Shown piece by piece: positions 1 to 64,000 of a stretch of 64,000 nucleotides of DNA. Below the pieces are notes generated by a model. The model saw nothing but the letters and a program-made list of their open reading frames with translations. It did not search any database and was not told the origin of the DNA. Within the stretch, counting starts at the first letter, position 1, and each line of letters opens with the position of its first letter. Source of the stretch: Nitrospirota bacterium (lineage in GTDB: Bacteria; Nitrospirota; Thermodesulfovibrionia; Thermodesulfovibrionales; UBA9159); contig JAJYIF010000008.1 of the NCBI GenBank assembly GCA_021790195.1, positions 62,001-126,000 of the forward strand. The letters are read 5' to 3'. The position numbers and the translations under genes were made by a program.

Positions 1-2120
1 GGTTCGGCCGAAATCTGTCTAGCCTTGCAGACTTCATAGAGTTTCCGATCAGTCTCCTTTTTTGCCTGCTCTACCTCCGCCATTAGTTTCTCGTACCTTT
101 CCAGCTCATTCGCGACACCAACCAAGTCTCCGAGGTCTTGAGCTACCTTGTTCAGTGCATCACTTGTTGTCGACAGTGTATCAGCCGCGCTATAGAGGCT
201 CGCAAAATCCCCAAGCTTGCCACCGAGGCCTCCCTCTAGTTTCAAAGCAGCGGAACCCATGAGATCTTCCACTGTGGTCCAATCACCATTAATCGCTGCC
301 GCCACCCCGTTCCCGAGCTTCAAGGTCCAACGACTGAGATCCGCCGCCTGCTGAACAGGTTTTGCTGTTTCTGAGCTCTTACTGGCGATGAGCATCATAA
401 GGTCTGCCAATTTATAGGCTGCCTTCCAGGTATCGCCCTCAATATTGTCGCCTGCCCCTATGAATTCCTTGCTTGCGAGCATAGCCGTGACCTTCGCTGC
501 TATGCTTTTGATGTCCTTTATTTCTTGCTGCCTCTCTTTGCTGAGGCGCTCTATTTCTTCCTTGCTGCAGGCCACCACTCTTATCGGCAGAGATTTTGCC
601 CCAAACTCACCACACTTTGTCTTCGGCTGAATTGTCGTGGAGCCCTCCTTTACACTTTGCACAAGAAGCAATCCGGTCTGTGCAACCGCGCTTGCAATAC
701 CGCGGTCTGTAACATGGAAGTCGAGGACATCTACTGCATCGGGAGGCGCCAGACCGAACGGCACCGACACGGGGGGCAGACTCTTGCCGTTTCCGTCGTG
801 CAACGGGACCTCAACAGTTCCGCCACTTCCAACCGACCTGAGATCGAAACACGTCACCGACACTTCGTCCTCAGCAGTTGTCCCATCTGGTGCGTTATAA
901 ATTACGCGCACCAGAGCGTGACTGGGCTCCTTGCACGAGAACCTGGCAGAACTGCCGTGGGTCGTGAAAGCAATTGTTTGACTATCAGCGGACCATTTGT
1001 AGGTACCACCTGATGGTCGGCTTTCGGCCTGAAACGTTCCGCCTTTTCCTGTGCGCTGGTCCCCGCAGCCAGAGATTTTGACTTGAGTCGTCTTATCCTC
1101 ATCTGCGGGATAAAATTCCCATTCTACAACAGCGTCAGAGTGCTTGTTGGAGCCGGAAGGACCACCAAAGTGCCCAGGTATTGCCATTCTGCCTATAATG
1201 TTTGCGACCGTGGCGGAAGGCAGGGGCAGATCCTTAAAGTCAAAAAACAAATGACTCCACGTGTCGACTCTGTCCTTCCAGGTTCTGCCGCAACGCTTGT
1301 TCACCTCATCAGCCTTAGGATTGATCAGCTCACAGCTGGTATCGTAATCGACATCTAAGGTAGCATTATTGACGGACATTTTGAGACTGTAAGTGTTATT
1401 TGCAGTGTTAATGGTTAGTTCGGGATAATAATCGAGGTCCAGGCGGAACTTTGCATCGTCCTTGCTGATCACTCTTCTGCCAGTTCCAGTGTCACGCCCT
1501 TCGATACCGCTGTCTTCGCCTTGCGGATCAAGATGATAGGTCTCAAGATAGTCAAAACTGATTGTAATTTTTTCTACCCCACCATAGTAAGTTCTGCTGT
1601 TCCAGAACAAGTTTGGATGCGTTTGTACTGGAGAACCGACTGTATGTGCGCATTCAGAACATAGAGGGATCTCTACCAAGAGCTTCTTAACCGTCGAACT
1701 CCTATCCATACTGTTATCGCTCTTTTGTTCTTCTCTGTACTCGTCCTTAATTCTTATAACGCCCTTCCATGCTTTTACTTTGAGCCACTTGTTATCTATA
1801 TAATGGACCGATTCATCAGAACCATTCTTACACTTATCACTGTATTTGTCCTTAACCAGAGGAGCCAACGTCACATCCGTACTCTTCTTATTCTTCTTTT
1901 TTCCCGCAGCTTTATTGGACTCGTTAGCCCACTTCTCTACCGCCTTCCTCTCTGCCGAAGTAAGTTTATTCCTTGCTTCAATCTTGTCCAGGATACGCTG
2001 TATATTGGGCGGAACATACTGCCCTGCATTCCCAGGAGAAATCGTAGTGATAGCAAAAAAAAGCCACGCGACGATTACTAATGCAAACAGGCGACTCGCT
2101 CTCAATAAAACTCTTTTCAT
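1..2120 (-). CDS. Large exported Ig-like/helical protein, 3' end outside window
   Basis: The frame is open from an ATG at 2120 to the left edge, about 706 codons with no stop. I translated most of it by hand; it is the only sensible coding frame here. The N-terminus is a signal peptide or membrane anchor (basic start, then hydrophobic to about residue 32). Next come a Lys-rich stretch, a beta-rich middle with scattered cysteines, a probable Ig/PKD-like domain near residues 340-430, and a long helical Ala/Lys/Glu-rich part after about residue 520. I do not recognise the family. It is probably periplasmic or surface-exposed and is last in a run of minus-strand exported-protein genes. A collapsed copy of it lies at 4339-4551. 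Confidence 0.75.
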   Translation of the reverse strand, partial: MKRVLLRASRLFALVIVAWLFFAITTISPGNAGQYVPPNIQRILDKIEARNKLTSAERKAVEKWANESNKAAGKKKNKKSTDVTLAPLVKDKYSDKCKNGSDESVHYIDNKWLKVKAWKGVIRIKDEYREEQKSDNSMDRSSTVKKLLVEIPLCSECAHTVGSPVQTHPNLFWNSRTYYGGVEKITISFDYLETYHLDPQGEDSGIEGRDTGTGRRVISKDDAKFRLDLDYYPELTINTANNTYSLKMSVNNATLDVDYDTSCELINPKADEVNKRCGRTWKDRVDTWSHLFFDFKDLPLPSATVANIIGRMAIPGHFGGPSGSNKHSDAVVEWEFYPADEDKTTQVKISGCGDQRTGKGGTFQAESRPSGGTYKWSADSQTIAFTTHGSSARFSCKEPSHALVRVIYNAPDGTTAEDEVSVTCFDLRSVGSGGTVEVPLHDGNGKSLPPVSVPFGLAPPDAVDVLDFHVTDRGIASAVAQTGLLLVQSVKEGSTTIQPKTKCGEFGAKSLPIRVVACSKEEIERLSKERQQEIKDIKSIAAKVTAMLASKEFIGAGDNIEGDTWKAAYKLADLMMLIASKSSETAKPVQQAADLSRWTLKLGNGVAAAINGDWTTVEDLMGSAALKLEGGLGGKLGDFASLYSAADTLSTTSDALNKVAQDLGDLVGVANELERYEKLMAEVEQAKKETDRKLYEVCKARQISAE

Positions 2121-2161
2121 AAGAATTGCACCCTTATGTGCATCGGCTACAATTTCATCTC

Positions 2162-3214
2162 CTATTTGTGCGGTCTGTCGAGGAGATCCGCGAGTTTTTT
2201 CAAGTCGATTGCCTGTCTAAGCTCTTCAATCCTTCGATAATCCAGGCCATGAAAGGTAAATGATCCCGTGTCAATCTCGTCACTCACGGTGATTAACTGA
2301 AAGGCTGTCCTCGGAAGGCTCTTGTCGAAGAAGTCAGGATTGATCCTTACAACGGCCCGTGCTCCGGGATCACCTGGGTCTCCCATTCCCGAAGCGCGGT
2401 GTCTGGGATCAGACTCGGGTATATTTGCGATATACGCCGGTGATTCCCGTCCTTCAGGAGAAAGAGAATCGAGTTCCTCTTTCAACTGACGGGCATTTCC
2501 CAATGCGTGCGGACCTGCTTCCTGGCAAAGGCGGTCTCGGAGAAATTCCTCGCGGCTTAATTGCAGCCAGAGAGGCTTTGGATTGTTCGTAATGACGATC
2601 ATCTTGTTATACACTGGGAAACCCTGCCTCTCGCCGCCGTACTTAGGAACCGAGTATATGGTCCCTTCGCTTCTCATAAATTTCCAGGGTTCACAGGTCT
2701 CGCTGAGAGACGCACTTCCAGCGATAACAGAATTGATAGCGTTAATATAAATATCCTGCGTACAACCTTCAGATGCGACGATCGTCTTATGTTGCTCAGG
2801 GATGTCCAGATATTCAAACACAAAAAGAGAGAATTTCCCCATAACAGGCAGTTGAGATATTGGCATCTTTTCGTGGTTTTTGCCTTCATAAATCCATAAA
2901 ATGTAGAGTGCCGGTCGCACCTCCACTCCCATCGGAGGGTTCAACATTTTGACTTGTTTAAAAACATCCTCAATCCTTTGAAGCTTCTTCATATAGATAT
3001 CGCGCTCCAGTTTGGTCAGCCGATAAGACTTTTCATCGCTGTAAATAGACCTATGCTGCCACTTCCCGACTTTATCGGGCAAAGCGTTAGTTGCCTCGGC
3101 AGAAGGAGCAATATACTGGCTGGTGAGAATTGGCAAGAGTGCCATACAGCCGATGGCGCCAAACACAAATAAGGCAGCCTTCATCGACTTGCTCGGATTC
3201 ACAAATCGTTTCAT
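2162..3214 (-). CDS. Exported protein of unknown function
   Basis: About 350 residues. I chose the ATG at 3214 because a GGAGG lies six bases upstream; a longer frame to 3247 lacks a site. Residues 1-40 form a signal peptide (basic start, hydrophobic core, Ala-Glu-Ala at the end). The rest is mixed alpha/beta, with Pro-rich and Arg-rich stretches near the C-terminus and few cysteines. No family is recognised. It lies 41 bases upstream of the large exported gene and downstream of the OmpA-type gene, so the three are probably cotranscribed. A periplasmic partner of the neighbouring surface proteins is possible but only inferred. Confidence 0.7.
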   Translation of the reverse strand: MKRFVNPSKSMKAALFVFGAIGCMALLPILTSQYIAPSAEATNALPDKVGKWQHRSIYSDEKSYRLTKLERDIYMKKLQRIEDVFKQVKMLNPPMGVEVRPALYILWIYEGKNHEKMPISQLPVMGKFSLFVFEYLDIPEQHKTIVASEGCTQDIYINAINSVIAGSASLSETCEPWKFMRSEGTIYSVPKYGGERQGFPVYNKMIVITNNPKPLWLQLSREEFLRDRLCQEAGPHALGNARQLKEELDSLSPEGRESPAYIANIPESDPRHRASGMGDPGDPGARAVVRINPDFFDKSLPRTAFQLITVSDEIDTGSFTFHGLDYRRIEELRQAIDLKKLADLLDRPHK

Positions 3215-3273
3215 AATCGCCTCCTCTATATTTCTTTCAGCTAGCACTGTGCAGAAGCCGGTGGCAGTAACAA

Positions 3274-4287
3274 TTACTGCTCTACAAGCTCCACCCTCCT
3301 GTTTTTCGATTTTCCATTCTCGGCATTATTGGAGGCTACCGGTGATAAGGAGCCTACACCATAAGCCTTGAGCCTCGACGGATTTATGCCATATTTTGAA
3401 ACAAGCGCATTCATCACCGCCTCGGCCCGGGCCTGCGATAGTTTCATGTTGGAATCAAAACTGCCCGTGTTATCCGTATGGCCCACAACATAGAGACGTA
3501 TGTCCTCTGTTTTGAGCAGTTTGGCAATTTCGGCTATGGCCGCGTCAGATTCAGGCTTGACGTCCGACTTTCCGGTATCAAAATAAATACCGTACACCGC
3601 TGTGTGCCCTGTCCTTTTAATATCGGTATTAAATATCTCGGCAGTGGCGATGACGTCCTGTTTCATTCCTTCTTTTTCAACGATTGTGAGTTCGTAAATA
3701 TTCCCAAACGAGAGAACCTTGATCCATGTTTCTTTTCCTCCGTTATTCACCTTCATCGTCGACTTGTTTCCGCTCGCCTCAAACAACACACTGCCGCCTA
3801 TCTTTTTGATCGCATTCTGGACATTGCGGACTACCTGTAGCTCGCTTGGCGCTTTCTCGCCTGCCTTGAGAAAATATCTTATATAGTACTTATGGCCTTC
3901 AATTGATACCTCCTGAGAATATTGATTAACAAATTTGACAGAATCAAATTCCTTCTCGTCATAGTCATGGATAAAGAATCCTGGCATTCTTGAGACCAGA
4001 GGGTGGTCCTTGCTCCCTGCCGCATCCGGTTCGCCGGACCCGCCAGTGCTCTGACTGCCATCAGCCTTTCCAGAAGTTTTAGCAGAGCCTTCATTACCGG
4101 CTGGTTGCCCCGGATTAGGTTGCCTAACTGCCTGCGTGCCGCCCTTGTCTCCCTGAGCCGACTGTTGTGGTTGAGCGCCCGTACCCTTTGCCATGCCCTG
4201 GCCTCCTGTTACGCTGTCAAGCCAACCTGCGTAGACAGGCGATGACAGAAGCAGCGTAAATAACAGTATTGCTATAAATCTATTCAT
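3274..4287 (-). CDS. OmpA-family outer-membrane/periplasmic protein
   Basis: 337 residues with an AAGGAGG just before the ATG. A signal peptide ends near residue 20 (Val-Tyr-Ala-Gly). A low-complexity linker rich in Gly, Gln, Ser and Lys covers roughly residues 30-95. Residues 105-215 form an unassigned alpha/beta domain. Residues 228-337 are a clear OmpA C-terminal peptidoglycan-binding domain, with a Tyr-Phe-Asp-Thr-Gly-Lys start, the Gly-His-Thr-Asp motif, an Ala-Arg-Ala-Glu-Ala-Val helix and an Asn-Arg-Arg-Val-Glu end. The domain binds diaminopimelate in the cell wall in known members. The protein likely anchors a surface structure made by its neighbours (inference). Confidence 0.88.
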   Translation of the reverse strand: MNRFIAILLFTLLLSSPVYAGWLDSVTGGQGMAKGTGAQPQQSAQGDKGGTQAVRQPNPGQPAGNEGSAKTSGKADGSQSTGGSGEPDAAGSKDHPLVSRMPGFFIHDYDEKEFDSVKFVNQYSQEVSIEGHKYYIRYFLKAGEKAPSELQVVRNVQNAIKKIGGSVLFEASGNKSTMKVNNGGKETWIKVLSFGNIYELTIVEKEGMKQDVIATAEIFNTDIKRTGHTAVYGIYFDTGKSDVKPESDAAIAEIAKLLKTEDIRLYVVGHTDNTGSFDSNMKLSQARAEAVMNALVSKYGINPSRLKAYGVGSLSPVASNNAENGKSKNRRVELVEQ

Positions 4288-4338
4288 ATTTCCTCCTTGT
4301 CTCCCTAAGACATTGATTCACTTCGCAATGATCTTTTG

Positions 4339-4551
4339 TTAATCCGCAGGACCCAGCTCCCACTCTATAACGGCATCTCGGGCATACTTCTCGTTAAAGT
4401 AATTGGGCATCGTCTTACCTCTTAGCCAAGGGAGCTGACGTCAAATTGATACCCTTTCTCTACCAGAAGAAATCGCAGCAACAGCAAAAGAAAGCCATGC
4501 GATCATTACAAGAAGGAGAAAGCGACCCGAAGTGTCTGGAAGTCTTTTCAT
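4339..4551 (-). pseudogene. Collapsed copy of the large exported gene at 1-2120
   Basis: From an ATG at 4551 the frame encodes Met-Lys-Arg and a hydrophobic signal peptide. This ends in Ile-Ala-Trp-Leu-Ser-Phe-Ala, close to the start of the protein encoded at 2120 (Val-Ala-Trp-Leu-Phe-Phe-Ala). After 36 codons there is a TGA. The same frame then resumes with a segment containing Asp-Ala-Val-Ile-Glu-Trp-Glu and Pro-Ala-Asp. This matches an internal part of the large protein (Asp-Ala-Val-Val-Glu-Trp-Glu, near residue 335). A TAA follows. So the N-terminal part is joined to an internal piece with about 300 codons lost, giving a dead paralog. Confidence 0.65.
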
Positions 4552-4585
4552 AAACATTCTCTCCTTATGTCGGTTAGTCTGACTG

Positions 4586-5137
4586 TCATCTAAGGCTCTT
4601 GGGCATATTTGGGTTTATCGTGGGAACGTTGCCCTTGAGCATATTCGCTCCGCCGCTGACAGACGGCGGCTTTACAGTAATGAAAAACTCAGTCCCAATG
4701 TGCTGATTAGCGCCTGTTTGTGGATCCTTACAGCTATCATCCGCCACGACAGCGAAATGATACTTTCCTTCTTTTACAGGCTTGAATGTGAGAAGGCCCG
4801 AGTCGCTCATGGCTACATCCTCACTGGGAGGATAAGGTCTAAAAGTTTTAAGAATCACATGATAAGTGATAGGCGGCACACCACCGGTTGTCTGGAACTG
4901 GAATTGGTAATTCTGAAGAAGCGCAGCGTCGGGCAGGTAATGTGAAGTGACGAAGCTGAGTGGTGAACTACAGTCCGTCTGAACAGGTTGTGCGGGGTGA
5001 ACTTGCTGTCCCCACGCCGGCTGCTCCAGCGCGGGCGCCTTCGCTCCCGGCGCCTGGCCCCAGTCAATCGCAAAGGCAGATACCGCACAGAAAAGGACAA
5101 ATAGAAAAACTGCCAGAAAGATTTGCACGTTTTCCAT
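4586..5137 (-). CDS. Exported DWGQ-family protein with putative Ig-like domain
   Basis: 183 residues from the ATG at 5137. The signal peptide ends Ser-Ala-Phe-Ala and is followed by the mature N-terminus Ile-Asp-Trp-Gly-Gln, which the next three genes share. A Pro/Gln/Ala-rich linker leads to a beta-sandwich of about 100 residues resembling putative Ig repeats (Gly-Gly-Val-Pro-Pro-Ile-Thr-Tyr, then Asp-Ser-Gly-Leu-Leu-Thr-Phe). Two cysteines could pair. At the place where two sister genes have their ATG, nine bases after GGAGGAATC-type sequence, this gene has ACG. Translation may therefore start at the internal ATG or inefficiently at ACG. Function unknown. Confidence 0.7.
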   Translation of the reverse strand: MENVQIFLAVFLFVLFCAVSAFAIDWGQAPGAKAPALEQPAWGQQVHPAQPVQTDCSSPLSFVTSHYLPDAALLQNYQFQFQTTGGVPPITYHVILKTFRPYPPSEDVAMSDSGLLTFKPVKEGKYHFAVVADDSCKDPQTGANQHIGTEFFITVKPPSVSGGANMLKGNVPTINPNMPKSLR

Positions 5138-5151
5138 ATCTTGCGTTTTCG

Positions 5152-5243
5152 TGATTCTTGATTCCTCCTTTGATATTGCTTGAGTTATTTCCACACTCGT
5201 CAATCTCTCCGGGCAAATAATCATCTCAATCCCAACTGGCCGG
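5152..5243 (-). repeat. Leader repeat, copy A
   Basis: About 92 bases upstream of the 4586-5137 gene. They include the GGAGG ribosome site and are nearly identical to 6949-7043 upstream of another DWGQ gene. A shorter relative lies at 7807-7866. The shared part extends well beyond a ribosome site, so it may carry a common promoter or operator, or simply record duplication of gene starts. Confidence 0.7.
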
Positions 5244-5324
5244 ATTTAGGCGGTATTTGTCAGCCAGCCATAATTTCGACCGGTCCCGGTTCTATTCCCT
5301 TCCTGACCTCCTTATTCAATGTCA

Positions 5325-6470
5325 TCAGTTTTTGTTCAGGCGATAACATCCCCATGGCTTAAGCACAAGCGCCTCCCCGGCTTCTGGATCGCAATGAGGC
5401 GTAAACTGAGCCTCTTTTGAAAAGCATCTGTTCTTAGTATCCTGAGTAGTCGGTGAGCAGCAGAAGAAACCATCCTTATCAGACCTGAGAATCCCAAACG
5501 GATATGCGGTTTGTGTAGGATCTGCATCGCAGCTAGGGTTTTTGACATACGTGTAGCCGAGATAGCTATGGACCGTCGGCTGTGGTGGCGGTGTAACAGG
5601 CTTATCGTTTATTTGCATTGCAAGCTCATTGCTTGCCAGGTTACAACGGAGAATGCTGATTTCCTTCACATAATTCTTCCGGCTTGCAAGGGCATTTGAA
5701 TCATTGGCGACAGGTGAGTAAATGTCCGGAACTATGAAACTCAGCTTGCCTTCATACGTCTGCCAGTTGCTGTATTCCCAGGTGACAGGAACGTCCTTAA
5801 AAGGATCGTCATTGGGGTTATGCCAGACTCCGGCATCCCCGAGTGCCGGATTACCCTGCCGGTAATCATTGAACCGGACACGCACGGCCCACTGACAAGA
5901 GGGAGTCGCGGGCCGCAAATTGCCCCCTATAACCGTGATCTTATCTCCCGCATAAGCTGAAGTCGGCGACAGACTCTTCAATACGGGAACGGATTTACTT
6001 ACAGTGAAAGGGAAGGATTTCACCTCTTTGTTGGGTCTCACTGCTGTCATGCGCAGCGTGCAACCCAGCGCGCATGCATCCCCGGCCTCGACCGGCACAA
6101 TCACCTTAAGGGACGTTGTATTTATAACGATATTCTTGGCGGGATAAAGCTTCCCGCGGCTGTCCACAAAATCAGCGTGACAATCCGCATCCAATCTTTT
6201 GCCGCTTATGGTCACCTCATCCAGGACCTCGGCCGTTGAAGTCGACAGGGAGCCCGCTTCGCATGGCGGTCCTTGCGAGAGCGCATCCACTTTCTTTTGA
6301 GCAGGCCCGGTCACCTGTGGTACAGTTCTTTCCTTGACTGTGTTTGGCTGCTGCTGAATAGTTCCTTGTGTTTGACCCCAGTCAATCGCAAAGGCTGATG
6401 CCGAAAATAAGATGAATAAGAGAAAGCCCACCGGCAATAACCTCAGGTTTCTTCTTTTAGACGTTTTCAT
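5325..6470 (-). CDS. Exported DWGQ-family protein with IPT/TIG-like domain
   Basis: 381 residues from the ATG at 6470, preceded by GGAGG with ten-base spacing. The signal peptide ends Ser-Ala-Phe-Ala, followed by Ile-Asp-Trp-Gly-Gln. A Gln/Thr/Pro linker covers about residues 30-65. Residues 70-160 hold a beta domain. Residues 160-275 contain Leu-Ser-Pro-Thr-Ser-Ala-Tyr-Ala-Gly-Asp and Ile-Gly-Gly-Asn-Leu, the pattern of an IPT/TIG fold. The last 100 residues are Cys-rich, including Phe-Phe-Cys-Cys. IPT domains are common in extracellular binding proteins. The ligand and role here are unknown. Confidence 0.75.
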   Translation of the reverse strand: MKTSKRRNLRLLPVGFLLFILFSASAFAIDWGQTQGTIQQQPNTVKERTVPQVTGPAQKKVDALSQGPPCEAGSLSTSTAEVLDEVTISGKRLDADCHADFVDSRGKLYPAKNIVINTTSLKVIVPVEAGDACALGCTLRMTAVRPNKEVKSFPFTVSKSVPVLKSLSPTSAYAGDKITVIGGNLRPATPSCQWAVRVRFNDYRQGNPALGDAGVWHNPNDDPFKDVPVTWEYSNWQTYEGKLSFIVPDIYSPVANDSNALASRKNYVKEISILRCNLASNELAMQINDKPVTPPPQPTVHSYLGYTYVKNPSCDADPTQTAYPFGILRSDKDGFFCCSPTTQDTKNRCFSKEAQFTPHCDPEAGEALVLKPWGCYRLNKN

Positions 6471-6518
6471 GATTTTTAGTTCCTCCCCTCTGCTCATGAA
6501 ACAGTTCGAGTTGTTAAA

Positions 6519-6950
6519 TTACTTCATAGGAGCTCCAGGCTCGCAGCTGAAAAAACAAGCTCTATCTGTATAGGAATTGGAAAGATGAGAGTTGGGTGGG
6601 CATGTCAAGTTAGCCGGCGGCTGCGCTACACACTCAAAGGAACAAGCGGACTCTCCTGAGCAGCCACCGAGCTGAGCATACCCAGGGGGACAAGGATTAA
6701 CAGGTTTTGTGCGTTGGCAGCCGTAATCTAAAGTACTCTTGCAATAGTCAAGTTGATATCCCTCAGGACAACGAATAGCTGCACATCCCGCCAATGCCGC
6801 CTTTCCCTCCGGAAGCGTCGTTTTTTGCTGCTGCTGGATTGGCGCTGGCGCCTGACCCCAGTCAACTCCAAAGGCTGGTGCAGAAAAAAAGATCACAGAA
6901 AGAAAACCGACCAGCAACAATTCCAGATTTTTCCTATTACGCGCCTTCAT
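6519..6950 (-). CDS. Small Cys-rich exported DWGQ-family protein
   Basis: 143 residues. A signal peptide to about residue 27 is followed by Val-Asp-Trp-Gly-Gln, a Pro/Gln stretch and a Cys-rich body. About a dozen cysteines occur in short Cys-Pro-x-Gly motifs (Cys-Pro-Glu-Gly-Tyr, Cys-Pro-Pro-Gly-Tyr). The first two thirds are closely related to the gene at 7368-7808, so the two are tandem paralogs. The many cysteines suggest a disulfide-stabilised periplasmic or extracellular protein. No named family is recognised. GGAGG lies upstream of the ATG within leader repeat copy B. Confidence 0.75.
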   Translation of the reverse strand: MKARNRKNLELLLVGFLSVIFFSAPAFGVDWGQAPAPIQQQQKTTLPEGKAALAGCAAIRCPEGYQLDYCKSTLDYGCQRTKPVNPCPPGYAQLGGCSGESACSFECVAQPPANLTCPPNSHLSNSYTDRACFFSCEPGAPMK

Positions 6951-7043
6951 GATTCTTGGTTCCTCCTTTTAGGGATTGTTCTTGAGTTATTCCCGCACTC
7001 GTCAATCTCCGGGCAAATAATCATCTCAATCCCAACTGGCCGG
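6949..7043 (-). repeat. Leader repeat, copy B
   Basis: Copy of the leader at 5152-5243, ending at the same Thr-Gly-Gly-Cys-Cys-independent boundary (bases ACTGGCCGG on the plus strand). It differs by a few substitutions and short indels. Confidence 0.7.
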
Positions 7044-7367
7044 GTTGCTGTCGATGTTCACAGATCTGTGTCCGTATCCGGCCTTCTTTTCTTACCATGA
7101 ACGGGGATTAGCAAACGGCTTAATCTTCTCCTCATCTTTCACGGGTCGTTTTGGTGTAATTATTCTCAGGACCTTATAGTTCATTGATTGATCTTTTCAT
7201 CAACTTTTCCCCCCTCTGATATCAAAGCATTCAATCGTGAGATTCTTCCCGCATTGCAAACATTTGCCTTGCAATCACAGCTCCGTTAGCTGTATTCCCC
7301 ACCTCGGCACACTCCTCCATTCCTAGACAACCAACCCTCTTCTATCAGGTAACATGCAACATCTCAC
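7044..7367. other. Gene-poor stretch between two DWGQ paralogs
   Basis: About 320 bases between leader copy B and the stop of the next upstream gene. I see no convincing gene, RNA or terminator. A 29-codon minus-strand frame beginning near 7312 is too short to support. Confidence 0.5.
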
Positions 7368-7808
7368 CTATTTGGGCACCTGCTCGCAGCCCACAGAACA
7401 GCCATCTCCGAATGGGCGAGTACCTATCAACTGACCCATTTCCCCCTTCACTTGTGGACATGTCGGCAAATTAGCAGGCGGCTGCGCTACGCAGGTGTAA
7501 TCTCTAGTACAAGGCGCCTCCAGATTCCATACAACCTGATATCCTGGGGCGCAGGGGTTTGCCGGCCTTGCGCGTTTGCAGCTATAATCTCCTGCACCCC
7601 TGCAATAATTAAGTGTAAACCCCTCAGGGCAACGAATAGCTGCACATCCCGCCAATGCCGCCTTTCCCTCCGGAAGCGTCATTTTTTGCTGCTGCTGGAT
7701 TGGCGCTGGTGCCTGACCCCAATCAACTCCATAGGCTGATGCCGAAAAAGAAATGACAAAAAGAATACCGACCAGCGAAAACAGTTTCTTCATATTCCGT
7801 GTTTTCAT
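7368..7808 (-). CDS. Small Cys-rich exported DWGQ-family protein (paralog)
   Basis: 146 residues from the ATG at 7808, preceded by a GGAGG with nine-base spacing. Signal peptide, then Val-Asp-Trp-Gly-Gln-Ala and a Pro-Ile-Gln-Gln-Gln-Gln stretch. The Cys-rich body includes Cys-Ala-Ala-Ile-Arg-Cys-Pro-Glu-Gly. It is the clear sister of the gene at 6519-6950, sharing most cysteine positions; the last 25 residues diverge. This gene is first of the four-member tandem family in transcription order. Function unknown. Confidence 0.75.
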   Translation of the reverse strand: MKTRNMKKLFSLVGILFVISFSASAYGVDWGQAPAPIQQQQKMTLPEGKAALAGCAAIRCPEGFTLNYCRGAGDYSCKRARPANPCAPGYQVVWNLEAPCTRDYTCVAQPPANLPTCPQVKGEMGQLIGTRPFGDGCSVGCEQVPK

Positions 7809-7866
7809 GACTCTTGATTCCTCCTTTGATATTGTTTGAGTTATTTCCACACTAGTCAAACTTTCC
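7807..7866 (-). repeat. Leader repeat, shorter copy C
   Basis: Upstream of the 7368-7808 gene. It matches copy A over about 60 bases, from the ribosome site to the ACTAGTCAA part, and then diverges. Confidence 0.55.
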
Positions 7867-7930
7867 ACGTCTTTTACCACCATCTTCCCTTTCCGTCCAG
7901 CAACGAACGAACTCGGAGTCTCATTCCTGT

Positions 7931-8665
7931 TTACATCTGCCGTATAAGTTCATAAACCGCGGCCTCAATGCATGACCTCAATGCCTTATCCACGCCCTCC
8001 TTTCTCGATGACTTGTATCTTGCATCGGGATTAAGGGGGACCGACTTCCCTCCAAGGGCGGCAATGGATTGCGCCAGGTTGCCTATCCCGTAAACCCCGT
8101 GTTCGGAGGATTCTATGTTCTTTCTGACATCTACGGAATCGACGACAACGCCGGTCCGGGCATCGATTATCCTTACGTCGATCCCAATGCTGTTTGTCGT
8201 AGATGAACCTCCTACATCCATTCCGCCGACTGATACGCCGCCTTCGCTCTGTCTTTCTCCGGCATTGGCCTCACTTACCGTTCCTTCAAAAATCACCTGC
8301 GCTCCGACAAGTTTCTGGTTGGCCGTGTCTCCAGTCGTTAGTCCTTGTGCATTGAGTTGCTTTTCCCGGACTACTCCTTCACTCAGCCGTTGCCGCTCCA
8401 CGACCGTGAATGAACCAGATTTGATAAGAGCTGTAGTGAACATATCTGTGGCTGCTCTTCCGTTTATCTCCGGCACACTGCTTCTGAACTCGTAGACTGT
8501 AGCAACAGGTTTAGGATGGTTATTGTTATGCCTTAAACTTTCCAGTTTCTGCGTTGTCCTCGAATTATCCACATACGGCTCTTCCTCTCCGGCATATACC
8601 GGAAAAGAAACAAACACGGATGCAAACAAGACCGCAACAAAAACGATTTGCCTCAATTTGATCAT
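7931..8665 (-). CDS. CsgG/HfaB-like secretion or assembly protein
   Basis: 244 residues with a signal peptide ending Val-Tyr-Ala-Gly near residue 26. The body follows the CsgG pattern. It has a Thr-Val-Tyr-Glu-Phe-Arg strand, a Met-Phe-Thr-Thr-Ala-Leu helix, Phe-Thr-Val-Val-Glu-Arg, and Leu-Val-Gly-Ala-Gln-Val-Ile-Phe-Glu-Gly-Thr-Val. A Gly/Ser-rich insertion follows, then Ile-Asp-Val-Arg-Ile-Ile-Asp-Ala-Arg-Thr-Gly. CsgG lipoproteins form the curli export pore. This one lacks the lipobox cysteine, so it may be soluble or use another anchor. Its place beside small exported proteins and an OmpA protein suggests surface assembly (inference). Confidence 0.8.
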   Translation of the reverse strand: MIKLRQIVFVAVLFASVFVSFPVYAGEEEPYVDNSRTTQKLESLRHNNNHPKPVATVYEFRSSVPEINGRAATDMFTTALIKSGSFTVVERQRLSEGVVREKQLNAQGLTTGDTANQKLVGAQVIFEGTVSEANAGERQSEGGVSVGGMDVGGSSTTNSIGIDVRIIDARTGVVVDSVDVRKNIESSEHGVYGIGNLAQSIAALGGKSVPLNPDARYKSSRKEGVDKALRSCIEAAVYELIRQM

Positions 8666-8692
8666 CTCCCTCTCCTTTCATAGATAGTCTTT

Positions 8693-8881
8693 CTATTGTT
8701 CAGGATTGTCATCATTCCCCAGAATCGTTTCCCCCCTGCTCATAGGATTCAGTATCCCCCACAGTTCATCGAGATTGATAAATGCCCTTTTCCCTTCAAT
8801 TTCGGGCTCTTCCACAACACCCACAATCTTTTGTGGATTATCTTTCTCATAACGGTAGATCCGAACAATAAAGTTCCTCAA
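8693..8881 (-). CDS. Small conserved-looking protein, 62 residues
   Basis: Short cytosolic protein starting at a TTG with a GGAGG six bases upstream. It has an N-terminal strand rich in Arg, Ile and Tyr (Phe-Ile-Val-Arg-Ile-Tyr-Arg-Tyr-Glu), then Val-Gly-Val-Val-Glu-Glu-Pro and an acidic tail. It lies between the CsgG-like gene and the MalT/SARP regulator gene on the same strand, so it is probably part of the same operon. No family is assigned. Confidence 0.6.
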   Translation of the reverse strand: MRNFIVRIYRYEKDNPQKIVGVVEEPEIEGKRAFINLDELWGILNPMSRGETILGNDDNPEQ

Positions 8882-9023
8882 ATAGGCCTCCAGATCAAGA
8901 ATTGTTAATGTAAACGTTACCGGATGGAATGTTACAGATTTGATACATATTTTGACGGGGAGGGCAAATGCCGGTGAACGACAAGCCTTGTTACTGAAGA
9001 GATAGGGCGCGGAAGAAGAAAGC

Positions 9024-9713
9024 CTATTTTGAGTTTCTTATCTTATTCCGAAGGGCTTCGGTCTCAGGAGATGGTTCGGTCCCGAGGACCAAGGAAAGTA
9101 TTTTGCGGCAGCGCTCGTACGTTGCCAATGCTTCGGCATTTTTCCCTATTTTATGGAAGGCGAGCATAAGGCGTCTGTAAAATTCCTCCTGGAGATCATC
9201 CACTTCGAGTGCCCTCTCATGGCATTCTACTACCCTTTCCCACTGTCCTCCCTGCTCATAATAACTGGCTAATCTGCCGATGAGACGGATGAACTTGCTC
9301 TTTAACCGCTCTCTCATCGAAATCGTCCAAGACAGTTTGTGGTCACCGGGAAGAAACTCGCCTCTGTATATATCCACCGCATTTTCATATGCCTTGATAA
9401 GCTCGGGTATCCCGGCCGTATCGCTTTTTATTCTATGATTTGTCCTGTAGTCTTTCCAGAGTTCTTCCGACTTTTCCTCGAGGCGCTGAAATGCCCAGGC
9501 ATCGACCCAGCAGTATAGCGGAGAAAGAGTTATGCGCCCTTCCTTAAGTTCTATCGCGCCTTCCTGGCCAATCAGTTGTCGTAAGCGATGAAGAGTTGTC
9601 CTGAAGGAGAGGCTTGCGACGTCACCGTCTGCCTCCGGCCAGAGGGCATCTGTCAATTGCTCGTCGCTTACTTCCTTACTGCCGAACGCAATAATCGCTT
9701 TGAGCATAGCCAA
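9024..9713 (-). CDS. SARP/BTAD C-terminal part of a split MalT-type regulator
   Basis: 229 residues from the ATG at 9713, but the frame is open back to 9806. It begins with a winged-helix DNA-binding region (Ala-Leu-Trp-Pro-Glu-Ala-Asp-Gly-Asp, then Thr-Thr-Leu-His-Arg-Leu-Arg). It continues as a helical bacterial transcriptional activation domain with Tyr-Arg-Gly-Glu-Phe-Leu-Pro-Gly. It lies in the same frame as the 848-residue ORF upstream, separated by one TGA at 9807-9809. The 31 codons in between encode the expected start of the SARP domain. I read this as the C-terminal third of one protein broken by a nonsense codon. Confidence 0.75.
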   Translation of the reverse strand: MAMLKAIIAFGSKEVSDEQLTDALWPEADGDVASLSFRTTLHRLRQLIGQEGAIELKEGRITLSPLYCWVDAWAFQRLEEKSEELWKDYRTNHRIKSDTAGIPELIKAYENAVDIYRGEFLPGDHKLSWTISMRERLKSKFIRLIGRLASYYEQGGQWERVVECHERALEVDDLQEEFYRRLMLAFHKIGKNAEALATYERCRKILSLVLGTEPSPETEALRNKIRNSK

Positions 9714-9806
9714 TGGCTTCTGCTGAACCTTTCCGGCGGATTTTAGGGGCGCACTATCCTTTTCGAGTAGGAACCCTCCAAGGGTATGTATTTTGACGGG
9801 CCACGG

Positions 9807-12269
9807 TCATTTTTCGACATGCACCGGCGGCTGCTCAGGAGAAAGCTTTCTGATGCGAATCAGATCTAGGACATAATCAGTTTCTGTGCCATATTCGAGC
9901 GCCTTGACAGCAAGGTTGGACATGGCAACAGGATCCCACCACCAAAGGAGTTGGAAATATCCATGCTTTTTCCCCAGAGACAAGGCTTCCAGCAAAAGTT
10001 CTATGCCCAACTTCTCTTGTCCACTGTCCAAGGCGAATTGCGCCCGTGCGAGCCTGCATTGGAACTCCAGGACAGAACTCTTTGAAAGAATGGACAGCTC
10101 GAAAGCCCGTTCCAGATACTCTTCAGCTCTGTTGTCGCTGAGCGCGTGAAGAATCTGAGCCGTCGCATACAGGAGGACTATCCTTGCGAATATGTAGCCC
10201 GTTTTTTCGTCAAACTTCAACCCAATCTCGGCGCTATCTAATGCTCCAGAGAAGTTCCCTCTCAAGAATTCGTACAAACAATTCACTATATGATATGCGA
10301 CATATATTTCCTTACGTGACGGACTAAGCGTTGAGCTCATCTCTTCAAGATACCGCTTTGCCTTTGCCATCTCACCTTTGATCAAGAAGCTGTAGATCCC
10401 GAGGGCAAAAAACATGTGGTCCCAGAAGTGCAGACCTTTTGCTGCGCCGAATTCCAGGCCTTCGGAAATTCTCTTTGCCGACTCTTCCGCGGTTGACGCA
10501 TACCATAAGTGCCTTCCAGCAAGCATAACGCGTGACAAAAGCTGTTCCGAATTCGATGTCTGAGGTGAAGATGTCAATTGCTTGACCTGTTCGAGCAAGG
10601 CATCACATTGACGAAAATCGCCTATCCAGGAATAATATATATTTGCGACCATCATTGCGAACAGACTGCTATTGGCAACATTGGTTTGTATCGCGAGAGA
10701 AACCGAGCGCTCAATAAATTCCGCTGTCCGCGGATAATCCGGTCTGCGAATGAGAAGCGCAAGGCTGATCGCATTTGCGGCCCTTATCTGGACCTCCGGA
10801 GTATTTGTCGAAAGAACCTCCTCGACCCTTTCAAAATAGACAGATATCAGATCGTCGAGGGGATGAAAGTCGTTCCACTCAGCCATGAAGGCATCGATAA
10901 GGGAGGACCATGACAAGACCATGCCTACATTATCATTTGTGACTGTGAAAAGGTTAAACGCCTGTTCGAGTTCGATGCGTGCGCCGGCAAGGTCATATCC
11001 CATGTGGCATATGCCGGACCAGTAGAGCAGCCACTGTGAGTTCTTTATCAAGTCCCTTGGAAGGGCCGAAAGCCATTTCGTGATTGTCTGAGCGCGCCCC
11101 GCTGCGACAAGTGGACCTGCATAGTTCATCACAGCTCTCGTGATGGACTCCCAGTCCCGAGACTCGATGTAAAGGTCAACGGCGCTTTCAATAAAGCCAT
11201 TCTCCTCGATCATCGCTCCGGCCTGCTTCTTGAGAATCGCGAGCTCATCAGGTTCGAACCGTAGCTTTGCTTGAGACTGGAGGAATCTCCTGAAGAGGGG
11301 ATGAAACTGAAAAGTGATCTCATTACCGGGAAGCAATTCAATAAAATAGTGGCTTCTGCCCAGACCTGACAATATTATCCCCGCGTGATCAGAGCCGGAG
11401 AGCGTGGTAGCAATGGACTCAGTTATCACCGGCAACAAAGATGTTTTTAAAAGGACTATCTGTGTCTCGGGATCAGTTTGCTCGAATATCTCGGTCGAAA
11501 AATAGTCGAATATGGCAGATAAAGAGAGTTCGCTTATGCGTGACAAGTGATAAAGGCCCCGCCGGTCTCGCTTCACCGTCTCCATATAGAGCACGAGCCC
11601 GGCCGCCCATCCTTTTGTCACGTCATAGAGTTCTTGTTCTTTGCCCAGCGGAAATACGTCGCCAATTCGCTTGTGAATAAATTCTTCAGACTCGGTTTTG
11701 GTGAATCTGAGGTCGTTCCATCCGATAAGCAGCAATCTACTTCCTGCTATAAACGCGGACATTTGGGACACAGGATCAGACCTGCTTATCAAGAAGACCC
11801 TCAGCCCCTCCGGTAATACAGCAAGGCCGTTTGCGATTACGTCATGAAAGCCCTCTGCCCGCGCCTCGTGATAATTATCCAATACTAGGGCGCAGGGAGG
11901 CCTCAACCTGCTGAAGAGGTCTTCAAAAAAACGTCTTGTAAAAGCAGGCACACCGAGCATATACTCAGGTGTCAGAACAGGGAGCGGCTTCTTTTTTCTA
12001 GGTACCGCGTTTCGAGCCGCCTTACCCATATAATAGAAAAAAGTCGCAAGATCCGAATCTCTTGAATCCACCTGATACCACAGAGAAGGAATGTTTCTGG
12101 CGTCAAGATAACTGGCGATGAGGGTTGTTTTCCCTGCACCAGCAGGCCCATTTACCCAGACAACGGGACGGCTTATTTCCGCATCGAGCAGGCTAAATAG
12201 CCTTTCCCTCTGCAAGATATTCGACATGGCAGGCCGTGTTATCTTGGCTATTGGTGGACGCTTATTCAT
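9807..12269 (-). CDS. MalT-like STAND ATPase regulator, N-terminal part, ends at in-frame TGA
   Basis: About 820 residues from the ATG at 12269; the frame extends to 12353. I chose the later Met because the family starts just before a Lys-Ile-Thr-Arg-Pro motif. The Walker A motif Gly-Pro-Ala-Gly-Ala-Gly-Lys-Thr-Thr sits near residues 41-49 and a Walker B-like Ala-Leu-Val-Leu-Asp-Asn-Tyr follows. Next come a winged-helix segment and a long TPR-like helical region to the end. Proteins of this kind normally carry a C-terminal SARP domain. Here that domain follows in frame after a TGA. The target is unknown; the neighbouring secretion genes are candidates. Confidence 0.85.
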   Translation of the reverse strand: MNKRPPIAKITRPAMSNILQRERLFSLLDAEISRPVVWVNGPAGAGKTTLIASYLDARNIPSLWYQVDSRDSDLATFFYYMGKAARNAVPRKKKPLPVLTPEYMLGVPAFTRRFFEDLFSRLRPPCALVLDNYHEARAEGFHDVIANGLAVLPEGLRVFLISRSDPVSQMSAFIAGSRLLLIGWNDLRFTKTESEEFIHKRIGDVFPLGKEQELYDVTKGWAAGLVLYMETVKRDRRGLYHLSRISELSLSAIFDYFSTEIFEQTDPETQIVLLKTSLLPVITESIATTLSGSDHAGIILSGLGRSHYFIELLPGNEITFQFHPLFRRFLQSQAKLRFEPDELAILKKQAGAMIEENGFIESAVDLYIESRDWESITRAVMNYAGPLVAAGRAQTITKWLSALPRDLIKNSQWLLYWSGICHMGYDLAGARIELEQAFNLFTVTNDNVGMVLSWSSLIDAFMAEWNDFHPLDDLISVYFERVEEVLSTNTPEVQIRAANAISLALLIRRPDYPRTAEFIERSVSLAIQTNVANSSLFAMMVANIYYSWIGDFRQCDALLEQVKQLTSSPQTSNSEQLLSRVMLAGRHLWYASTAEESAKRISEGLEFGAAKGLHFWDHMFFALGIYSFLIKGEMAKAKRYLEEMSSTLSPSRKEIYVAYHIVNCLYEFLRGNFSGALDSAEIGLKFDEKTGYIFARIVLLYATAQILHALSDNRAEEYLERAFELSILSKSSVLEFQCRLARAQFALDSGQEKLGIELLLEALSLGKKHGYFQLLWWWDPVAMSNLAVKALEYGTETDYVLDLIRIRKLSPEQPPVHVEK

Positions 12270-12503
12270 CAAAACCTGCAGTTGCGCCATGAACCGGCCC
12301 ACGGGCGAAGCCGATGCAGGGCGATAATATCGTAAATAGCAAAGAGAAAACATTAGGACAAAATCTATTCATTTGTGCTCCCTACGGTCCGGTACCGCGG
12401 CGATTTCTCTTTTTTGTCTGCAAGAAGCATGTTTCCACGCCTCGAATTCGACGGCTGATTTTGAAAGTAATCTACTTTGGATTGAATCTAATTTCCGATA
12501 GAA

Positions 12504-12791
12504 TCAGAGGGAAAAGCTAATAGGCGGGCCTCGGAATTCCTTTGATGAGACAATAGTTACACAGCGAGCGCTCAGTCTTTCGAAAACGACATGGGTCCTT
12601 GAGGTTTCATAACGGATGATGGATGGCTGCGACGCTCCTTTCGCAGATGAATAAGAGGAGGCGAATTCGCAAATAATACATTTAGGATGGTTCTTAAGAT
12701 CAATGTGATGGTGAATACAAGCAATCAAAATGGAATAAAGAATTGCGGTAATGAGAAGAATTGTCGTAATGCCAATTTTTAATATATTCAA
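12504..12791 (-). CDS. Small single-TM protein with HHH and CxxC motifs
   Basis: 95 residues from a TTG at 12791, preceded by GAGGGGG at five-base spacing. A weaker start lies at 12815. One membrane segment spans about residues 5-22. After it come His-His-His-Ile-Asp and Cys-Ile-Ile-Cys, a pattern often seen in small periplasmic metal-related proteins. The C-terminal half is polar and basic. No family is named with confidence. An AT-rich stretch at 12840-12910 upstream may hold its promoter. Confidence 0.55.
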   Translation of the reverse strand: MNILKIGITTILLITAILYSILIACIHHHIDLKNHPKCIICEFASSYSSAKGASQPSIIRYETSRTHVVFERLSARCVTIVSSKEFRGPPISFSL

Positions 12792-13184
12792 CTTGCCCCC
12801 CTCGTTCCGAAACAAAAAAAATTAAGAGGCACGGAACGATCTATGCCCTCTTCTACTTATATTATTATTATTAAGATTAATATACATAAAAAAGTATTTG
12901 ATGTAAAGAACAAAGTTTAAGTCAAGATTTTCTTCAGGTTCTGTGTTGTGATAAAGATAACACTTTTTCGAATGGCGCCCGGTGTCCGGACTACCTCACG
13001 ACTAGAGACCGTCCTACACCCCGAGCGAGTATCGGCTCAACCCCGAAAGCTTCATGGAAAGGGAAAACAGCACCGGGACCGAAAAAAGCTAAGTGGCGGG
13101 AGAGATCCTGAACAGGGCATGTGCCGCTACCGCCTTCTTTATTTTTCATTAAATGTAATCACAGGTAGCGAGATCGAGACCGAT
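12792..13184. other. Non-coding stretch with AT-rich promoter-like DNA
   Basis: Bases 12850-12920 are AT-rich (ATT triplet run, then GATTAATATACAT), suitable for a promoter. Bases 12960-13140 are GC-rich with short complementary pieces, but I could not fit them to a known riboswitch or small RNA. The plus-strand ORF here has no recognisable protein character. Confidence 0.4.
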
Positions 13185-13388
13185 TTACCTAGCATATCTC
13201 GATACGGTTTCATAATCCTTATCGGTCGTAAGGACAAATCTCCGTGCCCCGAAATTCTTCAAGACACTTCTGCCGGGCGGGTCGGCATGCATGATCAAAA
13301 GAACCTCATCGAGCCTATTCTTGACGAAAGCGTCAAGGTCTTTTCTCACTGCCAGGCCGTTCTCCGGTGCTTCTGGAGATGTTTCAGC
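13185..13388 (-). pseudogene. 3' remnant of a PhnD-like substrate-binding protein gene
   Basis: On the minus strand, in a different frame from rlmN, 67 codons read as the C-terminus of a phosphate/phosphonate-type ABC binding protein. Key pieces are Gly-Leu-Ala-Val-Arg-Lys-Asp-Leu, Asp-Pro-Pro-Gly-Arg-Ser-Val-Leu, Asn-Phe-Gly-Ala-Arg-Arg-Phe and Asp-Lys-Asp-Tyr-Glu, ending in TAA at 13185. There is no start codon or upstream part. The remnant begins at the rlmN stop and overlaps it by a few bases. Confidence 0.6.
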
Positions 13389-14409
13389 CCGGACCGTATC
13401 CCGCCTTCAGCTGCCCGCAAGCCGCGAGGATGTCCTGGCCTTTGCTCTTCCGTATGAGCGCGGTAATATTGCCCTCCAACAGGATCTCCTGAAATCGGGC
13501 TACCGCCTCGTCCGGTGAACGCTCGAAATCGCATCCTGCGAAGGGATTGAACGGGATCAGGTTCACCTTGCAGGGAACGCCCTTCAGGAGTTTTATAAGA
13601 CGTTTGGCGTCGTCCGCCGAATCATTGACGCCGCCTAGCATCACATATTCAAAAGTTATCCTCCTCCTCGGCTCAAGCGGAAATCTTCTGCAGGCATCCA
13701 TAAGGACCTTCAAGGGATATTTCTTATTGATAGGCATGATCCTGTCTCTCACCTCATCCGTGGTCGCATTGAGCGATATCGCGAGATTGACGCTTGGCGC
13801 CTTCTGCGAAAGTTCGAGTATCTTCGGGGCGATGCCGGAGGTGGAGAGGGTTATCTTCCTTTTCGAGATCTTCATGGGTCCCGCCATCCTCCATAATGCC
13901 TCGACCACCTCGTCAAAGTTCGCAAGCGGCTCGCCCATCCCCATAAGAACGATATTTGTGACCCTGCCCTGAATGAGCCTGTTCACCGAAAGCACCTGGT
14001 CCGCGATCTCGTATGCCCTGAGATTGCGCTTTGGTTTGAGCTTCCCAGTGAGGCAGAACAGGCAGCCCATGGCGCAGCCGACCTGGGAGGAGATACATTG
14101 CGTCAGACGGTCCTTGTCAGGTATGAGCACACTCTCTATGCTCTCGCCGTCTTCGAGTCCGAAGAGGAATTTTTCGGTGCCGTCCGCGGAGGTCTGCCTG
14201 TCGAGCAACCTGAGACTGCTTATAAACGCAACTCCGGAGAGGCTTCTCCTCAGGTCCTTCGACAATTCGGTGATCTCCTCTATTGATCCGATCCTCCCTT
14301 CATATATCCAGTGAAGGAGTTGTTTCGCCCGGAAGGCAGGAAGACCTTGCTCTTTGACGAATGCGTCCATCTCCTGCTTTGAAAGCGCCTTGAGGTTTAT
14401 TCTTTGCAT
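13384..14409 (-). CDS. rlmN: Dual-specificity 23S rRNA/tRNA methyltransferase RlmN
   Basis: 341 residues, normal for RlmN, a radical-SAM enzyme that methylates A2503 of 23S rRNA and A37 of tRNAs through a methyl-cysteine intermediate. The CxxxCxxC cluster motif is at residues 112-119 (Cys-Ala-Met-Gly-Cys-Leu-Phe-Cys). Other family signatures are Gly-Met-Gly-Glu-Pro-Leu-Ala-Asn, Leu-Ser-Thr-Ser-Gly, Asn-Leu-Ala-Ile-Ser-Leu-Asn-Ala and a C-terminal Ala-Ala-Cys-Gly-Gln-Leu holding the methyl-carrying cysteine. The frame is open to 14508, but the ATG at 14409 starts at the usual place. It is divergent from the CBS gene. Confidence 0.95.
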   Translation of the reverse strand: MQRINLKALSKQEMDAFVKEQGLPAFRAKQLLHWIYEGRIGSIEEITELSKDLRRSLSGVAFISSLRLLDRQTSADGTEKFLFGLEDGESIESVLIPDKDRLTQCISSQVGCAMGCLFCLTGKLKPKRNLRAYEIADQVLSVNRLIQGRVTNIVLMGMGEPLANFDEVVEALWRMAGPMKISKRKITLSTSGIAPKILELSQKAPSVNLAISLNATTDEVRDRIMPINKKYPLKVLMDACRRFPLEPRRRITFEYVMLGGVNDSADDAKRLIKLLKGVPCKVNLIPFNPFAGCDFERSPDEAVARFQEILLEGNITALIRKSKGQDILAACGQLKAGYGPG

Positions 14410-14562
14410 AGACCGGTTCTTCTCCCGAAAGTCATTAATTATAACAACTCTTGTCGTTTCCTTGTCCCTGCCTCTTCCGGCGGAGCCGGCAAAAGTCCCC
14501 TCTTGCATCTTTGCGCTTCAGTCATTATTATGTATACAAACTTGAACGAGGCGGGTGATGAC

Positions 14563-15180
14563 ATGGATGATTTCGATCTTGAATGTTTGCTGAATGAGAT
14601 TTGCGACGAGGATGTCGAGGCGGCGGCCAGGGAGATGAAGCTCGGCCTGACCCTTACGGCCGACGACCTGCAAAAGATCTACTCCATCGCATGCAGGCAT
14701 GCGCAGGCCCGGGTTGCCTCCGCCATGCGGGTCCGCGATGCAATGACGCGGGATGTGCTTTCGGTCAGCAAGTATGACGATATCAGCAATGCCGTGAGGC
14801 TTCTTGCGGAAAAGAATATCAGCGGACTGCCGGTAGTCGACAGGGAGAACCGCGTGGTCGGCATTGTCTCGGAGGCAGACGTTGTCTCTATGGTAGGTTC
14901 GAGGAGGGCGCACACGTTCAAGGAGCTCCTGCGGTCTATCGTCGGGCATCCGCTTCCGGAGCGAAAGATCGGACACCTCGTGGGAGATATTATGACATCC
15001 CCAGCCATCACCGTATTCGCCGATACCGAAATCAGCGAGGCGGTGCGGCTCATGGACAGCCGGAGGATACGGCGGCTTCCTGTGGTGGACAAGGACCAGA
15101 GACTCGTAGGACTTATCTCGCGCTCTGATATCGTCAAAGCGATGGGCAGGAAACTTACCGAAGCCGGCAAGGAAGCATAA
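14563..15180 (+). CDS. CBS-domain pair protein
   Basis: About 205 residues from the ATG at 14563 (GGCGGG upstream); an alternative Met is at 14530. The first 60 residues are acidic and helical with no known domain. Two CBS domains follow, each with the Asp-Ala-Met/Asp-Ile-Met start and the Gly-Leu-Pro-Val-Val-Asp or Arg-Leu-Pro-Val-Val-Asp core, then Val-Gly-Ile-Val-Ser or Val-Gly-Leu-Ile-Ser. CBS pairs bind adenosine nucleotides and regulate partner proteins. The partner here is unknown. The gene appears monocistronic. Confidence 0.85.
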   Translation: MDDFDLECLLNEICDEDVEAAAREMKLGLTLTADDLQKIYSIACRHAQARVASAMRVRDAMTRDVLSVSKYDDISNAVRLLAEKNISGLPVVDRENRVVGIVSEADVVSMVGSRRAHTFKELLRSIVGHPLPERKIGHLVGDIMTSPAITVFADTEISEAVRLMDSRRIRRLPVVDKDQRLVGLISRSDIVKAMGRKLTEAGKEA

Positions 15181-15215
15181 CGCCGCTTCGGGTAGTCGGG
15201 CAGCCCCGGGAAAGA

Positions 15216-16325
15216 TCAGGCCGCCTGTCTTATCTCCCCTAGGATTGTACGGATAGCGTTTTCCTGCGACTCGATGCTCTCTACAAGCCTGAACTGCATG
15301 AGCGCCCTCGTAAGGTTCTGCCCTTGCAGCTTTACTTTGAAATACAGATCGCCCTCCAGGTGGTCTGTAAGAAATCTCAGGCCGAGCTCAAAGGCTATCA
15401 GGCGCACTGAATCGTAGAAGTAGTCGAAGTCATCCGATGTGAGGAACTCTCCCGCTGCTGCGAGATAGCCCCTCAGGATGGCGCGGCAGAGGTCTGTATC
15501 GAAACGCACTTCCTGCCAAAGTTCAGCTTCTTCTCCTGTAGCGTTACAGCCCGAGCGCAGGCAGTCACCGATGTCATAATGTACGAGCCCCGGCTTGACT
15601 GTATCCAAATCGACGATGCCTACGGCCTGCCCCGTCGAGTCGTCGATCATTATATTGTCTACCTTCGGATCTCCGTGAATCGGGCGGGGAAGGAGTTTGC
15701 CCGTCGCCTTCGCATCCTCAAGCACGTGCGCCCATGGACGCCGCTTACTCACAAATCTTTGGCAATAAGTCATTTCGGGTGATTTGTCCATTCTCTCTTT
15801 CTTCTGAAGGACATGGTCATAGCGCCTCAGATAAAGGGGGGTAACATGAAACCCTTTCAGCGTGTCGGACAGTCTTTCCGGGGGCAGGTCTGCGAGGAGG
15901 GCGTGGAAAACACCAACCGCATATCCGACTTCGCAGGCGTGATCGAGATTCCGTATAGTATCGAAAGACCGCGCGTTTTCAATAAGGCCGGCAGCGCGCC
16001 AGAAGGACCCTTCCGGGTCGGTCCAGTGGTCGCCGCCGTTATCTGTAAAAAGGATTAGAGGGAATTCCCAGCGTCTGCCGGCCGGAAGCGGCTTTTGTTT
16101 CAGGCGTCCTTCGATATGCTCTGCGGCGATGCGCATATTGCGCATGACGAGGTGTGGCTGATGAAACACGCGCGTGTTGACGCGCTGAAGGACAAACCTC
16201 TTTCCCTCCGGTGGATTCAGCGTGACCAGGAAGGTGTCATTGATATTGCCGCTGCCGAATTCGCGGACATCAACAACCCTGCCCTCGGGCGTGAAATGCT
16301 CTGCGACTGTGAAGAGATCAAACAC
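15216..16325 (-). CDS. APH-family sugar kinase, N-acetylhexosamine kinase-like
   Basis: 369 residues of the aminoglycoside-phosphotransferase/choline-kinase fold. Visible motifs are the nucleotide loop Gly-Ser-Gly-Asn-Ile-Asn-Asp-Thr, the Lys/Arg strand Phe-Val-Leu-Gln-Arg-Val-Asn, the catalytic loop His-Gly-Asp-Pro-Lys-Val-Asp-Asn and the metal site Ile-Val-Asp-Leu-Asp-Thr-Val. The spacing and the Asp-Leu-Asp-Thr-Val-Lys-Pro-Gly motif resemble NahK-type N-acetylhexosamine 1-kinases. The exact substrate cannot be told. It is last in the minus-strand run after ahcY, separated from it by a repeat. Confidence 0.8.
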   Translation of the reverse strand: MFDLFTVAEHFTPEGRVVDVREFGSGNINDTFLVTLNPPEGKRFVLQRVNTRVFHQPHLVMRNMRIAAEHIEGRLKQKPLPAGRRWEFPLILFTDNGGDHWTDPEGSFWRAAGLIENARSFDTIRNLDHACEVGYAVGVFHALLADLPPERLSDTLKGFHVTPLYLRRYDHVLQKKERMDKSPEMTYCQRFVSKRRPWAHVLEDAKATGKLLPRPIHGDPKVDNIMIDDSTGQAVGIVDLDTVKPGLVHYDIGDCLRSGCNATGEEAELWQEVRFDTDLCRAILRGYLAAAGEFLTSDDFDYFYDSVRLIAFELGLRFLTDHLEGDLYFKVKLQGQNLTRALMQFRLVESIESQENAIRTILGEIRQAA

Positions 16326-16361
16326 TGCCCTTATGGAATTCTATATTGATGAGACGTTGAA

Positions 16362-16444
16362 GTCATGCCGGCGAAAGCCGGTATCCAGCGACTTTTCAGG
16401 AAATAGAACAACGTAACTGGATTCCGGGTCAAGCCCGGAATGAC
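16362..16444. repeat. Short inverted-repeat element (REP/MITE-like)
   Basis: An 83-base element with imperfect inverted ends. The left end runs from GTCATGCCGGCGAAAGCCGG to CCAG; the right end starts CTGGATTCCGGG and ends GGAATGAC. Each arm can also form its own hairpin (CCGGCGAAAGCCGG; CCGGGTCAAGCCCGG). Such GTCAT...ATGAC elements are widespread dispersed repeats in bacteria. It sits between ahcY and the kinase gene. Confidence 0.75.
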
Positions 16445-16469
16445 GAACAACTTACTGTAGGCGATTTCA

Positions 16470-17816
<1,347 letters not shown>

Positions 17817-17817
17817 T

Positions 17818-18969
17818 TTACAGTTTTGCTTCTTTCCTCAGCGCTGCGGCCTTGTCCGTCCTCTCCCATGTGAAATCATTGTCGCTGCGCCCGAAATGGC
17901 CATAGGCCGCGGTCTTCCTATAAATAGGCCTTCTCAGGTCAAGGGCGTCTATTATCCCCTTGGGCGACAGGGGGAAGTTGTTTCTTATGAGCCTCACCAT
18001 ATCTTCCTGAGGCAGTTTACCCGTCCTGAAGGTGTCGACAAGTATCGAGACCGGCTCGGGCAGGCCGATTGCATATGCGATCTGCACCTCCACGCGGTCT
18101 GCGATCCCGGCAGCGACGAGGTTCTTGGCGATATACCTCGCCATATAAGCGCCCGAGCGGTCCACTTTCGTGGGGTCTTTCCCGGAAAAACATCCGCCGC
18201 CATGACTGCCGACCCCGCCGTAGCTGTCGACTATGATCTTCCTGCCGGTGAGGCCGGTGTCTCCCATGGGGCCCCCGACTACGAAGCGGCCGGTTGGATT
18301 TATGTAATACTTGATCTTTTCTTCATCGAAGAGCTCGGGCGGGACCACCGGTTTTATCACCTTCTCTATGATGTCCTCTTTCATGTCCTTCATTATTACA
18401 TCAGGGCTGTGCTGGGTCGACACCACTATAGTATCGATCCTGTGAGGCATTCCGTCCTTATATTCAATGGTCACCTGGGTCTTGCCGTCGGGACGGAGGT
18501 ATCCGAGGATATCTTTCTTCCGGACCTCGGTGAGCCTCATCGCGAGTTTATGGGCGAGCATTATAGGCATGGGCATCAGCTCCGGAGTTTCATTGCAGGC
18601 AAAGCCGAACATAAGGCCCTGATCGCCTGCCCCGCCGGTATCGACGCCCATCGCGATATCGGACGATTGTTCGTGTATTGAGGTCACAACCGCGCAGGTC
18701 TCGTAGTCGAAGCCGTATTTTGCCCTTGTGTATCCGATGTCCCTGATCGTCTCCCTCACGATGGAAGGGATATCGACGTAGCAGTTGGTCGTTATCTCTC
18801 CCGCGACAAAGGCGAGCCCGGTCGTCACCAGCGTCTCGCACGCGACCCTGCCCGTAGGGTCCTTCGACATAATGGAGTCCAATATAGAGTCTGAAATCTG
18901 ATCGGCTATTTTATCCGGATGTCCCTCGGTCACTGACTCAGAGGTGAAATAATAGTTCTTTCTCGGCAT
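17818..18969 (-). CDS. metK: S-adenosylmethionine synthetase
   Basis: 383 residues, the standard MetK length, making SAM from Met and ATP. It has the N-terminal [11 protein letters not shown], the Ser-Asp-Ser-Ile-Leu-Asp motif, the hexapeptide-like Gly-Ala-Gly-Asp-Gln-Gly, and Gly-Gly-Gly-Cys-Phe-Ser-Gly-Lys-Asp in the P-loop-like region. It also has the conserved Arg-Ser-Gly-Ala-Tyr. GGAGG precedes the ATG. It is followed by ahcY on the same strand. Confidence 0.97.
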
Positions 18970-19039
18970 AGTTCAAACCTCCTGGCATGGAATCAGATAT
19001 TCTAACGTCTTCGTTGAAGAAAATGGAAGAAAAAAATGG

Positions 19040-19453
19040 TTATGAAGCTGCCTTGACAGCCTTTACGATCTTGACGGCTACCCTTCTGTGTCTCGGCCCG
19101 TCAAATTCACAGAAGTAGATTGCCTGCCACGTCCCTAAGAGGAGTTTTCCGTCCTCCACGAAGACGATCTTTGAAATCCCGACGAGGGTAGATTTGATGT
19201 GGGCGTCTGCGTTTCCCTCCCTGTGGGAATAATCCGCCTCAAACGGAATGAGTCTGCTCAGGGCGGCCTGTATATCTCTCTGAACGGAGGTATCGGCCCC
19301 CTCGTTGATGGTGACGCCGGCCGTCGTGTGGGGCACATAGATATAACATATCCCGCTCGTTATCCCCTCATCTTTGATCGCTTCCTGGATCTTGTCGGTT
19401 ATATCTATGAATTCGTTCCTCGCCCTGCTCCTCACATTTATGTATTTGACCAT
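19040..19453 (-). CDS. YjbQ/UPF0047 family protein
   Basis: 137 residues, normal for this family. Signature pieces are His-Thr-Thr-Ala-Gly-Val-Thr-Ile-Asn-Glu, the His-Arg-Glu-Gly-Asn-Ala-Asp-Ala-His motif, and Leu-Gly-Thr-Trp-Gln-Ala-Ile-Tyr-Phe-Cys-Glu-Phe-Asp-Gly-Pro. Members show weak thiamine-phosphate synthase activity in E. coli, but their physiological role is not settled. Its start abuts the lpxK stop, so the two genes are cotranscribed and probably translationally coupled. Confidence 0.92.
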   Translation of the reverse strand: MVKYINVRSRARNEFIDITDKIQEAIKDEGITSGICYIYVPHTTAGVTINEGADTSVQRDIQAALSRLIPFEADYSHREGNADAHIKSTLVGISKIVFVEDGKLLLGTWQAIYFCEFDGPRHRRVAVKIVKAVKAAS

Positions 19454-20479
19454 CTAATCCCCGCTGAATATTGTCTTATAAAAGCTTTCTTCGATCTTGA
19501 ATTCAATGCGCAACGCCACAAGGTTTTCAGGCGGTCCCAAATCCGACATTTTAATTATATCTTTTTCGGTCGTAACAATCCAGTCGGAGCCCGATTTCTG
19601 CGCGGCTTCCTTGATCCGGCGCAAGTCTTCGGCCCTGTATTTGTGGTGGTCCCTATATGCAAGAAATCCCTTCACATCAACTCCGACTCCGGCCAGAGAC
19701 TCCCTGAAAGAGACGGGATTTGCGATACCGCAAAAAAGGAATGCGCCTTTTCCTGAAAGAGTCGCAAGGGGCAATTCCGTGTCCGACAAGGTCCTGAAGA
19801 GGGACGGACTGTGCTCGCTCATGTAAATCGGAGCATGTGGATTGTATCTGCTGATTTCGTCCCTTAAAACAGTTACGTCAGAGCGTCCGGCTGGTCCGGG
19901 GCCTGTTTTTGTAAGCACGATCACGTCAGCCCTTCTAATCTCATGCAGAGGCTCGCGCAGGACACCCGAGGGGAACAACTTTCTGTTCCCGAAGGGATTC
20001 ATGCCGTCGATCAAAAGGACATCTCTGTCTCTGTAAAGTCTCCAATGCTGAAAAGCGTCGTCGAGAAGGAAGAGAAGCCCTGGTCCTGAATCCGGGACTT
20101 CGGACTTCAGGCGCTCGAGCGCAAACATCCCACCCTCATATCTGTCGCCGCACTTGACGATGGGAATGCCTCTCAACCTCTCGGCCATAAGGGATGCCTC
20201 GTCTCCCGCCGCCGCCACATCCATTATAGGACCGTTTCCAATGCTTACAAGGCACGGCCCTTTTGCCTTTCCCCCGTATCCCCGTGTGAGGATGCAGGGC
20301 CGAAATCCCCTCTTCAATGCCTCCAGGGCGACAGCAATCACGGCGGGCGTCTTGCCTGTCCCTCCGAGAGTCAGGTTCCCCACGCTTATCACCCGCCGGG
20401 GAAGTCTCTTCCTGTTCTTCAGATCGCGGGATTTCTTGAGGGAATAACCAAGATAGTAGATAAACTCCAATGGGTCCAT
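19454..20479 (-). CDS. lpxK: Tetraacyldisaccharide 4'-kinase LpxK
   Basis: 341 residues, an inner-membrane-associated kinase of lipid A synthesis that phosphorylates the 4' position of the disaccharide. The N-terminal hydrophobic helix (residues 3-12) is short. The P-loop reads Gly-Asn-Leu-Thr-Leu-Gly-Gly-Thr-Gly-Lys-Thr-Pro (about residues 34-45). A Leu-Asp-Asp-Ala-Phe-Gln-His motif and Thr-Glu-Lys-Asp near the end are typical. It implies a lipid A-containing outer membrane. Confidence 0.95.
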   Translation of the reverse strand: MDPLEFIYYLGYSLKKSRDLKNRKRLPRRVISVGNLTLGGTGKTPAVIAVALEALKRGFRPCILTRGYGGKAKGPCLVSIGNGPIMDVAAAGDEASLMAERLRGIPIVKCGDRYEGGMFALERLKSEVPDSGPGLLFLLDDAFQHWRLYRDRDVLLIDGMNPFGNRKLFPSGVLREPLHEIRRADVIVLTKTGPGPAGRSDVTVLRDEISRYNPHAPIYMSEHSPSLFRTLSDTELPLATLSGKGAFLFCGIANPVSFRESLAGVGVDVKGFLAYRDHHKYRAEDLRRIKEAAQKSGSDWIVTTEKDIIKMSDLGPPENLVALRIEFKIEESFYKTIFSGD

Positions 20480-20557
20480 GATTGTTCAGAATCCTATCAA
20501 AACTGGAAGCAAAGTGCAAGCTTTCGGCGCCATTGCGATATGTGGTATTTTAGTGCT

Positions 20558-21343
20558 ATGTGGAGCGTCAGGATGAGGGCGTCAAGAAAGGCAAAGTTCA
20601 AAGGTCAAGGTCCAAAGGTCAAGAAGGCCAAAGATCCGCAAGCAGACGAAATCCATATATCCGGCGCGGAGGGACTTTATGGGCTTCCGGAGGTTGACAG
20701 GGTCGCGAAAGAGTATTTTATCCGGGCGATGAAGCACCAGAAGGGTATGCCGGACAGGGTTGTCATAACGTTGGAGAAGGTTGAACAGGAGCCGCGGGAG
20801 GTCCCCTTGCTTCAGTTCTCGACTGTTCAATGCGACCGTCCCGGTGAAGCGCGGAAGATCATAAGCGGACTTCTGTCCTCCGTGGGAGTGTCGGACAAGG
20901 CGATAGGAAAGGGTATCAGGGTTGTAGCATCTATGGCTATGCATGGCGCGGCCCTGATTTCATGCGAATCAGCGGCTCGCATGGAGACCGACAAACAGAG
21001 GGGGATAAGAGTGTCGCGGCTGGGCATAGATAAGGATTCCGAAAGAAAGTTGCAGAGAAGACTTTCAGAAAGCGGCATCAACACGCCAACGGTAAGAGAG
21101 GCGATAATCTTAGCCTCAAAGGTTGCATCGCACAGGGACTTGGTTGCCGAGTTGTGCGTGTCGGACGACCCTGATTACACTACCGGGTATGTGGCTTCAA
21201 GAAATCTCGGCTATGTCCGCATACCGAACATAAAAGAGAAGGGCAGCCAGTCAGGCGGGAGGGTCTTTTTTGTCAGGGAGGGTGCAAACACAGAGCGGAT
21301 CATCGAGTATCTTGAAAAAAGACCGGTCATGGTGTGGGTGTAA
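20558..21343 (+). CDS. bioW: 6-carboxyhexanoate-CoA ligase (pimeloyl-CoA synthetase) BioW
   Basis: 261 residues from the ATG at 20558, where the family start Met-Trp-Ser-Val-Arg-Met-Arg-Ala-Ser is found. It activates pimelate to pimeloyl-CoA for biotin synthesis. Further signatures are His-Ile-Ser-Gly-Ala-Glu, Met-His-Gly-Ala-Ala-Leu-Ile, Arg-Gly-Ile-Arg-Val-Ser, Thr-Thr-Gly-Tyr-Val-Ala-Ser, and Gly-Gly-Arg-Val-Phe-Phe-Val. Between the N-terminal motif and the HISGAE motif lies a Lys-rich insertion of about 18 residues coded by AAGGTCAA-type repeats. No other bio gene is in the window. Confidence 0.92.
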   Translation: MWSVRMRASRKAKFKGQGPKVKKAKDPQADEIHISGAEGLYGLPEVDRVAKEYFIRAMKHQKGMPDRVVITLEKVEQEPREVPLLQFSTVQCDRPGEARKIISGLLSSVGVSDKAIGKGIRVVASMAMHGAALISCESAARMETDKQRGIRVSRLGIDKDSERKLQRRLSESGINTPTVREAIILASKVASHRDLVAELCVSDDPDYTTGYVASRNLGYVRIPNIKEKGSQSGGRVFFVREGANTERIIEYLEKRPVMVWV

Positions 21344-21404
21344 TCAAGATTTCTTATGTGATCCTGCTGGAAACCTGAACCCATAAGGGATATAATTGTT
21401 TCCG

Positions 21405-22289
21405 ATGAGCTCGCCGATAATCCTCATAGCGAACCCGATAGCAAAAAGGGCCTCTGAGCGGAAGATCAGGAAGGCGGTGGAGCTGCTCAATTCCTCGGGA
21501 CGTGAAGTGAAGGTCTTTCTCACCGGCAAAAGGGGCGACGCTGAGGAGATGGCAAGAGAGGCGGCGGAGAGCGGGCCGTCTCTTATTATCGCCTCGGGCG
21601 GCGACGGGACCTTCAACGAGGTGATGAACGGGATTGTTGATACAGGCGCACCGATGGCTATTCTCCCCATGGGCACGACCAATGTGCTGGCAAAGGAGCT
21701 GGATGTGCCTGAGACCATAGAGGGCGCAATCGGCGTCGCCCTGAGGATGAATGTTCATATTGTCTCGGTCGGCAAAATAGATTTTCTTTCAGATTCGGCG
21801 CCTGCCACCCGCCACTTCTTCCTTATGGCAGGGATAGGCTTCGACGGCGAAACAGTGCGCTCCGTGAGCAGCGCCTTGAAGAAATGCTCTGGAAAAGGGG
21901 CGTATATTTTGGGAGGCGTGAAGACGCTCATGAAATACTGTCCCGAACCCCTGGCCTTTACGCTGGACGGAAAGAGATATACGGGTTATTCCGGCATCAT
22001 AGGCAAGGCGTCGAAGTACGGCGGCAATTTCAAAGTGACGCCGGACGCGAGACTCGGGAATCCGGATCTTTATGTATTCGTCATGCACGGCAACAAACAG
22101 GTCGATTTGGTCAGATATACCTTCGGTGTCCTGACGGGCAGGCACCTCGGCTTCAAGGACATAACGTATAGCAGGGCTTATTCCATCGATGTTGAAGGCA
22201 GCGCCTCTATTCAGATTGACGGAGACTATGTCGGCAGGACGCCTGCCAGGATCACCGTCGCCCCGGATTCCCTGAGACTCATTTATTAG
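21405..22289 (+). CDS. Diacylglycerol kinase-family lipid kinase (YegS/DgkB-like)
   Basis: 294 residues from the ATG at 21405. The nucleotide site is Gly-Gly-Asp-Gly-Thr-Phe-Asn-Glu-Val (about residues 65-73), followed by Leu-Pro-Met-Gly-Thr-Thr-Asn-Val-Leu-Ala. A Gly-Ile-Gly-Phe-Asp-Gly motif starts the C-terminal beta domain, and Gln-Ile-Asp-Gly-Asp-Tyr is near the end. These features define the DAGK catalytic family, which phosphorylates lipids or sphingoid bases at the membrane. The exact lipid is unknown. Confidence 0.9.
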   Translation: MSSPIILIANPIAKRASERKIRKAVELLNSSGREVKVFLTGKRGDAEEMAREAAESGPSLIIASGGDGTFNEVMNGIVDTGAPMAILPMGTTNVLAKELDVPETIEGAIGVALRMNVHIVSVGKIDFLSDSAPATRHFFLMAGIGFDGETVRSVSSALKKCSGKGAYILGGVKTLMKYCPEPLAFTLDGKRYTGYSGIIGKASKYGGNFKVTPDARLGNPDLYVFVMHGNKQVDLVRYTFGVLTGRHLGFKDITYSRAYSIDVEGSASIQIDGDYVGRTPARITVAPDSLRLIY

Positions 22290-22352
22290 GGCCGCCGCCC
22301 CGGGCACCGAATTATTGACAGTGCGGCGCATTATTTGTGATACTGAAAGGCG

Positions 22353-23666
22353 ATGCCGAGCCTTCTGCTGATCGATGACGAGGAAGGGATAACGCTTAGT
22401 CTCAGGGCGCTTTTCGAAAAGAAGGGCTATACATTTATCAACTGCTATGCAGGCAAGGAGGGGCTGGCCACTGCATTGAGAGAGCTCCCGGACGTGGTCC
22501 TTCTGGATATCCATCTTCCGGACATGTCCGGTATGTCGATACTGGAGCAACTCAAAGCCGTCCACCCTGATATCGCAGTGGTCATTATGACCGGTTACGG
22601 GGAGATAAAAGAGGCGGTCGAGGCGATGAAGCTCGGGGCGGAGCACTACTTCCAGAAGCCGGTCGACCTGGACGAGCTGTTTATTGTCGTCGACAGGAGC
22701 GCCAATATCGGGAGGCTAAAGCAGGAGGTCTCGATTTCGAAGAAGTCCCCCTATCCGATAGTCGGAAGAAGCAGGCAGGTGCAGGGTCTTATCCGCATGA
22801 TCAACCTTATGGCGGAGAACCATTCTACGACGGTGCTGATACAGGGTGAGACCGGCACCGGCAAGGAACTAGTCGCGCGCAACATCCACTTATCGAGCAG
22901 GAGGGCCGACAAGCTCTTTGTCGATATAAATTGCGCCTCTATCCCCGAAAATATCTTCGAGAGCGAGTTGTTCGGATATGAGATGGGCGCCTTTACCGAC
23001 GCTAAGACAACGAAGAAGGGACTCCTCGAGATCGCGGACGGCGGCACGCTTTTTCTGGATGAGGTCGCTGATATGCCTCTTGCCCTGCAGGCAAAGCTTC
23101 TGAGGGTTATCGAGACCAAGACCTTCCGCAGGGTCGGCGGCACGAGGGACATAAGGACGGACGTCAGAGTGGTCGCCGCCACGAACAAGGACCTCGGCGA
23201 CTGCGTGAAGAGGTCGGTTTTCAGGGAGGACCTCTACTACCGCCTGAATGTGATGCCCATTATGATTCCTCCCCTGAGGGAGAGGACCGAGGACATTCCC
23301 CTTCTGGCAGAGTTTTTTGTCGCTGAGAGCGCGGCGAGCATGAATAAGGTCGTCAAGACAATCGATAAGGACGCCTCGAACGCGCTTTGCGCATATGCCT
23401 GGCCGGGAAACATAAGAGAATTGAAGAATGTCATTGAAAGGGCAATGATCCTCTGCCAGGGACAGGTCATAACAAGCTCCTTCCTGGCCCTGCCTTCCCA
23501 CCCGACCGCTGATAGCGCGGTCATACTCACGCTGGACGAGGTGGAGCGCATGCATATCAAGAACGTGCTTGAATCCGCCGGAAACAACAGGACCAGGGCG
23601 TCTAAGATCCTCGGCATCTCGAGATCGACCCTGAACGAAAAGATAAAGTCATATCAACTTTCCTGA
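22353..23666 (+). CDS. Sigma-54-dependent response regulator (NtrC family)
   Basis: 437 residues. A receiver domain (residues 1-120, phospho-acceptor Asp52) precedes an AAA+ domain. The AAA+ part has Walker A Gly-Glu-Thr-Gly-Thr-Gly-Lys-Glu at 165-172, the sigma-54 contact loop Gly-Ala-Phe-Thr-Asp-Ala at 212-217 (GAFTDA rather than GAFTGA), and a Walker B Leu-Phe-Leu-Asp-Glu. A Fis-type helix-turn-helix ends the protein (Asn-Arg-Thr-Arg-Ala-Ser-Lys-Ile-Leu-Gly). Two palindromes begin at its stop codon and a -24/-12 promoter follows, so it most likely drives the chemosensory operon downstream. Confidence 0.95.
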   Translation: MPSLLLIDDEEGITLSLRALFEKKGYTFINCYAGKEGLATALRELPDVVLLDIHLPDMSGMSILEQLKAVHPDIAVVIMTGYGEIKEAVEAMKLGAEHYFQKPVDLDELFIVVDRSANIGRLKQEVSISKKSPYPIVGRSRQVQGLIRMINLMAENHSTTVLIQGETGTGKELVARNIHLSSRRADKLFVDINCASIPENIFESELFGYEMGAFTDAKTTKKGLLEIADGGTLFLDEVADMPLALQAKLLRVIETKTFRRVGGTRDIRTDVRVVAATNKDLGDCVKRSVFREDLYYRLNVMPIMIPPLRERTEDIPLLAEFFVAESAASMNKVVKTIDKDASNALCAYAWPGNIRELKNVIERAMILCQGQVITSSFLALPSHPTADSAVILTLDEVERMHIKNVLESAGNNRTRASKILGISRSTLNEKIKSYQLS

Positions 23667-23700
23667 CCGGTTTCCGGTCACACTGTCCGGTTTCCGGACA
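23664..23700. promoter_or_regulatory. Two tandem 17-bp palindromes, probable activator sites
   Basis: TGACCGGTTTCCGGTCA at 23664-23680 and TGTCCGGTTTCCGGACA at 23684-23700 are perfect dyads around a TTT centre. Their centres are 20 bases apart, about two helical turns. They lie 130-165 bases upstream of the -24/-12 promoter, as expected for upstream sites of an NtrC-type activator. The first overlaps the stop codon of the activator gene. Confidence 0.85.
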
Positions 23701-23829
23701 AACAAATATCCAGGTTTAGGTTCAAGGGGTCAACCCCAACATTGCATTCCGCCGGGGTGAAGCCCGAAAAAGCTTTATTTTTTCTTTCCAGGTCTTGACC
23801 TTAATCTCTTCCTAATTTCTTGCGTTGAC

Positions 23830-23846
23830 TGGCACTCATCTTGCTT
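23830..23846 (+). promoter_or_regulatory. Sigma-54 (-24/-12) promoter
   Basis: TGGCAC, five bases, TTGCTT matches the sigma-54 consensus with correct GG-GC spacing. It lies 48 bases before the first chemosensory gene, which has GGAGG before a GTG start. Confidence 0.9.
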
Positions 23847-23893
23847 TTCAACCCTGACAGTCCTGAAAGTAAACTCTTTGAGAGGAGGCCAAG

Positions 23894-24304
23894 GTGAAAA
23901 GAGTCTTGATAGTTGATGACGAGCCGTCAATCCTTCTGAGCCTTTCGCATCTCTTGAGCGGCGACGAAGTGGTTGCGATAACGAGCAGCAAGATCGAAGA
24001 TGCGGAGGAGGCCCTTGACCGTTATGCGTTCGATCTTGTGATAGCTGACATCCGTCTGAGCGGCATATACGGGATTGAAGGTCTTGAGCTGCTTAGTTAC
24101 ATCAAAAAGGTCCGCCCGCAGACCCCTGTTATAATAATGACGGCATACGGGTCCGATTCGATGAAGGACGCGGCTTACAAGAGGGGCGCCTTTCATTATT
24201 ATGAAAAGCCGATTGATATGAACGACCTTGCGATGAAGGCTCAGTCCTGCGGCATACCCGTGGGTCTCAATAAGAAAAGAGGAGGTGCGAAATGTCTTCC
24301 GTAA
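23894..24304 (+). CDS. Stand-alone receiver-domain protein
   Basis: 136 residues from a GTG preceded by GAGAGGAGG. It is a CheY-type receiver with Val-Asp-Asp-Glu at the start, a phospho-acceptor Asp in Val-Ile-Ala-Asp-Ile-Arg, and Lys in Tyr-Glu-Lys-Pro. A short extra stretch follows the Asp (Ser-Gly-Ile-Tyr-Gly-Ile-Glu-Gly). The C-terminal tail is basic and unassigned. It is first in the sigma-54-driven operon and overlaps the next gene by 13 bases. Confidence 0.9.
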   Translation: MKRVLIVDDEPSILLSLSHLLSGDEVVAITSSKIEDAEEALDRYAFDLVIADIRLSGIYGIEGLELLSYIKKVRPQTPVIIMTAYGSDSMKDAAYKRGAFHYYEKPIDMNDLAMKAQSCGIPVGLNKKRGGAKCLP

Positions 24305-24711
24305 AGAAGGTCCTGATTGTAGACGATTCAAAATTAATTCATCAGATGTACAGACTTGTCCTCATGAGATTCAAGGATTGCAAGCTCATCGATGCGATGA
24401 ACGGTCTTGAGGCGCTCGAGGTCCTGTCGAGGGAAGAGGGCTTCGATCTGATTCTGCTGGATATCAATATGCCCGTTATGAACGGGATCCAGTTTATGCA
24501 GAAGCTCAACGAAATGGGCGTCCACCGGAAGATACCCATCATCGTAGTCAGCACTGAAGGCAAGGAGGAGGACACGATAAGGGCGATCAATCTCGGCGCG
24601 TGGGGTTATATCGTGAAACCCTTCAAGTCCGAAAACCTCTATGATCTGATCGGGAAGGTCGTCGCCAAGAGGGACGCTGTGACGTCTGCCGGGAACGTCC
24701 CTTCAGCCTGA
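24292..24711 (+). CDS. CheY-like response regulator
   Basis: 139 residues. Receiver fold with Val-Asp-Asp-Ser, phospho-acceptor in Leu-Leu-Asp-Ile-Asn-Met-Pro, Ser/Thr in Val-Ser-Thr-Glu-Gly, and Lys in Val-Lys-Pro-Phe-Lys. It is closer to canonical CheY than the preceding receiver and is the likely phosphate acceptor from CheA. The output partner is unclear because no flagellar switch genes are nearby. The 13-base overlap with the preceding gene suggests translational coupling. Confidence 0.9.
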   Translation: MSSVKKVLIVDDSKLIHQMYRLVLMRFKDCKLIDAMNGLEALEVLSREEGFDLILLDINMPVMNGIQFMQKLNEMGVHRKIPIIVVSTEGKEEDTIRAINLGAWGYIVKPFKSENLYDLIGKVVAKRDAVTSAGNVPSA

Positions 24712-24732
24712 GGCGGCCGGGGGAGCTGGGAT

Positions 24733-26346
24733 ATGGATTATAACGAACTCATTCGCGATTACCTGGACGACGCAGCGGGGCACCTCAATGACTTCGACGT
24801 AGCGCTCCTGTCCTTCGAGAAGAACGGTATGAACAGGGACCTCATCCAGAACGTCCTGGGCTCCCTGCATACCCTTAAGGGGAATTCCGGCATGATGGGT
24901 TTCGACGCCATCAAGAGGTATGTCCACAAGATAGAAGAGCTCTTGAAGAAAGTCCTTGACGGGGAGATAGAACTCTCCGGAGCGGTTGAAGTACTTTTCG
25001 AAAGCGCGCATGTCATAAGGGGCGCTCTTCACGAGATTGAAAAGGAGCGCACCCTCCGTTCGGACCTCGGGGAGAAGATCCTAGACATCGAAAGGTTTAT
25101 GAGCGGCTCAGCTCCGGGCCCGGGCAGGGAGGAAGTGGAGCTTACGTCGTATCTCGGGACCAAGACCGACACGATCAAAGTGGATTTCAAGAAGCTCGAC
25201 GACCTTCTGAATCTCGTTGGGGAACTCGTCATTTTTAAGACGAGGCTGAACCAGATGGGCGAAAAGATAAAGACCGAAATCGTCACGAAACCCCTGGCGA
25301 ACGAGCTCAACGGGGCACTTGAATCGATGGGCAAGACCATCTCGGGACTTCAGGAGGGCATTATGAAGGCGAGGATGCTGCCGGTCAGGCACGTCTTCAA
25401 TAAGTTTCCGAGGATGGTGAGGGACCTCTCGCGGTCGATGGGAAAGGAGATGAAGCTGCTATTCGAGGGGGAAGACACGGAGATCGACAAGACCGTGATA
25501 GACGCCCTCGACGAGCCTCTTCTTCACATGATAAGAAACGCTGTGGACCACGGTATCGAAACTCCGGGCGAGAGGATTGCGAAGGGCAAGGGACGTGAGG
25601 GCCGGATTGTGCTCTCGGCTTCGCAGGAGTCAAACCATGTCGTCATAACCGTGAAGGATGACGGAAAGGGGATCGATTTCAGGTCCGTGATGGATGAGGG
25701 AGTGAAACGCGGCCTGGTCGCCCAGGACGAGACCCCGGACAATGAGACCGTCCTCTCTCTGATCTTTTCGGCGGGATTTTCGACAAGACAGGAGGCCACG
25801 GAGGTTTCGGGCAGGGGAGTGGGCCTCGATGTTGTCAGCAAGAATATCGCGAAGCTCAACGGCTTTGTCGATGTGGCAAGCACCCCGGAAGAGGGGACGA
25901 CTTTTACGATAAAGCTTCCGCTCAGTCTGGCGATAATACCCGCGTTGATGGTGGAGGCCGAGGGAGAGGTCTATGCCATGCCGATGAGCGCCGTCGACGA
26001 GAGTATCAAGGCAAAGGACGAGGATATCCATGTCATAAACAACCGCGAAGTGATACGGTTCAGGAACACGGTCTTGCCCGTGATCAGGCTGAACAGCTTT
26101 CTGGGTGTCGGAAAGAAGAGGCGGAAGAAATTTTATCTCGTGGTGATCGGCAAGGCGGACAAACGCCTCGCCGTTGCCGTCGACCGGCTCCGGGGGCAGC
26201 AGGACATTGTGATAAAGCCCCTTGATGACACCCTCGGGAAGTCCTATGGCATTGCGGGCGCTTCCATCCTAGGCGACGGAAGGATAGTTCTGATCGTGGA
26301 CATTATGTCTATTTATAGAAAAAGGGAGGTGGCCGAAAATGGGTAA
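24733..26346 (+). CDS. cheA: Chemotaxis histidine kinase CheA
   Basis: 537 residues. The P1 phosphotransfer domain has the substrate His46 (Leu-His-Thr-Leu-Lys-Gly). I see no clear P2 domain; a linker of about 30 residues leads to the P3 dimerisation helices (Asp-Leu-Leu-Asn-Leu-Val-Gly-Glu-Leu-Val). P4 carries His-Met-Ile-Arg-Asn-Ala-Val-Asp-His-Gly-Ile-Glu, Asp-Asp-Gly-Lys-Gly-Ile and Gly-Arg-Gly-Val-Gly-Leu-Asp-Val-Val. The P5 CheW-like domain ends the protein. GGGGGAGC precedes the ATG. It overlaps cheW by eight bases. Confidence 0.96.
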   Translation: MDYNELIRDYLDDAAGHLNDFDVALLSFEKNGMNRDLIQNVLGSLHTLKGNSGMMGFDAIKRYVHKIEELLKKVLDGEIELSGAVEVLFESAHVIRGALHEIEKERTLRSDLGEKILDIERFMSGSAPGPGREEVELTSYLGTKTDTIKVDFKKLDDLLNLVGELVIFKTRLNQMGEKIKTEIVTKPLANELNGALESMGKTISGLQEGIMKARMLPVRHVFNKFPRMVRDLSRSMGKEMKLLFEGEDTEIDKTVIDALDEPLLHMIRNAVDHGIETPGERIAKGKGREGRIVLSASQESNHVVITVKDDGKGIDFRSVMDEGVKRGLVAQDETPDNETVLSLIFSAGFSTRQEATEVSGRGVGLDVVSKNIAKLNGFVDVASTPEEGTTFTIKLPLSLAIIPALMVEAEGEVYAMPMSAVDESIKAKDEDIHVINNREVIRFRNTVLPVIRLNSFLGVGKKRRKKFYLVVIGKADKRLAVAVDRLRGQQDIVIKPLDDTLGKSYGIAGASILGDGRIVLIVDIMSIYRKREVAENG

Positions 26347-26902
26347 GATAACCTTGCCGCCGTCGGGACTTGCGGAAGACGTGCTGTGTGAAATGGACAG
26401 TCAGCCCGGCGAGCTTCAACTTGTTACATTCACCATCGGAGAGCACTACGGTGTTCCCATCAGCCAGGTCCAGGAGATAATCCGCGTAGGGACGGTCACA
26501 AAGGTCCCCAATTCGCTCTCTTACATGGAAGGGGTGATAAATCTGAGAGGGCGGATATTGCCTGTGCTGAACCTCAGAAAGAGGCTGCAGCTTCAGGTAA
26601 AAGACCTGACAAAGGAATCAAGGATCATAGTTGTGGAGACCGGCAACAAGACTATCGGACTTCTTGTGGATGCTGTTTCGCACGTGATCAAGGTGTCATC
26701 GGAGTCCATAGAAAAGGCGCCGGAGGAGGTACTCGAGATAGACAGCGATTATATAACAGGCGTGTGTAAGCTTCGGAACGACCTTGTGATATTGATCGAC
26801 CTGGAAAGGCTCATCAGGCGGGAGAACATAGAGATCAGAGAGGAAGACGCCGCATCGCCCCTTGCGAGGGGCATGAAGCCCGAAGGGGAGGAGAGATTAT
26901 GA
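26339..26902 (+). CDS. cheW: Chemotaxis adaptor CheW
   Basis: 187 residues, with a 30-residue N-terminal extension before the CheW fold. The core has Thr-Ile-Gly-Glu-His-Tyr-Gly-Val-Pro-Ile, Gln-Glu-Ile-Ile-Arg, Asn-Leu-Arg-Gly-Arg-Ile-Leu-Pro-Val-Leu-Asn-Leu and Gly-Leu-Leu-Val-Asp-Ala-Val. The C-terminal tail is acidic and then basic. It couples the two chemoreceptors downstream to CheA. It overlaps cheA and is followed within 20 bases by the first receptor gene. Confidence 0.95.
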   Translation: MGKITLPPSGLAEDVLCEMDSQPGELQLVTFTIGEHYGVPISQVQEIIRVGTVTKVPNSLSYMEGVINLRGRILPVLNLRKRLQLQVKDLTKESRIIVVETGNKTIGLLVDAVSHVIKVSSESIEKAPEEVLEIDSDYITGVCKLRNDLVILIDLERLIRRENIEIREEDAASPLARGMKPEGEERL

Positions 26903-26920
26903 GGAAGACGGGCTGGTGGG

Positions 26921-29482
26921 GTGAAGTGGAAGGTTTTCAGAAGGTCTGAGCCATGTCGTTCGTTTTCGCGACCATATGCTGAAAGATATAAAAATATGAG
27001 GATAAGGGTCTTGTTAGGGGTGGGTTTCGGCCTCGTACTGGCCCTATTGCTTTTCGCGATATCGATGGGTCTGTACAACGCAAGAGAGACCCGCGACATT
27101 GCCCCCATCCTGAAGGTCAGCAATGAAAAAGCGCATCACGTCTCAGAGGCAAGAGAGGCGCTGACCGTAATGCTGAGCTCAATGCCCAGGCTGCTTCTGT
27201 TTAAGGACGATAAGTCGATGCAGCAGGAAGAGCTCGCCAAAATCCAGGCGGCCAGGACGGCGTACGAAGAGGCGCTGGACAAAGTCGACAAGAGTGAAAA
27301 GAGTGAGGACGGCAGAAAGATAATCGACAATGTGAAAAAGGCCGCACAGGACGCAAAGCGGGCGGACGATTCGGTAATAGATTCGATCACGGCGGACAAG
27401 GCGCCTGATGCCGCAACCCTTTATGCCAACAGCTCGGTCCCCTTGTCCGAAAAGGCCAGCGAGTCGCTGAGAGAGCTTGCCCGTTACGAAGAAGGCCAAA
27501 GGTCCATGCTTGAGCAGAAAACGGAAGGGATATCCCGCAATGCCCTTACGCTCATGATCGCCTTTTCGGTTATGGCGGCTATGACGTTAATAGCGCTGGG
27601 CTTTTTCATCATGCGCGGCGTGGCCCGGCCGTTATTAGAGGCCCTGAGAGGAATGAAAAGGCTGTCCGGCGGAAACCTGACGGCAATCTCGGCAGGCGCC
27701 TCCCGGGGCGAGGTCGGTCAGTTGTTCTCGTCTATGAACGGTATGGCCGCCAACCTGAGGGACCTCGTGAGAAACACGGTAAGGTCATCTTATCACGTTG
27801 CCGTTATAGCAGAGAAGGTGTCGGGCGGTTCTGACCGGATAACCAAGTCCGCGCAGGAAGAGGCCGTGGCGACCGAGCAGGCCACATCGTCCGTGGAGCA
27901 GATGGTATTTTCGATGGCGCAGGTCGCAAGAAACACCGAGTCTCTTGCAGCCAACGTGGATGAAACGTCTTCCACGATAAGTCAGATGGCGGCCTCGCTT
28001 GATCAGGTCGGAAAGAGCGTCTCGAACATGGCTGAGTCCGTCGATCAGACCGCGGTCACGATCGAGACGATGCTCGCCTCTCTTGAGATGACCGCCGGCA
28101 GCGCGGGATCGATGATGTCCGCCGTGGGCGAGACTTCCTCTACGGTAGGCAACCTTCTATTGTCCATCGAGCAGGTTTCAAGGGCCGCAGAATCTCTGAG
28201 GACCATAGTCGTCGAGACCTCCGGAACTTTTGAGGAAATGACCGCGACTGTGAGGGAGGTCGCCGAGAGGATAAGCGGTGCCGACATAATAAGCCAAACG
28301 GCCTTCAGTGAGGCCGAAGAGGGAGGGAAGGCCATCTACCAGAGCATAGAAAGCCTTGAGAACATCGGGAAAAGCGCCGAAAAAACCATGGCGGCGATAA
28401 GACAGCTCGGGAAACGTTCCGAGGATATAGGCTCTGTGGTCGAGGTCATAGACGAGATAGCTGACCAGACGAACCTCCTCGCCCTTAACGCTGCGATAGA
28501 GGCCGCGAGAGCCGGTGATGCCGGCAGGGGGTTCGGGGTCGTTGCAGACGAAATAAGAAGACTTGCGGAGAGATCCATGGGGGCGACGAAGGAGATAAGC
28601 GTGGCCATAAAACAGATACAGGAGGAGACGAGGGTGGCGATCAGGGCCACAGAGGAGACCTACCGGGAAGGCAAGGGGGGCAGGACCCTCGCGGAGAACA
28701 GCCGGGACGCGTTTACCGCTATCATCGCTTCCATGAAGGACAGTTCGGAGGTGATCCGCGGCATATCGCGGTCCGCTTCCGAGCTTAACGACGCCATAGG
28801 GCGGACGATGAAATACGTTACAGATATGAGCTCGGCTACCGAGCATGTGGCCTCTGCAGCGGGAGAGCAGGTCGGCAGCGCCGGCAACATCAGGAGTGCG
28901 CTGGACAAGATGAACAGGATGGTGAGCGAAGTGAGCCTGTCGGTCAACGAGCAATCAACAGGCGGCAGACTGATACGGAGAGCCGTTGGGCAGATGAATG
29001 GCCTCGTCCGGGAGGTCAGGGTCGCGGTAGGGGAACAGGTGGAGGGAGTCGGGCAAATAGTGCGTTCGGTGGAAACCATGCACGCCATGACCCGGGGGGT
29101 TGCAGGCGCGACAGCGGAGCAGAGGGCAGGCGGTGAGACAATTGTCAAGGCCATGGAAGGTTTGGGCCGGATATCCTCAGAAAACCTGCGGCTTTCCAAA
29201 GACATGATGTCCATGGCCGGTGACTGCCTTTTCCAGGCGGAGACCCTCCAATATTCCATAAGCGCCTTCAGGATCGATTCTAACGGAAAGAGGTGCTGGG
29301 AGATAATGAATTGTCCGGAGACGTCGAGGCGTGAATGTCCGGCATATATGTCCGAAGAAGACCGCTGCTGGCTCATCTCGGGGACCTGGTGCAAGGGGGC
29401 CCAGCAGGGCGATTCAAAAGACAAGCTCCGGCGTTGTGTGACCTGTGAGGCTTTCAAGGTCATTCAGGGAGTGAGTGTATAG
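26921..29482 (+). CDS. Methyl-accepting chemotaxis protein with C-terminal two-CW domain
   Basis: 853 residues from a GTG; a later ATG at 26996 is possible. One TM segment lies near residues 28-48, followed by a helical four-helix-bundle-like periplasmic domain to about 210 and a second TM near 212-233. A HAMP-like segment and a very long coiled-coil signalling domain follow. The tip sequence includes [13 protein letters not shown]. The last 65 residues carry Cys-Trp-Glu, Cys-Pro, Cys-Trp-Leu and Cys-Val-Thr-Cys, the two-CW pattern, possibly metal-binding. The next gene is a paralog. Confidence 0.93.
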
Positions 29483-29513
29483 GATGTCTGCACGAAGGGA
29501 GAGGAGAGGTAAA

Positions 29514-31883
29514 ATGATCAGGTTTAGAAAGAACAGCCTCAACACGAGGATCATAGGCATCGTGGTGGGCCTTCTTCTTTTGGTGTTCAGTGTCGTTCTG
29601 GGCTACTCATACTGGGGAGAAACGCAAAGGGCTGAAGAGGAGGCAAAGGGCATTGCCGTGTCGATCGCGAAGCTTATGACCGGAATCACAAGCTACACCT
29701 TTCTGACCCAGGACTATACTCTCCTTGATGAGACCATTCAAAGGGCGATGGAGCAAAAGGAGGTCCTCTATGTAAAGATTCTGGACAAGAACGGAAATGT
29801 TCTCAGGGAGAGTAAGAAAGACGCGCCGAAGAAACGGAGCGTCGAGGTAAAAGAGAACGTTGTCGCTTCCGGAGAGAATGCGGGAAGCGTGGTCGTGGGC
29901 TATTCGACGGAGAATTCCCTTTCTGCCCTCATGAATGATTTCAAGAGGATTGTCCTTCAGGCGCTCATCGGACTGATCATCCTGTCGGCCCTGCTCGTTC
30001 TTTTGCTCAAGAAGCTGGTCATCAAGCCTATCGGCCGTATAAACAAGGCCCTGAGGGCCATAGAAAACAATGACCTTACTACTACAGTACCGGTCGATTT
30101 CTCTGACGAGATCAGCGACCTTGCGAAGGGCATTGACTCGGTGGTAGGCAACCTTAAGTCCACGGTCAAGCAGACGATAGGCGCGGCCTATCTCGTGACC
30201 GTATCGGCCGATAACGTCGCCGGCAATTCGAAGACCATTTCGCAGTCCGCCCAGGACGAGGCTTCGGCAACGGAAGAGACTACCGCGTCCATAGAGGAGA
30301 TGGCCGTTTCGATTTCGCATGTCGCGACAAATACGGAGGCCCTCGCAACGAACATCGATGAGACTTCGGCGACGATCAACGAGATGGCGGCCTCCATCGA
30401 GCAGGTGGGGAAAAATGCCGACGGTATGGCGGCGTCGGTGGAGGAAACGTCGGCCACCGTCGAACAGATGCTCTCCTCTATCGAACAGTCCTCCAGAAAC
30501 AGCTCCTCTATGACGGAATCGGTGAGTGTTACTTCGTTGACGGTCGAAAACCTTCTTTCCTCGGTCGAGCAGATATCTATGAACACCGAATCCCTGAAAC
30601 ATATGGTCACCGAGACCTCGGGTACCATTGAAGAGATGATGCGCACGGTCCAGGAGGTTGCAAAGAGGATAGAGGACGCGGACCGGTTGAGCAAGAATGC
30701 CTTCAAGGGCGCTGAAGAAGGCGGGAAGGCCATCTATCAAAGCATCGAGAGCCTTCAGAACATAGGGAATACTACCGAGAAGACTATGATGACCATACAG
30801 AATTTAGGCAGGAGGTCGGAGGAGATAGGGACGATAGTGGAGGTGATTGACGAAATAGCCGACCAGACGAACCTTCTTGCGTTGAACGCGGCGATAGAGG
30901 CGGCGAGGGCTGGAGACGCCGGGAGGGGATTTGCGGTCGTGGCCGATGAGATAAGGAAGCTTGCGGAGAGGTCCATGGGGGCGACAAAGGAGATAGGGGT
31001 GGTGATCCGGCAGGTGCAGGAGGAGACTGCCGCAGCGGTGAAGGCTACTGAGGAGACCTATCGGGAGGGCAAGGGAGGCATTGCCCTTGCAAGCACGGGG
31101 AGGGACGCCTTTACAGGCATCATAGCGGCAGTGAAGGACACCTCGGAGATCATGGGCGAGATCGCCAGGTCGGCGGCGGAGCTGAACAAGGCCACCGGGC
31201 AGGTCATGAGGTACGTGGTGGACATGAACAGCTCTTCCGGGGAGGTGGCCAATGCAGTCAAGGCCCAGGCGGACAGCACCGGGGCGATAAGGGATGTGAT
31301 AGAGAAGATGAACAGACAGGTACAGGAAGTGAACACGGCGACGAAGGAGCAGGCCATAGGCGGCAAGCAGATAAGGGAGTCAATCGAGCGCATGAAGACG
31401 TCGGTGCACGAAGTTAACGGAGCGGTGAAGGAACAGGTGAGGGGAGCGAAACAGATAGTCAAGTCTGTAGACATGATGAGGAACATGACCCAGGACGTGG
31501 CGAATGCGTCATCCGAGCTGAAGGCCGGCGGAGAGACGATCGTGAGGGCCATGGAGGAGATGAGTCATGTTGCGTCCGAGAACCTCAGACTTTCGACAGA
31601 CATGAAATCCGCTTCCGACGACACGCTCCATCAGGTCGAAAAACTTCAGTTTACGCTGAGCAGCTTCCGGATACATTCCAGCGGAGGCGGAAGGTGCTGG
31701 GACATAATAAATTGTCCCGATTCCTCGCGGGTTAAGTGCCCCGGCTACAAATCCGAGGACGATAGATGCTGGCTTATTTCGGGGACCTGGTGCAAAGGGG
31801 TCCAACAGGGCGACTTCAAGGAAAAGCTCCGCCACTGCATGATGTGCGAGGCCTTTAAATCCATTCAGGGGATTGCGGTATAG
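29514..31883 (+). CDS. Methyl-accepting chemotaxis protein, paralog with two-CW domain
   Basis: 789 residues from the ATG at 29514 (GAGAGGAGAGG upstream); the frame extends to 29475. TM1 is at about residues 13-33. The periplasmic domain of about 110 residues is alpha/beta and PAS/CACHE-like, unlike that of the sister receptor. TM2 is near 155-175, then HAMP and a long coiled-coil signalling region with the conserved tip. The C-terminal two-CW segment is almost the same as in the sister. So the two receptors share a cytoplasmic output but sense different signals. Confidence 0.93.
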
Positions 31884-31889
31884 AGGGAG

Positions 31890-33008
31890 ATGAAAGAAAT
31901 TAAGGTTTTATTGGAAGATTTAAGAAGCGCCGACTGGTGGGTGAGAGACGACGCGATAAGGGGCCTGCTGCAGCATCCGGAAGAGCGCTACCTGGCCTTT
32001 CTCGAGGAGGCCCTTAAAAATCACGAAAACGCAAACCTGAGAAATGCCTCTATGGAGTGCTACGTCAAATTAGGGGTTCGGTCCTTCTCTTCTTTGGGGC
32101 GCCTGATCCTGAACGAGGACCACGAGGTGAGGCTTTTTGCAGCCAACATGCTCGGAGATATCGGCGACAGAAAGGCGTCTCCATATCTCATGGGGGCGAT
32201 GAAGGACCCGGACGGCAATGTCAGGATGGCTGCAGCCGAGGCCCTCGGCAAGATCGGGGACCCTGAGGCTGCCGGCGTTCTCGAAGCATCCCTGGAGGAC
32301 GACCCATGGGTCGCCATGGCTGCCATAAAGGCCCTCGGTGAGATAGGCGGGGACGGTGCGCTCATGGTGTTGTACAAATGTCTTGAAAAAGAGGATTACA
32401 GGGGCATTACCTTCGACGCCATAGAGCGGGCCGGCAATGAAAACGCTATACGTTATCTGACGCCGTTTGTCGATACGGACGAAATGAAAGAACTGGCCCT
32501 GAGGGCGGTCGTCAATATAGCCGACAGAAGAAGGCTCAAGTTGAGGCCCGAATATTTTATCAATATGGTCCCTCTGGTGCTGGAGCTCCAGCACTCGGCG
32601 GACCCGGAAGTGAAGAAGGCCGCCTTTATTGCGCTCTCCTGGGCCGAGGATCTGAGAGGTCTTCCCTTCTTGATTAAGGCCCTGGATGACGAGGAACTTC
32701 AGGAATACGCCTTAAGTGGTATCCTGGCTATCGGAGAAAGGGCCATTCCCGAGATCATCGAGGCCCTGAGGGATACAGGGCGGCCGCACAGGAATATCCT
32801 TGCGAAGCTGCTTTCCATGTCCGGGGAATATGCTTCCCTGCTGAGGTTTTTTGACGATGACGACCCCGAAGTGCGGGTCGAAGTCGCCCTCGCTTTGGGC
32901 AAGATAGGTTCCGCCAAGACAGCCGAAATACTTTCGAGGATGCTTGACGATCCGGATGAAGAGGTCAGGACGGCGGCCCGAAAGATCAGCAGGACCGCTG
33001 AAAGGTGA
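31890..33008 (+). CDS. HEAT-repeat protein of the chemosensory operon
   Basis: 372 residues made of about ten helical repeats of 30 residues, with recurring Asp-Pro-Asp or Asp-Pro-Glu then Val-Arg-x-Ala-Ala-x-Ala-Leu-Gly-Lys-Ile-Gly. This is the PBS-lyase-type HEAT pattern. No enzymatic residues are seen. It starts six bases after the receptor stop and ends four bases before the cheR start, so it belongs to the operon and probably acts as a scaffold or adaptor. Its partner is unknown. Confidence 0.9.
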   Translation: MKEIKVLLEDLRSADWWVRDDAIRGLLQHPEERYLAFLEEALKNHENANLRNASMECYVKLGVRSFSSLGRLILNEDHEVRLFAANMLGDIGDRKASPYLMGAMKDPDGNVRMAAAEALGKIGDPEAAGVLEASLEDDPWVAMAAIKALGEIGGDGALMVLYKCLEKEDYRGITFDAIERAGNENAIRYLTPFVDTDEMKELALRAVVNIADRRRLKLRPEYFINMVPLVLELQHSADPEVKKAAFIALSWAEDLRGLPFLIKALDDEELQEYALSGILAIGERAIPEIIEALRDTGRPHRNILAKLLSMSGEYASLLRFFDDDDPEVRVEVALALGKIGSAKTAEILSRMLDDPDEEVRTAARKISRTAER

Positions 33009-33012
33009 CAAG

Positions 33013-33879
33013 GTGAGAAGCCTCGAGACCTGCATGACGGAAGAGGAATACGGGCTCTTCAAAGACCTGATCCGCAGGGAGTTCGGCATCGAGCTGAAAG
33101 GCGACAAGAGGCTGACCCTCCACACAAAGCTTTCGCACAGGCTCGCTATCCTCGATATTCCCACGTATAAGGATTACTATGGCTATATAATCTCGGATCC
33201 TTCGAAAGAAGAGCTCTCCAATTTCATCTCCCACATCACAAACAATGAGACTTACTTCCAGAGGGAGATGGCGAGGATCGCCGTCTTTAACGGTCTTCTC
33301 GGCGATATCAAGAAGAACAGGCAAAAGAAGAACCAGAACAGGGTCACGATCGTTTCTGCCGGGTGTTCTACCGGGGAGGAGATCTATACGCTGAACATCA
33401 TGTTGATGGAGAGCGGCCTTTTCTCGTGGGGGTGGGACGTCAATCTCATAGGAGTGGATGTCAGCAGGCGGGCTCTCAGGAAGGCGGTGAACGCGTCCTA
33501 CACGAAGAATTCCTTCAGGACATCCAACGGAAACGACGACTTCTCCAGGAAGTATTTCGATCTTGAAGGCGACCTGTATGTCCTGAAGAAGCCGTACCGC
33601 TCGAATGTAGAGTTCAGGCACGGAAACATCTTGGACCCTTCTTTCCTTGAAGGTGTGGGCGCGGTCGACGCGATCTTCTGCAGGAACGTTTTCATTTACA
33701 TGGGCGAGGATGCCATAAAGAGGATCGTCGGGAATTTCCATCGTCACCTCCTTGAAGAGGGCTACCTGTTCATTGGGTCCTCGGAGAGCCTGCTGAATAA
33801 GACGGACCTGTTCATTCCTGAATACAGGGAAGGAGTCATAGTCTATATGAAAAACCCTCGTCGTTCCTCCGGGGAGTGA
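33013..33879 (+). CDS. cheR: Chemotaxis receptor methyltransferase CheR
   Basis: 288 residues from a GTG at 33013 preceded by AAAGGTGAC; the frame also runs back to 32944 inside the HEAT gene. An N-terminal helical domain (Thr-Asn-Asn-Glu-Thr-Tyr-Phe) leads to the SAM-binding motif Ser-Ala-Gly-Cys-Ser-Thr-Gly-Glu-Glu. Ile-Phe-Cys-Arg-Asn-Val-Phe-Ile-Tyr follows. It methylates receptor glutamates using SAM. CheB follows after three bases. Confidence 0.95.
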   Translation: MRSLETCMTEEEYGLFKDLIRREFGIELKGDKRLTLHTKLSHRLAILDIPTYKDYYGYIISDPSKEELSNFISHITNNETYFQREMARIAVFNGLLGDIKKNRQKKNQNRVTIVSAGCSTGEEIYTLNIMLMESGLFSWGWDVNLIGVDVSRRALRKAVNASYTKNSFRTSNGNDDFSRKYFDLEGDLYVLKKPYRSNVEFRHGNILDPSFLEGVGAVDAIFCRNVFIYMGEDAIKRIVGNFHRHLLEEGYLFIGSSESLLNKTDLFIPEYREGVIVYMKNPRRSSGE

Positions 33880-33882
33880 TCA

Positions 33883-34905
33883 ATGGACTCGGATCTTAGG
33901 ATACGCGTCCTTATTGTCGACGATTCGCCTTTCGTGCGCAAAGCTCTTTTGAGGATATTCGAGTCGGAGCCCTCGTTTACTGTGGTCGGTGTGGCGAGGA
34001 ACGGGAAGGAAGCGATCGAAAAGGCACTTTCCCTGAAGCCCGACGTCGTGACTCTCGATATTGTGATGCCGGTGCTCGACGGCATAGAGACCCTCAAGAC
34101 ACTCATGGAGCGCTATCCGGTCCCGGTGCTTATGCTCTCCCAGTTCACTCATGAGGGCGCAGACCTGACCCTTAGGGCGCTCCAGCTGGGAGCGATGGAT
34201 TTTGTGGACAAGTCTTCAAAGGGCCTGATGGATTTCCTCGCGCTGGCCTCGGAAATAGTCACAAAGGCAAAGGCCATAGCCCACAATAAACCCAAGGCGA
34301 TTTCCTACGAGCCTAAGGTCTTGTCCGGCTACAGCACCAGAGGCGTTGTGGACGTGGTCGCTATAGGCGCCTCGACCGGCGGACCTCCCGCGCTTGGGAT
34401 GATCCTTCAAAAGTTCCCCAAAGACATAGGGTTCGGCGTCCTCATAGTGCAGCACATGCCGAAGGGCTTTACCGCGACCCTTGCCGAAAGGTTCAACGGC
34501 ATATGCGCCATACGCGTGAAGGAGGCCCAAGACCGAGACAGGATAGAGCCGGGCGTCGCGCTTATCGCTCCTTCCGGGATCCACATGAAGGTGCGGAAGG
34601 GAGGCGGATCAGTCGCCCTTGACGAGGAACCGGCAAACCTTATCCACAGACCTTCGGTAGACGTCCTGTTCCAGTCTGTAGCGGAAAATTACGGCAGCCG
34701 CTCGATGGGAGTTATTCTCACCGGCATGGGCTCTGACGGCGCAAAGGGCCTCAAATCCATCAAGGAAAAAGGTGCCATGACGCTTGCACAGGACGAGGCG
34801 ACATCGGTCATATTCGGCATGCCGCGCGTCGCGATAAACAGCGGCGTCGTCGACAAAGTCGTCCCTCTCACCGAGGTTGCGGAAGAGATAATGAAGAACG
34901 CCTAG
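33883..34905 (+). CDS. cheB: Chemotaxis methylesterase/deamidase CheB
   Basis: 340 residues. A receiver domain has phospho-acceptor Asp59. The C-terminal methylesterase has a catalytic triad seen as Ser in Gly-Ala-Ser-Thr-Gly-Gly, His in Gln-His-Met-Pro-Lys-Gly-Phe-Thr, and Asp in Gly-Met-Gly-Ser-Asp-Gly. It removes methyl groups from the receptors and completes the adaptation pair with cheR. It is the last recognisable gene of the operon. Confidence 0.96.
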   Translation: MDSDLRIRVLIVDDSPFVRKALLRIFESEPSFTVVGVARNGKEAIEKALSLKPDVVTLDIVMPVLDGIETLKTLMERYPVPVLMLSQFTHEGADLTLRALQLGAMDFVDKSSKGLMDFLALASEIVTKAKAIAHNKPKAISYEPKVLSGYSTRGVVDVVAIGASTGGPPALGMILQKFPKDIGFGVLIVQHMPKGFTATLAERFNGICAIRVKEAQDRDRIEPGVALIAPSGIHMKVRKGGGSVALDEEPANLIHRPSVDVLFQSVAENYGSRSMGVILTGMGSDGAKGLKSIKEKGAMTLAQDEATSVIFGMPRVAINSGVVDKVVPLTEVAEEIMKNA

Positions 34906-35013
34906 GGAAAGGACGCAGTCGGCGAGAAATCACGGAAATCGGGCTTCGCGAAATAGCAGTTCCCGGTCGTATCAGTTTTCTGCTTAAACATCGCCTGCAG
35001 CGCGGCGTTTGCC

Positions 35014-35181
35014 TTATGGGTTCTTTATAAATCTCAAATAGAAGGCTGCAAACACCAAGACGATACCGATGTTCACTATCAGCCGTTCCCAGAATCGATT
35101 CCTAAAGAATAGTAAATCTACACTAACGACAACGGCTATTAACACCACAATGTAAAGCGCAACAAACATGGTTCTTGTCAT
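35014..35181 (-). CDS. Small two-TM membrane protein, 55 residues
   Basis: From an ATG at 35181 to a TAA at 35014. The first hydrophobic segment is about residues 5-26 and the second about 33-50, joined by a short Arg-Asn-Arg-Phe-Trp-Glu-Arg loop, with a Lys-Asn-Pro end. The high hydrophobicity and clean start (GGGTGA upstream) support coding, although it is short. Function unknown. It lies alone between cheB and the lipoprotein gene. Confidence 0.55.
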   Translation of the reverse strand: MTRTMFVALYIVVLIAVVVSVDLLFFRNRFWERLIVNIGIVLVFAAFYLRFIKNP

Positions 35182-35364
35182 TGTAATCACCCGTTCAAAT
35201 ATGTCAACAGCCGCTTACGCGTGGAGTTCCAGGATTTGCCTCAAGATCTTCTTGCGGCTATCCCTGTTTTCGACAGTCAAGTGGCATATCCCATTTGTCA
35301 AGTACCCTTAACCCCGGCAGCTCGGCCATTCTTCATGAAGAGCTACCGGGGATTTGCTCATCTT

Positions 35365-36921
35365 TTACGGCCTTTTCAGTTGGAGGACCTCCGGAGGCAA
35401 AACTAACGACGAGTCGGGTCCCCGCTGTGTTCCAGGCTTTACATAGTCGCGTATACTGAGTGCGACGTGGTCGCCAAGCGGAATCATTGTCACCGGGAGC
35501 TCGAAGCAGTATTTACCGGTCAGTTCTTCCAGGTCGGAACAGTCCCGCGTAAAATAGTAAAGAAAGAATTTGTCGGTATTCCTTACTTTTCCTGCATATT
35601 CATTCGCGGTGCCTGTAAGATCTCCATCGGAAAGGTTTGCGATTCCCAAAAGTCGTGATGTTTGGTTGATGCCGAGGCCCACGTACGTTGCGTTCCCGGT
35701 TTCGGTTCCAAGCGTTCCTGCAACGGCATAGATCTCACCATTATCAAGCGACAAGGGGCCGTAGAAATGATAGCTTGCGTCCCAGTTGTCCAAGAGGCAG
35801 TTCTCACCGATTTGACGGCAGAGCGGACCTATCGTATAAGGGGGAAAACCCTGCACGTCCATAAAGCTTTTGGCCCGGTCCGAACAATCGGGATTAGCGC
35901 AAGGCTGTCCCCATTTCCTGCTGACCGCAGCCAGGAGACTGCCGAGATCGGTGTTAAGCGGGAGTTCGTCGACCGCCGTCCTCGTTTCGAGTGCGACCGG
36001 TGGATATGGTTGAATCTGCCGGTTCGACCGCGTGTCCCTGACCCGCAGCACGACGAGCGGGAGATTCTTCCTCCACCAATAGGAGGGAGTGCCGATCCCT
36101 CCACCGTCCTTAGGCTCCGCAAAGCGAATAGCGGTGGTAAAATCATCGGATCCTTCATCGAGACCGGTCTTCATGTCTGAAGGGATCGGCTCGGTAAAGA
36201 CGTCCTTATCCTCAACGCCGATACCGGTAAAGACCTGCCGGACGGCATTATCCATAAATTGGTCAGGGGTGATGATAAAATAGCGGGTTTGGTCAAAAGC
36301 CGAGCCGGATTTTCTTTCAATGACCACATTGTTGTTCGGATTACTCAACATCGAAGCAGATTGAATGCGACCGGGATTATTGGGAACCGTCGCGAAGAGA
36401 AAAGGGAGGAGAGCGTGCGCATAGGCGTCAACGTTCTTATACGTGTTGCTCCCGGTGTTGTAAGTCCCCTGCCGCGAAAAAAGCCATGTCTGTTCAGAGA
36501 AGAAGGCGCCCGGAGGAGGCAGCTGCCCGAGAATTATGATCGCCTCGCGCGGATCGAGCCTATAGACATCAATATACCCCGGGTATGACGGCCCCCAAAG
36601 GTTGCTTGTCACCGGGTCCACAAATTCTTCGGGCCATGGCGGTACGGCAAACATCACATAGGGCGCCGCGGGATTATTGCCGTAACACATCCCCATTCGC
36701 TCGAAGGTATACGAACAATCATCGCTTGTCCAGAGTTTGAAATAGCCTCGTGTGACCTGGAAGCCCTGTGCCGTGAGTTCATCTGTAAGAAGTTGAGCAT
36801 TTTGCTCAATAGAGGCGGGCACATTGTTCTGCGGTCCTGTACTACTACCGGACGAACAACCGGCTGCTATAATGACTATTAGACACCAACAAAAGATATC
36901 AGTTTTGATGCGCTCTGTCAT
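35365..36921 (-). CDS. Large lipoprotein of unknown function
   Basis: 518 residues. The signal peptide ends in a lipobox (Ile-Ala-Ala-Gly-Cys, Cys22), followed by a Ser/Gly stretch. The rest is mixed alpha/beta, rich in aromatic residues and Asp/Asn, with about ten cysteines (for example Asp-Asp-Cys, Asn-Pro-Asp-Cys, Asp-Cys-Ser-Asp). No family is recognised. It is probably an outer-membrane or periplasm-facing lipoprotein. It appears monocistronic. Confidence 0.8.
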   Translation of the reverse strand: MTERIKTDIFCWCLIVIIAAGCSSGSSTGPQNNVPASIEQNAQLLTDELTAQGFQVTRGYFKLWTSDDCSYTFERMGMCYGNNPAAPYVMFAVPPWPEEFVDPVTSNLWGPSYPGYIDVYRLDPREAIIILGQLPPPGAFFSEQTWLFSRQGTYNTGSNTYKNVDAYAHALLPFLFATVPNNPGRIQSASMLSNPNNNVVIERKSGSAFDQTRYFIITPDQFMDNAVRQVFTGIGVEDKDVFTEPIPSDMKTGLDEGSDDFTTAIRFAEPKDGGGIGTPSYWWRKNLPLVVLRVRDTRSNRQIQPYPPVALETRTAVDELPLNTDLGSLLAAVSRKWGQPCANPDCSDRAKSFMDVQGFPPYTIGPLCRQIGENCLLDNWDASYHFYGPLSLDNGEIYAVAGTLGTETGNATYVGLGINQTSRLLGIANLSDGDLTGTANEYAGKVRNTDKFFLYYFTRDCSDLEELTGKYCFELPVTMIPLGDHVALSIRDYVKPGTQRGPDSSLVLPPEVLQLKRP

Positions 36922-37395
36922 GATGCCCCTCCGTTGTCTGTATTTGTATGGCCATGTCTGGGAACAGAAACAGCTTGCAATATCTCCCCCCTCTCAAATA
37001 AAGATAACAAATGCCAGCAATACTTGCGAGATAACGATCGCCGGGATCTTCTCCCCAAAATTATCTTTCTTACGATCAGTTATTGTCGTTCGCAGTATAT
37101 CAAATGCCAAAATCGTTGTAAAGAAAGCTATCGGCTATTTGCATAATGCAACATTAGTCGTATGGCAAATGAGAACGTGAAATCTCTACTAAAAGTTGCC
37201 GAAATTTGGTATGTGCTTGGGTTTCTGATACTGGATGTTAGTAACGGCAGTTCCGATCTCAACTCCTGCGTGATTCGAATGAAGGGCGCATTTGTCAACA
37301 GACAGGAAGTTTTGAGGCCATAGTGACCTGCCGGTTTGAAAAACTCACATCTTTGGCTTATCATTGTAATTAAGAAAGAACAAGGAGGGAATTAT
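36922..37395. other. Intergenic stretch without a recognised feature
   Basis: About 470 bases between the divergent lipoprotein gene and the small cytosolic gene. It is less GC-rich than its surroundings, as promoter regions often are. I see no repeat, RNA or terminator I can support; short ORFs here look spurious. Confidence 0.4.
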
Positions 37396-37752
37396 ATGGA
37401 TCCTAAAGCGACCAGATGGGAATGCAAGGACAGCGACCTCAGGGACATGACGCCTTCGAAGGCCAGGGACCTTATCATCGAATGTTTCTTCGAGGCCCAG
37501 AAAGAGACCTTTGCAAGGGCAAAAAAGACCCTCGGCAAAGAGGTGAGCGAACCCGAGATCCTCAAGTCCGTCGAGTCCGCCGTAAGAATTACCTTTAAGG
37601 AGGAAGGGCTGAACTTTGAGTCTCCCTCAAGAGAGGACCTCGGCAAGGCCGTTCAGGCCCTTGCGAGAAAGGCGGCCTCGTGGGGAACGCCCGCCGACAT
37701 TGTAGAGCACCACAAGGGACAAATAATGAAGATCCTGGGAAGCCTGAAATAG
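37396..37752 (+). CDS. Small helical cytosolic protein of unknown function
   Basis: 118 residues from an ATG preceded by AAGGAGGG at six-base spacing; the frame extends to 37336 but that start lacks a site. It is mostly helical and charged, with Trp-Glu-Cys near the start and a Phe-Glu-Ala-Gln-Lys-Glu helix. No signal peptide or TM. No family is recognised. It is convergent with the histidine-kinase gene. Confidence 0.75.
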   Translation: MDPKATRWECKDSDLRDMTPSKARDLIIECFFEAQKETFARAKKTLGKEVSEPEILKSVESAVRITFKEEGLNFESPSREDLGKAVQALARKAASWGTPADIVEHHKGQIMKILGSLK

Positions 37753-37814
37753 GGGAGCGGATAAAGAGGCGAAACAGTTTCCCTAACGCATTCAATGCCT
37801 GAATTGCGATCCCG

Positions 37815-39557
37815 CTACTTCCCGCTTCTGAGGGTGAGCATCAACGTTGTCCCTTTTCCCTCCTGACTCTGGGCCTCTATACTCCCGCCGTGGTCTTCGA
37901 TTATCTTCTTGCATATCGGCAGACCCAGTCCAGTCCCCTCCTTTTTCGTTGTGAAGAAAGGATCGAATATCCTTTCGAGGTCCTGTTCCCTGATCCCGGC
38001 GCCATTGTCTTTTATAAGGATTCTTATAAGGCTGCCCGCTTTTTCGGAAGCTATGGTGACCTGTGTACTGCCTGCGCCCAGCGCGTTATCCAGGAGGTTC
38101 AGGAAGACCTGGAACAGTTTATCCTTGTCGGCCCTGATGGTCGCGAGGGGCGGCGCCTTGATCGACAAATTCACCTTGTTGTCTTTGGCCTTGCAGTATT
38201 CCTTCAGTTCGGCCATCAGAGCGCCCAGGCTGACATCCGTAATGTTGAGGGCCGAGGGCTTTCCGTACAGGAGAAGCTCGTCCACCAGATTTCTCATCCT
38301 TGAGGTTTCTTTAAGGAGCGCGCCCAGGAGAGTCTGGTGCTGTTCATGCTCGATCTCTCTCTCGAGCAGCTGCGCAATGGATTGAATGGCAAAAAGGGGG
38401 TTTCTGATCTCATGCGCCACGCCCGAGATTATCTTCCCCATGGACTCGAAGTGGTGCTTCTTCCTCACCTCTGACTGGAGCTCCTTAATCTCGGTCAGGT
38501 CGCGGAATACCGTTACGATGCCCTGTTCGCTTCCGTTCTTATCGAAAAGCGGAGAGTTCGTAAATCCGATGGGTGTGGGGACCCCGTCTCTCAGTACCAC
38601 CGTCACTTCTCTGCCTATCTCGCTCCCGACGACCAGCATCTCTTTTGTCTCGGGATATACCTCGACTATCTTCCGCCCGACGATGGTCTCGCCGGACAGC
38701 TTTAATATGTCGGACCCGGCCTGGTTTATCCTCATCACAGTGCCTCTCTTATCAAGGACCGCGACCCCGCTCATGGTGCAATCGAATATGGCGTCCGAAA
38801 GTTCGTTGTGGTCTTTGAGGTTCCCGTAGATCCTTGTCCCGTCCTCTATCTTCTCCATCATCTGGTTGAAGGCGACCGCCAGAGAACCGAGCTCGTCGTT
38901 TCTGTCCATATCGATCCTGTGCCCGAGGTCGCCGTCTCTTATCTTCTCCGTGCCTTCCTTCAGGACCAAAAGGGGCTTCGAGATCATCCTCCTTATTGTG
39001 AAAACAAGTCCTGCGCCGCTCAATAGGGCGGTAAGAGCGGCAAAGACCGCGATGCCTTCCGCTGTACTGCCGACTTCCTTTTCCGCGCCGGCGGTGGGGA
39101 TTCTGACAGCAACGACCCCTCGCACCCTGTCCTGGGAGCCGTGACAGGCATAACACTCCTTTTCATTGAAAAGTGGTTTCAGGAATATGAGGCTCCCAGG
39201 GGCTTGGACCGTCGTCTCCTCGGCCGAGGAGATCAGATCGAGAGGTACGCTCCAGTCTATGTCGCCGTAAGCCCTGGAGCCGTCGGTGCGGAAGATGGCT
39301 GTCTGTATGCCGTCTTCGCTGTCGTATTTGCCGAGCATCTGCCTGACGATCGCCGGGTCCTTTTCGAGCATCGCGCCCCTAAGACTCCTGGTTATGGAAT
39401 CGGCCAGGAGAGAGGATTTTTCGCGGTTGAATTTCATGAGGACGTTCCTCTCCCTTCTCACGACGAGATAGGTGAGGGTCCCGAATGAAAGAAAGACGCC
39501 TATGAGAAGAAAGGCGAGCAGACGGGCGCCCAGCCTTGAATTAATAAACGTCACCAC
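37815..39557 (-). CDS. Membrane histidine kinase with periplasmic c-type heme motif
   Basis: 580 residues. TM1 is at about 11-33 and TM2 at about 168-187. The periplasmic sensor between them has Cys-Tyr-Ala-Cys-His at 135-139, a covalent c-heme site. HAMP covers about 188-240, PAS about 250-360, and the phospho-acceptor His382 (Val-Ala-His-Glu-Ile-Arg-Asn-Pro-Leu) lies in HisKA. The ATPase domain has Asn-Leu-Leu-Asp-Asn-Ala, Asp-Asn-Gly-Ala-Gly-Ile and Gly-Thr-Gly-Leu-Gly-Leu. The heme motif suggests sensing of redox state or a gas ligand. No cognate regulator is adjacent. Confidence 0.93.
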   Translation of the reverse strand: MVTFINSRLGARLLAFLLIGVFLSFGTLTYLVVRRERNVLMKFNREKSSLLADSITRSLRGAMLEKDPAIVRQMLGKYDSEDGIQTAIFRTDGSRAYGDIDWSVPLDLISSAEETTVQAPGSLIFLKPLFNEKECYACHGSQDRVRGVVAVRIPTAGAEKEVGSTAEGIAVFAALTALLSGAGLVFTIRRMISKPLLVLKEGTEKIRDGDLGHRIDMDRNDELGSLAVAFNQMMEKIEDGTRIYGNLKDHNELSDAIFDCTMSGVAVLDKRGTVMRINQAGSDILKLSGETIVGRKIVEVYPETKEMLVVGSEIGREVTVVLRDGVPTPIGFTNSPLFDKNGSEQGIVTVFRDLTEIKELQSEVRKKHHFESMGKIISGVAHEIRNPLFAIQSIAQLLEREIEHEQHQTLLGALLKETSRMRNLVDELLLYGKPSALNITDVSLGALMAELKEYCKAKDNKVNLSIKAPPLATIRADKDKLFQVFLNLLDNALGAGSTQVTIASEKAGSLIRILIKDNGAGIREQDLERIFDPFFTTKKEGTGLGLPICKKIIEDHGGSIEAQSQEGKGTTLMLTLRSGK

Positions 39558-39686
39558 CCCGTTTCACCACGAATGAAGAACCCCGCAGCAAGCTGCGAAG
39601 AATGCGCTCGCTATTCGATTCTGAAAGACTATATAACAATTGCGGATGCGCCTCCGACATCTGCAAGGAAACACGAGCTTACCGGA

Positions 39687-40004
39687 CTACCTCCTGCCCT
39701 TCAATAGGTCATTCACCCATGAAAACGCGGCGGCGGCAGTCGGAAACCCTACGGTATTTATGAGGAGCGCAATCGAATGATAGACCTCCTCACGTGACGC
39801 GCCGGCTTGAATGGCCCGTCTGGCATGGGAGTGCACCCCGCCCTCGGAATGCATCGCAACACAGGCTGCAAGCTGCATGAGATTGGCAGTCTTGGCGTCG
39901 ATAGGGCCGGAGTCCTTCGCGAGCTTGCCGGCCTCCTCATGGGCCTTCATGAGCCCGGCAAATTTCTTCTGAATCATCGTGTAATTTCTGGGATATTTCG
40001 GCAT
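39687..40004 (-). CDS. Carboxymuconolactone decarboxylase/AhpD-like protein
   Basis: 105 residues from the ATG at 40004, with AAGGAGGG five bases upstream. The pattern is the small helical AhpD-like fold: Leu-Met-Gln-Leu-Ala-Ala-Cys-Val-Ala-Met-His, then His-Ser-His-Ala-Arg-Arg-Ala and Ala-Gly-Ala-Ser-Arg-Glu-Glu-Val. It lacks the paired CxxC of AhpD peroxidase reductants, keeping one Cys and several His. So it may bind a metal or substrate rather than act as a disulfide reductase. Confidence 0.82.
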   Translation of the reverse strand: MPKYPRNYTMIQKKFAGLMKAHEEAGKLAKDSGPIDAKTANLMQLAACVAMHSEGGVHSHARRAIQAGASREEVYHSIALLINTVGFPTAAAAFSWVNDLLKGRR

Positions 40005-40118
40005 TTTCACCCTCCTTCTTTAAGGATATACGCACTGAACAAAAAGGTTAAACAGGTCAAAGAGTTCAAAAAGGTCAAATGATCTTCGTGACCTATTCAG
40101 CCTTTTTGGACTCATTTC

Positions 40119-40706
40119 TTAGTAATGCTTCTTGAGTTCAAGGAGAACCTGTTTCGCCACGTTCTTCAGGGTCTCGAAGACACCGCGGCCGGTCATGGCG
40201 ACCGCCTCGAAAAAAGGTATGCCGTTCGGATTCAATATCGAGTTCATCTCTTCAAGAGGCGCGACATTGGGGAGGTCTCTTTTGTTGTGCTGGACCGTGA
40301 AGGGAAGCTTTTCGAGCTCGTAACCCTGCTCGGCGAGATTGATCTTCAAGTCTTCGAGGCTCTCTATATTGGCTTCCATGCGCTCTATTTGCGAATCTGC
40401 AACGAAGACTACCCCGTCGACGCCTTTCAGGATGAGCTTCCTGCTTGCTGCGTAAAAGACCTGGCCGGGAACGGTATACAGATGGAACCTGACCCTGAAG
40501 CCCCTGATGTCCCCGAGGGCCAGCGGGAGGAAATCGAAAAAGAGCGTCCGCTCCGTCTCGGTGGCCAAAGATATAAGCTTGCCTTTCTGGTCGGGGTTGG
40601 TCTTGCGGTAAATGTACTGGAGGTTGGTCGTCTTTCCGCACAAACCGGGGCCGTAATAGACTATTTTACAGTTTATCTCGCGGGAGGAGTAATTTATAAA
40701 AGACAC
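40119..40706 (-). CDS. mglA: MglA-type small Ras-like GTPase
   Basis: 195 residues. The P-loop Gly-Pro-Gly-Leu-Cys-Gly-Lys-Thr-Thr is at 19-27, Thr-Val-Pro-Gly-Gln replaces the usual Asp-x-x-Gly-Gln, and the base-specificity motif is Asn-Lys-Arg-Asp. These are MglA features. MglA with its activator MglB sets cell polarity and drives motility in Myxococcus. It lies 12 bases after the mglB-like gene. Confidence 0.92.
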   Translation of the reverse strand: MSFINYSSREINCKIVYYGPGLCGKTTNLQYIYRKTNPDQKGKLISLATETERTLFFDFLPLALGDIRGFRVRFHLYTVPGQVFYAASRKLILKGVDGVVFVADSQIERMEANIESLEDLKINLAEQGYELEKLPFTVQHNKRDLPNVAPLEEMNSILNPNGIPFFEAVAMTGRGVFETLKNVAKQVLLELKKHY

Positions 40707-40718
40707 TTCAAACCGTAC

Positions 40719-41213
40719 CTATCTGAAAAGATTGTCAATGTCCTCATCGCTTATCTCCGCGAAGGGAGACTCCTCGAGTCTTCCTTCGGCCTTTTCCTTC
40801 TCAGCCTTGGAAGATATCTCGTCGAATATTCTCGTGAGGGCCTCGGACGCCTTCTTCACCCTCAGCCTTACGAGTCCAAGCGACGATCTCTGGTCGAAGA
40901 TTACCACCAGGATGACCCTTTGACCGATGAGGGATATATGGATATTGTCCTTTTCACCTTCGTGAAAAAGGATCGTGAACTCTCTTTCGCCCAGGAGCCT
41001 CGCTATCCCCCCGGTCGCGGCAATGTTGCCGGCGGTGAGGGAGGCGAGGGCTGTCGTGTCTATGTTATGCGTATCTCCGGCGGAAGCGATGAGCTGCCCG
41101 TTCTTATCGACGAGAAACAGGACCTTTGCATTGGCCTGCTGATGAAGTTTCTGGAGCTCCTCGTCAATGCGCGTGAACTCCTCTTCATACATCACAAGAT
41201 CAAATTCTGCCAT
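40719..41213 (-). CDS. MglB-like Roadblock/LC7 protein
   Basis: 164 residues with a Roadblock fold (Phe-Leu-Val-Asp-Lys-Asn-Gly-Gln-Leu-Ile-Ala; Leu-Thr-Ala-Gly-Asn-Ile-Ala-Ala; Val-Ile-Phe-Asp-Gln). It has a helical tail of about 30 charged residues ending in Asp-Asp-Leu-Phe-Arg. As the partner upstream of MglA it is a probable GTPase-activating protein. The pair sits below the por operon and could share a transcript with it. Confidence 0.9.
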   Translation of the reverse strand: MAEFDLVMYEEEFTRIDEELQKLHQQANAKVLFLVDKNGQLIASAGDTHNIDTTALASLTAGNIAATGGIARLLGEREFTILFHEGEKDNIHISLIGQRVILVVIFDQRSSLGLVRLRVKKASEALTRIFDEISSKAEKEKAEGRLEESPFAEISDEDIDNLFR

Positions 41214-41287
41214 GTCGCTCCTCTACGGAATATAGACAAAAATAGCACATAACTATCTTTATATCAACACCCCCGTCCGGGATCGGA

Positions 41288-42220
41288 CTACTCGCTTCCA
41301 GCTTCTTTCCTGAGTCTTTCCCATTCTCTGTCAACTTCTTCCTGGGCGAGCTTGAGAAGCCATTCGTTGCCGGGGGCAAACATGTGCTTGAATCTTCCCT
41401 GCGGCTTGAGAAACTCTTCAATCGGCTTCTTTTCCTTCGGCACGACAGTGATCTTTGTGAACCCTTGTTCCACCTCATAAAGCGGCCAGTAGCATGTCTC
41501 GACCGCCAGCCTTGAAAGGAGTATGGCGTCATCCGTCCGAGACCTCCAGCCCCTGTTGCACGGGGAGATGACATCGATAAACTTGGGTCCCTTTATGTCG
41601 AGCGCCTTCTTGAATTTTGTAATCGCGTCCTTCCAATGCGAAGGCGACGCCTGCGCCACATATGGAATGCCGTGGGCGGCCATAATGCGGGTCAGGTTCT
41701 TCCTCGGCTGGGTCTTGCCCTTAATGACGCTCCCGGCAGGACAGGTAGTGGTGTCGGCCCCTATGGGTGTCGCGCTCGAACGCTGAATGCCCGTATTCAT
41801 ATATGCGCCGTTGTCGTAACATACATACAGCATGTCGTGGCCGCGCTCCGCAGCGCCCGAAAGGCTCTGGAACCCTATATCGTAAGTCCCTCCGTCGCCG
41901 CCGAAAGCCACAAACTTTATCTCCTTGTCGAGTTTCCCCTGCTTCTTGAGCGCGCGGTACATCGTTTCCACCCCGGACAAAGTGGCAGCGGCATTTTCAA
42001 AGGCATTGTGTATCCAGGGAATCTTCCATGCGGTATACTGAGAGATGCATGTGGAGACCTCGAGGCACCCCGTCGCATTGGCCGCGACGATCGGATAGTC
42101 CGAGGCAAGGAGCAGCTGTTTCACAACTATCGGCGCGCCGCAGCCCGAACACATCCTGTGGCCGTGAGTAAGGAGGTCTTCCTTTTTCGAAAGCTCTTTA
42201 AGCGTCAGTGTCGTTGCCAT
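41288..42220 (-). CDS. porB: 2-oxoacid (pyruvate):ferredoxin oxidoreductase beta subunit
   Basis: 310 residues. The TPP/Mg site is Gly-Gly-Asp-Gly-Gly with the Asn about 30 residues later (Tyr-Asp-Asn-Gly-Ala-Tyr). Cysteines for a 4Fe-4S cluster are visible at Cys-Ser-Gly-Cys near residue 22, at Cys-Leu-Glu near 50, and at Ser-Pro-Cys-Asn near 215. It works with porA, porC and porD to convert pyruvate to acetyl-CoA and reduce ferredoxin. It is last of the four-gene operon. Confidence 0.95.
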   Translation of the reverse strand: MATTLTLKELSKKEDLLTHGHRMCSGCGAPIVVKQLLLASDYPIVAANATGCLEVSTCISQYTAWKIPWIHNAFENAAATLSGVETMYRALKKQGKLDKEIKFVAFGGDGGTYDIGFQSLSGAAERGHDMLYVCYDNGAYMNTGIQRSSATPIGADTTTCPAGSVIKGKTQPRKNLTRIMAAHGIPYVAQASPSHWKDAITKFKKALDIKGPKFIDVISPCNRGWRSRTDDAILLSRLAVETCYWPLYEVEQGFTKITVVPKEKKPIEEFLKPQGRFKHMFAPGNEWLLKLAQEEVDREWERLRKEAGSE

Positions 42221-42221
42221 G

Positions 42222-43400
42222 TTATTCCCTCACTCCTATATATTCCTTATGGGTTTTCACCTTGCCTCCCTTTACGATGTCATTGAGCTCATTCAAGACC
42301 GTCTCGGCATGTTCCGGAAGGAAGTCCCTCCCGCCGAGTCCGTATATCTTGTTGATGAGCGCAGGTTTATTACCGTTCATCATGAAGGCGGAGGCTATCT
42401 CCATATAAAGCGGTCCGAACCCTCCGAACGAATCGGCCCTGTCCATAACGCAGACTGCCTTGGCGCTTTTCAGGGCGTCCGCCACTTCGCCGTACGGAAA
42501 CGGCCTAAAGAGTCTCGGCTTGAGCAGACCCGCCTTTATTCCCTTTTCCCGGAACTCATCCACGACGTCCTTTGCCGTACCAGCAGCGGAGTTCAGGATA
42601 ACAAGCGCGATATCGGCGTCATCGAGCCTGTAGGACTCGAAAAGACCGTATCTGCGCCCGGAGATCTTCTCGAAGTCCGATGCAACGTCGAGGACCACTT
42701 TGCTCGCCTTTGTCATGACCTCATGCTGCGCCCTCTTATATTCCATGTAAAGATCAGGCAGTATCAAAGGGCCATAGCTCACGGGATGCTCCACATCCAG
42801 AAGTGGATAGACCTGCTTGTACTCACCGACGAATTTCTTTACCGGCTCGTCTTCCATATACTCTATACGCTCTATGGAATGGCTTATTATGAAGCCGTCC
42901 AGACAAACCATGACCGGAAGCCTTATGTCCAGATGCTCTGCGATTCTGAAGGCCTGAATGGTATTGTCGTAAGCGTCCTGTGCGTTCTCCGAGTAAAGCT
43001 GTATCCAGCCCGAGTCCCTTGCGCCCATGGTATCAGAGTGGTCACCGTGGATGTTCAGGGGAGCGGAAAGGGCCCTGTTAACCACGGGCATGATTATGGG
43101 CATACGGGAGCCTGACGCTATAAACAGGATCTCCCACATTAAAGCGAGTCCCTGAGACGAGGTCGCCGTTATGACCCTTCCTCCTGCGGCAGATGCGCCC
43201 ACGCAAGCGCTCATGGCGCTGTGCTCGCTTTCGACGAGTATCATTTCGGTATCTACCATGCCGTTGGATACGAAACTGGTAAATCTCTGCATAATATCTG
43301 TAGCAGGTGTTATCGGATACGCTGCGCACACATCCGGGTTGACCTGCCTGAGGGCATTCGCCACCGCCTCATTTCCAGTGACCGCGACCACCTTTCCCAT
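42222..43400 (-). CDS. porA: 2-oxoacid (pyruvate):ferredoxin oxidoreductase alpha subunit
   Basis: 392 residues. It has Tyr-Pro-Ile-Thr-Pro-Ala-Thr, the Glu-Ser-Glu-His-Ser-Ala substrate-domain motif, Thr-Ala-Thr-Ser-Ser-Gln-Gly-Leu and Asn-Ile-His-Gly-Asp-His-Ser-Asp, all typical of PorA. It lies one base after the delta-subunit gene and one base before porB. The pyruvate assignment comes from family resemblance; a related 2-oxoacid cannot be excluded. Confidence 0.95.
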   Translation of the reverse strand: MGKVVAVTGNEAVANALRQVNPDVCAAYPITPATDIMQRFTSFVSNGMVDTEMILVESEHSAMSACVGASAAGGRVITATSSQGLALMWEILFIASGSRMPIIMPVVNRALSAPLNIHGDHSDTMGARDSGWIQLYSENAQDAYDNTIQAFRIAEHLDIRLPVMVCLDGFIISHSIERIEYMEDEPVKKFVGEYKQVYPLLDVEHPVSYGPLILPDLYMEYKRAQHEVMTKASKVVLDVASDFEKISGRRYGLFESYRLDDADIALVILNSAAGTAKDVVDEFREKGIKAGLLKPRLFRPFPYGEVADALKSAKAVCVMDRADSFGGFGPLYMEIASAFMMNGNKPALINKIYGLGGRDFLPEHAETVLNELNDIVKGGKVKTHKEYIGVRE

Positions 43401-43694
43401 CTATTTGCCCTCCTCTTCCATTACGATCGCCTTCTTGCCCTTCTTGCCGGGGCATTCAAGGGCGCAGATACCGCAGCCCTTGCAATAATCGTAATCGTAC
43501 TCTCCCCTTTTCCCGTCCTTAACCTTGATGGACATGTCCGGACAGTACATCCAGCAGAACAGACATTGTATGCAATTCTCGGCCAGCCATACCGGCCTGA
43601 ACGACCGCCATGAGCCCGTCTTAAACTCCGCCGCGCTGCCGGCCTCCGTGACAACGGCGCCGGGCGGGAGATCTTTCCAGCCCTTAAGTTTCAT
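43401..43694 (-). CDS. porD: 2-oxoacid:ferredoxin oxidoreductase delta (ferredoxin) subunit
   Basis: 97 residues with two 4Fe-4S motifs in the C-terminal half: Cys-Ile-Gln-Cys-Leu-Phe-Cys-Trp-Met-Tyr-Cys-Pro and Cys-Lys-Gly-Cys-Gly-Ile-Cys-Ala-Leu-Glu-Cys-Pro. It passes electrons from the catalytic subunits to ferredoxin. Its start overlaps the porC stop by four bases. Confidence 0.94.
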   Translation of the reverse strand: MKLKGWKDLPPGAVVTEAGSAAEFKTGSWRSFRPVWLAENCIQCLFCWMYCPDMSIKVKDGKRGEYDYDYCKGCGICALECPGKKGKKAIVMEEEGK

Positions 43695-44266
43695 CCTTCC
43701 TTTACCTCCTCATAACCCCTCTTGGTTGCCTCAAGGTTGCCGTCGATTATCTTTTGAGCGAACTTCTTGCCGAAGCTCTTCCTCACGTCCTCAAGAAGCG
43801 CATCAAGACCGACAATCGCAGTTGCCTTGGACACTGCGCCGAGCATGGGCGCATTGGGGAGAGCTCTTCCGAAACACTCAATGGCTATTTTCGTCGCATC
43901 GAGCGTATACACCTTCTGCTTTGCAGACAGCTTGAGCTTTGCCCGCATATAGGACGGATCCTTAGCAGTATTGATGATGAATATAGTGTCTTCTTTCGCT
44001 CCCTCGGCAACGTTGACGCCGTCAAGCAGTGTAGCGTCTGCGATTGCGACGACGTTAGGATGGAGAACGGGACAGTGCATGCGGAGCTCCTTGCCGCTTA
44101 CCCTGTTATAAGCCCTCAGAGGCGCTCCTGAGCGCTCGGGGCCGTATTCGGGAAATGCCTGCACGTATCTGCCGCCGCTCAGACACGCGTCCGCGAGAAC
44201 CTTGGCAGCGGTAACTGTACCCTGTCCGCCCCTGCCGTGCCATCTGATTTCGATTGTATCAGCCAT
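43691..44266 (-). CDS. porC: 2-oxoacid:ferredoxin oxidoreductase gamma subunit
   Basis: 191 residues. It starts with the family motif Ile-Arg-Trp-His-Gly-Arg-Gly-Gly-Gln-Gly, followed by Tyr-Val-Gln-Ala-Phe-Pro-Glu-Tyr-Gly-Pro-Glu-Arg-x-Gly-Ala-Pro. It is the first gene of porC-porD-porA-porB. GGAGG lies upstream of the start. The operon is divergent from mqnC, with about 140 bases between them. Confidence 0.94.
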   Translation of the reverse strand: MADTIEIRWHGRGGQGTVTAAKVLADACLSGGRYVQAFPEYGPERSGAPLRAYNRVSGKELRMHCPVLHPNVVAIADATLLDGVNVAEGAKEDTIFIINTAKDPSYMRAKLKLSAKQKVYTLDATKIAIECFGRALPNAPMLGAVSKATAIVGLDALLEDVRKSFGKKFAQKIIDGNLEATKRGYEEVKEG

Positions 44267-44408
44267 GATTTCCTCCGGAAAAGGATTGAGTTAGTATTTT
44301 AGACAACTATTTCCTTCTTTTTCAACAGAAAAGATTCCATTTATTATAAAATAAAAAGCCTTTCCGTTGCGGCGGTAAATTTGTTATAAGGTATTTAAAT
44401 AATCGATT

Positions 44409-45455
44409 ATGAGGATAAACAAGAAAAGGGCTCTCGAGCTTTTCCGTGATGCCGATCTCCTGGCCCTTGGGGAGTCGGCTGACCGTGCCAGAAAGAAGAT
44501 CCACCCGCAGGGGATGGCGACCTTTGTGGTCGACAGAAACATTAACTACACGAACGTCTGCATAAACAAATGCAGGTTCTGTGCCTTTTACCGGGACATA
44601 GACAGCCCTGATGCCTATCTCCTATCTAAGGATGAGCTTTTCCGAAAGATAGAGGAGACTATAGCGCTTGAAGGTACCCAGATACTCCTCCAGGGAGGGC
44701 TTCATCCCGGGCTCACCATCGATTACTACATCGATCTTCTGAAATCCATAAAGGAGAAGTATTCGATAAATATTCATGGCTTCTCTCCGCCCGAGATAGG
44801 CTATCTTGCGGACAAACATGGCCTTACTGTAAGGGAAACCCTCAGGATATTGAGGGAAGCCGGGCTCGATTCTATTCCGGGCGGGGGCGCGGAAATCCTG
44901 TCCGACAGGGTAAGGGAAATACTCAGCCCGAGGAAGATCAGGACAACAGGATGGCTGAAGGTCATGGAAGAGGCGCACAGGCTGGGGATGAGGACAACAG
45001 CTACGATGATGTTCGGAAGTGTGGAAAGACCCGATGACATCGTTGAGCATCTCGACTGCATAAGGAGATTGCAGGACAGGACCGGCGGCTTCACCGCCTT
45101 TATACCCTGGTCGTTCCAGTCCGGAAACACGGAGTTGGCCAGGCGCTCAAAGTCCAGGCTCCGGAGCCCGGCCACCGCCGTGGAATATCTGAGGGTGCTC
45201 GCCCTTTCGAGGATATATCTCGACAATATAGCGAATATCCAGGCGTCATGGGTCACGCAGGGGTTGAAACTTGCGCAGGTCGCCCTCAGGTTCGGCGCCA
45301 ACGATTTCGGCTCCACCATGATCGAGGAGAACGTTGTCGCGTCGACCGGGGTCAGCTATAGTGTCACGAAAGAGGACATAATCAATGCGATCAGGGGCGC
45401 GGGCTTCGGGCCCGCGCAGAGGGACACCTGCTACAACATAATCAGGAAGTTTTGA
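44409..45455 (+). CDS. mqnC: Cyclic dehypoxanthinyl futalosine synthase MqnC
   Basis: 348 residues, a radical-SAM enzyme of the futalosine route to menaquinone. The cluster motif CxxxCxxC is at residues 51-58 (Cys-Ile-Asn-Lys-Cys-Arg-Phe-Cys-Ala-Phe-Tyr). Family pieces include Leu-Leu-Gln-Gly-Gly-Leu-His-Pro, Pro-Gly-Gly-Gly-Ala-Glu-Ile-Leu and Ile-Pro-Trp-Ser-Phe-Gln. MqnC closes the ring of dehypoxanthine futalosine. MqnE shares parts of these motifs, but the Pro-Gly-Gly-Gly-Ala-Glu motif and length fit MqnC better. Confidence 0.9.
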   Translation: MRINKKRALELFRDADLLALGESADRARKKIHPQGMATFVVDRNINYTNVCINKCRFCAFYRDIDSPDAYLLSKDELFRKIEETIALEGTQILLQGGLHPGLTIDYYIDLLKSIKEKYSINIHGFSPPEIGYLADKHGLTVRETLRILREAGLDSIPGGGAEILSDRVREILSPRKIRTTGWLKVMEEAHRLGMRTTATMMFGSVERPDDIVEHLDCIRRLQDRTGGFTAFIPWSFQSGNTELARRSKSRLRSPATAVEYLRVLALSRIYLDNIANIQASWVTQGLKLAQVALRFGANDFGSTMIEENVVASTGVSYSVTKEDIINAIRGAGFGPAQRDTCYNIIRKF

Positions 45456-45473
45456 TTTATAGAGGGAGGAAAC

Positions 45474-46418
45474 ATGTCTGATGCTATCTATGACGTGATT
45501 ATAATCGGCGGGGGGCCGGCGGGTCTCAGCGCGGCCCAGTATTCCGCCCGTTCAAATCTCAAGACAGTTGTGCTCGATAAGTCCCAGACTGCCGGCGCCC
45601 TTGCCTTTGCGAGCAGGATCGAGAATTACCCCGGACTTTGCAGTCCGCTCAGCGGAAAGGAGCTGCTCGACATATTCAGGAAACAGGCGACCGACTTCGG
45701 CGCCGAATATATAGAAAAGCAGGTGGTAGGCACAAGACTCGACGACGAGATAAAGGAAGTCTTCACCATGGACGCGACATACCGGGGCAGGGCGGTCATC
45801 ATAGCCACCGGCAGCATGGGGAGGAAGCCGACGATAAAGGGCGAGGCCGAATTCCTTGGAAGGGGAGTGAGTTATTGCGCCATATGCGACGCCGCCTTTT
45901 ACAGGGGCAAGACCGTATGCGTCATAGGCGATTCCGAAGAGGCGGTTAAGGAGGCAGGGATTCTTGCGAGGTTTGCGGAGACGGTCTATCTTATCTCCCC
46001 TTCGAAGAACCTCAAGGTGGAGGACGATTATCCGACGCTGAAGATACAGAACCTGAAGGTGCTGAGGAGCCACACCGTGACATCCATCGAGGGAGACGAG
46101 ATTGTTCACAAAGTGAGGATGGTGGATGGCGAACGCGGAGAGAGCGAGCTCGCGCTTTCCGGGGTCTTCGTTTATCTCCACGGAAGCAAGCCTATTGTCG
46201 ATTTCCTGGGCGGGACGATCGAGCTTAGCGAAGAGGAATGCATAGTGACCAACAAGATGATGGAATCCTCTATCTCCGGGGTATTTGCCGCAGGCGATGT
46301 CAACTGTGCGGAAGTCAGGCAGGTTGTTATCGCCGCTTCGAACGGCTGCATAGCGGCGCTCTCTGCCGAAAAATACATCCATCACCGGAAAAGACACAAA
46401 TACGACTGGTCGAAGTAG
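45474..46418 (+). CDS. Thioredoxin reductase-like flavoprotein with atypical NADPH domain
   Basis: 314 residues. The FAD site is Ile-Gly-Gly-Gly-Pro-Ala-Gly-Leu-Ser-Ala at 11-20. A redox CxxC (Cys135-Ala-Ile-Cys138) lies where thioredoxin reductases have Cys-Ala-Thr-Cys. Phe-Ala-Ala-Gly-Asp-Val ends the FAD domain. The second dinucleotide motif is degenerate (Ile-Gly-Asp-Ser-Glu-Glu), and I see no His-Arg-Arg NADPH-phosphate motif. It could be a ferredoxin-dependent or otherwise unusual reductase. It follows mqnC by 18 bases with GGAGG. Confidence 0.88.
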   Translation: MSDAIYDVIIIGGGPAGLSAAQYSARSNLKTVVLDKSQTAGALAFASRIENYPGLCSPLSGKELLDIFRKQATDFGAEYIEKQVVGTRLDDEIKEVFTMDATYRGRAVIIATGSMGRKPTIKGEAEFLGRGVSYCAICDAAFYRGKTVCVIGDSEEAVKEAGILARFAETVYLISPSKNLKVEDDYPTLKIQNLKVLRSHTVTSIEGDEIVHKVRMVDGERGESELALSGVFVYLHGSKPIVDFLGGTIELSEEECIVTNKMMESSISGVFAAGDVNCAEVRQVVIAASNGCIAALSAEKYIHHRKRHKYDWSK

Positions 46419-46426
46419 GGCTTTCT

Positions 46427-47074
46427 TCACTTCGTATATTTTTTCAGGCTCTGCAGGACCTCCATATGAAGCATTTCGGTTTGTATGAAACGGAACTCCA
46501 CCCATTCGCTCTCCTCTTTCGAAAAATCCCCGGAGATGACCGTTGCAGCGAACGACGACCTGAAACTCTTTTCGAGTTCGGGCGCCATCTTATAGAGAGA
46601 GTTCAGGATGAGCTCCGCCCTCTCCTGCATCTTGAACTCTTTCCCTCCTCCCGGAGTCGCCCCGAAGGGAGATATCGGGGACTTCAGACTGACAAGGACA
46701 AAATCAACGTATTCCTTCATGTCGGGGTCTTTCAGTACGGCGAGGAGGACCCGGCTCAGCTTGTATAGCGGAGTCGATGCGGAATCCTTTCCGTGGATTC
46801 CGGCGGACAGCAAAGACCTTTCCACAAAGATGGAGTTTGCGGTAAAACGGATGCCCTTGATCTCCCCGGGACCGAATTCTCTTGCAAGGAGCCGTTTAAT
46901 ATTTCCGCTGAATTCAATCCTCGGCGTAGTGATAGCGAGGGCCGGCTCGAGGAACCTCTGTATCTTGACCGCGCGATAATACAGGACCGCGCTCAGGAGA
47001 AGAATGCCGATCAGCGCAAGACTCAGCAGCGGAGGAGACTGAAAAATCTTTCTTACGGAGCCCGGCTTAGTCAA
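46427..47074 (-). CDS. Membrane-anchored protein of a two-component operon
   Basis: 215 residues with one N-terminal TM (about 14-30) and a basic start. The rest is mixed and probably periplasmic, with Arg-Ile-Glu-Phe-Ser-Gly, Gly-Ile-His-Gly-Lys-Asp and a helical end. No family is recognised. It overlaps the receiver-HEPN gene by four bases, so it is third in the kinase/regulator/membrane-protein operon and may be its target or sensor partner. Confidence 0.75.
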   Translation of the reverse strand: MTKPGSVRKIFQSPPLLSLALIGILLLSAVLYYRAVKIQRFLEPALAITTPRIEFSGNIKRLLAREFGPGEIKGIRFTANSIFVERSLLSAGIHGKDSASTPLYKLSRVLLAVLKDPDMKEYVDFVLVSLKSPISPFGATPGGGKEFKMQERAELILNSLYKMAPELEKSFRSSFAATVISGDFSKEESEWVEFRFIQTEMLHMEVLQSLKKYTK

Positions 47075-47958
47075 ATCTTGGCCTCCAGCAATTTCAGGTC
47101 TTTCGTCGCTGAATCAAAATCTTTTTCGGAAATAGTTGTCGGATGGTGCACGGCCTTGTTCCTGAGGCGCAGTATATGCTGGAAAAGTTCTTTCTTGACG
47201 GGGCTTATCCGGCGGGACCGCTCGAGTGCGCTCAGGCAATCAAAGAGCCCCGGCGGATAGTGACCGAGTATCCTCTTCGTAAAGGCCTTGAGCCGCGTCT
47301 CGAGATGGTGACCGAGGATGAGAGACGCCACCACCCTGTCACCTTTTCTGAAGTAATCCCGGGCGTATTCGGGCGAAAGACCTCCCTGAACGATTCTGAT
47401 ATTCTCGTCCGACTCTGTCTCGCCGGGCGCGATATTCTGTATCTTCTCATAGATCTCGAGACATCTGTCCATCTGGTCCTTTTCGAGGTAGGACTCGGCA
47501 AGGAGGAAGAGTTCACGCAGCCTCTCGGAGGCCCCCCTCTTCTTGAAGGCAAAAGAGTATGCCCTGCGAAAAGTATCGGTCTTGTCGTCTTTTTTGTCGA
47601 GCACGTCGAAATGTCTCGCCCAGCGCTTCACCTTCAACACGTTGTCTTTTGTAAAGCGGAACAACCGCTCGGTGACCTCGCTCTTGTTGAGCTTGCCGCT
47701 CACGACCACGATACTCAGGGTCGGATAGCTCTCGAAGAATTCTGGAAGCGCATCTATGCCTTCGTCCATGCGGTCGAATTCTATATCGAGGGTCAGAAGA
47801 TCGAACGTCTGGGATTTCAGGAGTTCCCGCGCCCTTGTTATCCCGGGGGCCTCCTGGAATTGGAGGTCTTGTTCCTCGGCACCGAGCGCTCTCTGGATTT
47901 CGAGCTTCAGGAGCTCTCTGTCCTCATAATCGTCGTCGGCAATCAGTATTCTAAACAT
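47071..47958 (-). CDS. Response regulator with TPR-like middle and HEPN-like C-terminus
   Basis: 295 residues. A receiver domain spans about 1-125 (acidic Asp-Asp-Asp; phospho-acceptor in Leu-Thr-Leu-Asp-Ile-Glu). Residues 140-180 are TPR-like (Glu-Leu-Phe-Leu-Leu-Ala-Glu-Ser-Tyr-Leu). The last 95 residues are helical and end with Arg266-Asn-Lys-Ala-Val-His271, an Rx4H motif as in HEPN/DUF4145 domains. HEPN proteins are often RNases, but some are catalytically silent. It overlaps the kinase gene by eight bases. Confidence 0.85.
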   Translation of the reverse strand: MFRILIADDDYEDRELLKLEIQRALGAEEQDLQFQEAPGITRARELLKSQTFDLLTLDIEFDRMDEGIDALPEFFESYPTLSIVVVSGKLNKSEVTERLFRFTKDNVLKVKRWARHFDVLDKKDDKTDTFRRAYSFAFKKRGASERLRELFLLAESYLEKDQMDRCLEIYEKIQNIAPGETESDENIRIVQGGLSPEYARDYFRKGDRVVASLILGHHLETRLKAFTKRILGHYPPGLFDCLSALERSRRISPVKKELFQHILRLRNKAVHHPTTISEKDFDSATKDLKLLEAKI

Positions 47959-48988
47959 CTAGGGTCTCCTCGACAAAAGGAAGGTTGACGATGATCTCCG
48001 CGCCTTTTCCCGGGGCCGTATATTCTTTGCCGACCCTGATCTTCCCGGCATGAAGGCCTATGACGTATTTCACAAAGTACAGGCCCTGTCCCCATCCCTC
48101 GAGGCTCTTGCCTTTGTAAAAACATTTGTCGGCGCGCTCCTCATCCATACCCACGCCCTCGTCCCGGAAAGAGACAGACACATACTGTCGTCTGCCGTCT
48201 ATATCGGTTGCGCACGAGACGGATATGCGGGCGCGGGCCTGCTCCGGTTTCTTGAACTTGATGGCATTGTCGATCAGGTTTTCAAACACGGTCTTCAGCA
48301 GGACCCTCGATGCGAATATGACCGGGGCGTGCGCAGGGCCGCCGAACCTGATCTCCGCGAGGTCGCCGTATTGCCCGGCCAGGGACGTCAGCATCCCGCT
48401 CAGATCTACCTTGTCGAAATCCATCAGACCCGCTTCGCGCTCGTCGGAGATGCGCTTGAAGATATCTATGTCCGCAAAGAGCTTGTCCATGTTGCCGTCT
48501 ATCCTCTCTTTCACTTCAGGCGGCAGTTCCGAAAGAAGGTCGATCCTCCGCTTGATCCTTCCGAGATTGTTCTTGAATTCGTGGCCTATGGTGGCAGAGA
48601 TGTAGCGGATGAACTCATTACGCCGCGCTATCTCCTGGTTTTTTGCGACGAGCAGTCTGTTCTCGCGGGACCTGCGCTGCTTCTGCTGGTACACAAGGGT
48701 CAGGTAGATGCTCAATATGGCAAAGGATACGACCATCGCGAAGAAGGCGACCTCGGAGACCTTGTCTGAAGCCCTGAGAAGGCCTGCCATTATAGAGAGA
48801 CGCTCCTCCAGACCAATTTCCACAGGGATCGTGTAAAGTTGCTTCCACGGCATAAGAAACGGGGCAAGGCGGTCGAAGGGGGGAAGGAACCTGTCGAAAT
48901 AGACCATTCCGAGGAGGAGCCAGATGGCCGCCGTCAAAGCAATCATCGTCAGACGCCGGAATTTGTCGAAGGTGCCGGCAAAACGCAT
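47951..48988 (-). CDS. Membrane sensor histidine kinase
   Basis: 345 residues. TM1 is about 12-32 and TM2 about 80-100, enclosing a 45-residue periplasmic loop. The phospho-acceptor His136 sits in Ile-Gly-His-Glu-Phe-Lys-Asn-Asn-Leu. The ATPase domain has Asn-Leu-Ile-Asp-Asn-Ala, Asp-Glu-Gly-Val-Gly-Met and Gly-Trp-Gly-Gln-Gly-Leu-Tyr-Phe-Val. It has no HAMP or PAS domain. It is first of a three-gene operon with overlapping starts and presumably phosphorylates the receiver-HEPN protein. Confidence 0.9.
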   Translation of the reverse strand: MRFAGTFDKFRRLTMIALTAAIWLLLGMVYFDRFLPPFDRLAPFLMPWKQLYTIPVEIGLEERLSIMAGLLRASDKVSEVAFFAMVVSFAILSIYLTLVYQQKQRRSRENRLLVAKNQEIARRNEFIRYISATIGHEFKNNLGRIKRRIDLLSELPPEVKERIDGNMDKLFADIDIFKRISDEREAGLMDFDKVDLSGMLTSLAGQYGDLAEIRFGGPAHAPVIFASRVLLKTVFENLIDNAIKFKKPEQARARISVSCATDIDGRRQYVSVSFRDEGVGMDEERADKCFYKGKSLEGWGQGLYFVKYVIGLHAGKIRVGKEYTAPGKGAEIIVNLPFVEETLDV

Positions 48989-49029
48989 ACTATAATCTTA
49001 CCTTATAATGATCTGCTAAACTCGACAGC

Positions 49030-49764
49030 TTATCGGCTGCCGCAGGCCGGGCAATCCGGGTCCTTCGGCACCCTGAATGTCCTGAACTCCGTCTTGCTCC
49101 CATCCCAGACAAGGAGCTTCCCTTTCAGGTTTGAGCCCACCCCTGTAAGATACTTGACCGCTTCGAGGGCCTGAAGGCAGCCTATAACACCCGGTGTGGC
49201 CCCGAGTACGGGGAAGACCTCACTGGGAGGCGCTTCAGGGAAGAGACAGCGCAGGCAAGGGGTCTCCGGAGATTTTATGAAGGAGAGCCTTCCGTCCATC
49301 CCCCAGATGCTGCCGTAGACCAGCGGTATGTTCTTTCTTATAGCGCATTCGTTAAGAAGATACCTCGTGGGAAAATTATCCATACAGTCGAGGATCAACT
49401 CCGAGTCGCCGACCAGCTCGTCTACGTTTTCCGCCACTATCTTGTCGGTGAAGGCGGACACCTTTATGTCAGGGTTAAGCTTCTCTATCGTCTGTCTGGC
49501 GGAGACGGCCTTGTTAGTGCCTATGCGCGTATGATCGTGCAATATCTGTCTGTTGAGGTTAGACCAGTCAGGCGAATCAAAATCGCAGATCCTGATATGG
49601 CCGATCCCGGCCACGGCAAGGTATATGGAAACCGGAGAGCCGAGACCCCCTGCGCCGGCAATGAAGATCGTGGACTGCTTGAGTTTCCTCTGGGTCTCCT
49701 CGCCCCAGCCCTCCATAAGCATCTGCCTGTGGTACCGCTTAAGTTCTTCTTCCGAGAAATTCAT
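49030..49764 (-). CDS. ThiF/MoeB/HesA-family adenylating enzyme
   Basis: 244 residues. It has Gly-Ala-Gly-Gly-Leu-Gly-Ser-Pro for ATP, Asp-Asn-Phe-Pro-Thr-Arg-Tyr-Leu-Leu-Asn, and a zinc site formed by Cys-Leu-Arg-Cys and Cys-Pro-Ala-Cys. These E1-like enzymes adenylate the C-terminal Gly of a sulfur-carrier protein such as MoaD or ThiS. I see no rhodanese domain and no sulfur-carrier gene nearby, so the partner is uncertain. Confidence 0.92.
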   Translation of the reverse strand: MNFSEEELKRYHRQMLMEGWGEETQRKLKQSTIFIAGAGGLGSPVSIYLAVAGIGHIRICDFDSPDWSNLNRQILHDHTRIGTNKAVSARQTIEKLNPDIKVSAFTDKIVAENVDELVGDSELILDCMDNFPTRYLLNECAIRKNIPLVYGSIWGMDGRLSFIKSPETPCLRCLFPEAPPSEVFPVLGATPGVIGCLQALEAVKYLTGVGSNLKGKLLVWDGSKTEFRTFRVPKDPDCPACGSR

Positions 49765-49800
49765 CCCTTCCTCCCCTTGACGAAAAACTTTTCATAGAAG

Positions 49801-49838
49801 AGGACAGGGAGCCGTGAAGCTCCCTGTCCTCCTTTTTT
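49801..49838 (+). terminator. Perfect 12-bp stem-loop followed by Ts (plus strand)
   Basis: AGGACAGGGAGC, a six-base loop, then GCTCCCTGTCCT and CCTTTTTT. It has the form of a rho-independent terminator on the plus strand, although the flanking genes are on the minus strand. It may block plus-strand (antisense) transcription or act bidirectionally on the c-heme porin transcript. Confidence 0.75.
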
Positions 49839-49953
49839 CGAACACTCCCCGCGCCGGTCACAGCGCGTAAATATTATGATACATTCCGCCGTTATCTTTA
49901 ATCAACACGGCACGGAGCGCGACGGGCCGGACCTTCAATAATTCCGGCAGTCT

Positions 49954-51303
49954 TCAGAAGGCGAACCACGCAAGGAGATAGATCGTATTGTTGAATGAGG
50001 CATTTGTGCCGAAACCGTCATAGTTCGAGTGCGCCCCGTTGAATTTGTTATACAGGACGTACTGCAACGAAAGCTTGCTGTATTTCCAGGGCAGATAATC
50101 TGCCTGGAACACGAAGCCGTTGCTGTTCGGGCTTCCGGTCGCGCTCCCGCTTATCTGGGAGGGAGAATAAAGTGTCGGGTCCGTATCTCCGGTGGTGGAG
50201 AAATATTCGACCGATCCGCCGACATCGCCGACGGGGCTCCGGTAGTGGTAATTGACATTTGCCCTGAAAGTCCTGAGGATATCGGACGGGTTTGCCGTAC
50301 TTCCTAATGGAAAACTAGCCTTCCAGTCCTGCTTCTCATGGATCCACGTGGTCTGAAGCGAGAATCTGTGTTTTTGGGCTATATATTGATACTGGGCGTC
50401 CAGGGCTATGTCTGTGAACTGATCCGTCGGTCCGCTGCTTCCGCCCCCGGGGAAGATGTCAGCTACAAGGCCGTATGTCCCGATTGATAAGGAGTGCTCC
50501 TGCCACTCGTGTTGAAGGACGAGCCGCCAATAAGGAACCGCTCCATCTACCACAGTGTCTGTTGAGGTGCCGGCGCCGAGCGGTTTTGTTATACCATTCC
50601 GTGTCGTGCGGTATACGGAGCCTTCTAAATACAGCAACTTGTTCCAGTAGAAATATGCGCCGACACCGCCCACCTGCTGGGCCAGCGCGCCGTCGATTAC
50701 TGTGCCCGCAGCCGGTGTATTGGCGACTGCCGAAGTTGCGGGAGGGAAGCCCCATGCGGGCGTGCTGTTCCAGACGTCCTGGACCGTTGGATTATTATTT
50801 ACGGTCAACCCGAACGTGAGGCCCTTTCCGGCGAGCGTTGTCTTGCCCGCAAACCTGATATCTGTATTGTCCAGAAAGACGCTGTTGCCCACGGCGTCAT
50901 ACGTCGCCTGTATGAACGCCCCTAATTTGTCGTAAATCTTTCCGCCGTAGAAAATGCTCAGGGCCTGCGGCAAATTGGTCTTGTCGGTCACCCTGTTCTC
51001 AGAATCGAAAGGGGCCACACCATTGGTCAGTCCCCTCGCGCCAGTGTAAGAGAACTGGGCCACGGCCGCGAGCGGAGGGGGAAACTGGTATGGCTTTGCA
51101 CTTTCGCTCTCAACATATCCTTGAAGTTTAAAGTCCCGTCCCACCGGCGTGAGTTCAGGAAAGACGGTATGGCAGTCACTGCAATCCATACCGGTCTGCC
51201 GCGCAAAGCTCGGTATCGCCGAAGCCTCGTTGAGCGGCGCCAACAATATGCATCCCAGTGCACACGACAACATTACTATTCTGCTAAGTCTGTGCATCAT
51301 CAT
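49954..51303 (-). CDS. Outer-membrane beta-barrel protein with N-terminal c-heme motif
   Basis: 449 residues with GAGGAG before the ATG run. The signal peptide ends near residue 29. A c-heme motif Cys-Ser-Asp-Cys-His is at 41-45, followed by Thr-Val-Phe-Pro-Glu-Leu-Thr-Pro-Val-Gly-Arg. The rest is alternating beta-strand-like sequence with aromatic girdle residues, ending in Trp-Phe-Ala-Phe as many barrels do. Heme-plus-barrel proteins of this kind are known in Nitrospira-like and delta-proteobacterial genomes and may move electrons or bind substrates at the outer membrane; the function is not fixed. Confidence 0.82.
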   Translation of the reverse strand: MMMHRLSRIVMLSCALGCILLAPLNEASAIPSFARQTGMDCSDCHTVFPELTPVGRDFKLQGYVESESAKPYQFPPPLAAVAQFSYTGARGLTNGVAPFDSENRVTDKTNLPQALSIFYGGKIYDKLGAFIQATYDAVGNSVFLDNTDIRFAGKTTLAGKGLTFGLTVNNNPTVQDVWNSTPAWGFPPATSAVANTPAAGTVIDGALAQQVGGVGAYFYWNKLLYLEGSVYRTTRNGITKPLGAGTSTDTVVDGAVPYWRLVLQHEWQEHSLSIGTYGLVADIFPGGGSSGPTDQFTDIALDAQYQYIAQKHRFSLQTTWIHEKQDWKASFPLGSTANPSDILRTFRANVNYHYRSPVGDVGGSVEYFSTTGDTDPTLYSPSQISGSATGSPNSNGFVFQADYLPWKYSKLSLQYVLYNKFNGAHSNYDGFGTNASFNNTIYLLAWFAF

Positions 51304-51460
51304 AGTTTCTCCTCTTCCTTAAGTTGGCTCTTTCGCTGAATTGACGGCCTTATCTACAGTCGCTTAATCCCCAGTCTATCATCAATTCGGGAAAAAGCCA
51401 TAAGGCGGTTGTAATCTCGAAAATAGGTGCAGAAAAGAGAAGGGGCCTTCGATGGAGGGA

Positions 51461-51500
51461 AAGTTCCGGGAGCCGGTCACAGACCCGCTCCCGCGGGAGA
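51461..51500. repeat. Direct repeat, left copy
   Basis: A 40-base segment from AAGTTCCGGGAGCC to CTCCCGCGGGAGA, nearly the same as 53792-53832. It contains an inverted GGGAGC/GCTCCC pair and a 12-base palindrome. It bounds the foreign-looking segment on the left. Confidence 0.85.
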
Positions 51501-51513
51501 GAAAAGATTTCAC

Positions 51514-51542
51514 TTGACGTGGCGTCTGCAATTCTCTATATT
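51514..51542 (+). promoter_or_regulatory. Sigma-70-type promoter
   Basis: TTGACG, a 17-base spacer, TATATT. It lies 32 bases before a GTG start preceded by AAGGAGG. This promoter should drive the chimeric TPR ORF. Confidence 0.7.
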
Positions 51543-51574
51543 CAAAGTAGACCGCATGGGAAGGAGGATATTGC

Positions 51575-52720
51575 GTGCCAGGCGGCGGGATCGATCCACG
51601 GTCAGTTCAGTATTCGGCGTCTATGAAGAATTTCACGCCTTTCCCAAGCGGCAAGCCTGACAAGCAGGCCCTTCATCTCGAAACCCTTACCAAGAGAAGA
51701 CTCTGCGAATTTTTGACTGAGCAGGCTTTCAAAGGACATGTACGGCATTCTCTCAGACTTCTCCTGTTCCGCCTTTCACAGGCTCATCCCATGTGGCGCT
51801 TGGTGCGACGTTGGCTCAGGTTTTTGAACCTCTTTCTGCGAGATATGCCTGTTTATGCAGGCACGTTATTTTCGGGTAGTGCAATAGGAGGGGCCGGCGG
51901 TATATTGCAGACTGCGGGAAGGGCGCCACCTACCTTTCTTGATGCGCGTCAATTGCATCCAGCCTCATCAAATCTGAGCGCCCCTACAGCACAGAAATCC
52001 ATCGTGTTCGCCTTTTTGCTTCGCCCTATAGTCCTGAAACTGAGAAAAATCAAGATGAGCCTGGAACAAAGAACACAAAATGCGCAAAATGAGATTGAGG
52101 CAAAAAAGCCCGGTTTTCTGAAGAAAGCAGCAGTTGCAGCCATGGTGATACTTTCGCTTGGGGCGTACAAGGCAAACGCTGCGGATATGGGCGTAGCCTA
52201 CAAGCAGACCCCGCAAGGCCAGACGAAAGGTCAAGCTGCAATTACTGTAGGAAACGGAGTTTATGACAAGAGTGGTAAACTTATAGGTGTAAGAGCAGGA
52301 AACGCAGTTAGAGATGCAGAAGGAAACAACTACGCAATCCAAGACCTCGTCCCACAAAGTCACACGTACATTAAGCAGCAAAGTCCATACCAAGACATTG
52401 ATGAGCAGATACGGCGAAACCCAAACGAAGCAAAGTTGTATATACAGAAAGCTAATGATATGATAAAAAACAGATCATCACCAGAAAAAATAATAGAAAT
52501 GTTAGAAACTGTTTTAAAATTAAAAAAAGATGGTACTTTAAAATGGACACAAAATGATTTGGTAGAAGTTTATTATACGCTTGGTTTAGAATATTATGCA
52601 CTTGGGAGATACAATAAATCAATAGAAAACTTTTCGCAAGTAAAAAAAACAAATCCGTTGCACGAAAAAGTTAAATTTGCAGAATATAGTATATCACAAA
52701 TTAGAAATCTGCAAAAATAA
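51575..52720 (+). CDS. Chimeric exported TPR-like protein, atypical composition
   Basis: 381 residues from a GTG with a strong AAGGAGG. The first 160 residues have host-like GC content and no recognisable domain. From the internal Met at 52055 the sequence changes: a signal-type hydrophobic segment ends Ala-Asn-Ala-Ala-Asp, then a linker, then at least one TPR-like motif (Leu-Gly-Leu-Glu-Tyr-Tyr-Ala-Leu-Gly-Arg-Tyr). The last third is very AT-rich, with many AAA, TTA and ATA codons unlike any neighbour. The real foreign gene may start at 52055. It is convergent with the Cys-rich gene. Confidence 0.55.
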   Translation: MPGGGIDPRSVQYSASMKNFTPFPSGKPDKQALHLETLTKRRLCEFLTEQAFKGHVRHSLRLLLFRLSQAHPMWRLVRRWLRFLNLFLRDMPVYAGTLFSGSAIGGAGGILQTAGRAPPTFLDARQLHPASSNLSAPTAQKSIVFAFLLRPIVLKLRKIKMSLEQRTQNAQNEIEAKKPGFLKKAAVAAMVILSLGAYKANAADMGVAYKQTPQGQTKGQAAITVGNGVYDKSGKLIGVRAGNAVRDAEGNNYAIQDLVPQSHTYIKQQSPYQDIDEQIRRNPNEAKLYIQKANDMIKNRSSPEKIIEMLETVLKLKKDGTLKWTQNDLVEVYYTLGLEYYALGRYNKSIENFSQVKKTNPLHEKVKFAEYSISQIRNLQK

Positions 52721-52731
52721 AAAATGCTTTT

Positions 52732-53694
52732 CTAAGTTTTGGGGTTACAACATTGTGAACCTGCTGAGCATTTTGTATTATCTTGGATGATGGTATTTTT
52801 ATTTGGATCGCAAGACTCTGTCGAAGGATTAAAGCATTTTCCTTTGTTGGCAGGCCCGCACTGCGTGCCTGTTTGCGTTGTTTGGTCTATTTTTGCGCAG
52901 CAGACAGGATTAGTGTTATCACATCCTGTTGCGCTTGTATCTATGCTGGAAGTATATCCGCCTCCTGCTGCTTTGCTGTCACAGTCTGTCTGTGTTGTAC
53001 AAACACCGTTTAATCCAGCAGCATTAATCTGGTCTATCACACAAGATTTAGAACCAGTTGGTGTTGTAGCTGTTGATGATCCTGTGCAGCATTTTAGATT
53101 CCCATCACAAGCTGTTTTAGGTGAGGTTATTTCAACTCCTGATGTGCATGAAGGGAGACAGAAACCCTGGTAAGAAGGACCTGATCCACCTATGTCATAG
53201 GTGCAACTTTTTGGGGTGCAACAATACGGGGTTGCAGTATCAGTACAACCTGACTGAGTATCAAGCATCCCGTTGAAATTCAGGTTCCAGTCATATCCAA
53301 ACGCAGCCATGCATGCCTTGTTTGCAAGACCGCCTGCGCCGCCGCCAAGCATTTCCATAACCTGGGAGTTGTCATATCTTGTGTCAAAGTCATTAATGGA
53401 GCTGTCTATTCCTTCGTACATTCCTCCAACGCCTGCGCTGATGTACTTCAAGATATCGCTGTCCTGGACATCCAGAACCTTTTTTCCTCCAAGAGGAGAG
53501 CAGCCAGTCATTGCCATCATTAGGACGTCATTTGCGACCTGGCAGACATACTGCGAGAATATCATCTTGCATGCTTCGCTCTTGTAGTTCCCGCTGGATT
53601 TGACAGAAACCAGGCAGTTCTTCATGCTGTTTAGTATATTTCTCAGCTGCTGTATTCTCTTGTAAATCCCGGTCAGGCAGGCAGTCTGAAGCAT
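52732..53694 (-). CDS. Cys-rich protein, probably a 5'-truncated foreign gene
   Basis: 320 residues from the ATG at 53694. The frame stays open and protein-like for about 25 more codons, to near 53773, without a start, suggesting the true N-terminus is missing. The first half is helical with conserved-looking cysteines (Ala-Cys-Leu-Thr-Gly, Lys-Asn-Cys-Leu-Val, Tyr-Val-Cys-Gln). The second half is a Ser/Thr-rich array of Cys-Cys motifs (Tyr-Cys-Cys, Lys-Cys-Cys, Val-Cys-Cys, Gln-Cys-Cys). The GC content is lower than the flanks. The general look recalls large Cys-rich membrane proteins of small archaea, but that is only an impression. Confidence 0.6.
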   Translation of the reverse strand: MLQTACLTGIYKRIQQLRNILNSMKNCLVSVKSSGNYKSEACKMIFSQYVCQVANDVLMMAMTGCSPLGGKKVLDVQDSDILKYISAGVGGMYEGIDSSINDFDTRYDNSQVMEMLGGGAGGLANKACMAAFGYDWNLNFNGMLDTQSGCTDTATPYCCTPKSCTYDIGGSGPSYQGFCLPSCTSGVEITSPKTACDGNLKCCTGSSTATTPTGSKSCVIDQINAAGLNGVCTTQTDCDSKAAGGGYTSSIDTSATGCDNTNPVCCAKIDQTTQTGTQCGPANKGKCFNPSTESCDPNKNTIIQDNTKCSAGSQCCNPKT

Positions 53695-53791
53695 GGTTGT
53701 ATACTGTGTCTTTGGGTCCTTGTCTCCTTCCGCAAATTTCCCTTCTATGCCCTTAAAACTACAAAGACATACGAAGGTCAGCTATATAGCG

Positions 53792-53832
53792 AAGGTTCCG
53801 GGAGCCGGTTACAGGCACGCTCCCGCGGGAGA
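53792..53832. repeat. Direct repeat, right copy
   Basis: 41 bases matching 51461-51500 except for one indel and about three substitutions. It lies 14 bases past the hepT stop, where its hairpin could also act as a transcription terminator for the toxin-antitoxin operon. Confidence 0.85.
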
Positions 53833-53846
53833 AGCGAGGTACTGTT

Positions 53847-54185
53847 CTATTCTATCTTGAGGAGTTTCTTCTCAAGTTCAGGCAGGTCCGCTTTGACTAC
53901 GTTCCAAACAATACCGTAATCCACTACGTCATAGGCATGGATTATTCGGTTTCTCATGCCGATAATCCTCCGCCACTCTATTTCCTTATGTCTATTCCTG
54001 AAAGAGACGGAGACCCGGGAGGCTGCCTCGCCTATTATCTCCAGATTCCTGACAACCGCGTCCCGCAGCATCTCATTAGCGGCGAAATCTTTTTCCTTTG
54101 TCCCTTTGCAAAAACGCTTTATCTTCCGAACAGCCTCTATGATGTCATCAACATAAACAAGATCGTCCTTCTTGCCCGTACTCAT
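53847..54185 (-). CDS. hepT: HepT-like toxin (HEPN/DUF86)
   Basis: 112 residues with the Rx4HxY motif (Arg78-Asn-Arg-Ile-Ile-His83-Ala-Tyr85) of HepT HEPN RNases. In known systems HepT is silenced when its MntA partner AMPylates the Tyr of this motif. It overlaps the mntA-like gene by four bases and sits beside the right direct repeat. Assignment to a type VII toxin-antitoxin pair is by gene order and motifs. Confidence 0.9.
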   Translation of the reverse strand: MSTGKKDDLVYVDDIIEAVRKIKRFCKGTKEKDFAANEMLRDAVVRNLEIIGEAASRVSVSFRNRHKEIEWRRIIGMRNRIIHAYDVVDYGIVWNVVKADLPELEKKLLKIE

Positions 54186-54463
54186 AATATAGCCGTCAAG
54201 TCCTTGTCCACGTGGGCCTTCAGGCGCGGCTTAAGAGAGCGATAAATCACAACGTCCACTTTCTTGCCAAGCTCGTCTTCCAGCTCCTGCTCCACCCCCA
54301 CAAGATCGAGAAGCGAAAACTTGGCATCAGGCGGCTCTATAGCGACGTCTATATCGTGGTAGCGCCTGGCTCTGCGGGCGAAACTCCCAAAAATGTACGC
54401 TTCGGTTATGCCATAACTCTTAAGCGTGCTTCTTATGGTTTCAACTATTTCCTCGTGTTTCAT
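54182..54463 (-). CDS. mntA: MntA-like minimal nucleotidyltransferase antitoxin
   Basis: 93 residues from the ATG at 54463 with AAGGG upstream; the frame extends to 54535 without a site. The nucleotidyltransferase motif Gly-Ser-Phe-Ala-Arg-Arg followed by Asp37-Ile-Asp39 is intact. It AMPylates and neutralises HepT in characterised pairs. The expected Gly-Ser-Phe...Asp-x-Asp spacing is kept. Confidence 0.88.
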   Translation of the reverse strand: MKHEEIVETIRSTLKSYGITEAYIFGSFARRARRYHDIDVAIEPPDAKFSLLDLVGVEQELEDELGKKVDVVIYRSLKPRLKAHVDKDLTAIL

Positions 54464-54643
54464 ATTTCCCTTAAAACTCTTGTCTTGTTCGTCGGTTTCT
54501 CGTTGGTTTTTGATTAAGGATACCATTAGGCCCAAGTGTTGTCAAAAAAGCGGCTGTTCTTCAGGATGAATATATGCTGAGCGGCGAGGTAAGAAAACAT
54601 GCCGCAATACATACCCACATAGAGAAATCCGAACCACATGCGC

Positions 54644-55081
54644 TTATTCGCTCTTCACCTCGTAAGTGTACGTGATCTTTGTCACGCCACGGATAGTAGC
54701 AGCTACGGAGCAGTACTTGTTCTGAGAAAGCTCAATCGCCTTTTCCGCTTTCTGTGAAGAGATGTCCTTTCCGGAAATAATGTAGTGCAGATGGATGTCT
54801 GTAAATTGGTAAGGCGGCTCAGGAGCCTGTCTGGCATCTGCAGTGATATATAGTTCGGTCAGTTCCTGCCGCTGCTTCTTCAGGATTTCCACCACGTCGT
54901 AGGCCGAACAGGAGCACAGGCTTATGACGAGCAGGTCCGAGGGCTTGAGGGCCTTCCACTCCTGCCACTTTTCGTCTCCTTCCCTGCGCCAGGGTCCGGC
55001 CACTACCGTATGACCGAAACTGTCACGTCCGACGAACATCCTGCTGTCCCCGCCGATCCACTTCAGAGCGATTTGTCCCAT
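54644..55081 (-). CDS. OsmC-family protein
   Basis: 145 residues. The redox cysteines are Cys56 or Cys58 (Leu-Cys-Ser-Cys-Ser-Ala) and Cys124 (Lys-Tyr-Cys-Ser-Val). OsmC/Ohr proteins reduce organic peroxides using thiols; some family members differ. Its promoter region faces the S51-like gene cluster, only about 90 bases away. This is a suggestive link to thiol metabolism, but it could be chance. Confidence 0.88.
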
Positions 55082-55174
55082 ATGATCACCCTGCCTTTCT
55101 TTTTTTATAGCATAACACGGCTTCGGGGATGTTTGGCTCTTGACAGCCGAGGGAAAAAACGCTCAAATTTAGAT

Positions 55175-56419
55175 ATGCAGGAATTGTCCGGGAAAGGCTT
55201 GATCGTACTCATGGGCTCCGGTGAGCTGACCGCCACAATGGTCGGGGTCCACAGGGAAGTCCTGGCGCGTTTCGGATACTCCCCGAGGGCTTTCTTCCTC
55301 GACACCCCTGCCGGGTTTCAGTTGAACGTTGATCAGCTCTCCCAAAGGGCTGTGGAGTATTTCCGCATCAACGTCGGCTGTCCGATGGCAATCATCTCCT
55401 TCAAATCAAGGGATATGGCCTCCGTGGAGAAGGGGGAGGCATACCGCATGTTGAAAGAGGCGGACTATGTGCTCGTCGGCCCTGGCAGTCCGACCTATGC
55501 CGTAAGGCAGTGGGAGGGGACTCCTCTTCCCGATATACTCAAACAGAGGATCGAAAACGGGGCCTGTCTTGTGGCTGCAAGCGCGGCAGCGCTCACGATC
55601 GGACGTTTTACTCTGCCGGTATACGAGATATACAAGGTCGGTCAGGAGCCGCACTGGGTCGAGGGTCTTAACATCCTCGGCCATTTCGGGCTGAATGCCG
55701 TCGTGATCCCCCATTGGAACAATGCTGAGGGGGGGACCCACGACACCCGTTTCTGTTTCATGGGAGAGGAGCGCTTCAGGGTACTGGAATCGATGCTGCC
55801 TGAGGACGTGAGCATCCTCGGACTCGACGAGCACACGGCCTGCATTATAGACTTCGACAAGGAGGAGGTTTCGATAAAGGGGATCGGCACAGTAACGCTG
55901 CGGCGCCGTGCATTCGAAAGGACATTTTTCAGGGACGAACGCTTCCCGCTTAAGATGTTTACGGATGGAGCGGTCATGGGAGCAGAAGCGCCAGCGAAAA
56001 AGGCCGCAGTTCCGGCACCCTCTCCCCGGGAGGCAGGCTTCTGGAGGTCGGTGCATGATCTCGAAGCCGCGTTCCACGAAGGCCTTGAAGATGACCCAAG
56101 GGATTCGGCGAACGCTCTTTTGGACCTCGATAAGCTGATCTGGAGGGCTCAGGAGGCAAAAGAAGACCCGGAGTTCATATCCCAGGCGAGGGACCTCCTG
56201 CGGGAATTCATAGTTTTGCTCGGGATGCGTCTGGCCTCTGCTCCAAGGAGCCGGCGCGATTGCCTCGCGCCTGTTGTCGAGGAGCTGCTTGCATTGAGGG
56301 CGCTGTTCAGGGAAAATAACAAATGGCCCGAAGCCGACGCCATCCGTGACCGGCTCAGGAGTGCAGGTATTGAAGTCGATGACACTGCCGAAGGATATCG
56401 CTGGCATCTGGCTTCCTGA
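55175..56419 (+). CDS. Peptidase-S51/GATase1-like protein fused to CysRS C-terminal region
   Basis: 414 residues from the ATG at 55175; the frame extends to 55010 but overlaps the OsmC gene. Residues 5-270 resemble peptidase E/cyanophycinase: Met-Gly-Ser-Gly-Glu-Leu, Gly-Pro-Gly-Ser-Pro-Thr-Tyr, and a nucleophile-like Ser136 in Ala-Ala-Ser-Ala-Ala-Ala. Residues 292-414 match the C-terminal helical part of cysteinyl-tRNA synthetase (Leu-Glu-Asp-Asp-Pro; Glu-Ala-Asp-Ala-Ile-Arg-Asp-Arg-Leu; Gly-Tyr-Arg-Trp), without its catalytic domain. The substrate is unknown. It is first of a four-gene cluster with glycan-type enzymes. Confidence 0.85.
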   Translation: MQELSGKGLIVLMGSGELTATMVGVHREVLARFGYSPRAFFLDTPAGFQLNVDQLSQRAVEYFRINVGCPMAIISFKSRDMASVEKGEAYRMLKEADYVLVGPGSPTYAVRQWEGTPLPDILKQRIENGACLVAASAAALTIGRFTLPVYEIYKVGQEPHWVEGLNILGHFGLNAVVIPHWNNAEGGTHDTRFCFMGEERFRVLESMLPEDVSILGLDEHTACIIDFDKEEVSIKGIGTVTLRRRAFERTFFRDERFPLKMFTDGAVMGAEAPAKKAAVPAPSPREAGFWRSVHDLEAAFHEGLEDDPRDSANALLDLDKLIWRAQEAKEDPEFISQARDLLREFIVLLGMRLASAPRSRRDCLAPVVEELLALRALFRENNKWPEADAIRDRLRSAGIEVDDTAEGYRWHLAS

Positions 56420-56455
56420 GTCGAAGGACGTTCCGGGTGAGATAAGAGAGAATTT

Positions 56456-57484
56456 ATGAACGACATTGAAATAAGAAACGCGAGTGAAGCAAGCGCCGCA
56501 ACCGGCGGTACGGTCGCTGTAGACACGATGCACAATCTGGAGCTCTATTGGAATGGTCCTTCCGGGAGCGCGTTGAAATGGGACTGCATATTCATGCTCC
56601 CGCCATGGCTCGGCGCCTGGTGGTCACACTTCGGACGCGGACCCGGGACCCTGGTACACGTAGTGAGACACAACGACTCGGTGCTTGGCCTGGCGCCGCT
56701 CGTTCTCCAGGGGGAGACGGCGAGGCTCGTAGGCGACAGTGAGCTGATCGACTATAGTGACCTTGTCGTAGCGCCTTCGAGAGAAATGGAATTTTTCCCG
56801 GTTCTTTTTGATGACCTCAGGAATAAGGGCATAAGACGTTTTGTGCTGGGCCGCGTGCGCTCGGATTCAACGGCGCTCTCTTTCCTCCGGGCATATTCGG
56901 GAGATCTCGGCTGCCGCCTGGTGTGCGATTCAGTGGATGTGTTCTATGAAATGGAACTGCCGGATACCTGGGGAGGATACCTAGACCTTCTGTCTGGAAA
57001 GGAGAGGCACGAAATCCGCCGGAAGCTCAGACGCCTGGAGAGCTCCGGCCGCATCGGGCTCAGGACCGTCGTTGACAAAGGGGATGTCCCGGAGGCAATG
57101 GACGCATTCATATCCCTTTTCAGGTCAAACCGGGAGGAAAAGGCCAGGTTCATGACTGGCGATATGGAATCATTCTTCAGGTCTTTGGCTGGCAGGATGG
57201 CCGGGGCAGGCCTCCTGAGGCTTTTCTTCCTCGATCTGGACGACAGGCCTGTCGCAGCGGCGATGTGTTTTGACCATCTCTCGACTTTTTATCTTTACAA
57301 CAACGGCTATGACCGGAGCTTCGACCGTCTGAGCGTGGGACTCCTGTGCAAGGTCTTCAGCATAAAGGAAAGCATAAGACTGAACAGGAAAAGATACAAT
57401 TTCCTTCGGGGCAGTGAGACATACAAGGGCCGCCTGGGGGGACGCCCCGTCAGTCTGCTTCATTGTGAGGTCGCCCTGGAATGA
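56456..57484 (+). CDS. CelD/BcsL-family (FemAB-like) acyltransferase
   Basis: 342 residues of the GNAT-related CelD/BcsL family. It has Trp-Leu-Gly-Ala-Trp-Trp near the start, Arg-His-Glu-Ile-Arg-Arg-Lys-Leu-Arg-Arg mid-protein, Ala-Ala-Ala-Met-Cys-Phe-Asp in the acetyl-CoA core, Tyr-Asn-Asn-Gly-Tyr-Asp and Phe-Leu-Arg-Gly. Family members acylate sugars or peptides. It overlaps the glycosyltransferase gene by four bases, so the two are translationally coupled. Its acyl donor and acceptor are unknown. Confidence 0.86.
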   Translation: MNDIEIRNASEASAATGGTVAVDTMHNLELYWNGPSGSALKWDCIFMLPPWLGAWWSHFGRGPGTLVHVVRHNDSVLGLAPLVLQGETARLVGDSELIDYSDLVVAPSREMEFFPVLFDDLRNKGIRRFVLGRVRSDSTALSFLRAYSGDLGCRLVCDSVDVFYEMELPDTWGGYLDLLSGKERHEIRRKLRRLESSGRIGLRTVVDKGDVPEAMDAFISLFRSNREEKARFMTGDMESFFRSLAGRMAGAGLLRLFFLDLDDRPVAAAMCFDHLSTFYLYNNGYDRSFDRLSVGLLCKVFSIKESIRLNRKRYNFLRGSETYKGRLGGRPVSLLHCEVALE

Positions 57485-58764
57485 CTCCGGCTTCGACTGT
57501 TGTTTCTGAATTTGGTGCGAAGAGAGTTGAAGCGGTCTCCGATGTCCGGCCGCTGAGGATCGCCATGCTCAGCATCCATTCGAGCCCTCTAGGTGAACTC
57601 GGGACAGAGGATACTGGAGGCATGAGTGTCTACATCCGCGAACTCTCCCGGGAACTCGGGAGGGCGGGTCATTGTATCGACATATATACCTGCGCCGGCA
57701 ACCGGGGCCGTGGCAGTAAAGTTCTCTTATCCGAAAACGTGCGACTTATCCATCTGGGCATCGGACATAGCGGACCCGTCACCAAAAACACGCTCTTCAG
57801 ACATCTGCCCGAGGTATTTCGGGCGCTTGAGGCCCATATCACGAAAAGCAATGTCTGCTACGACCTTATTCACAGTCATTATTGGCTGTCGGGCGAGCTG
57901 GGAGGGCTTGCGCAAAACAGGTGGTATATGCCTCACGTGATCATGTTCCATACTACCGGCATCGCCAAGCGGGTGGCCTGCAGCCAAGAGAGAGAACCCG
58001 CCATGCGCCTGATTGCAGAAAAGCGACTGGCCCTGAAGAGCGACCGGGTCCTGGCTGCGACCGTCAGGGAGAGGGACCTACTAATGAAATACTACGGCGT
58101 GCCTGCGAAAAAAATCGGGATGGTGCCGTGCGGGGTCAATACAGGGCGTTTTTATCCCATATCGAGAGAGCTCGCCCGAAAGGAGCTCGGACTTCAGGAT
58201 ACTGGGTTCCTTGTCCTTTACGTAGGGAGGTTTGCGCCTGTCAAGGGACTCGCCAGGCTTATGTCGGCAGCCGCGCATCTCCGCTCTCACAAGGGTCTAA
58301 GACTCATGATCGTCGGAGGCGACGACAGGCAGACCCGCAGCCTGGCAGAACTTCGAAGAATTGCGCGCCGGTCCTCTGTCGAGGACATTGTGAGGTTTCA
58401 GGGCAGGGTCGAGCACGATCTCCTTCCCTTGTATTACAGTGCTGCGGACGTACTTGTCGTGCCTTCTTATTATGAAAGCTTCGGTCTTGTGGCTCTCGAA
58501 TCCCTTGCATGCGGGACACCGGTAATCGCCACTCGCGTAGGCGCTATGGACGTGCTGATCAGAGATGAAAAAACAGGACTTCTTGTCGATAAGCCGAGCC
58601 CGCGCTCGCTCGCTTCCTCGATCGAAAAGCTTATGATGACTTCATCGGACAGCCGCAGGCTGCGGGAGGAGATACGCTCCTCTGTCCTCGGTTATGGCTG
58701 GTCGAATATTGCAGCGGCCGTTGCGCGGGAATACGCTACCGTCCTTCGGCCTTACTCTTCATGA
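57481..58764 (+). CDS. MshA-like GT4 glycosyltransferase
   Basis: 427 residues. A 20-residue N-terminal extension precedes Leu-Ser-Ile-His-Ser-Ser-Pro-Leu-Gly and Thr-Gly-Gly-Met-Ser-Val-Tyr. His-Ser-His-Tyr-Trp-Leu-Ser-Gly, Gly-Val-Asn-Thr-Gly-Arg-Phe and the retaining-GT Glu-x7-Glu (Glu-Ser-Phe-Gly-Leu-Val-Ala-Leu-Glu) follow. The N-terminal motifs are closest, in my memory, to MshA, the UDP-GlcNAc:inositol-phosphate transferase of mycothiol synthesis. Related GT4 enzymes include BshA and sucrose-phosphate synthases, so the acceptor is uncertain. Confidence 0.9.
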   Translation: MTPASTVVSEFGAKRVEAVSDVRPLRIAMLSIHSSPLGELGTEDTGGMSVYIRELSRELGRAGHCIDIYTCAGNRGRGSKVLLSENVRLIHLGIGHSGPVTKNTLFRHLPEVFRALEAHITKSNVCYDLIHSHYWLSGELGGLAQNRWYMPHVIMFHTTGIAKRVACSQEREPAMRLIAEKRLALKSDRVLAATVRERDLLMKYYGVPAKKIGMVPCGVNTGRFYPISRELARKELGLQDTGFLVLYVGRFAPVKGLARLMSAAAHLRSHKGLRLMIVGGDDRQTRSLAELRRIARRSSVEDIVRFQGRVEHDLLPLYYSAADVLVVPSYYESFGLVALESLACGTPVIATRVGAMDVLIRDEKTGLLVDKPSPRSLASSIEKLMMTSSDSRRLREEIRSSVLGYGWSNIAAAVAREYATVLRPYSS

Positions 58765-58786
58765 AGAATGACAAAGGAGATAATCC

Positions 58787-59482
58787 ATGACGCCTTCTGC
58801 CGACATGCTCGTTGTTGCAGCGCATCCGGATGATGCGGAATTCGGTGTTGCAGGGACCGTGGCCCGATGGGTCAGGGAGGGCAAACAGGTGGTTTATGTT
58901 GTCTGCACAAGCGGAGAAAAAGGGACATCGGACAGGAAGATAAAGCCCGAGCTCCTCGCCCAAATGAGGGAGAAGGAGCAGGAGGCCGCCGCAAGGGTCC
59001 TCGGCGTGCGGGAGGTCGCATTCCTCAGACTCCCGGACCAGGGGCTGGAGGACACTGCCGAATTCCGAAAGATGGTCGTGCGCGCTATCCGGAAATACCG
59101 CCCCCGCACCGTCGTCACCTCGGACCCTTACCGCAGGTACATCTGGCACCGGGACCACAGAATCGCCGGACAAGTCACGCTCGATGCGGTCTACCCCTTT
59201 GCGCGTGACCACCTCGCCTATCCGGACCTCCTTGATGAAGGCCTGGAACCGCACAAGGTCGGAGAGATGCTCTTTTTCGGCTCGGACGACGTCAACTACC
59301 GCTCTGATATCACCTCAACCTTTGATCTGAAGATCGCGGCCCTTCGCTGCCACGAAAGTCAGATGAGGGAGCTGAAAGTGCCGGACCTGGAGAAATGGAT
59401 GCGGGAGTGGTCCTGTTCAATGGCCGAGGGCGCCGAATGCGAGCTTGCCGAGGCGTTCCACAGGATAGAGATCAAGAGATAA
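58787..59482 (+). CDS. PIG-L/LmbE-family N-deacetylase (MshB/BshB-like)
   Basis: 231 residues. The zinc site is His13-Pro-Asp15-Asp16 near the start plus His121-Arg-Asp-His124. These enzymes de-N-acetylate GlcNAc conjugates, for example GlcNAc-inositol in mycothiol and GlcNAc-malate in bacillithiol synthesis, or lipid-linked GlcNAc. It follows the MshA-like gene after 22 bases, the classical pairing of transferase and deacetylase. GGAG lies upstream of the ATG. Confidence 0.92.
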   Translation: MTPSADMLVVAAHPDDAEFGVAGTVARWVREGKQVVYVVCTSGEKGTSDRKIKPELLAQMREKEQEAAARVLGVREVAFLRLPDQGLEDTAEFRKMVVRAIRKYRPRTVVTSDPYRRYIWHRDHRIAGQVTLDAVYPFARDHLAYPDLLDEGLEPHKVGEMLFFGSDDVNYRSDITSTFDLKIAALRCHESQMRELKVPDLEKWMREWSCSMAEGAECELAEAFHRIEIKR

Positions 59483-59612
59483 CTCTATGGATTCTGTTGG
59501 ATATGAAGCCCGGAAAAACTTTATAAATGGCGTACCGGCCCGGTATAATACGTCATGCGGATCGTTATGTTTGTCTTTAGGTCTGATAGCGGAGAAGGAG
59601 TTGCCGGTCTCC

Positions 59613-59900
59613 ATGACCTGCATTTGTAAGTTCTGCAAGCTCGGGCATGAAATGACCCCTGACGGACGCAGACCTCCTTCGGGTACGGTCTGGTGCAGTA
59701 TGAGGAAGACCCCCATGGGACAGAACAGGAACATGACCTGCTTCATACCCGTTGTTGCGGAGAAGAGCAAGCGGTGCCAGGACTGTAAGTGGGCCAGGAT
59801 GCTCAAGCCGTCGGGGGAGACCCCTGCTCTCGGCAAGATGTGGTGTGAAAGAAGGCATTCCGAGACCAACAAGCTCAGGACGATGGACTGTTTTGAATAA
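59613..59900 (+). CDS. Small Cys-rich protein with two internal repeats
   Basis: 95 residues from the ATG at 59613. Two similar halves each hold Cys-x-x-Cys-Lys, Gly-x-x-Trp-Cys and a terminal Met-x-Cys-Phe (Cys-Lys-Phe-Cys-Lys then Val-Trp-Cys; Cys-Gln-Asp-Cys-Lys then Met-Trp-Cys). The paired cysteines suggest zinc or iron binding. No signal peptide. Family unknown. The frame extends to 59487, but that part lacks protein character. Confidence 0.75.
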   Translation: MTCICKFCKLGHEMTPDGRRPPSGTVWCSMRKTPMGQNRNMTCFIPVVAEKSKRCQDCKWARMLKPSGETPALGKMWCERRHSETNKLRTMDCFE

Positions 59901-59919
59901 TTTGAATAAAGGGAAAGGT

Positions 59920-60453
59920 ATGAAAGCGACAACGGTTTGTCTGTTTGCGGCGATTGTCGCGGGCTTCCTCGTTTCAACTGTTTCGATTATGGAGGGAACG
60001 AAAATGGATGCGTTGAGGATATCGAGTTCTGCGTTTGAGGACAATGGCAGCATACCCGTCAAGTATACATGCGATGGGGCAGATGTGAACCCGCCGCTCA
60101 GGATCGAGGGTGTCCCTGCCGGAGCAAGGTCTCTGGCCCTGATCGTGGATGATCCTGACGCACCGAGGGGCATATGGGTGCACTGGGTTGTCTGGAACAT
60201 CGACCCGAAGACAGAAGAGATAAAGGGGAATACCGTTCCGAGGGGTTCTATCCAGGGGGTCAATGATTTCGTGAAACGTGATTACGGGGGACCCTGTCCG
60301 CCTTCGGGCACGCACCGTTATTTTTTCAAACTTTATGCCCTCGACGCCCTTCTCAATTTGAGCGGAGACGCGGGGAAGGCAGGCCTCGAAAAGGCCATGA
60401 ACGGACACGTCCTTGCCCAGGCGCAGATTATTGGACTTTATAAAAGAAGATGA
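59920..60453 (+). CDS. YbhB/YbcL-family (PEBP-like) protein, exported
   Basis: 177 residues from the ATG at 59920 (GGGAAAGG upstream). An N-terminal signal or anchor covers residues 1-25. The PEBP core has Tyr-Thr-Cys-Asp-Gly-Ala-Asp-Val-Asn-Pro-Pro-Leu, Asp-Asp-Pro-Asp-Ala-Pro, His-Trp-Val-Val-Trp-Asn-Ile and Gly-Gly-Pro-Cys-Pro-Pro-Ser-Gly-Thr-His-Arg-Tyr. Function of bacterial members is largely undefined. Confidence 0.92.
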   Translation: MKATTVCLFAAIVAGFLVSTVSIMEGTKMDALRISSSAFEDNGSIPVKYTCDGADVNPPLRIEGVPAGARSLALIVDDPDAPRGIWVHWVVWNIDPKTEEIKGNTVPRGSIQGVNDFVKRDYGGPCPPSGTHRYFFKLYALDALLNLSGDAGKAGLEKAMNGHVLAQAQIIGLYKRR

Positions 60454-60529
60454 ATGCCGGGAAATTAATCCCATTAAAAGTTTTCTTGCCGCATCCTCCT
60501 TCTGTGTGACACTGAAGGACTATGTATTA

Positions 60530-60745
60530 ATGAAACAATTCTTCTTGGCGATAGTTCTTATTGTGCTTATTTCAGGGTGCTCCGGGGGAAACGCAAAGGA
60601 GCTCTTTGAGACCGCCAAGTTCGAGGAACTTCAGAACAATAAAGCGCACGCGACGGAATTGTATGAGGAGGTGATAAGGAAGTATCCAAAGAGCGACTAC
60701 GCGCTAAAGGCCCAGGAAAGATTGGATGCCATGAGCAGACCGTAG
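60530..60745 (+). CDS. Small lipoprotein with one TPR-like repeat
   Basis: 71 residues from an ATG at 60530. The lipobox is Leu-Ile-Ser-Gly-Cys17. One TPR-like pair follows (Leu-Phe-Glu-Thr-Ala-Lys then Ala-Thr-Glu-Leu-Tyr-Glu-Glu-Val and Tyr-Pro-Lys-Ser-Asp-Tyr-Ala). It looks like a trimmed CpoB/YfiO-type tail. Function unknown. Confidence 0.75.
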   Translation: MKQFFLAIVLIVLISGCSGGNAKELFETAKFEELQNNKAHATELYEEVIRKYPKSDYALKAQERLDAMSRP

Positions 60746-60960
60746 GCAGCCCTCCCCTGTAAGTTCTTAAGTCGTACTGGCGTTTTTCCATGAATTTATA
60801 GTAAAATGCTCTATACTGCATTGTCCTTCCATAGACATTGCCTTTTGAAACCAGAGTGACAAGATGAGGTCGCCGCGCCTTCTACAATGACAGGATGTCG
60901 TCGGGAAGGTCTTATTCTAGTGCAATCTTATTGCAGAACTATACGAAACGGACGGAGTTT

Positions 60961-62763
60961 ATGAAACGCGAAGACATAAGAAACATAGCCATAATTGCCC
61001 ATGTGGACCATGGGAAGACGACCCTTGTCGACGGGATGCTCAGGCAGGCCGGGATATTCCGCTCCAATGAAAAGGTCAGGGAGCGCGTTATGGACAACAT
61101 CGATCTCGAAAGAGAGCGCGGCATTACCATCATGGCCAAGAACACCGCTGTCCAGTACAACGGGGTGAAGATCAACATAGTCGACACGCCCGGGCATGCG
61201 GACTTCGGAGGCGAAGTCGAAAGGACCCTGAAGATGGTGGACGGCGTGCTGTTGCTCGTCGATGCCTCTGAAGGCCCCCTTCCTCAGACACGGTTTGTCC
61301 TGAAAAAAGCCCTTGAACTCAAGCTTCCTCCGATCGTCGTTATCAACAAGATAGACAGGCCGGACGCAAGAATCCAAGAGGTCCTGAACGAGGTTTACGA
61401 CCTGTTTATCGATCTAGACGCAGAGGAGGAGCAGCTCGAATTCCCGGTCCTTTACGCCAATGCAAAGCAAGGCTTCGCAAAGCTGAGCATGGATGGAGAC
61501 TCGGATGACCTCAGGCCGCTCTTTGAGAAGATTGTGGAGACGATACCTTCTCCTGAGGGAGACAAGGAAGGCGTGTTGCAGCTCCTCGTGACGAATATCG
61601 ACTATGACGATTATATCGGGAGGCTCGCCATCGGGCGCGTCTTTTCCGGTACGGTGCGGGTCGGGGAATTCGTCTCTATTGTGGATGGAGATGAGGCCAT
61701 GAAGACCAAGGTCACGTCCCTCTTTACGTTCCAGGGTCTTGAGAGGACGGCGGCCAAAGAGGCATCTGCCGGAGACATTGTAGCCCTTTCCGGCATGGAG
61801 GGCGTAAATATAGGAGACACGATCTCGGATGCGGAAAACCCGGTGCGGCTGCCGAGGATCAAGGTGGACGAGCCCACGATCTCGATGGTCTTCTCGGTAA
61901 ACACTTCTCCTTTTGCCGGCAGGGAAGGGGACCATGTGACCTCTCGTAAGTTGAGGGAGAGACTCGAAAAGGAGCTCCTCTACAACGTTGCCATAAAGGT
62001 CGATTTTTCCGGGACCGACTCCTTTAACGTCATGGGCAGAGGAGAATTGCAGCTTGCTATCCTCGTTGAGATGATGAGGAGAGAAGGATATGAGCTCTCC
62101 GTTTCAATGCCCGAGATCATCACTAAAGAAATCAAAGGGGCCTTGCACGAGCCGATGGAGGTCCTTGTGATAGATGTCCCGGAAGAGTATGTTGGTGTAG
62201 TTACCCAGCAGGTCGGGATCAGGAGGGGCAGGATGCAGAAGATGCAGAACAACGGCTACGGCCGCGTGAGGCTCGAATACCGCATCCCTTCGAGGGGTCT
62301 AATAGGCTTCAGGTCCCAGTTCCTGACCGATACTAGAGGCACGGGTCTGCTGAACCATCTCTTCGACGGCTACGACCCATGGCAGGGCGCTATCTCAAAA
62401 AGACAGACAGGCGCCCTCGTCGCAGACAGGGGCGGGAGGTCCACTATATATGCCCTCTTTCACCTCCAGCCGAGGGGCGTTCTTTTTATAAAGGAAAACA
62501 CCTCCGTCTATGAGGGCATGGTCATAGGAGAGAATTCGAGGGACAACGACCTCGACGTCAATGTCATCAAGGAGAAGAAACTGACAAACATCCGCGCGGC
62601 CAATGCGGATGAGGCGCTCCAGCTTGTCCCGCCGAGGATCATGAGCCTTGAGCAGGCGATCGAGTTCATTAAGGAAGACGAACTGGTCGAGGTTACGCCG
62701 CAATCAATAAGGCTGAGGAAGAAGGTGCTCGAGGCGAACAAGAGGCCGAGACTCAAGAATTGA
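60961..62763 (+). CDS. typA: Ribosome-associated GTPase TypA/BipA
   Basis: 600 residues from the ATG at 60961. The G1 motif is [10 protein letters not shown], the G3 motif Asp-Thr-Pro-Gly-His-Ala-Asp-Phe and the G4 motif Asn-Lys-Ile-Asp-Arg. Domain II and EF-G-like domain III are followed by the BipA C-terminal domain ([11 protein letters not shown]). TypA aids 50S assembly and stress adaptation. Confidence 0.96.
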
Positions 62764-62797
62764 AATTCTTCCGGCATATGATGTAGTCTTTCGGTAT

Positions 62798-63667
62798 ATG
62801 AGACCGCTGGCTGTCGTTCTCATACTTGTTGCCTTAGTATCTGTCTCTTGCGCGACAAAGGAGATAAAGCCGCCTGCAAAGACTGCAAAGATCGCCCTGG
62901 TCCTCGGCGCCGGCGCATCCAGGGGCTTTGCCCACATCGGTGTCCTGAAGATCCTCGAAGCAAATAAGGTCCCTATCAATATGATCGTCGGAACTAGCGC
63001 CGGTAGTTTCGTGGGGAGCCTCTATGCTTACGGCTTCAACGCCTTCCAGCTGCAGAAGATGTCTTTTTCGCTTGAGAAAGGAGACATCATCGACCTCACC
63101 GTGCCGGACAACGGGTTTGTCAGAGGCGAAAAACTCGAAGAATTCGTCAACAGGACCGTGAACAATACTCCCATAGAAAAATTGAGGATACCTTTTTACG
63201 CTGCTGCAACGGACATACAGCGCGGGAAGGAGATGGTCTTCGGAAAGGGAAACACCGGCATGGCCGTGAGGGCGAGCTGTTCAATACCCGGCATATTCAG
63301 ACCGGTCAAGATCGACAACAGAGTTTATGTGGACGGAGGCGTTGTGAGCCCCGTGGCCGTCGACGCAGCGAGAAGGCTTGGGGCAGATGTGGTCATCGCC
63401 GTTGATTTATCGTCCGATATGGACAGCGCGCAGCCCGAGACCACTGTCGGCACGATCCTGCAGGCCATAAACATCATGTATGCAAAACTCTCGGCAATCC
63501 AGCTTGCAAGGGCGGACGTAGTCATCAGGCCGAAGGTCGGTTACATAGCGTCGGACGATTTTTCGAAGAAGAACGAGGCCGTCCTTGAGGGAGAAAAGGC
63601 CGCTCTGGCCGCCCTGCCGGCCATCCAGAACATTATCGCCAGGCTCAAGCAAGAGGGAAGACTGTAG
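62798..63667 (+). CDS. Patatin-like phospholipase, lipoprotein
   Basis: 289 residues. The lipobox is Val-Ser-Val-Ser-Cys18. The patatin fold shows Gly-Ala-Gly-Ala-Ser-Arg-Gly-Phe-Ala-His as oxyanion motif, nucleophile elbow Gly-Thr-Ser-Ala-Gly, and the catalytic Asp in Asp-Gly-Gly-Val. It is an NTE/RssA-type serine hydrolase, probably on the periplasmic face of a membrane. Substrate not known. Confidence 0.9.
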   Translation: MRPLAVVLILVALVSVSCATKEIKPPAKTAKIALVLGAGASRGFAHIGVLKILEANKVPINMIVGTSAGSFVGSLYAYGFNAFQLQKMSFSLEKGDIIDLTVPDNGFVRGEKLEEFVNRTVNNTPIEKLRIPFYAAATDIQRGKEMVFGKGNTGMAVRASCSIPGIFRPVKIDNRVYVDGGVVSPVAVDAARRLGADVVIAVDLSSDMDSAQPETTVGTILQAINIMYAKLSAIQLARADVVIRPKVGYIASDDFSKKNEAVLEGEKAALAALPAIQNIIARLKQEGRL

Positions 63668-63723
63668 ATCTCCCGGCGTGGAATTGGCCTCTTCCTTCGC
63701 CAAGAGCACGAAAGTCAGCGTAG

Positions 63724-64000
63724 TCAAGAATTACGATAGGTTTCCAGGAACGTCAGAGGAGTAAGTATCTTGATGCCGGCGTACTCCTCTATGGCAAGAA
63801 CTTCCTTGTCACCTGAAATAATTACATTCGCCTTTAGCGCTACCGCGCACTCAATAAACTTATTATCGTCAGGATCATTCTTGATGATCTTTAGTTTCTG
63901 CGTCTTTGTCGTAAACAGGATATTGAACCCTTTCGAGAACAGAGCCAATAGTTCTTCGAGTTCCCTTTCATCCTTTAGGCCGATCCTCTGAAGAACGTCT
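63724..64000 (-). CDS. PIN-domain toxin-like protein, 5' end outside window
   Basis: The frame is open from the right edge to a stop at 63724, about 91 codons; the start lies outside. Pieces such as Asp-Pro-Asp-Asp-Asn-Lys-Phe-Ile-Glu-Cys-Ala and Ile-Ser-Gly-Asp-Lys-Glu-Val-Leu fit the C-terminal half of PIN domains of the COG1569 type. Such proteins are usually RNase toxins. An antitoxin gene would be beyond the edge. Confidence 0.8.
   Translation of the reverse strand, partial: DVLQRIGLKDERELEELLALFSKGFNILFTTKTQKLKIIKNDPDDNKFIECAVALKANVIISGDKEVLAIEEYAGIKILTPLTFLETYRNS

Follow-up and report, generated by a model that had tools for sequence, protein, structure and literature searches.

Within the window, a stretch of 64,000 nucleotides from a Nitrospirota bacterium, four plus-strand genes follow one another in the order S51C, GNAT_6, GT4 and PIG-L, with a divergent OsmC-family gene next to them. 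The five genes were confirmed at the coordinates listed in Table 1. The longest reading frame of S51C starts at 55010 and overlaps the OsmC gene, but the family alignment places the start near 55175. A Cys-rich ORF 3' of PIG-L matched no family, and the compared loci contain no counterpart of it.

Table 1. Genes and domains of the cluster and its divergent neighbour (positions within the window)
Feature	Position	Strand	Evidence
OsmC-family protein, divergent neighbour	54644..55081	-	PF02566, 71 bits
S51C: Peptidase_S51 hydrolase domain plus CysRS C-terminal region (helical bundle and anticodon-binding)	55175..56419	+	PF03575, PF23493, AlphaFold, Foldseek
S51C, S51 domain (residues 1-250)	55175..55924	+	Aligned to 6nqc; triad Ser136, His180, Glu219
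S51C, CysRS-type tail (residues 284-414)	56024..56416	+	Aligned to E. coli CysRS; R375, R379, W384, D388
GNAT_6 / FemAB-like double-GNAT protein; candidate Cys-tRNA-dependent cysteinyl transferase	56456..57484	+	PF13480, 100 bits
GT4, MshA-like; candidate inositol-phosphate N-acetylglucosaminyltransferase	57481..58764	+	TIGR03449, 307 bits
PIG-L/LmbE deacetylase; candidate GlcNAc-inositol deacetylase	58787..59482	+	PF02585, 118 bits

A first-pass annotation had suggested that this run might encode an undescribed low-molecular-weight thiol pathway, and had named conserved gene order and the lack of known ligases as points to check. The four-gene order proved to be strongly conserved across relatives, in anaerobic bacteria of several phyla. 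All four genes occur in 32 loci, mostly from Desulfobacterota and Nitrospirota, and lie on a single strand in 31 of these; GNAT and GT4 are adjacent in every locus having both (42/42). The cluster is more than a chance arrangement, since dozens of genomes share its gene order. The S51C fusion itself occurs in no fewer than 151 genome stretches. Among 52 genomes with S51C, and counting unlinked copies, 44 encode GNAT and 43 encode GT4, while a full-scoring GNAT was present in exactly the two S51C-bearing genomes out of 296 from the same phylum. In six of the S51C genomes neither GNAT nor GT4 is encoded, which counts against the explanation favored below. The OsmC gene does lie next door in the window, as annotated, but it is not a conserved partner: it adjoins S51C only here and in the closest relative (G225). 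It was rejected as a core component and is probably not part of the cluster. A tie of S51C or GNAT to a tRNA-Cys gene was likewise rejected (no tRNA-Cys in 101 loci); in the same 101 loci, CysRS was near the cluster only once (L053).

In relatives, the genes for inositol-3-phosphate synthase, inositol monophosphatase and a fusion of mycoredoxin with thioredoxin reductase are among the neighbors, and together they point to a GlcN-inositol product; gloB-like genes also adjoin the cluster. Inositol-3-phosphate synthase is encoded outside the cluster in the window's own genome (C31) and, counted among S51C genomes only, in 46 of 52.

GT4 scored 307.5 bits against the MshA model TIGR03449, under its equivalog cut-off of 462.5, and 94 bits against BshA (cut-off 274). 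MshA was the only curated match at E<=1e-60 for all 36 GT4 relatives, and the best solved relative is the Corynebacterium glutamicum enzyme. At three positions that differ between MshA and sucrose-phosphate synthase, GT4 carries the MshA residues. From the C. glutamicum structure, we take the inositol-phosphate acceptor site of MshA to consist of K78, Y110, T134 and R154. In an alignment to 3c4q the counterparts are K102, conserved in 31 of 36 relatives, and Y134, T158 and R176, conserved in all 36. GT4 is predicted from these residues to have an MshA-type acceptor site, with inositol phosphate as candidate substrate. The PIG-L protein matched BshB1 best among curated models (109 bits); its relatives are BshB, MshB and diacetylchitobiose deacetylase, and H13, D15 and D16 as well as H121/D123/H124 are conserved.

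Profile searches of the window's genome and the 51 other S51C genomes found no known thiol ligase above cut-off. BshC was absent from all 52, and a bacillithiol product was rejected on these grounds; MshC (TIGR03447, cut-off 485 bits) was also not reached in any of the 52. The MshC search of the window's own genome returned only a CysE-CysS fusion. Four short CysRS-like proteins (L136-L139) were considered as hidden MshC and rejected, as all score higher as CysRS. With the known ligases absent and synteny conserved, an undescribed thiol pathway is the best-supported reading of the locus. Below cut-off, two genomes encode an MshC-like protein. One of them, G299, is the only genome with the GT4/PIG-L cluster but no GNAT, which suggests that the MshC-like protein displaced GNAT there. 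S51C of G299 retains its tail and therefore is not simply a GNAT helper, a point against the explanation favored below. In the second genome (G350), the cluster was not found in about 0.74 Mb of 3.9 Mb.

S51C matches PF03575 Peptidase_S51 (35 bits, over cut-off) and PF23493 CysS_C (24.8 bits, cut-off 23), and TIGR00435 cysS covers its last ~120 residues. Its AlphaFold model (pLDDT 88.7) was matched by Foldseek to cyanophycinase/PepE, CphB, 6nqc and the CysRS:tRNA-Cys complex 1u0b. The triad Ser136, His180 and Glu219 is invariant in 56 of 56 sequences. CysRS reads G34 of tRNA-Cys through residues R423, R427, W432 and D436 (PMC12684709). The S51C tail keeps the corresponding residues when aligned to E. 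coli CysRS (R375 56/56, R379 54/56, W384 48/56, D388 56/56), and tRNA binding is predicted. A CysRS tail on an S51-like enzyme had been annotated correctly. The class I catalytic domain is absent by profiles and alignment; only the tRNA-binding portion is present, and S51C therefore was rejected as a CysRS-type adenylating ligase. We found no description of such a hydrolase-CysRS-tail fusion in the literature searched, and it is apparently undescribed.

The GNAT protein was modeled with a double GNAT fold (pLDDT 93.6). Its nearest solved structures by Foldseek are MprF (top), Sbb17/Sba18 and FemX, all aminoacyl-tRNA-dependent transferases, while CoA-dependent tandem GNATs rank below with smaller TM-scores. 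No conserved CoA P-loop motif was found. A member of this fold class that acts on an amino sugar in an aminoacyl-tRNA-dependent manner provides a precedent (PMC12945691). At the sequence level, Pfam classes the protein as Acetyltransf_6 (PF13480), which counts against tRNA dependence; PF04339 (FemAB-like) reached 22.1 bits, below its cut-off of 27; PF02388 matched weakly in 8 of 40 relatives; and a profile search gave no match to solved FemX. K324 is kept in 39 of 40 relatives (Arg in one) and, from its plausible position, may correspond to FemX Lys305; the searches gave no residue-level alignment to FemX. The protein had been annotated as a CelD-like acyltransferase. Given the structural likeness to aminoacyl-tRNA-dependent transferases, cysteine transfer is likelier than an MshD role, and judging from the model the "acyltransferase" is probably the cysteine-transfer enzyme.

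MprF aminoacylates phosphatidylglycerol, and its place as top structural match could also fit a glycan or glycolipid product, in which GT4 and PIG-L make GlcN-inositol or a GlcN-phosphatidylinositol headgroup that GNAT aminoacylates. The PIG-L family includes GlcNAc-PI deacetylases, and Gfo/Idh dehydrogenases stand beside the cluster in many relatives. However, GT4 is nearest to MshA, a user of soluble inositol phosphate, no gene of the loci carries a CDP-alcohol phosphotransferase motif, and a tail specific for tRNA-Cys fits poorly, as do mycoredoxin-like, gloB-like and inositol monophosphatase neighbors. We regard this as quite unlikely.

S51C itself could instead be the cysteine ligase: its serine would take cysteine from tail-bound Cys-tRNA(Cys) and pass it by a ping-pong mechanism to GlcN-inositol, GNAT being an MshD-like N-acyltransferase. 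Cyclodipeptide synthases use ping-pong chemistry with a serine, one protein here combines the invariant Ser-His-Glu triad with an intact tRNA-Cys-reading tail, and both the Acetyltransf_6 assignment of GNAT and the retention of S51C in G299 agree with it. On the other hand, those S51 enzymes that have solved relatives act as hydrolases, GNAT is in its fold nearest to tRNA-dependent rather than CoA-dependent enzymes and has no conserved CoA P-loop motif, and the MshC-like protein occurs where GNAT, not S51C, is missing. We consider this unlikely. A mycothiol-like thiol made without tRNA appears quite unlikely. GNAT would then depend on acyl-CoA, S51C would act on thiol conjugates as an amidase or peptidase, in analogy to Mca, and an unrecognized cysteine ligase would be encoded elsewhere. 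The Pfam family, the full hydrolase triad and the S51C genomes without GNAT and GT4 are in line with this, but a tRNA-Cys-reading tail would be odd in a conjugate amidase, the presence of GNAT follows that of S51C also where the two genes are not linked, and neither the missing P-loop motif nor the MshC-like protein in place of GNAT is expected.

We give about even chances to a pathway in which the cluster makes a mycothiol-like inositol thiol, with cysteine drawn from Cys-tRNA(Cys) by GNAT and with S51C binding tRNA-Cys. Inositol phosphate would come from the synthase encoded elsewhere in the genome, GT4 would add GlcNAc from UDP-GlcNAc, and a phosphatase would remove the phosphate. PIG-L would then deacetylate the product to GlcN-inositol, and the FemX-like double-GNAT protein would move cysteine to the glucosamine nitrogen. 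S51C may bind tRNA-Cys through its tail and present or police the charged tRNA. On the best reading the product is Cys-GlcN-inositol or a derivative. Somewhat short of even is our confidence in a broader view, that anaerobes of several phyla divert Cys-tRNA(Cys) from the translation pool, read by a captured CysRS anticodon domain, into a transferase-built Cys-GlcN-inositol thiol buffer, and that in one or more lineages an MshC-like ligase has assumed this role. Many strict anaerobes of the Desulfobacterota and Nitrospirota have, to our knowledge, no assigned thiol buffer, and the cluster offers a concrete, testable candidate. It also gives a setting for the S51C fusion. If true, mycothiol-like chemistry would reach beyond Actinobacteria, and we know of no other low-molecular-weight thiol pathway with cysteine from charged tRNA; none was described in the literature searched.

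Compared with mycothiol biosynthesis (Ino1, MshA, phosphatase, MshB, MshC, MshD), the cluster shares an MshA-like GT4 and a PIG-L deacetylase, and in relatives it contains or adjoins genes for a mycothiol-type Ino1 and an inositol monophosphatase, with a mycoredoxin-like domain nearby. However, no member exceeds the curated MshA, MshB or MshC cut-offs, GNAT_6 and S51C stand in place of the CysRS-type ligase missing from the window's genome, and the hosts are strict anaerobes outside the Actinobacteria, to which mycothiol belongs. With bacillithiol biosynthesis (BshA, BshB, BshC) it shares GT4 followed by a PIG-L protein scoring best with BshB1, but GT4 is far nearer to MshA than to BshA and BshC is missing. 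The S51C tail is the same domain as the CysRS C-terminus, with the G34-reading residues kept, yet it is fused to a Peptidase_S51 hydrolase instead of a synthetase catalytic domain. S51C has the fold and Ser-His-Glu triad of Peptidase family S51 (cyanophycinase, peptidase E), but differs in its long CysRS-type tail and in an invariant PHWNNAEGGTHDTRF region not typical of solved members. GNAT shares length and double GNAT fold with FemX, MprF, DhpH and Orf11/Sba18/Sbb17, its best structural matches, although its sequence is not similar enough to give a curated match. Orf11 takes glycine from tRNA and attaches it to an amino sugar, whereas the proposed donor and acceptor of GNAT are Cys-tRNA and GlcN-inositol.

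The first-pass annotation had proposed a mycothiol/bacillithiol-like gene cluster in this stretch. When the genes were re-located and compared with family profiles, both its coordinates and its family calls turned out to be correct. The cluster encodes S51C, a Peptidase_S51 hydrolase domain fused to the C-terminal tail of cysteinyl-tRNA synthetase (CysRS); GNAT, a FemAB-like double-GNAT (GNAT_6) protein; GT4, an MshA-like glycosyltransferase; and PIG-L, a PIG-L/LmbE deacetylase. An OsmC gene is oriented divergently from S51C. Our leading reading is a mycothiol-like Cys-GlcN-inositol thiol with cysteine supplied by Cys-tRNA. The window also contains overlapping genes for a HepT-like ribonuclease and an MNT-type nucleotidyltransferase, a typical HepT/MNT toxin-antitoxin pair, and a Cys-rich ORF (137 aa, repeated CxxC motifs) that matched nothing in Pfam or NCBIfam and has no counterpart in the loci compared.

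Positions of the cluster genes and of further features in the window and in other loci
Sequence	Feature	Position	Strand	Remarks
Window	S51C	55175-56419	+	Peptidase_S51 domain, then CysRS C-terminal region only
Window	GNAT	56456-57484	+	gene 2 of cluster
Window	GT4	57481-58764	+	4-base overlap with GNAT
Window	PIG-L	58787-59482	+	gene 4 of cluster
Window	HepT-like and MNT-type genes	53847-54185 and 54182-54535	-	overlapping
Window	Cys-rich ORF	59487-59900	+	directly 3' of PIG-L
L058	short S51 protein	9247-9936		directly upstream of S51C
L065	short S51 protein	9113-9802		directly upstream of S51C
L052	short S51 protein	5834-6532		directly upstream of S51C
L045	short S51 protein	9785-10498		directly upstream of S51C
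L118	acetyl-CoA hydrolase/transferase-GNAT domain fusion preceding GNAT; MscS channel gene between GT4 and PIG-L	6866-8749 and 11099-11905		Syntrophomonadaceae; also in L124
L006 (own genome, contig C18)	CysE-CysS fusion	973-3096		707 aa
L142 (genome G342, contig C95)	cysteine synthase-like start (by eye) and CysRS-like region	3972-6248		758 aa; adjoins ordinary CysRS

An S51C-based scan of GTDB genome contigs yielded 151 related stretches. The titles of the best 80 of these 151, which were retained, are mostly Desulfobacterota/Deltaproteobacteria, with some Nitrospiraceae, Syntrophomonadaceae and other Bacillota. All four genes are present in 32 loci (window counted), on a single strand in 31 of them, and GNAT and GT4 are adjacent in 42 of the 42 loci having both. 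The neighbourhood is thus kept across relatives, a check that the first-pass annotation had named. Pairwise distances, compared among the four cluster proteins only, are correlated (r 0.69–0.87), which is consistent with joint inheritance. In many relatives a pair of Gfo/Idh/MocA dehydrogenases, of which one includes a ThuA-like part, separates S51C from GNAT and hints that the inositol or sugar is modified further; the pair does not adjoin the cluster in the window. Several relatives have a short second S51 protein (about 230 aa, cyanophycinase-like, without the CysRS tail), and in the Syntrophomonadaceae loci L118 and L124 GT4 is separated from PIG-L by an MscS channel gene.

MshA was the sole match at E<=1e-60 for all 36 GT4 members. 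The closest solved relative is C. glutamicum MshA, with cyanobacterial Tll1590, which we take to be a sucrose-phosphate synthase, just behind. Three positions separate the two (Met/Gln, Lys/Arg, Thr/Ser); there, family members carry Met (36/36), Lys (31/36) and Thr (36/36). A myo-inositol-1-phosphate synthase adjoins the cluster in relatives (best model mycothiol_INO1, 416 bits, cut-off 638), and an inositol monophosphatase does so in another group. An inositol-3-phosphate synthase is encoded on a different contig of the window's own genome; this enzyme occurs in 46/52 S51C genomes, a count that covers S51C genomes only. Among the redox genes near the cluster are gloB-like hydrolases and a fusion of a mycoredoxin-like domain with thioredoxin reductase.

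A genome search for the known ligases had likewise been proposed. Profiles detected no BshC in any of the 52 S51C genomes and no MshC above cut-off, the window's own genome included. Two parts of the cluster, GNAT and the S51C tail, point to a charged tRNA in place of such a ligase. The predicted GNAT structure (pLDDT 93.6) has as top solved matches MprF, Sbb17/Sba18 and FemX, all aminoacyl-tRNA-dependent; CoA-dependent tandem GNATs also match, with mostly lower TM-scores, and no conserved CoA P-loop motif was found in the family. Orf11 of the BD-12 pathway, which has the same fold and transfers a tRNA-bound amino acid to an amino sugar (PMC12945691), is a precedent for such a reaction. The donor of GNAT could also be other than Cys-tRNA. 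The CysRS of the window's own genome is fused to serine O-acetyltransferase; frames of about 710–720 aa resembling this CysE-CysS protein occur in G225 (the window's closest relative), G327, G328 and G333, and frames of about 760–800 aa like that of L142 in several genomes are perhaps CysK-CysS fusions.

In S51C, TIGR00435 covers residues 347–466 of the 469-residue frame, and a profile from 56 relatives matched four solved CysRS chains (E<1e-6), in the C-terminal region only. Arg423, Arg427, Trp432 and Asp436 of E. coli CysRS contact G34 of tRNA-Cys (PMC12684709). They align with Arg375 (conserved in 56/56), Arg379 (54/56), Trp384 (48/56) and Asp388 (56/56) of S51C. Because the S51 triad Ser136-His180-Glu219 is invariant in the family, S51C probably has acyl-enzyme hydrolase or transferase activity as well. 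It may present Cys-tRNA, hydrolyse it or itself transfer cysteine.

The 52 S51C genomes purposely took in ones without GNAT near S51C. Of these, 44 encode GNAT, in one case as a fragment at the end of a contig, and 43 encode GT4; the presence or absence of the two is concordant in 47 (41 both, 6 neither). Where unlinked from S51C, they still occur together in most cases examined, often with PIG-L. A sample of 296 genomes from the same phylum contained S51C in exactly 2; GNAT exceeded 250 bits in the same 2 (next best 180 bits). The absence of both from six genomes may be due to gaps in the assemblies, or S51C may have a second role. Two genomes, G296 and G301 (loci L029 and L015 between them), carry S51C with an intact tail and two Gfo/Idh dehydrogenases, with GNAT and GT4 absent from the whole assembly.

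In genome G299, GNAT is missing from its usual slot and from the rest of the assembly, but S51C, both dehydrogenases, GT4 and PIG-L are all there. G299 is the sole genome of the 52 with a full-length MshC-like protein (397 residues, no anticodon domain), which scores higher with MshC (378.6) than with CysRS (372.8); a desulfoferrodoxin gene precedes it. One other genome, G350 of the same class, encodes a protein 81% identical to it; the cluster was not found in the portion of G350 examined. The GNAT-bearing relatives G298, G321, G326 and G335 have no such ortholog. These findings, from one metagenome assembly, are consistent with an MshC-like ligase having taken the place of GNAT and so support GNAT as the cysteine-transfer enzyme. 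As a point on the other side, the S51C of G299 retains the tRNA-Cys tail despite the absence of GNAT, so its role goes beyond serving GNAT.

Searches of the open literature, which leaves most subscription papers outside and where absence is no proof, turned up no description of a fusion of S51 with CysRS, of a thiol pathway dependent on tRNA, or of msh-like genes in the cluster-bearing phyla. A 2018 survey found complete mshA-D confined to Actinobacteria (PMC6282198). The overall plan resembles that of the mycothiol pathway; the S51C protein and the proposed source of cysteine set the cluster apart, and these we rate as new.
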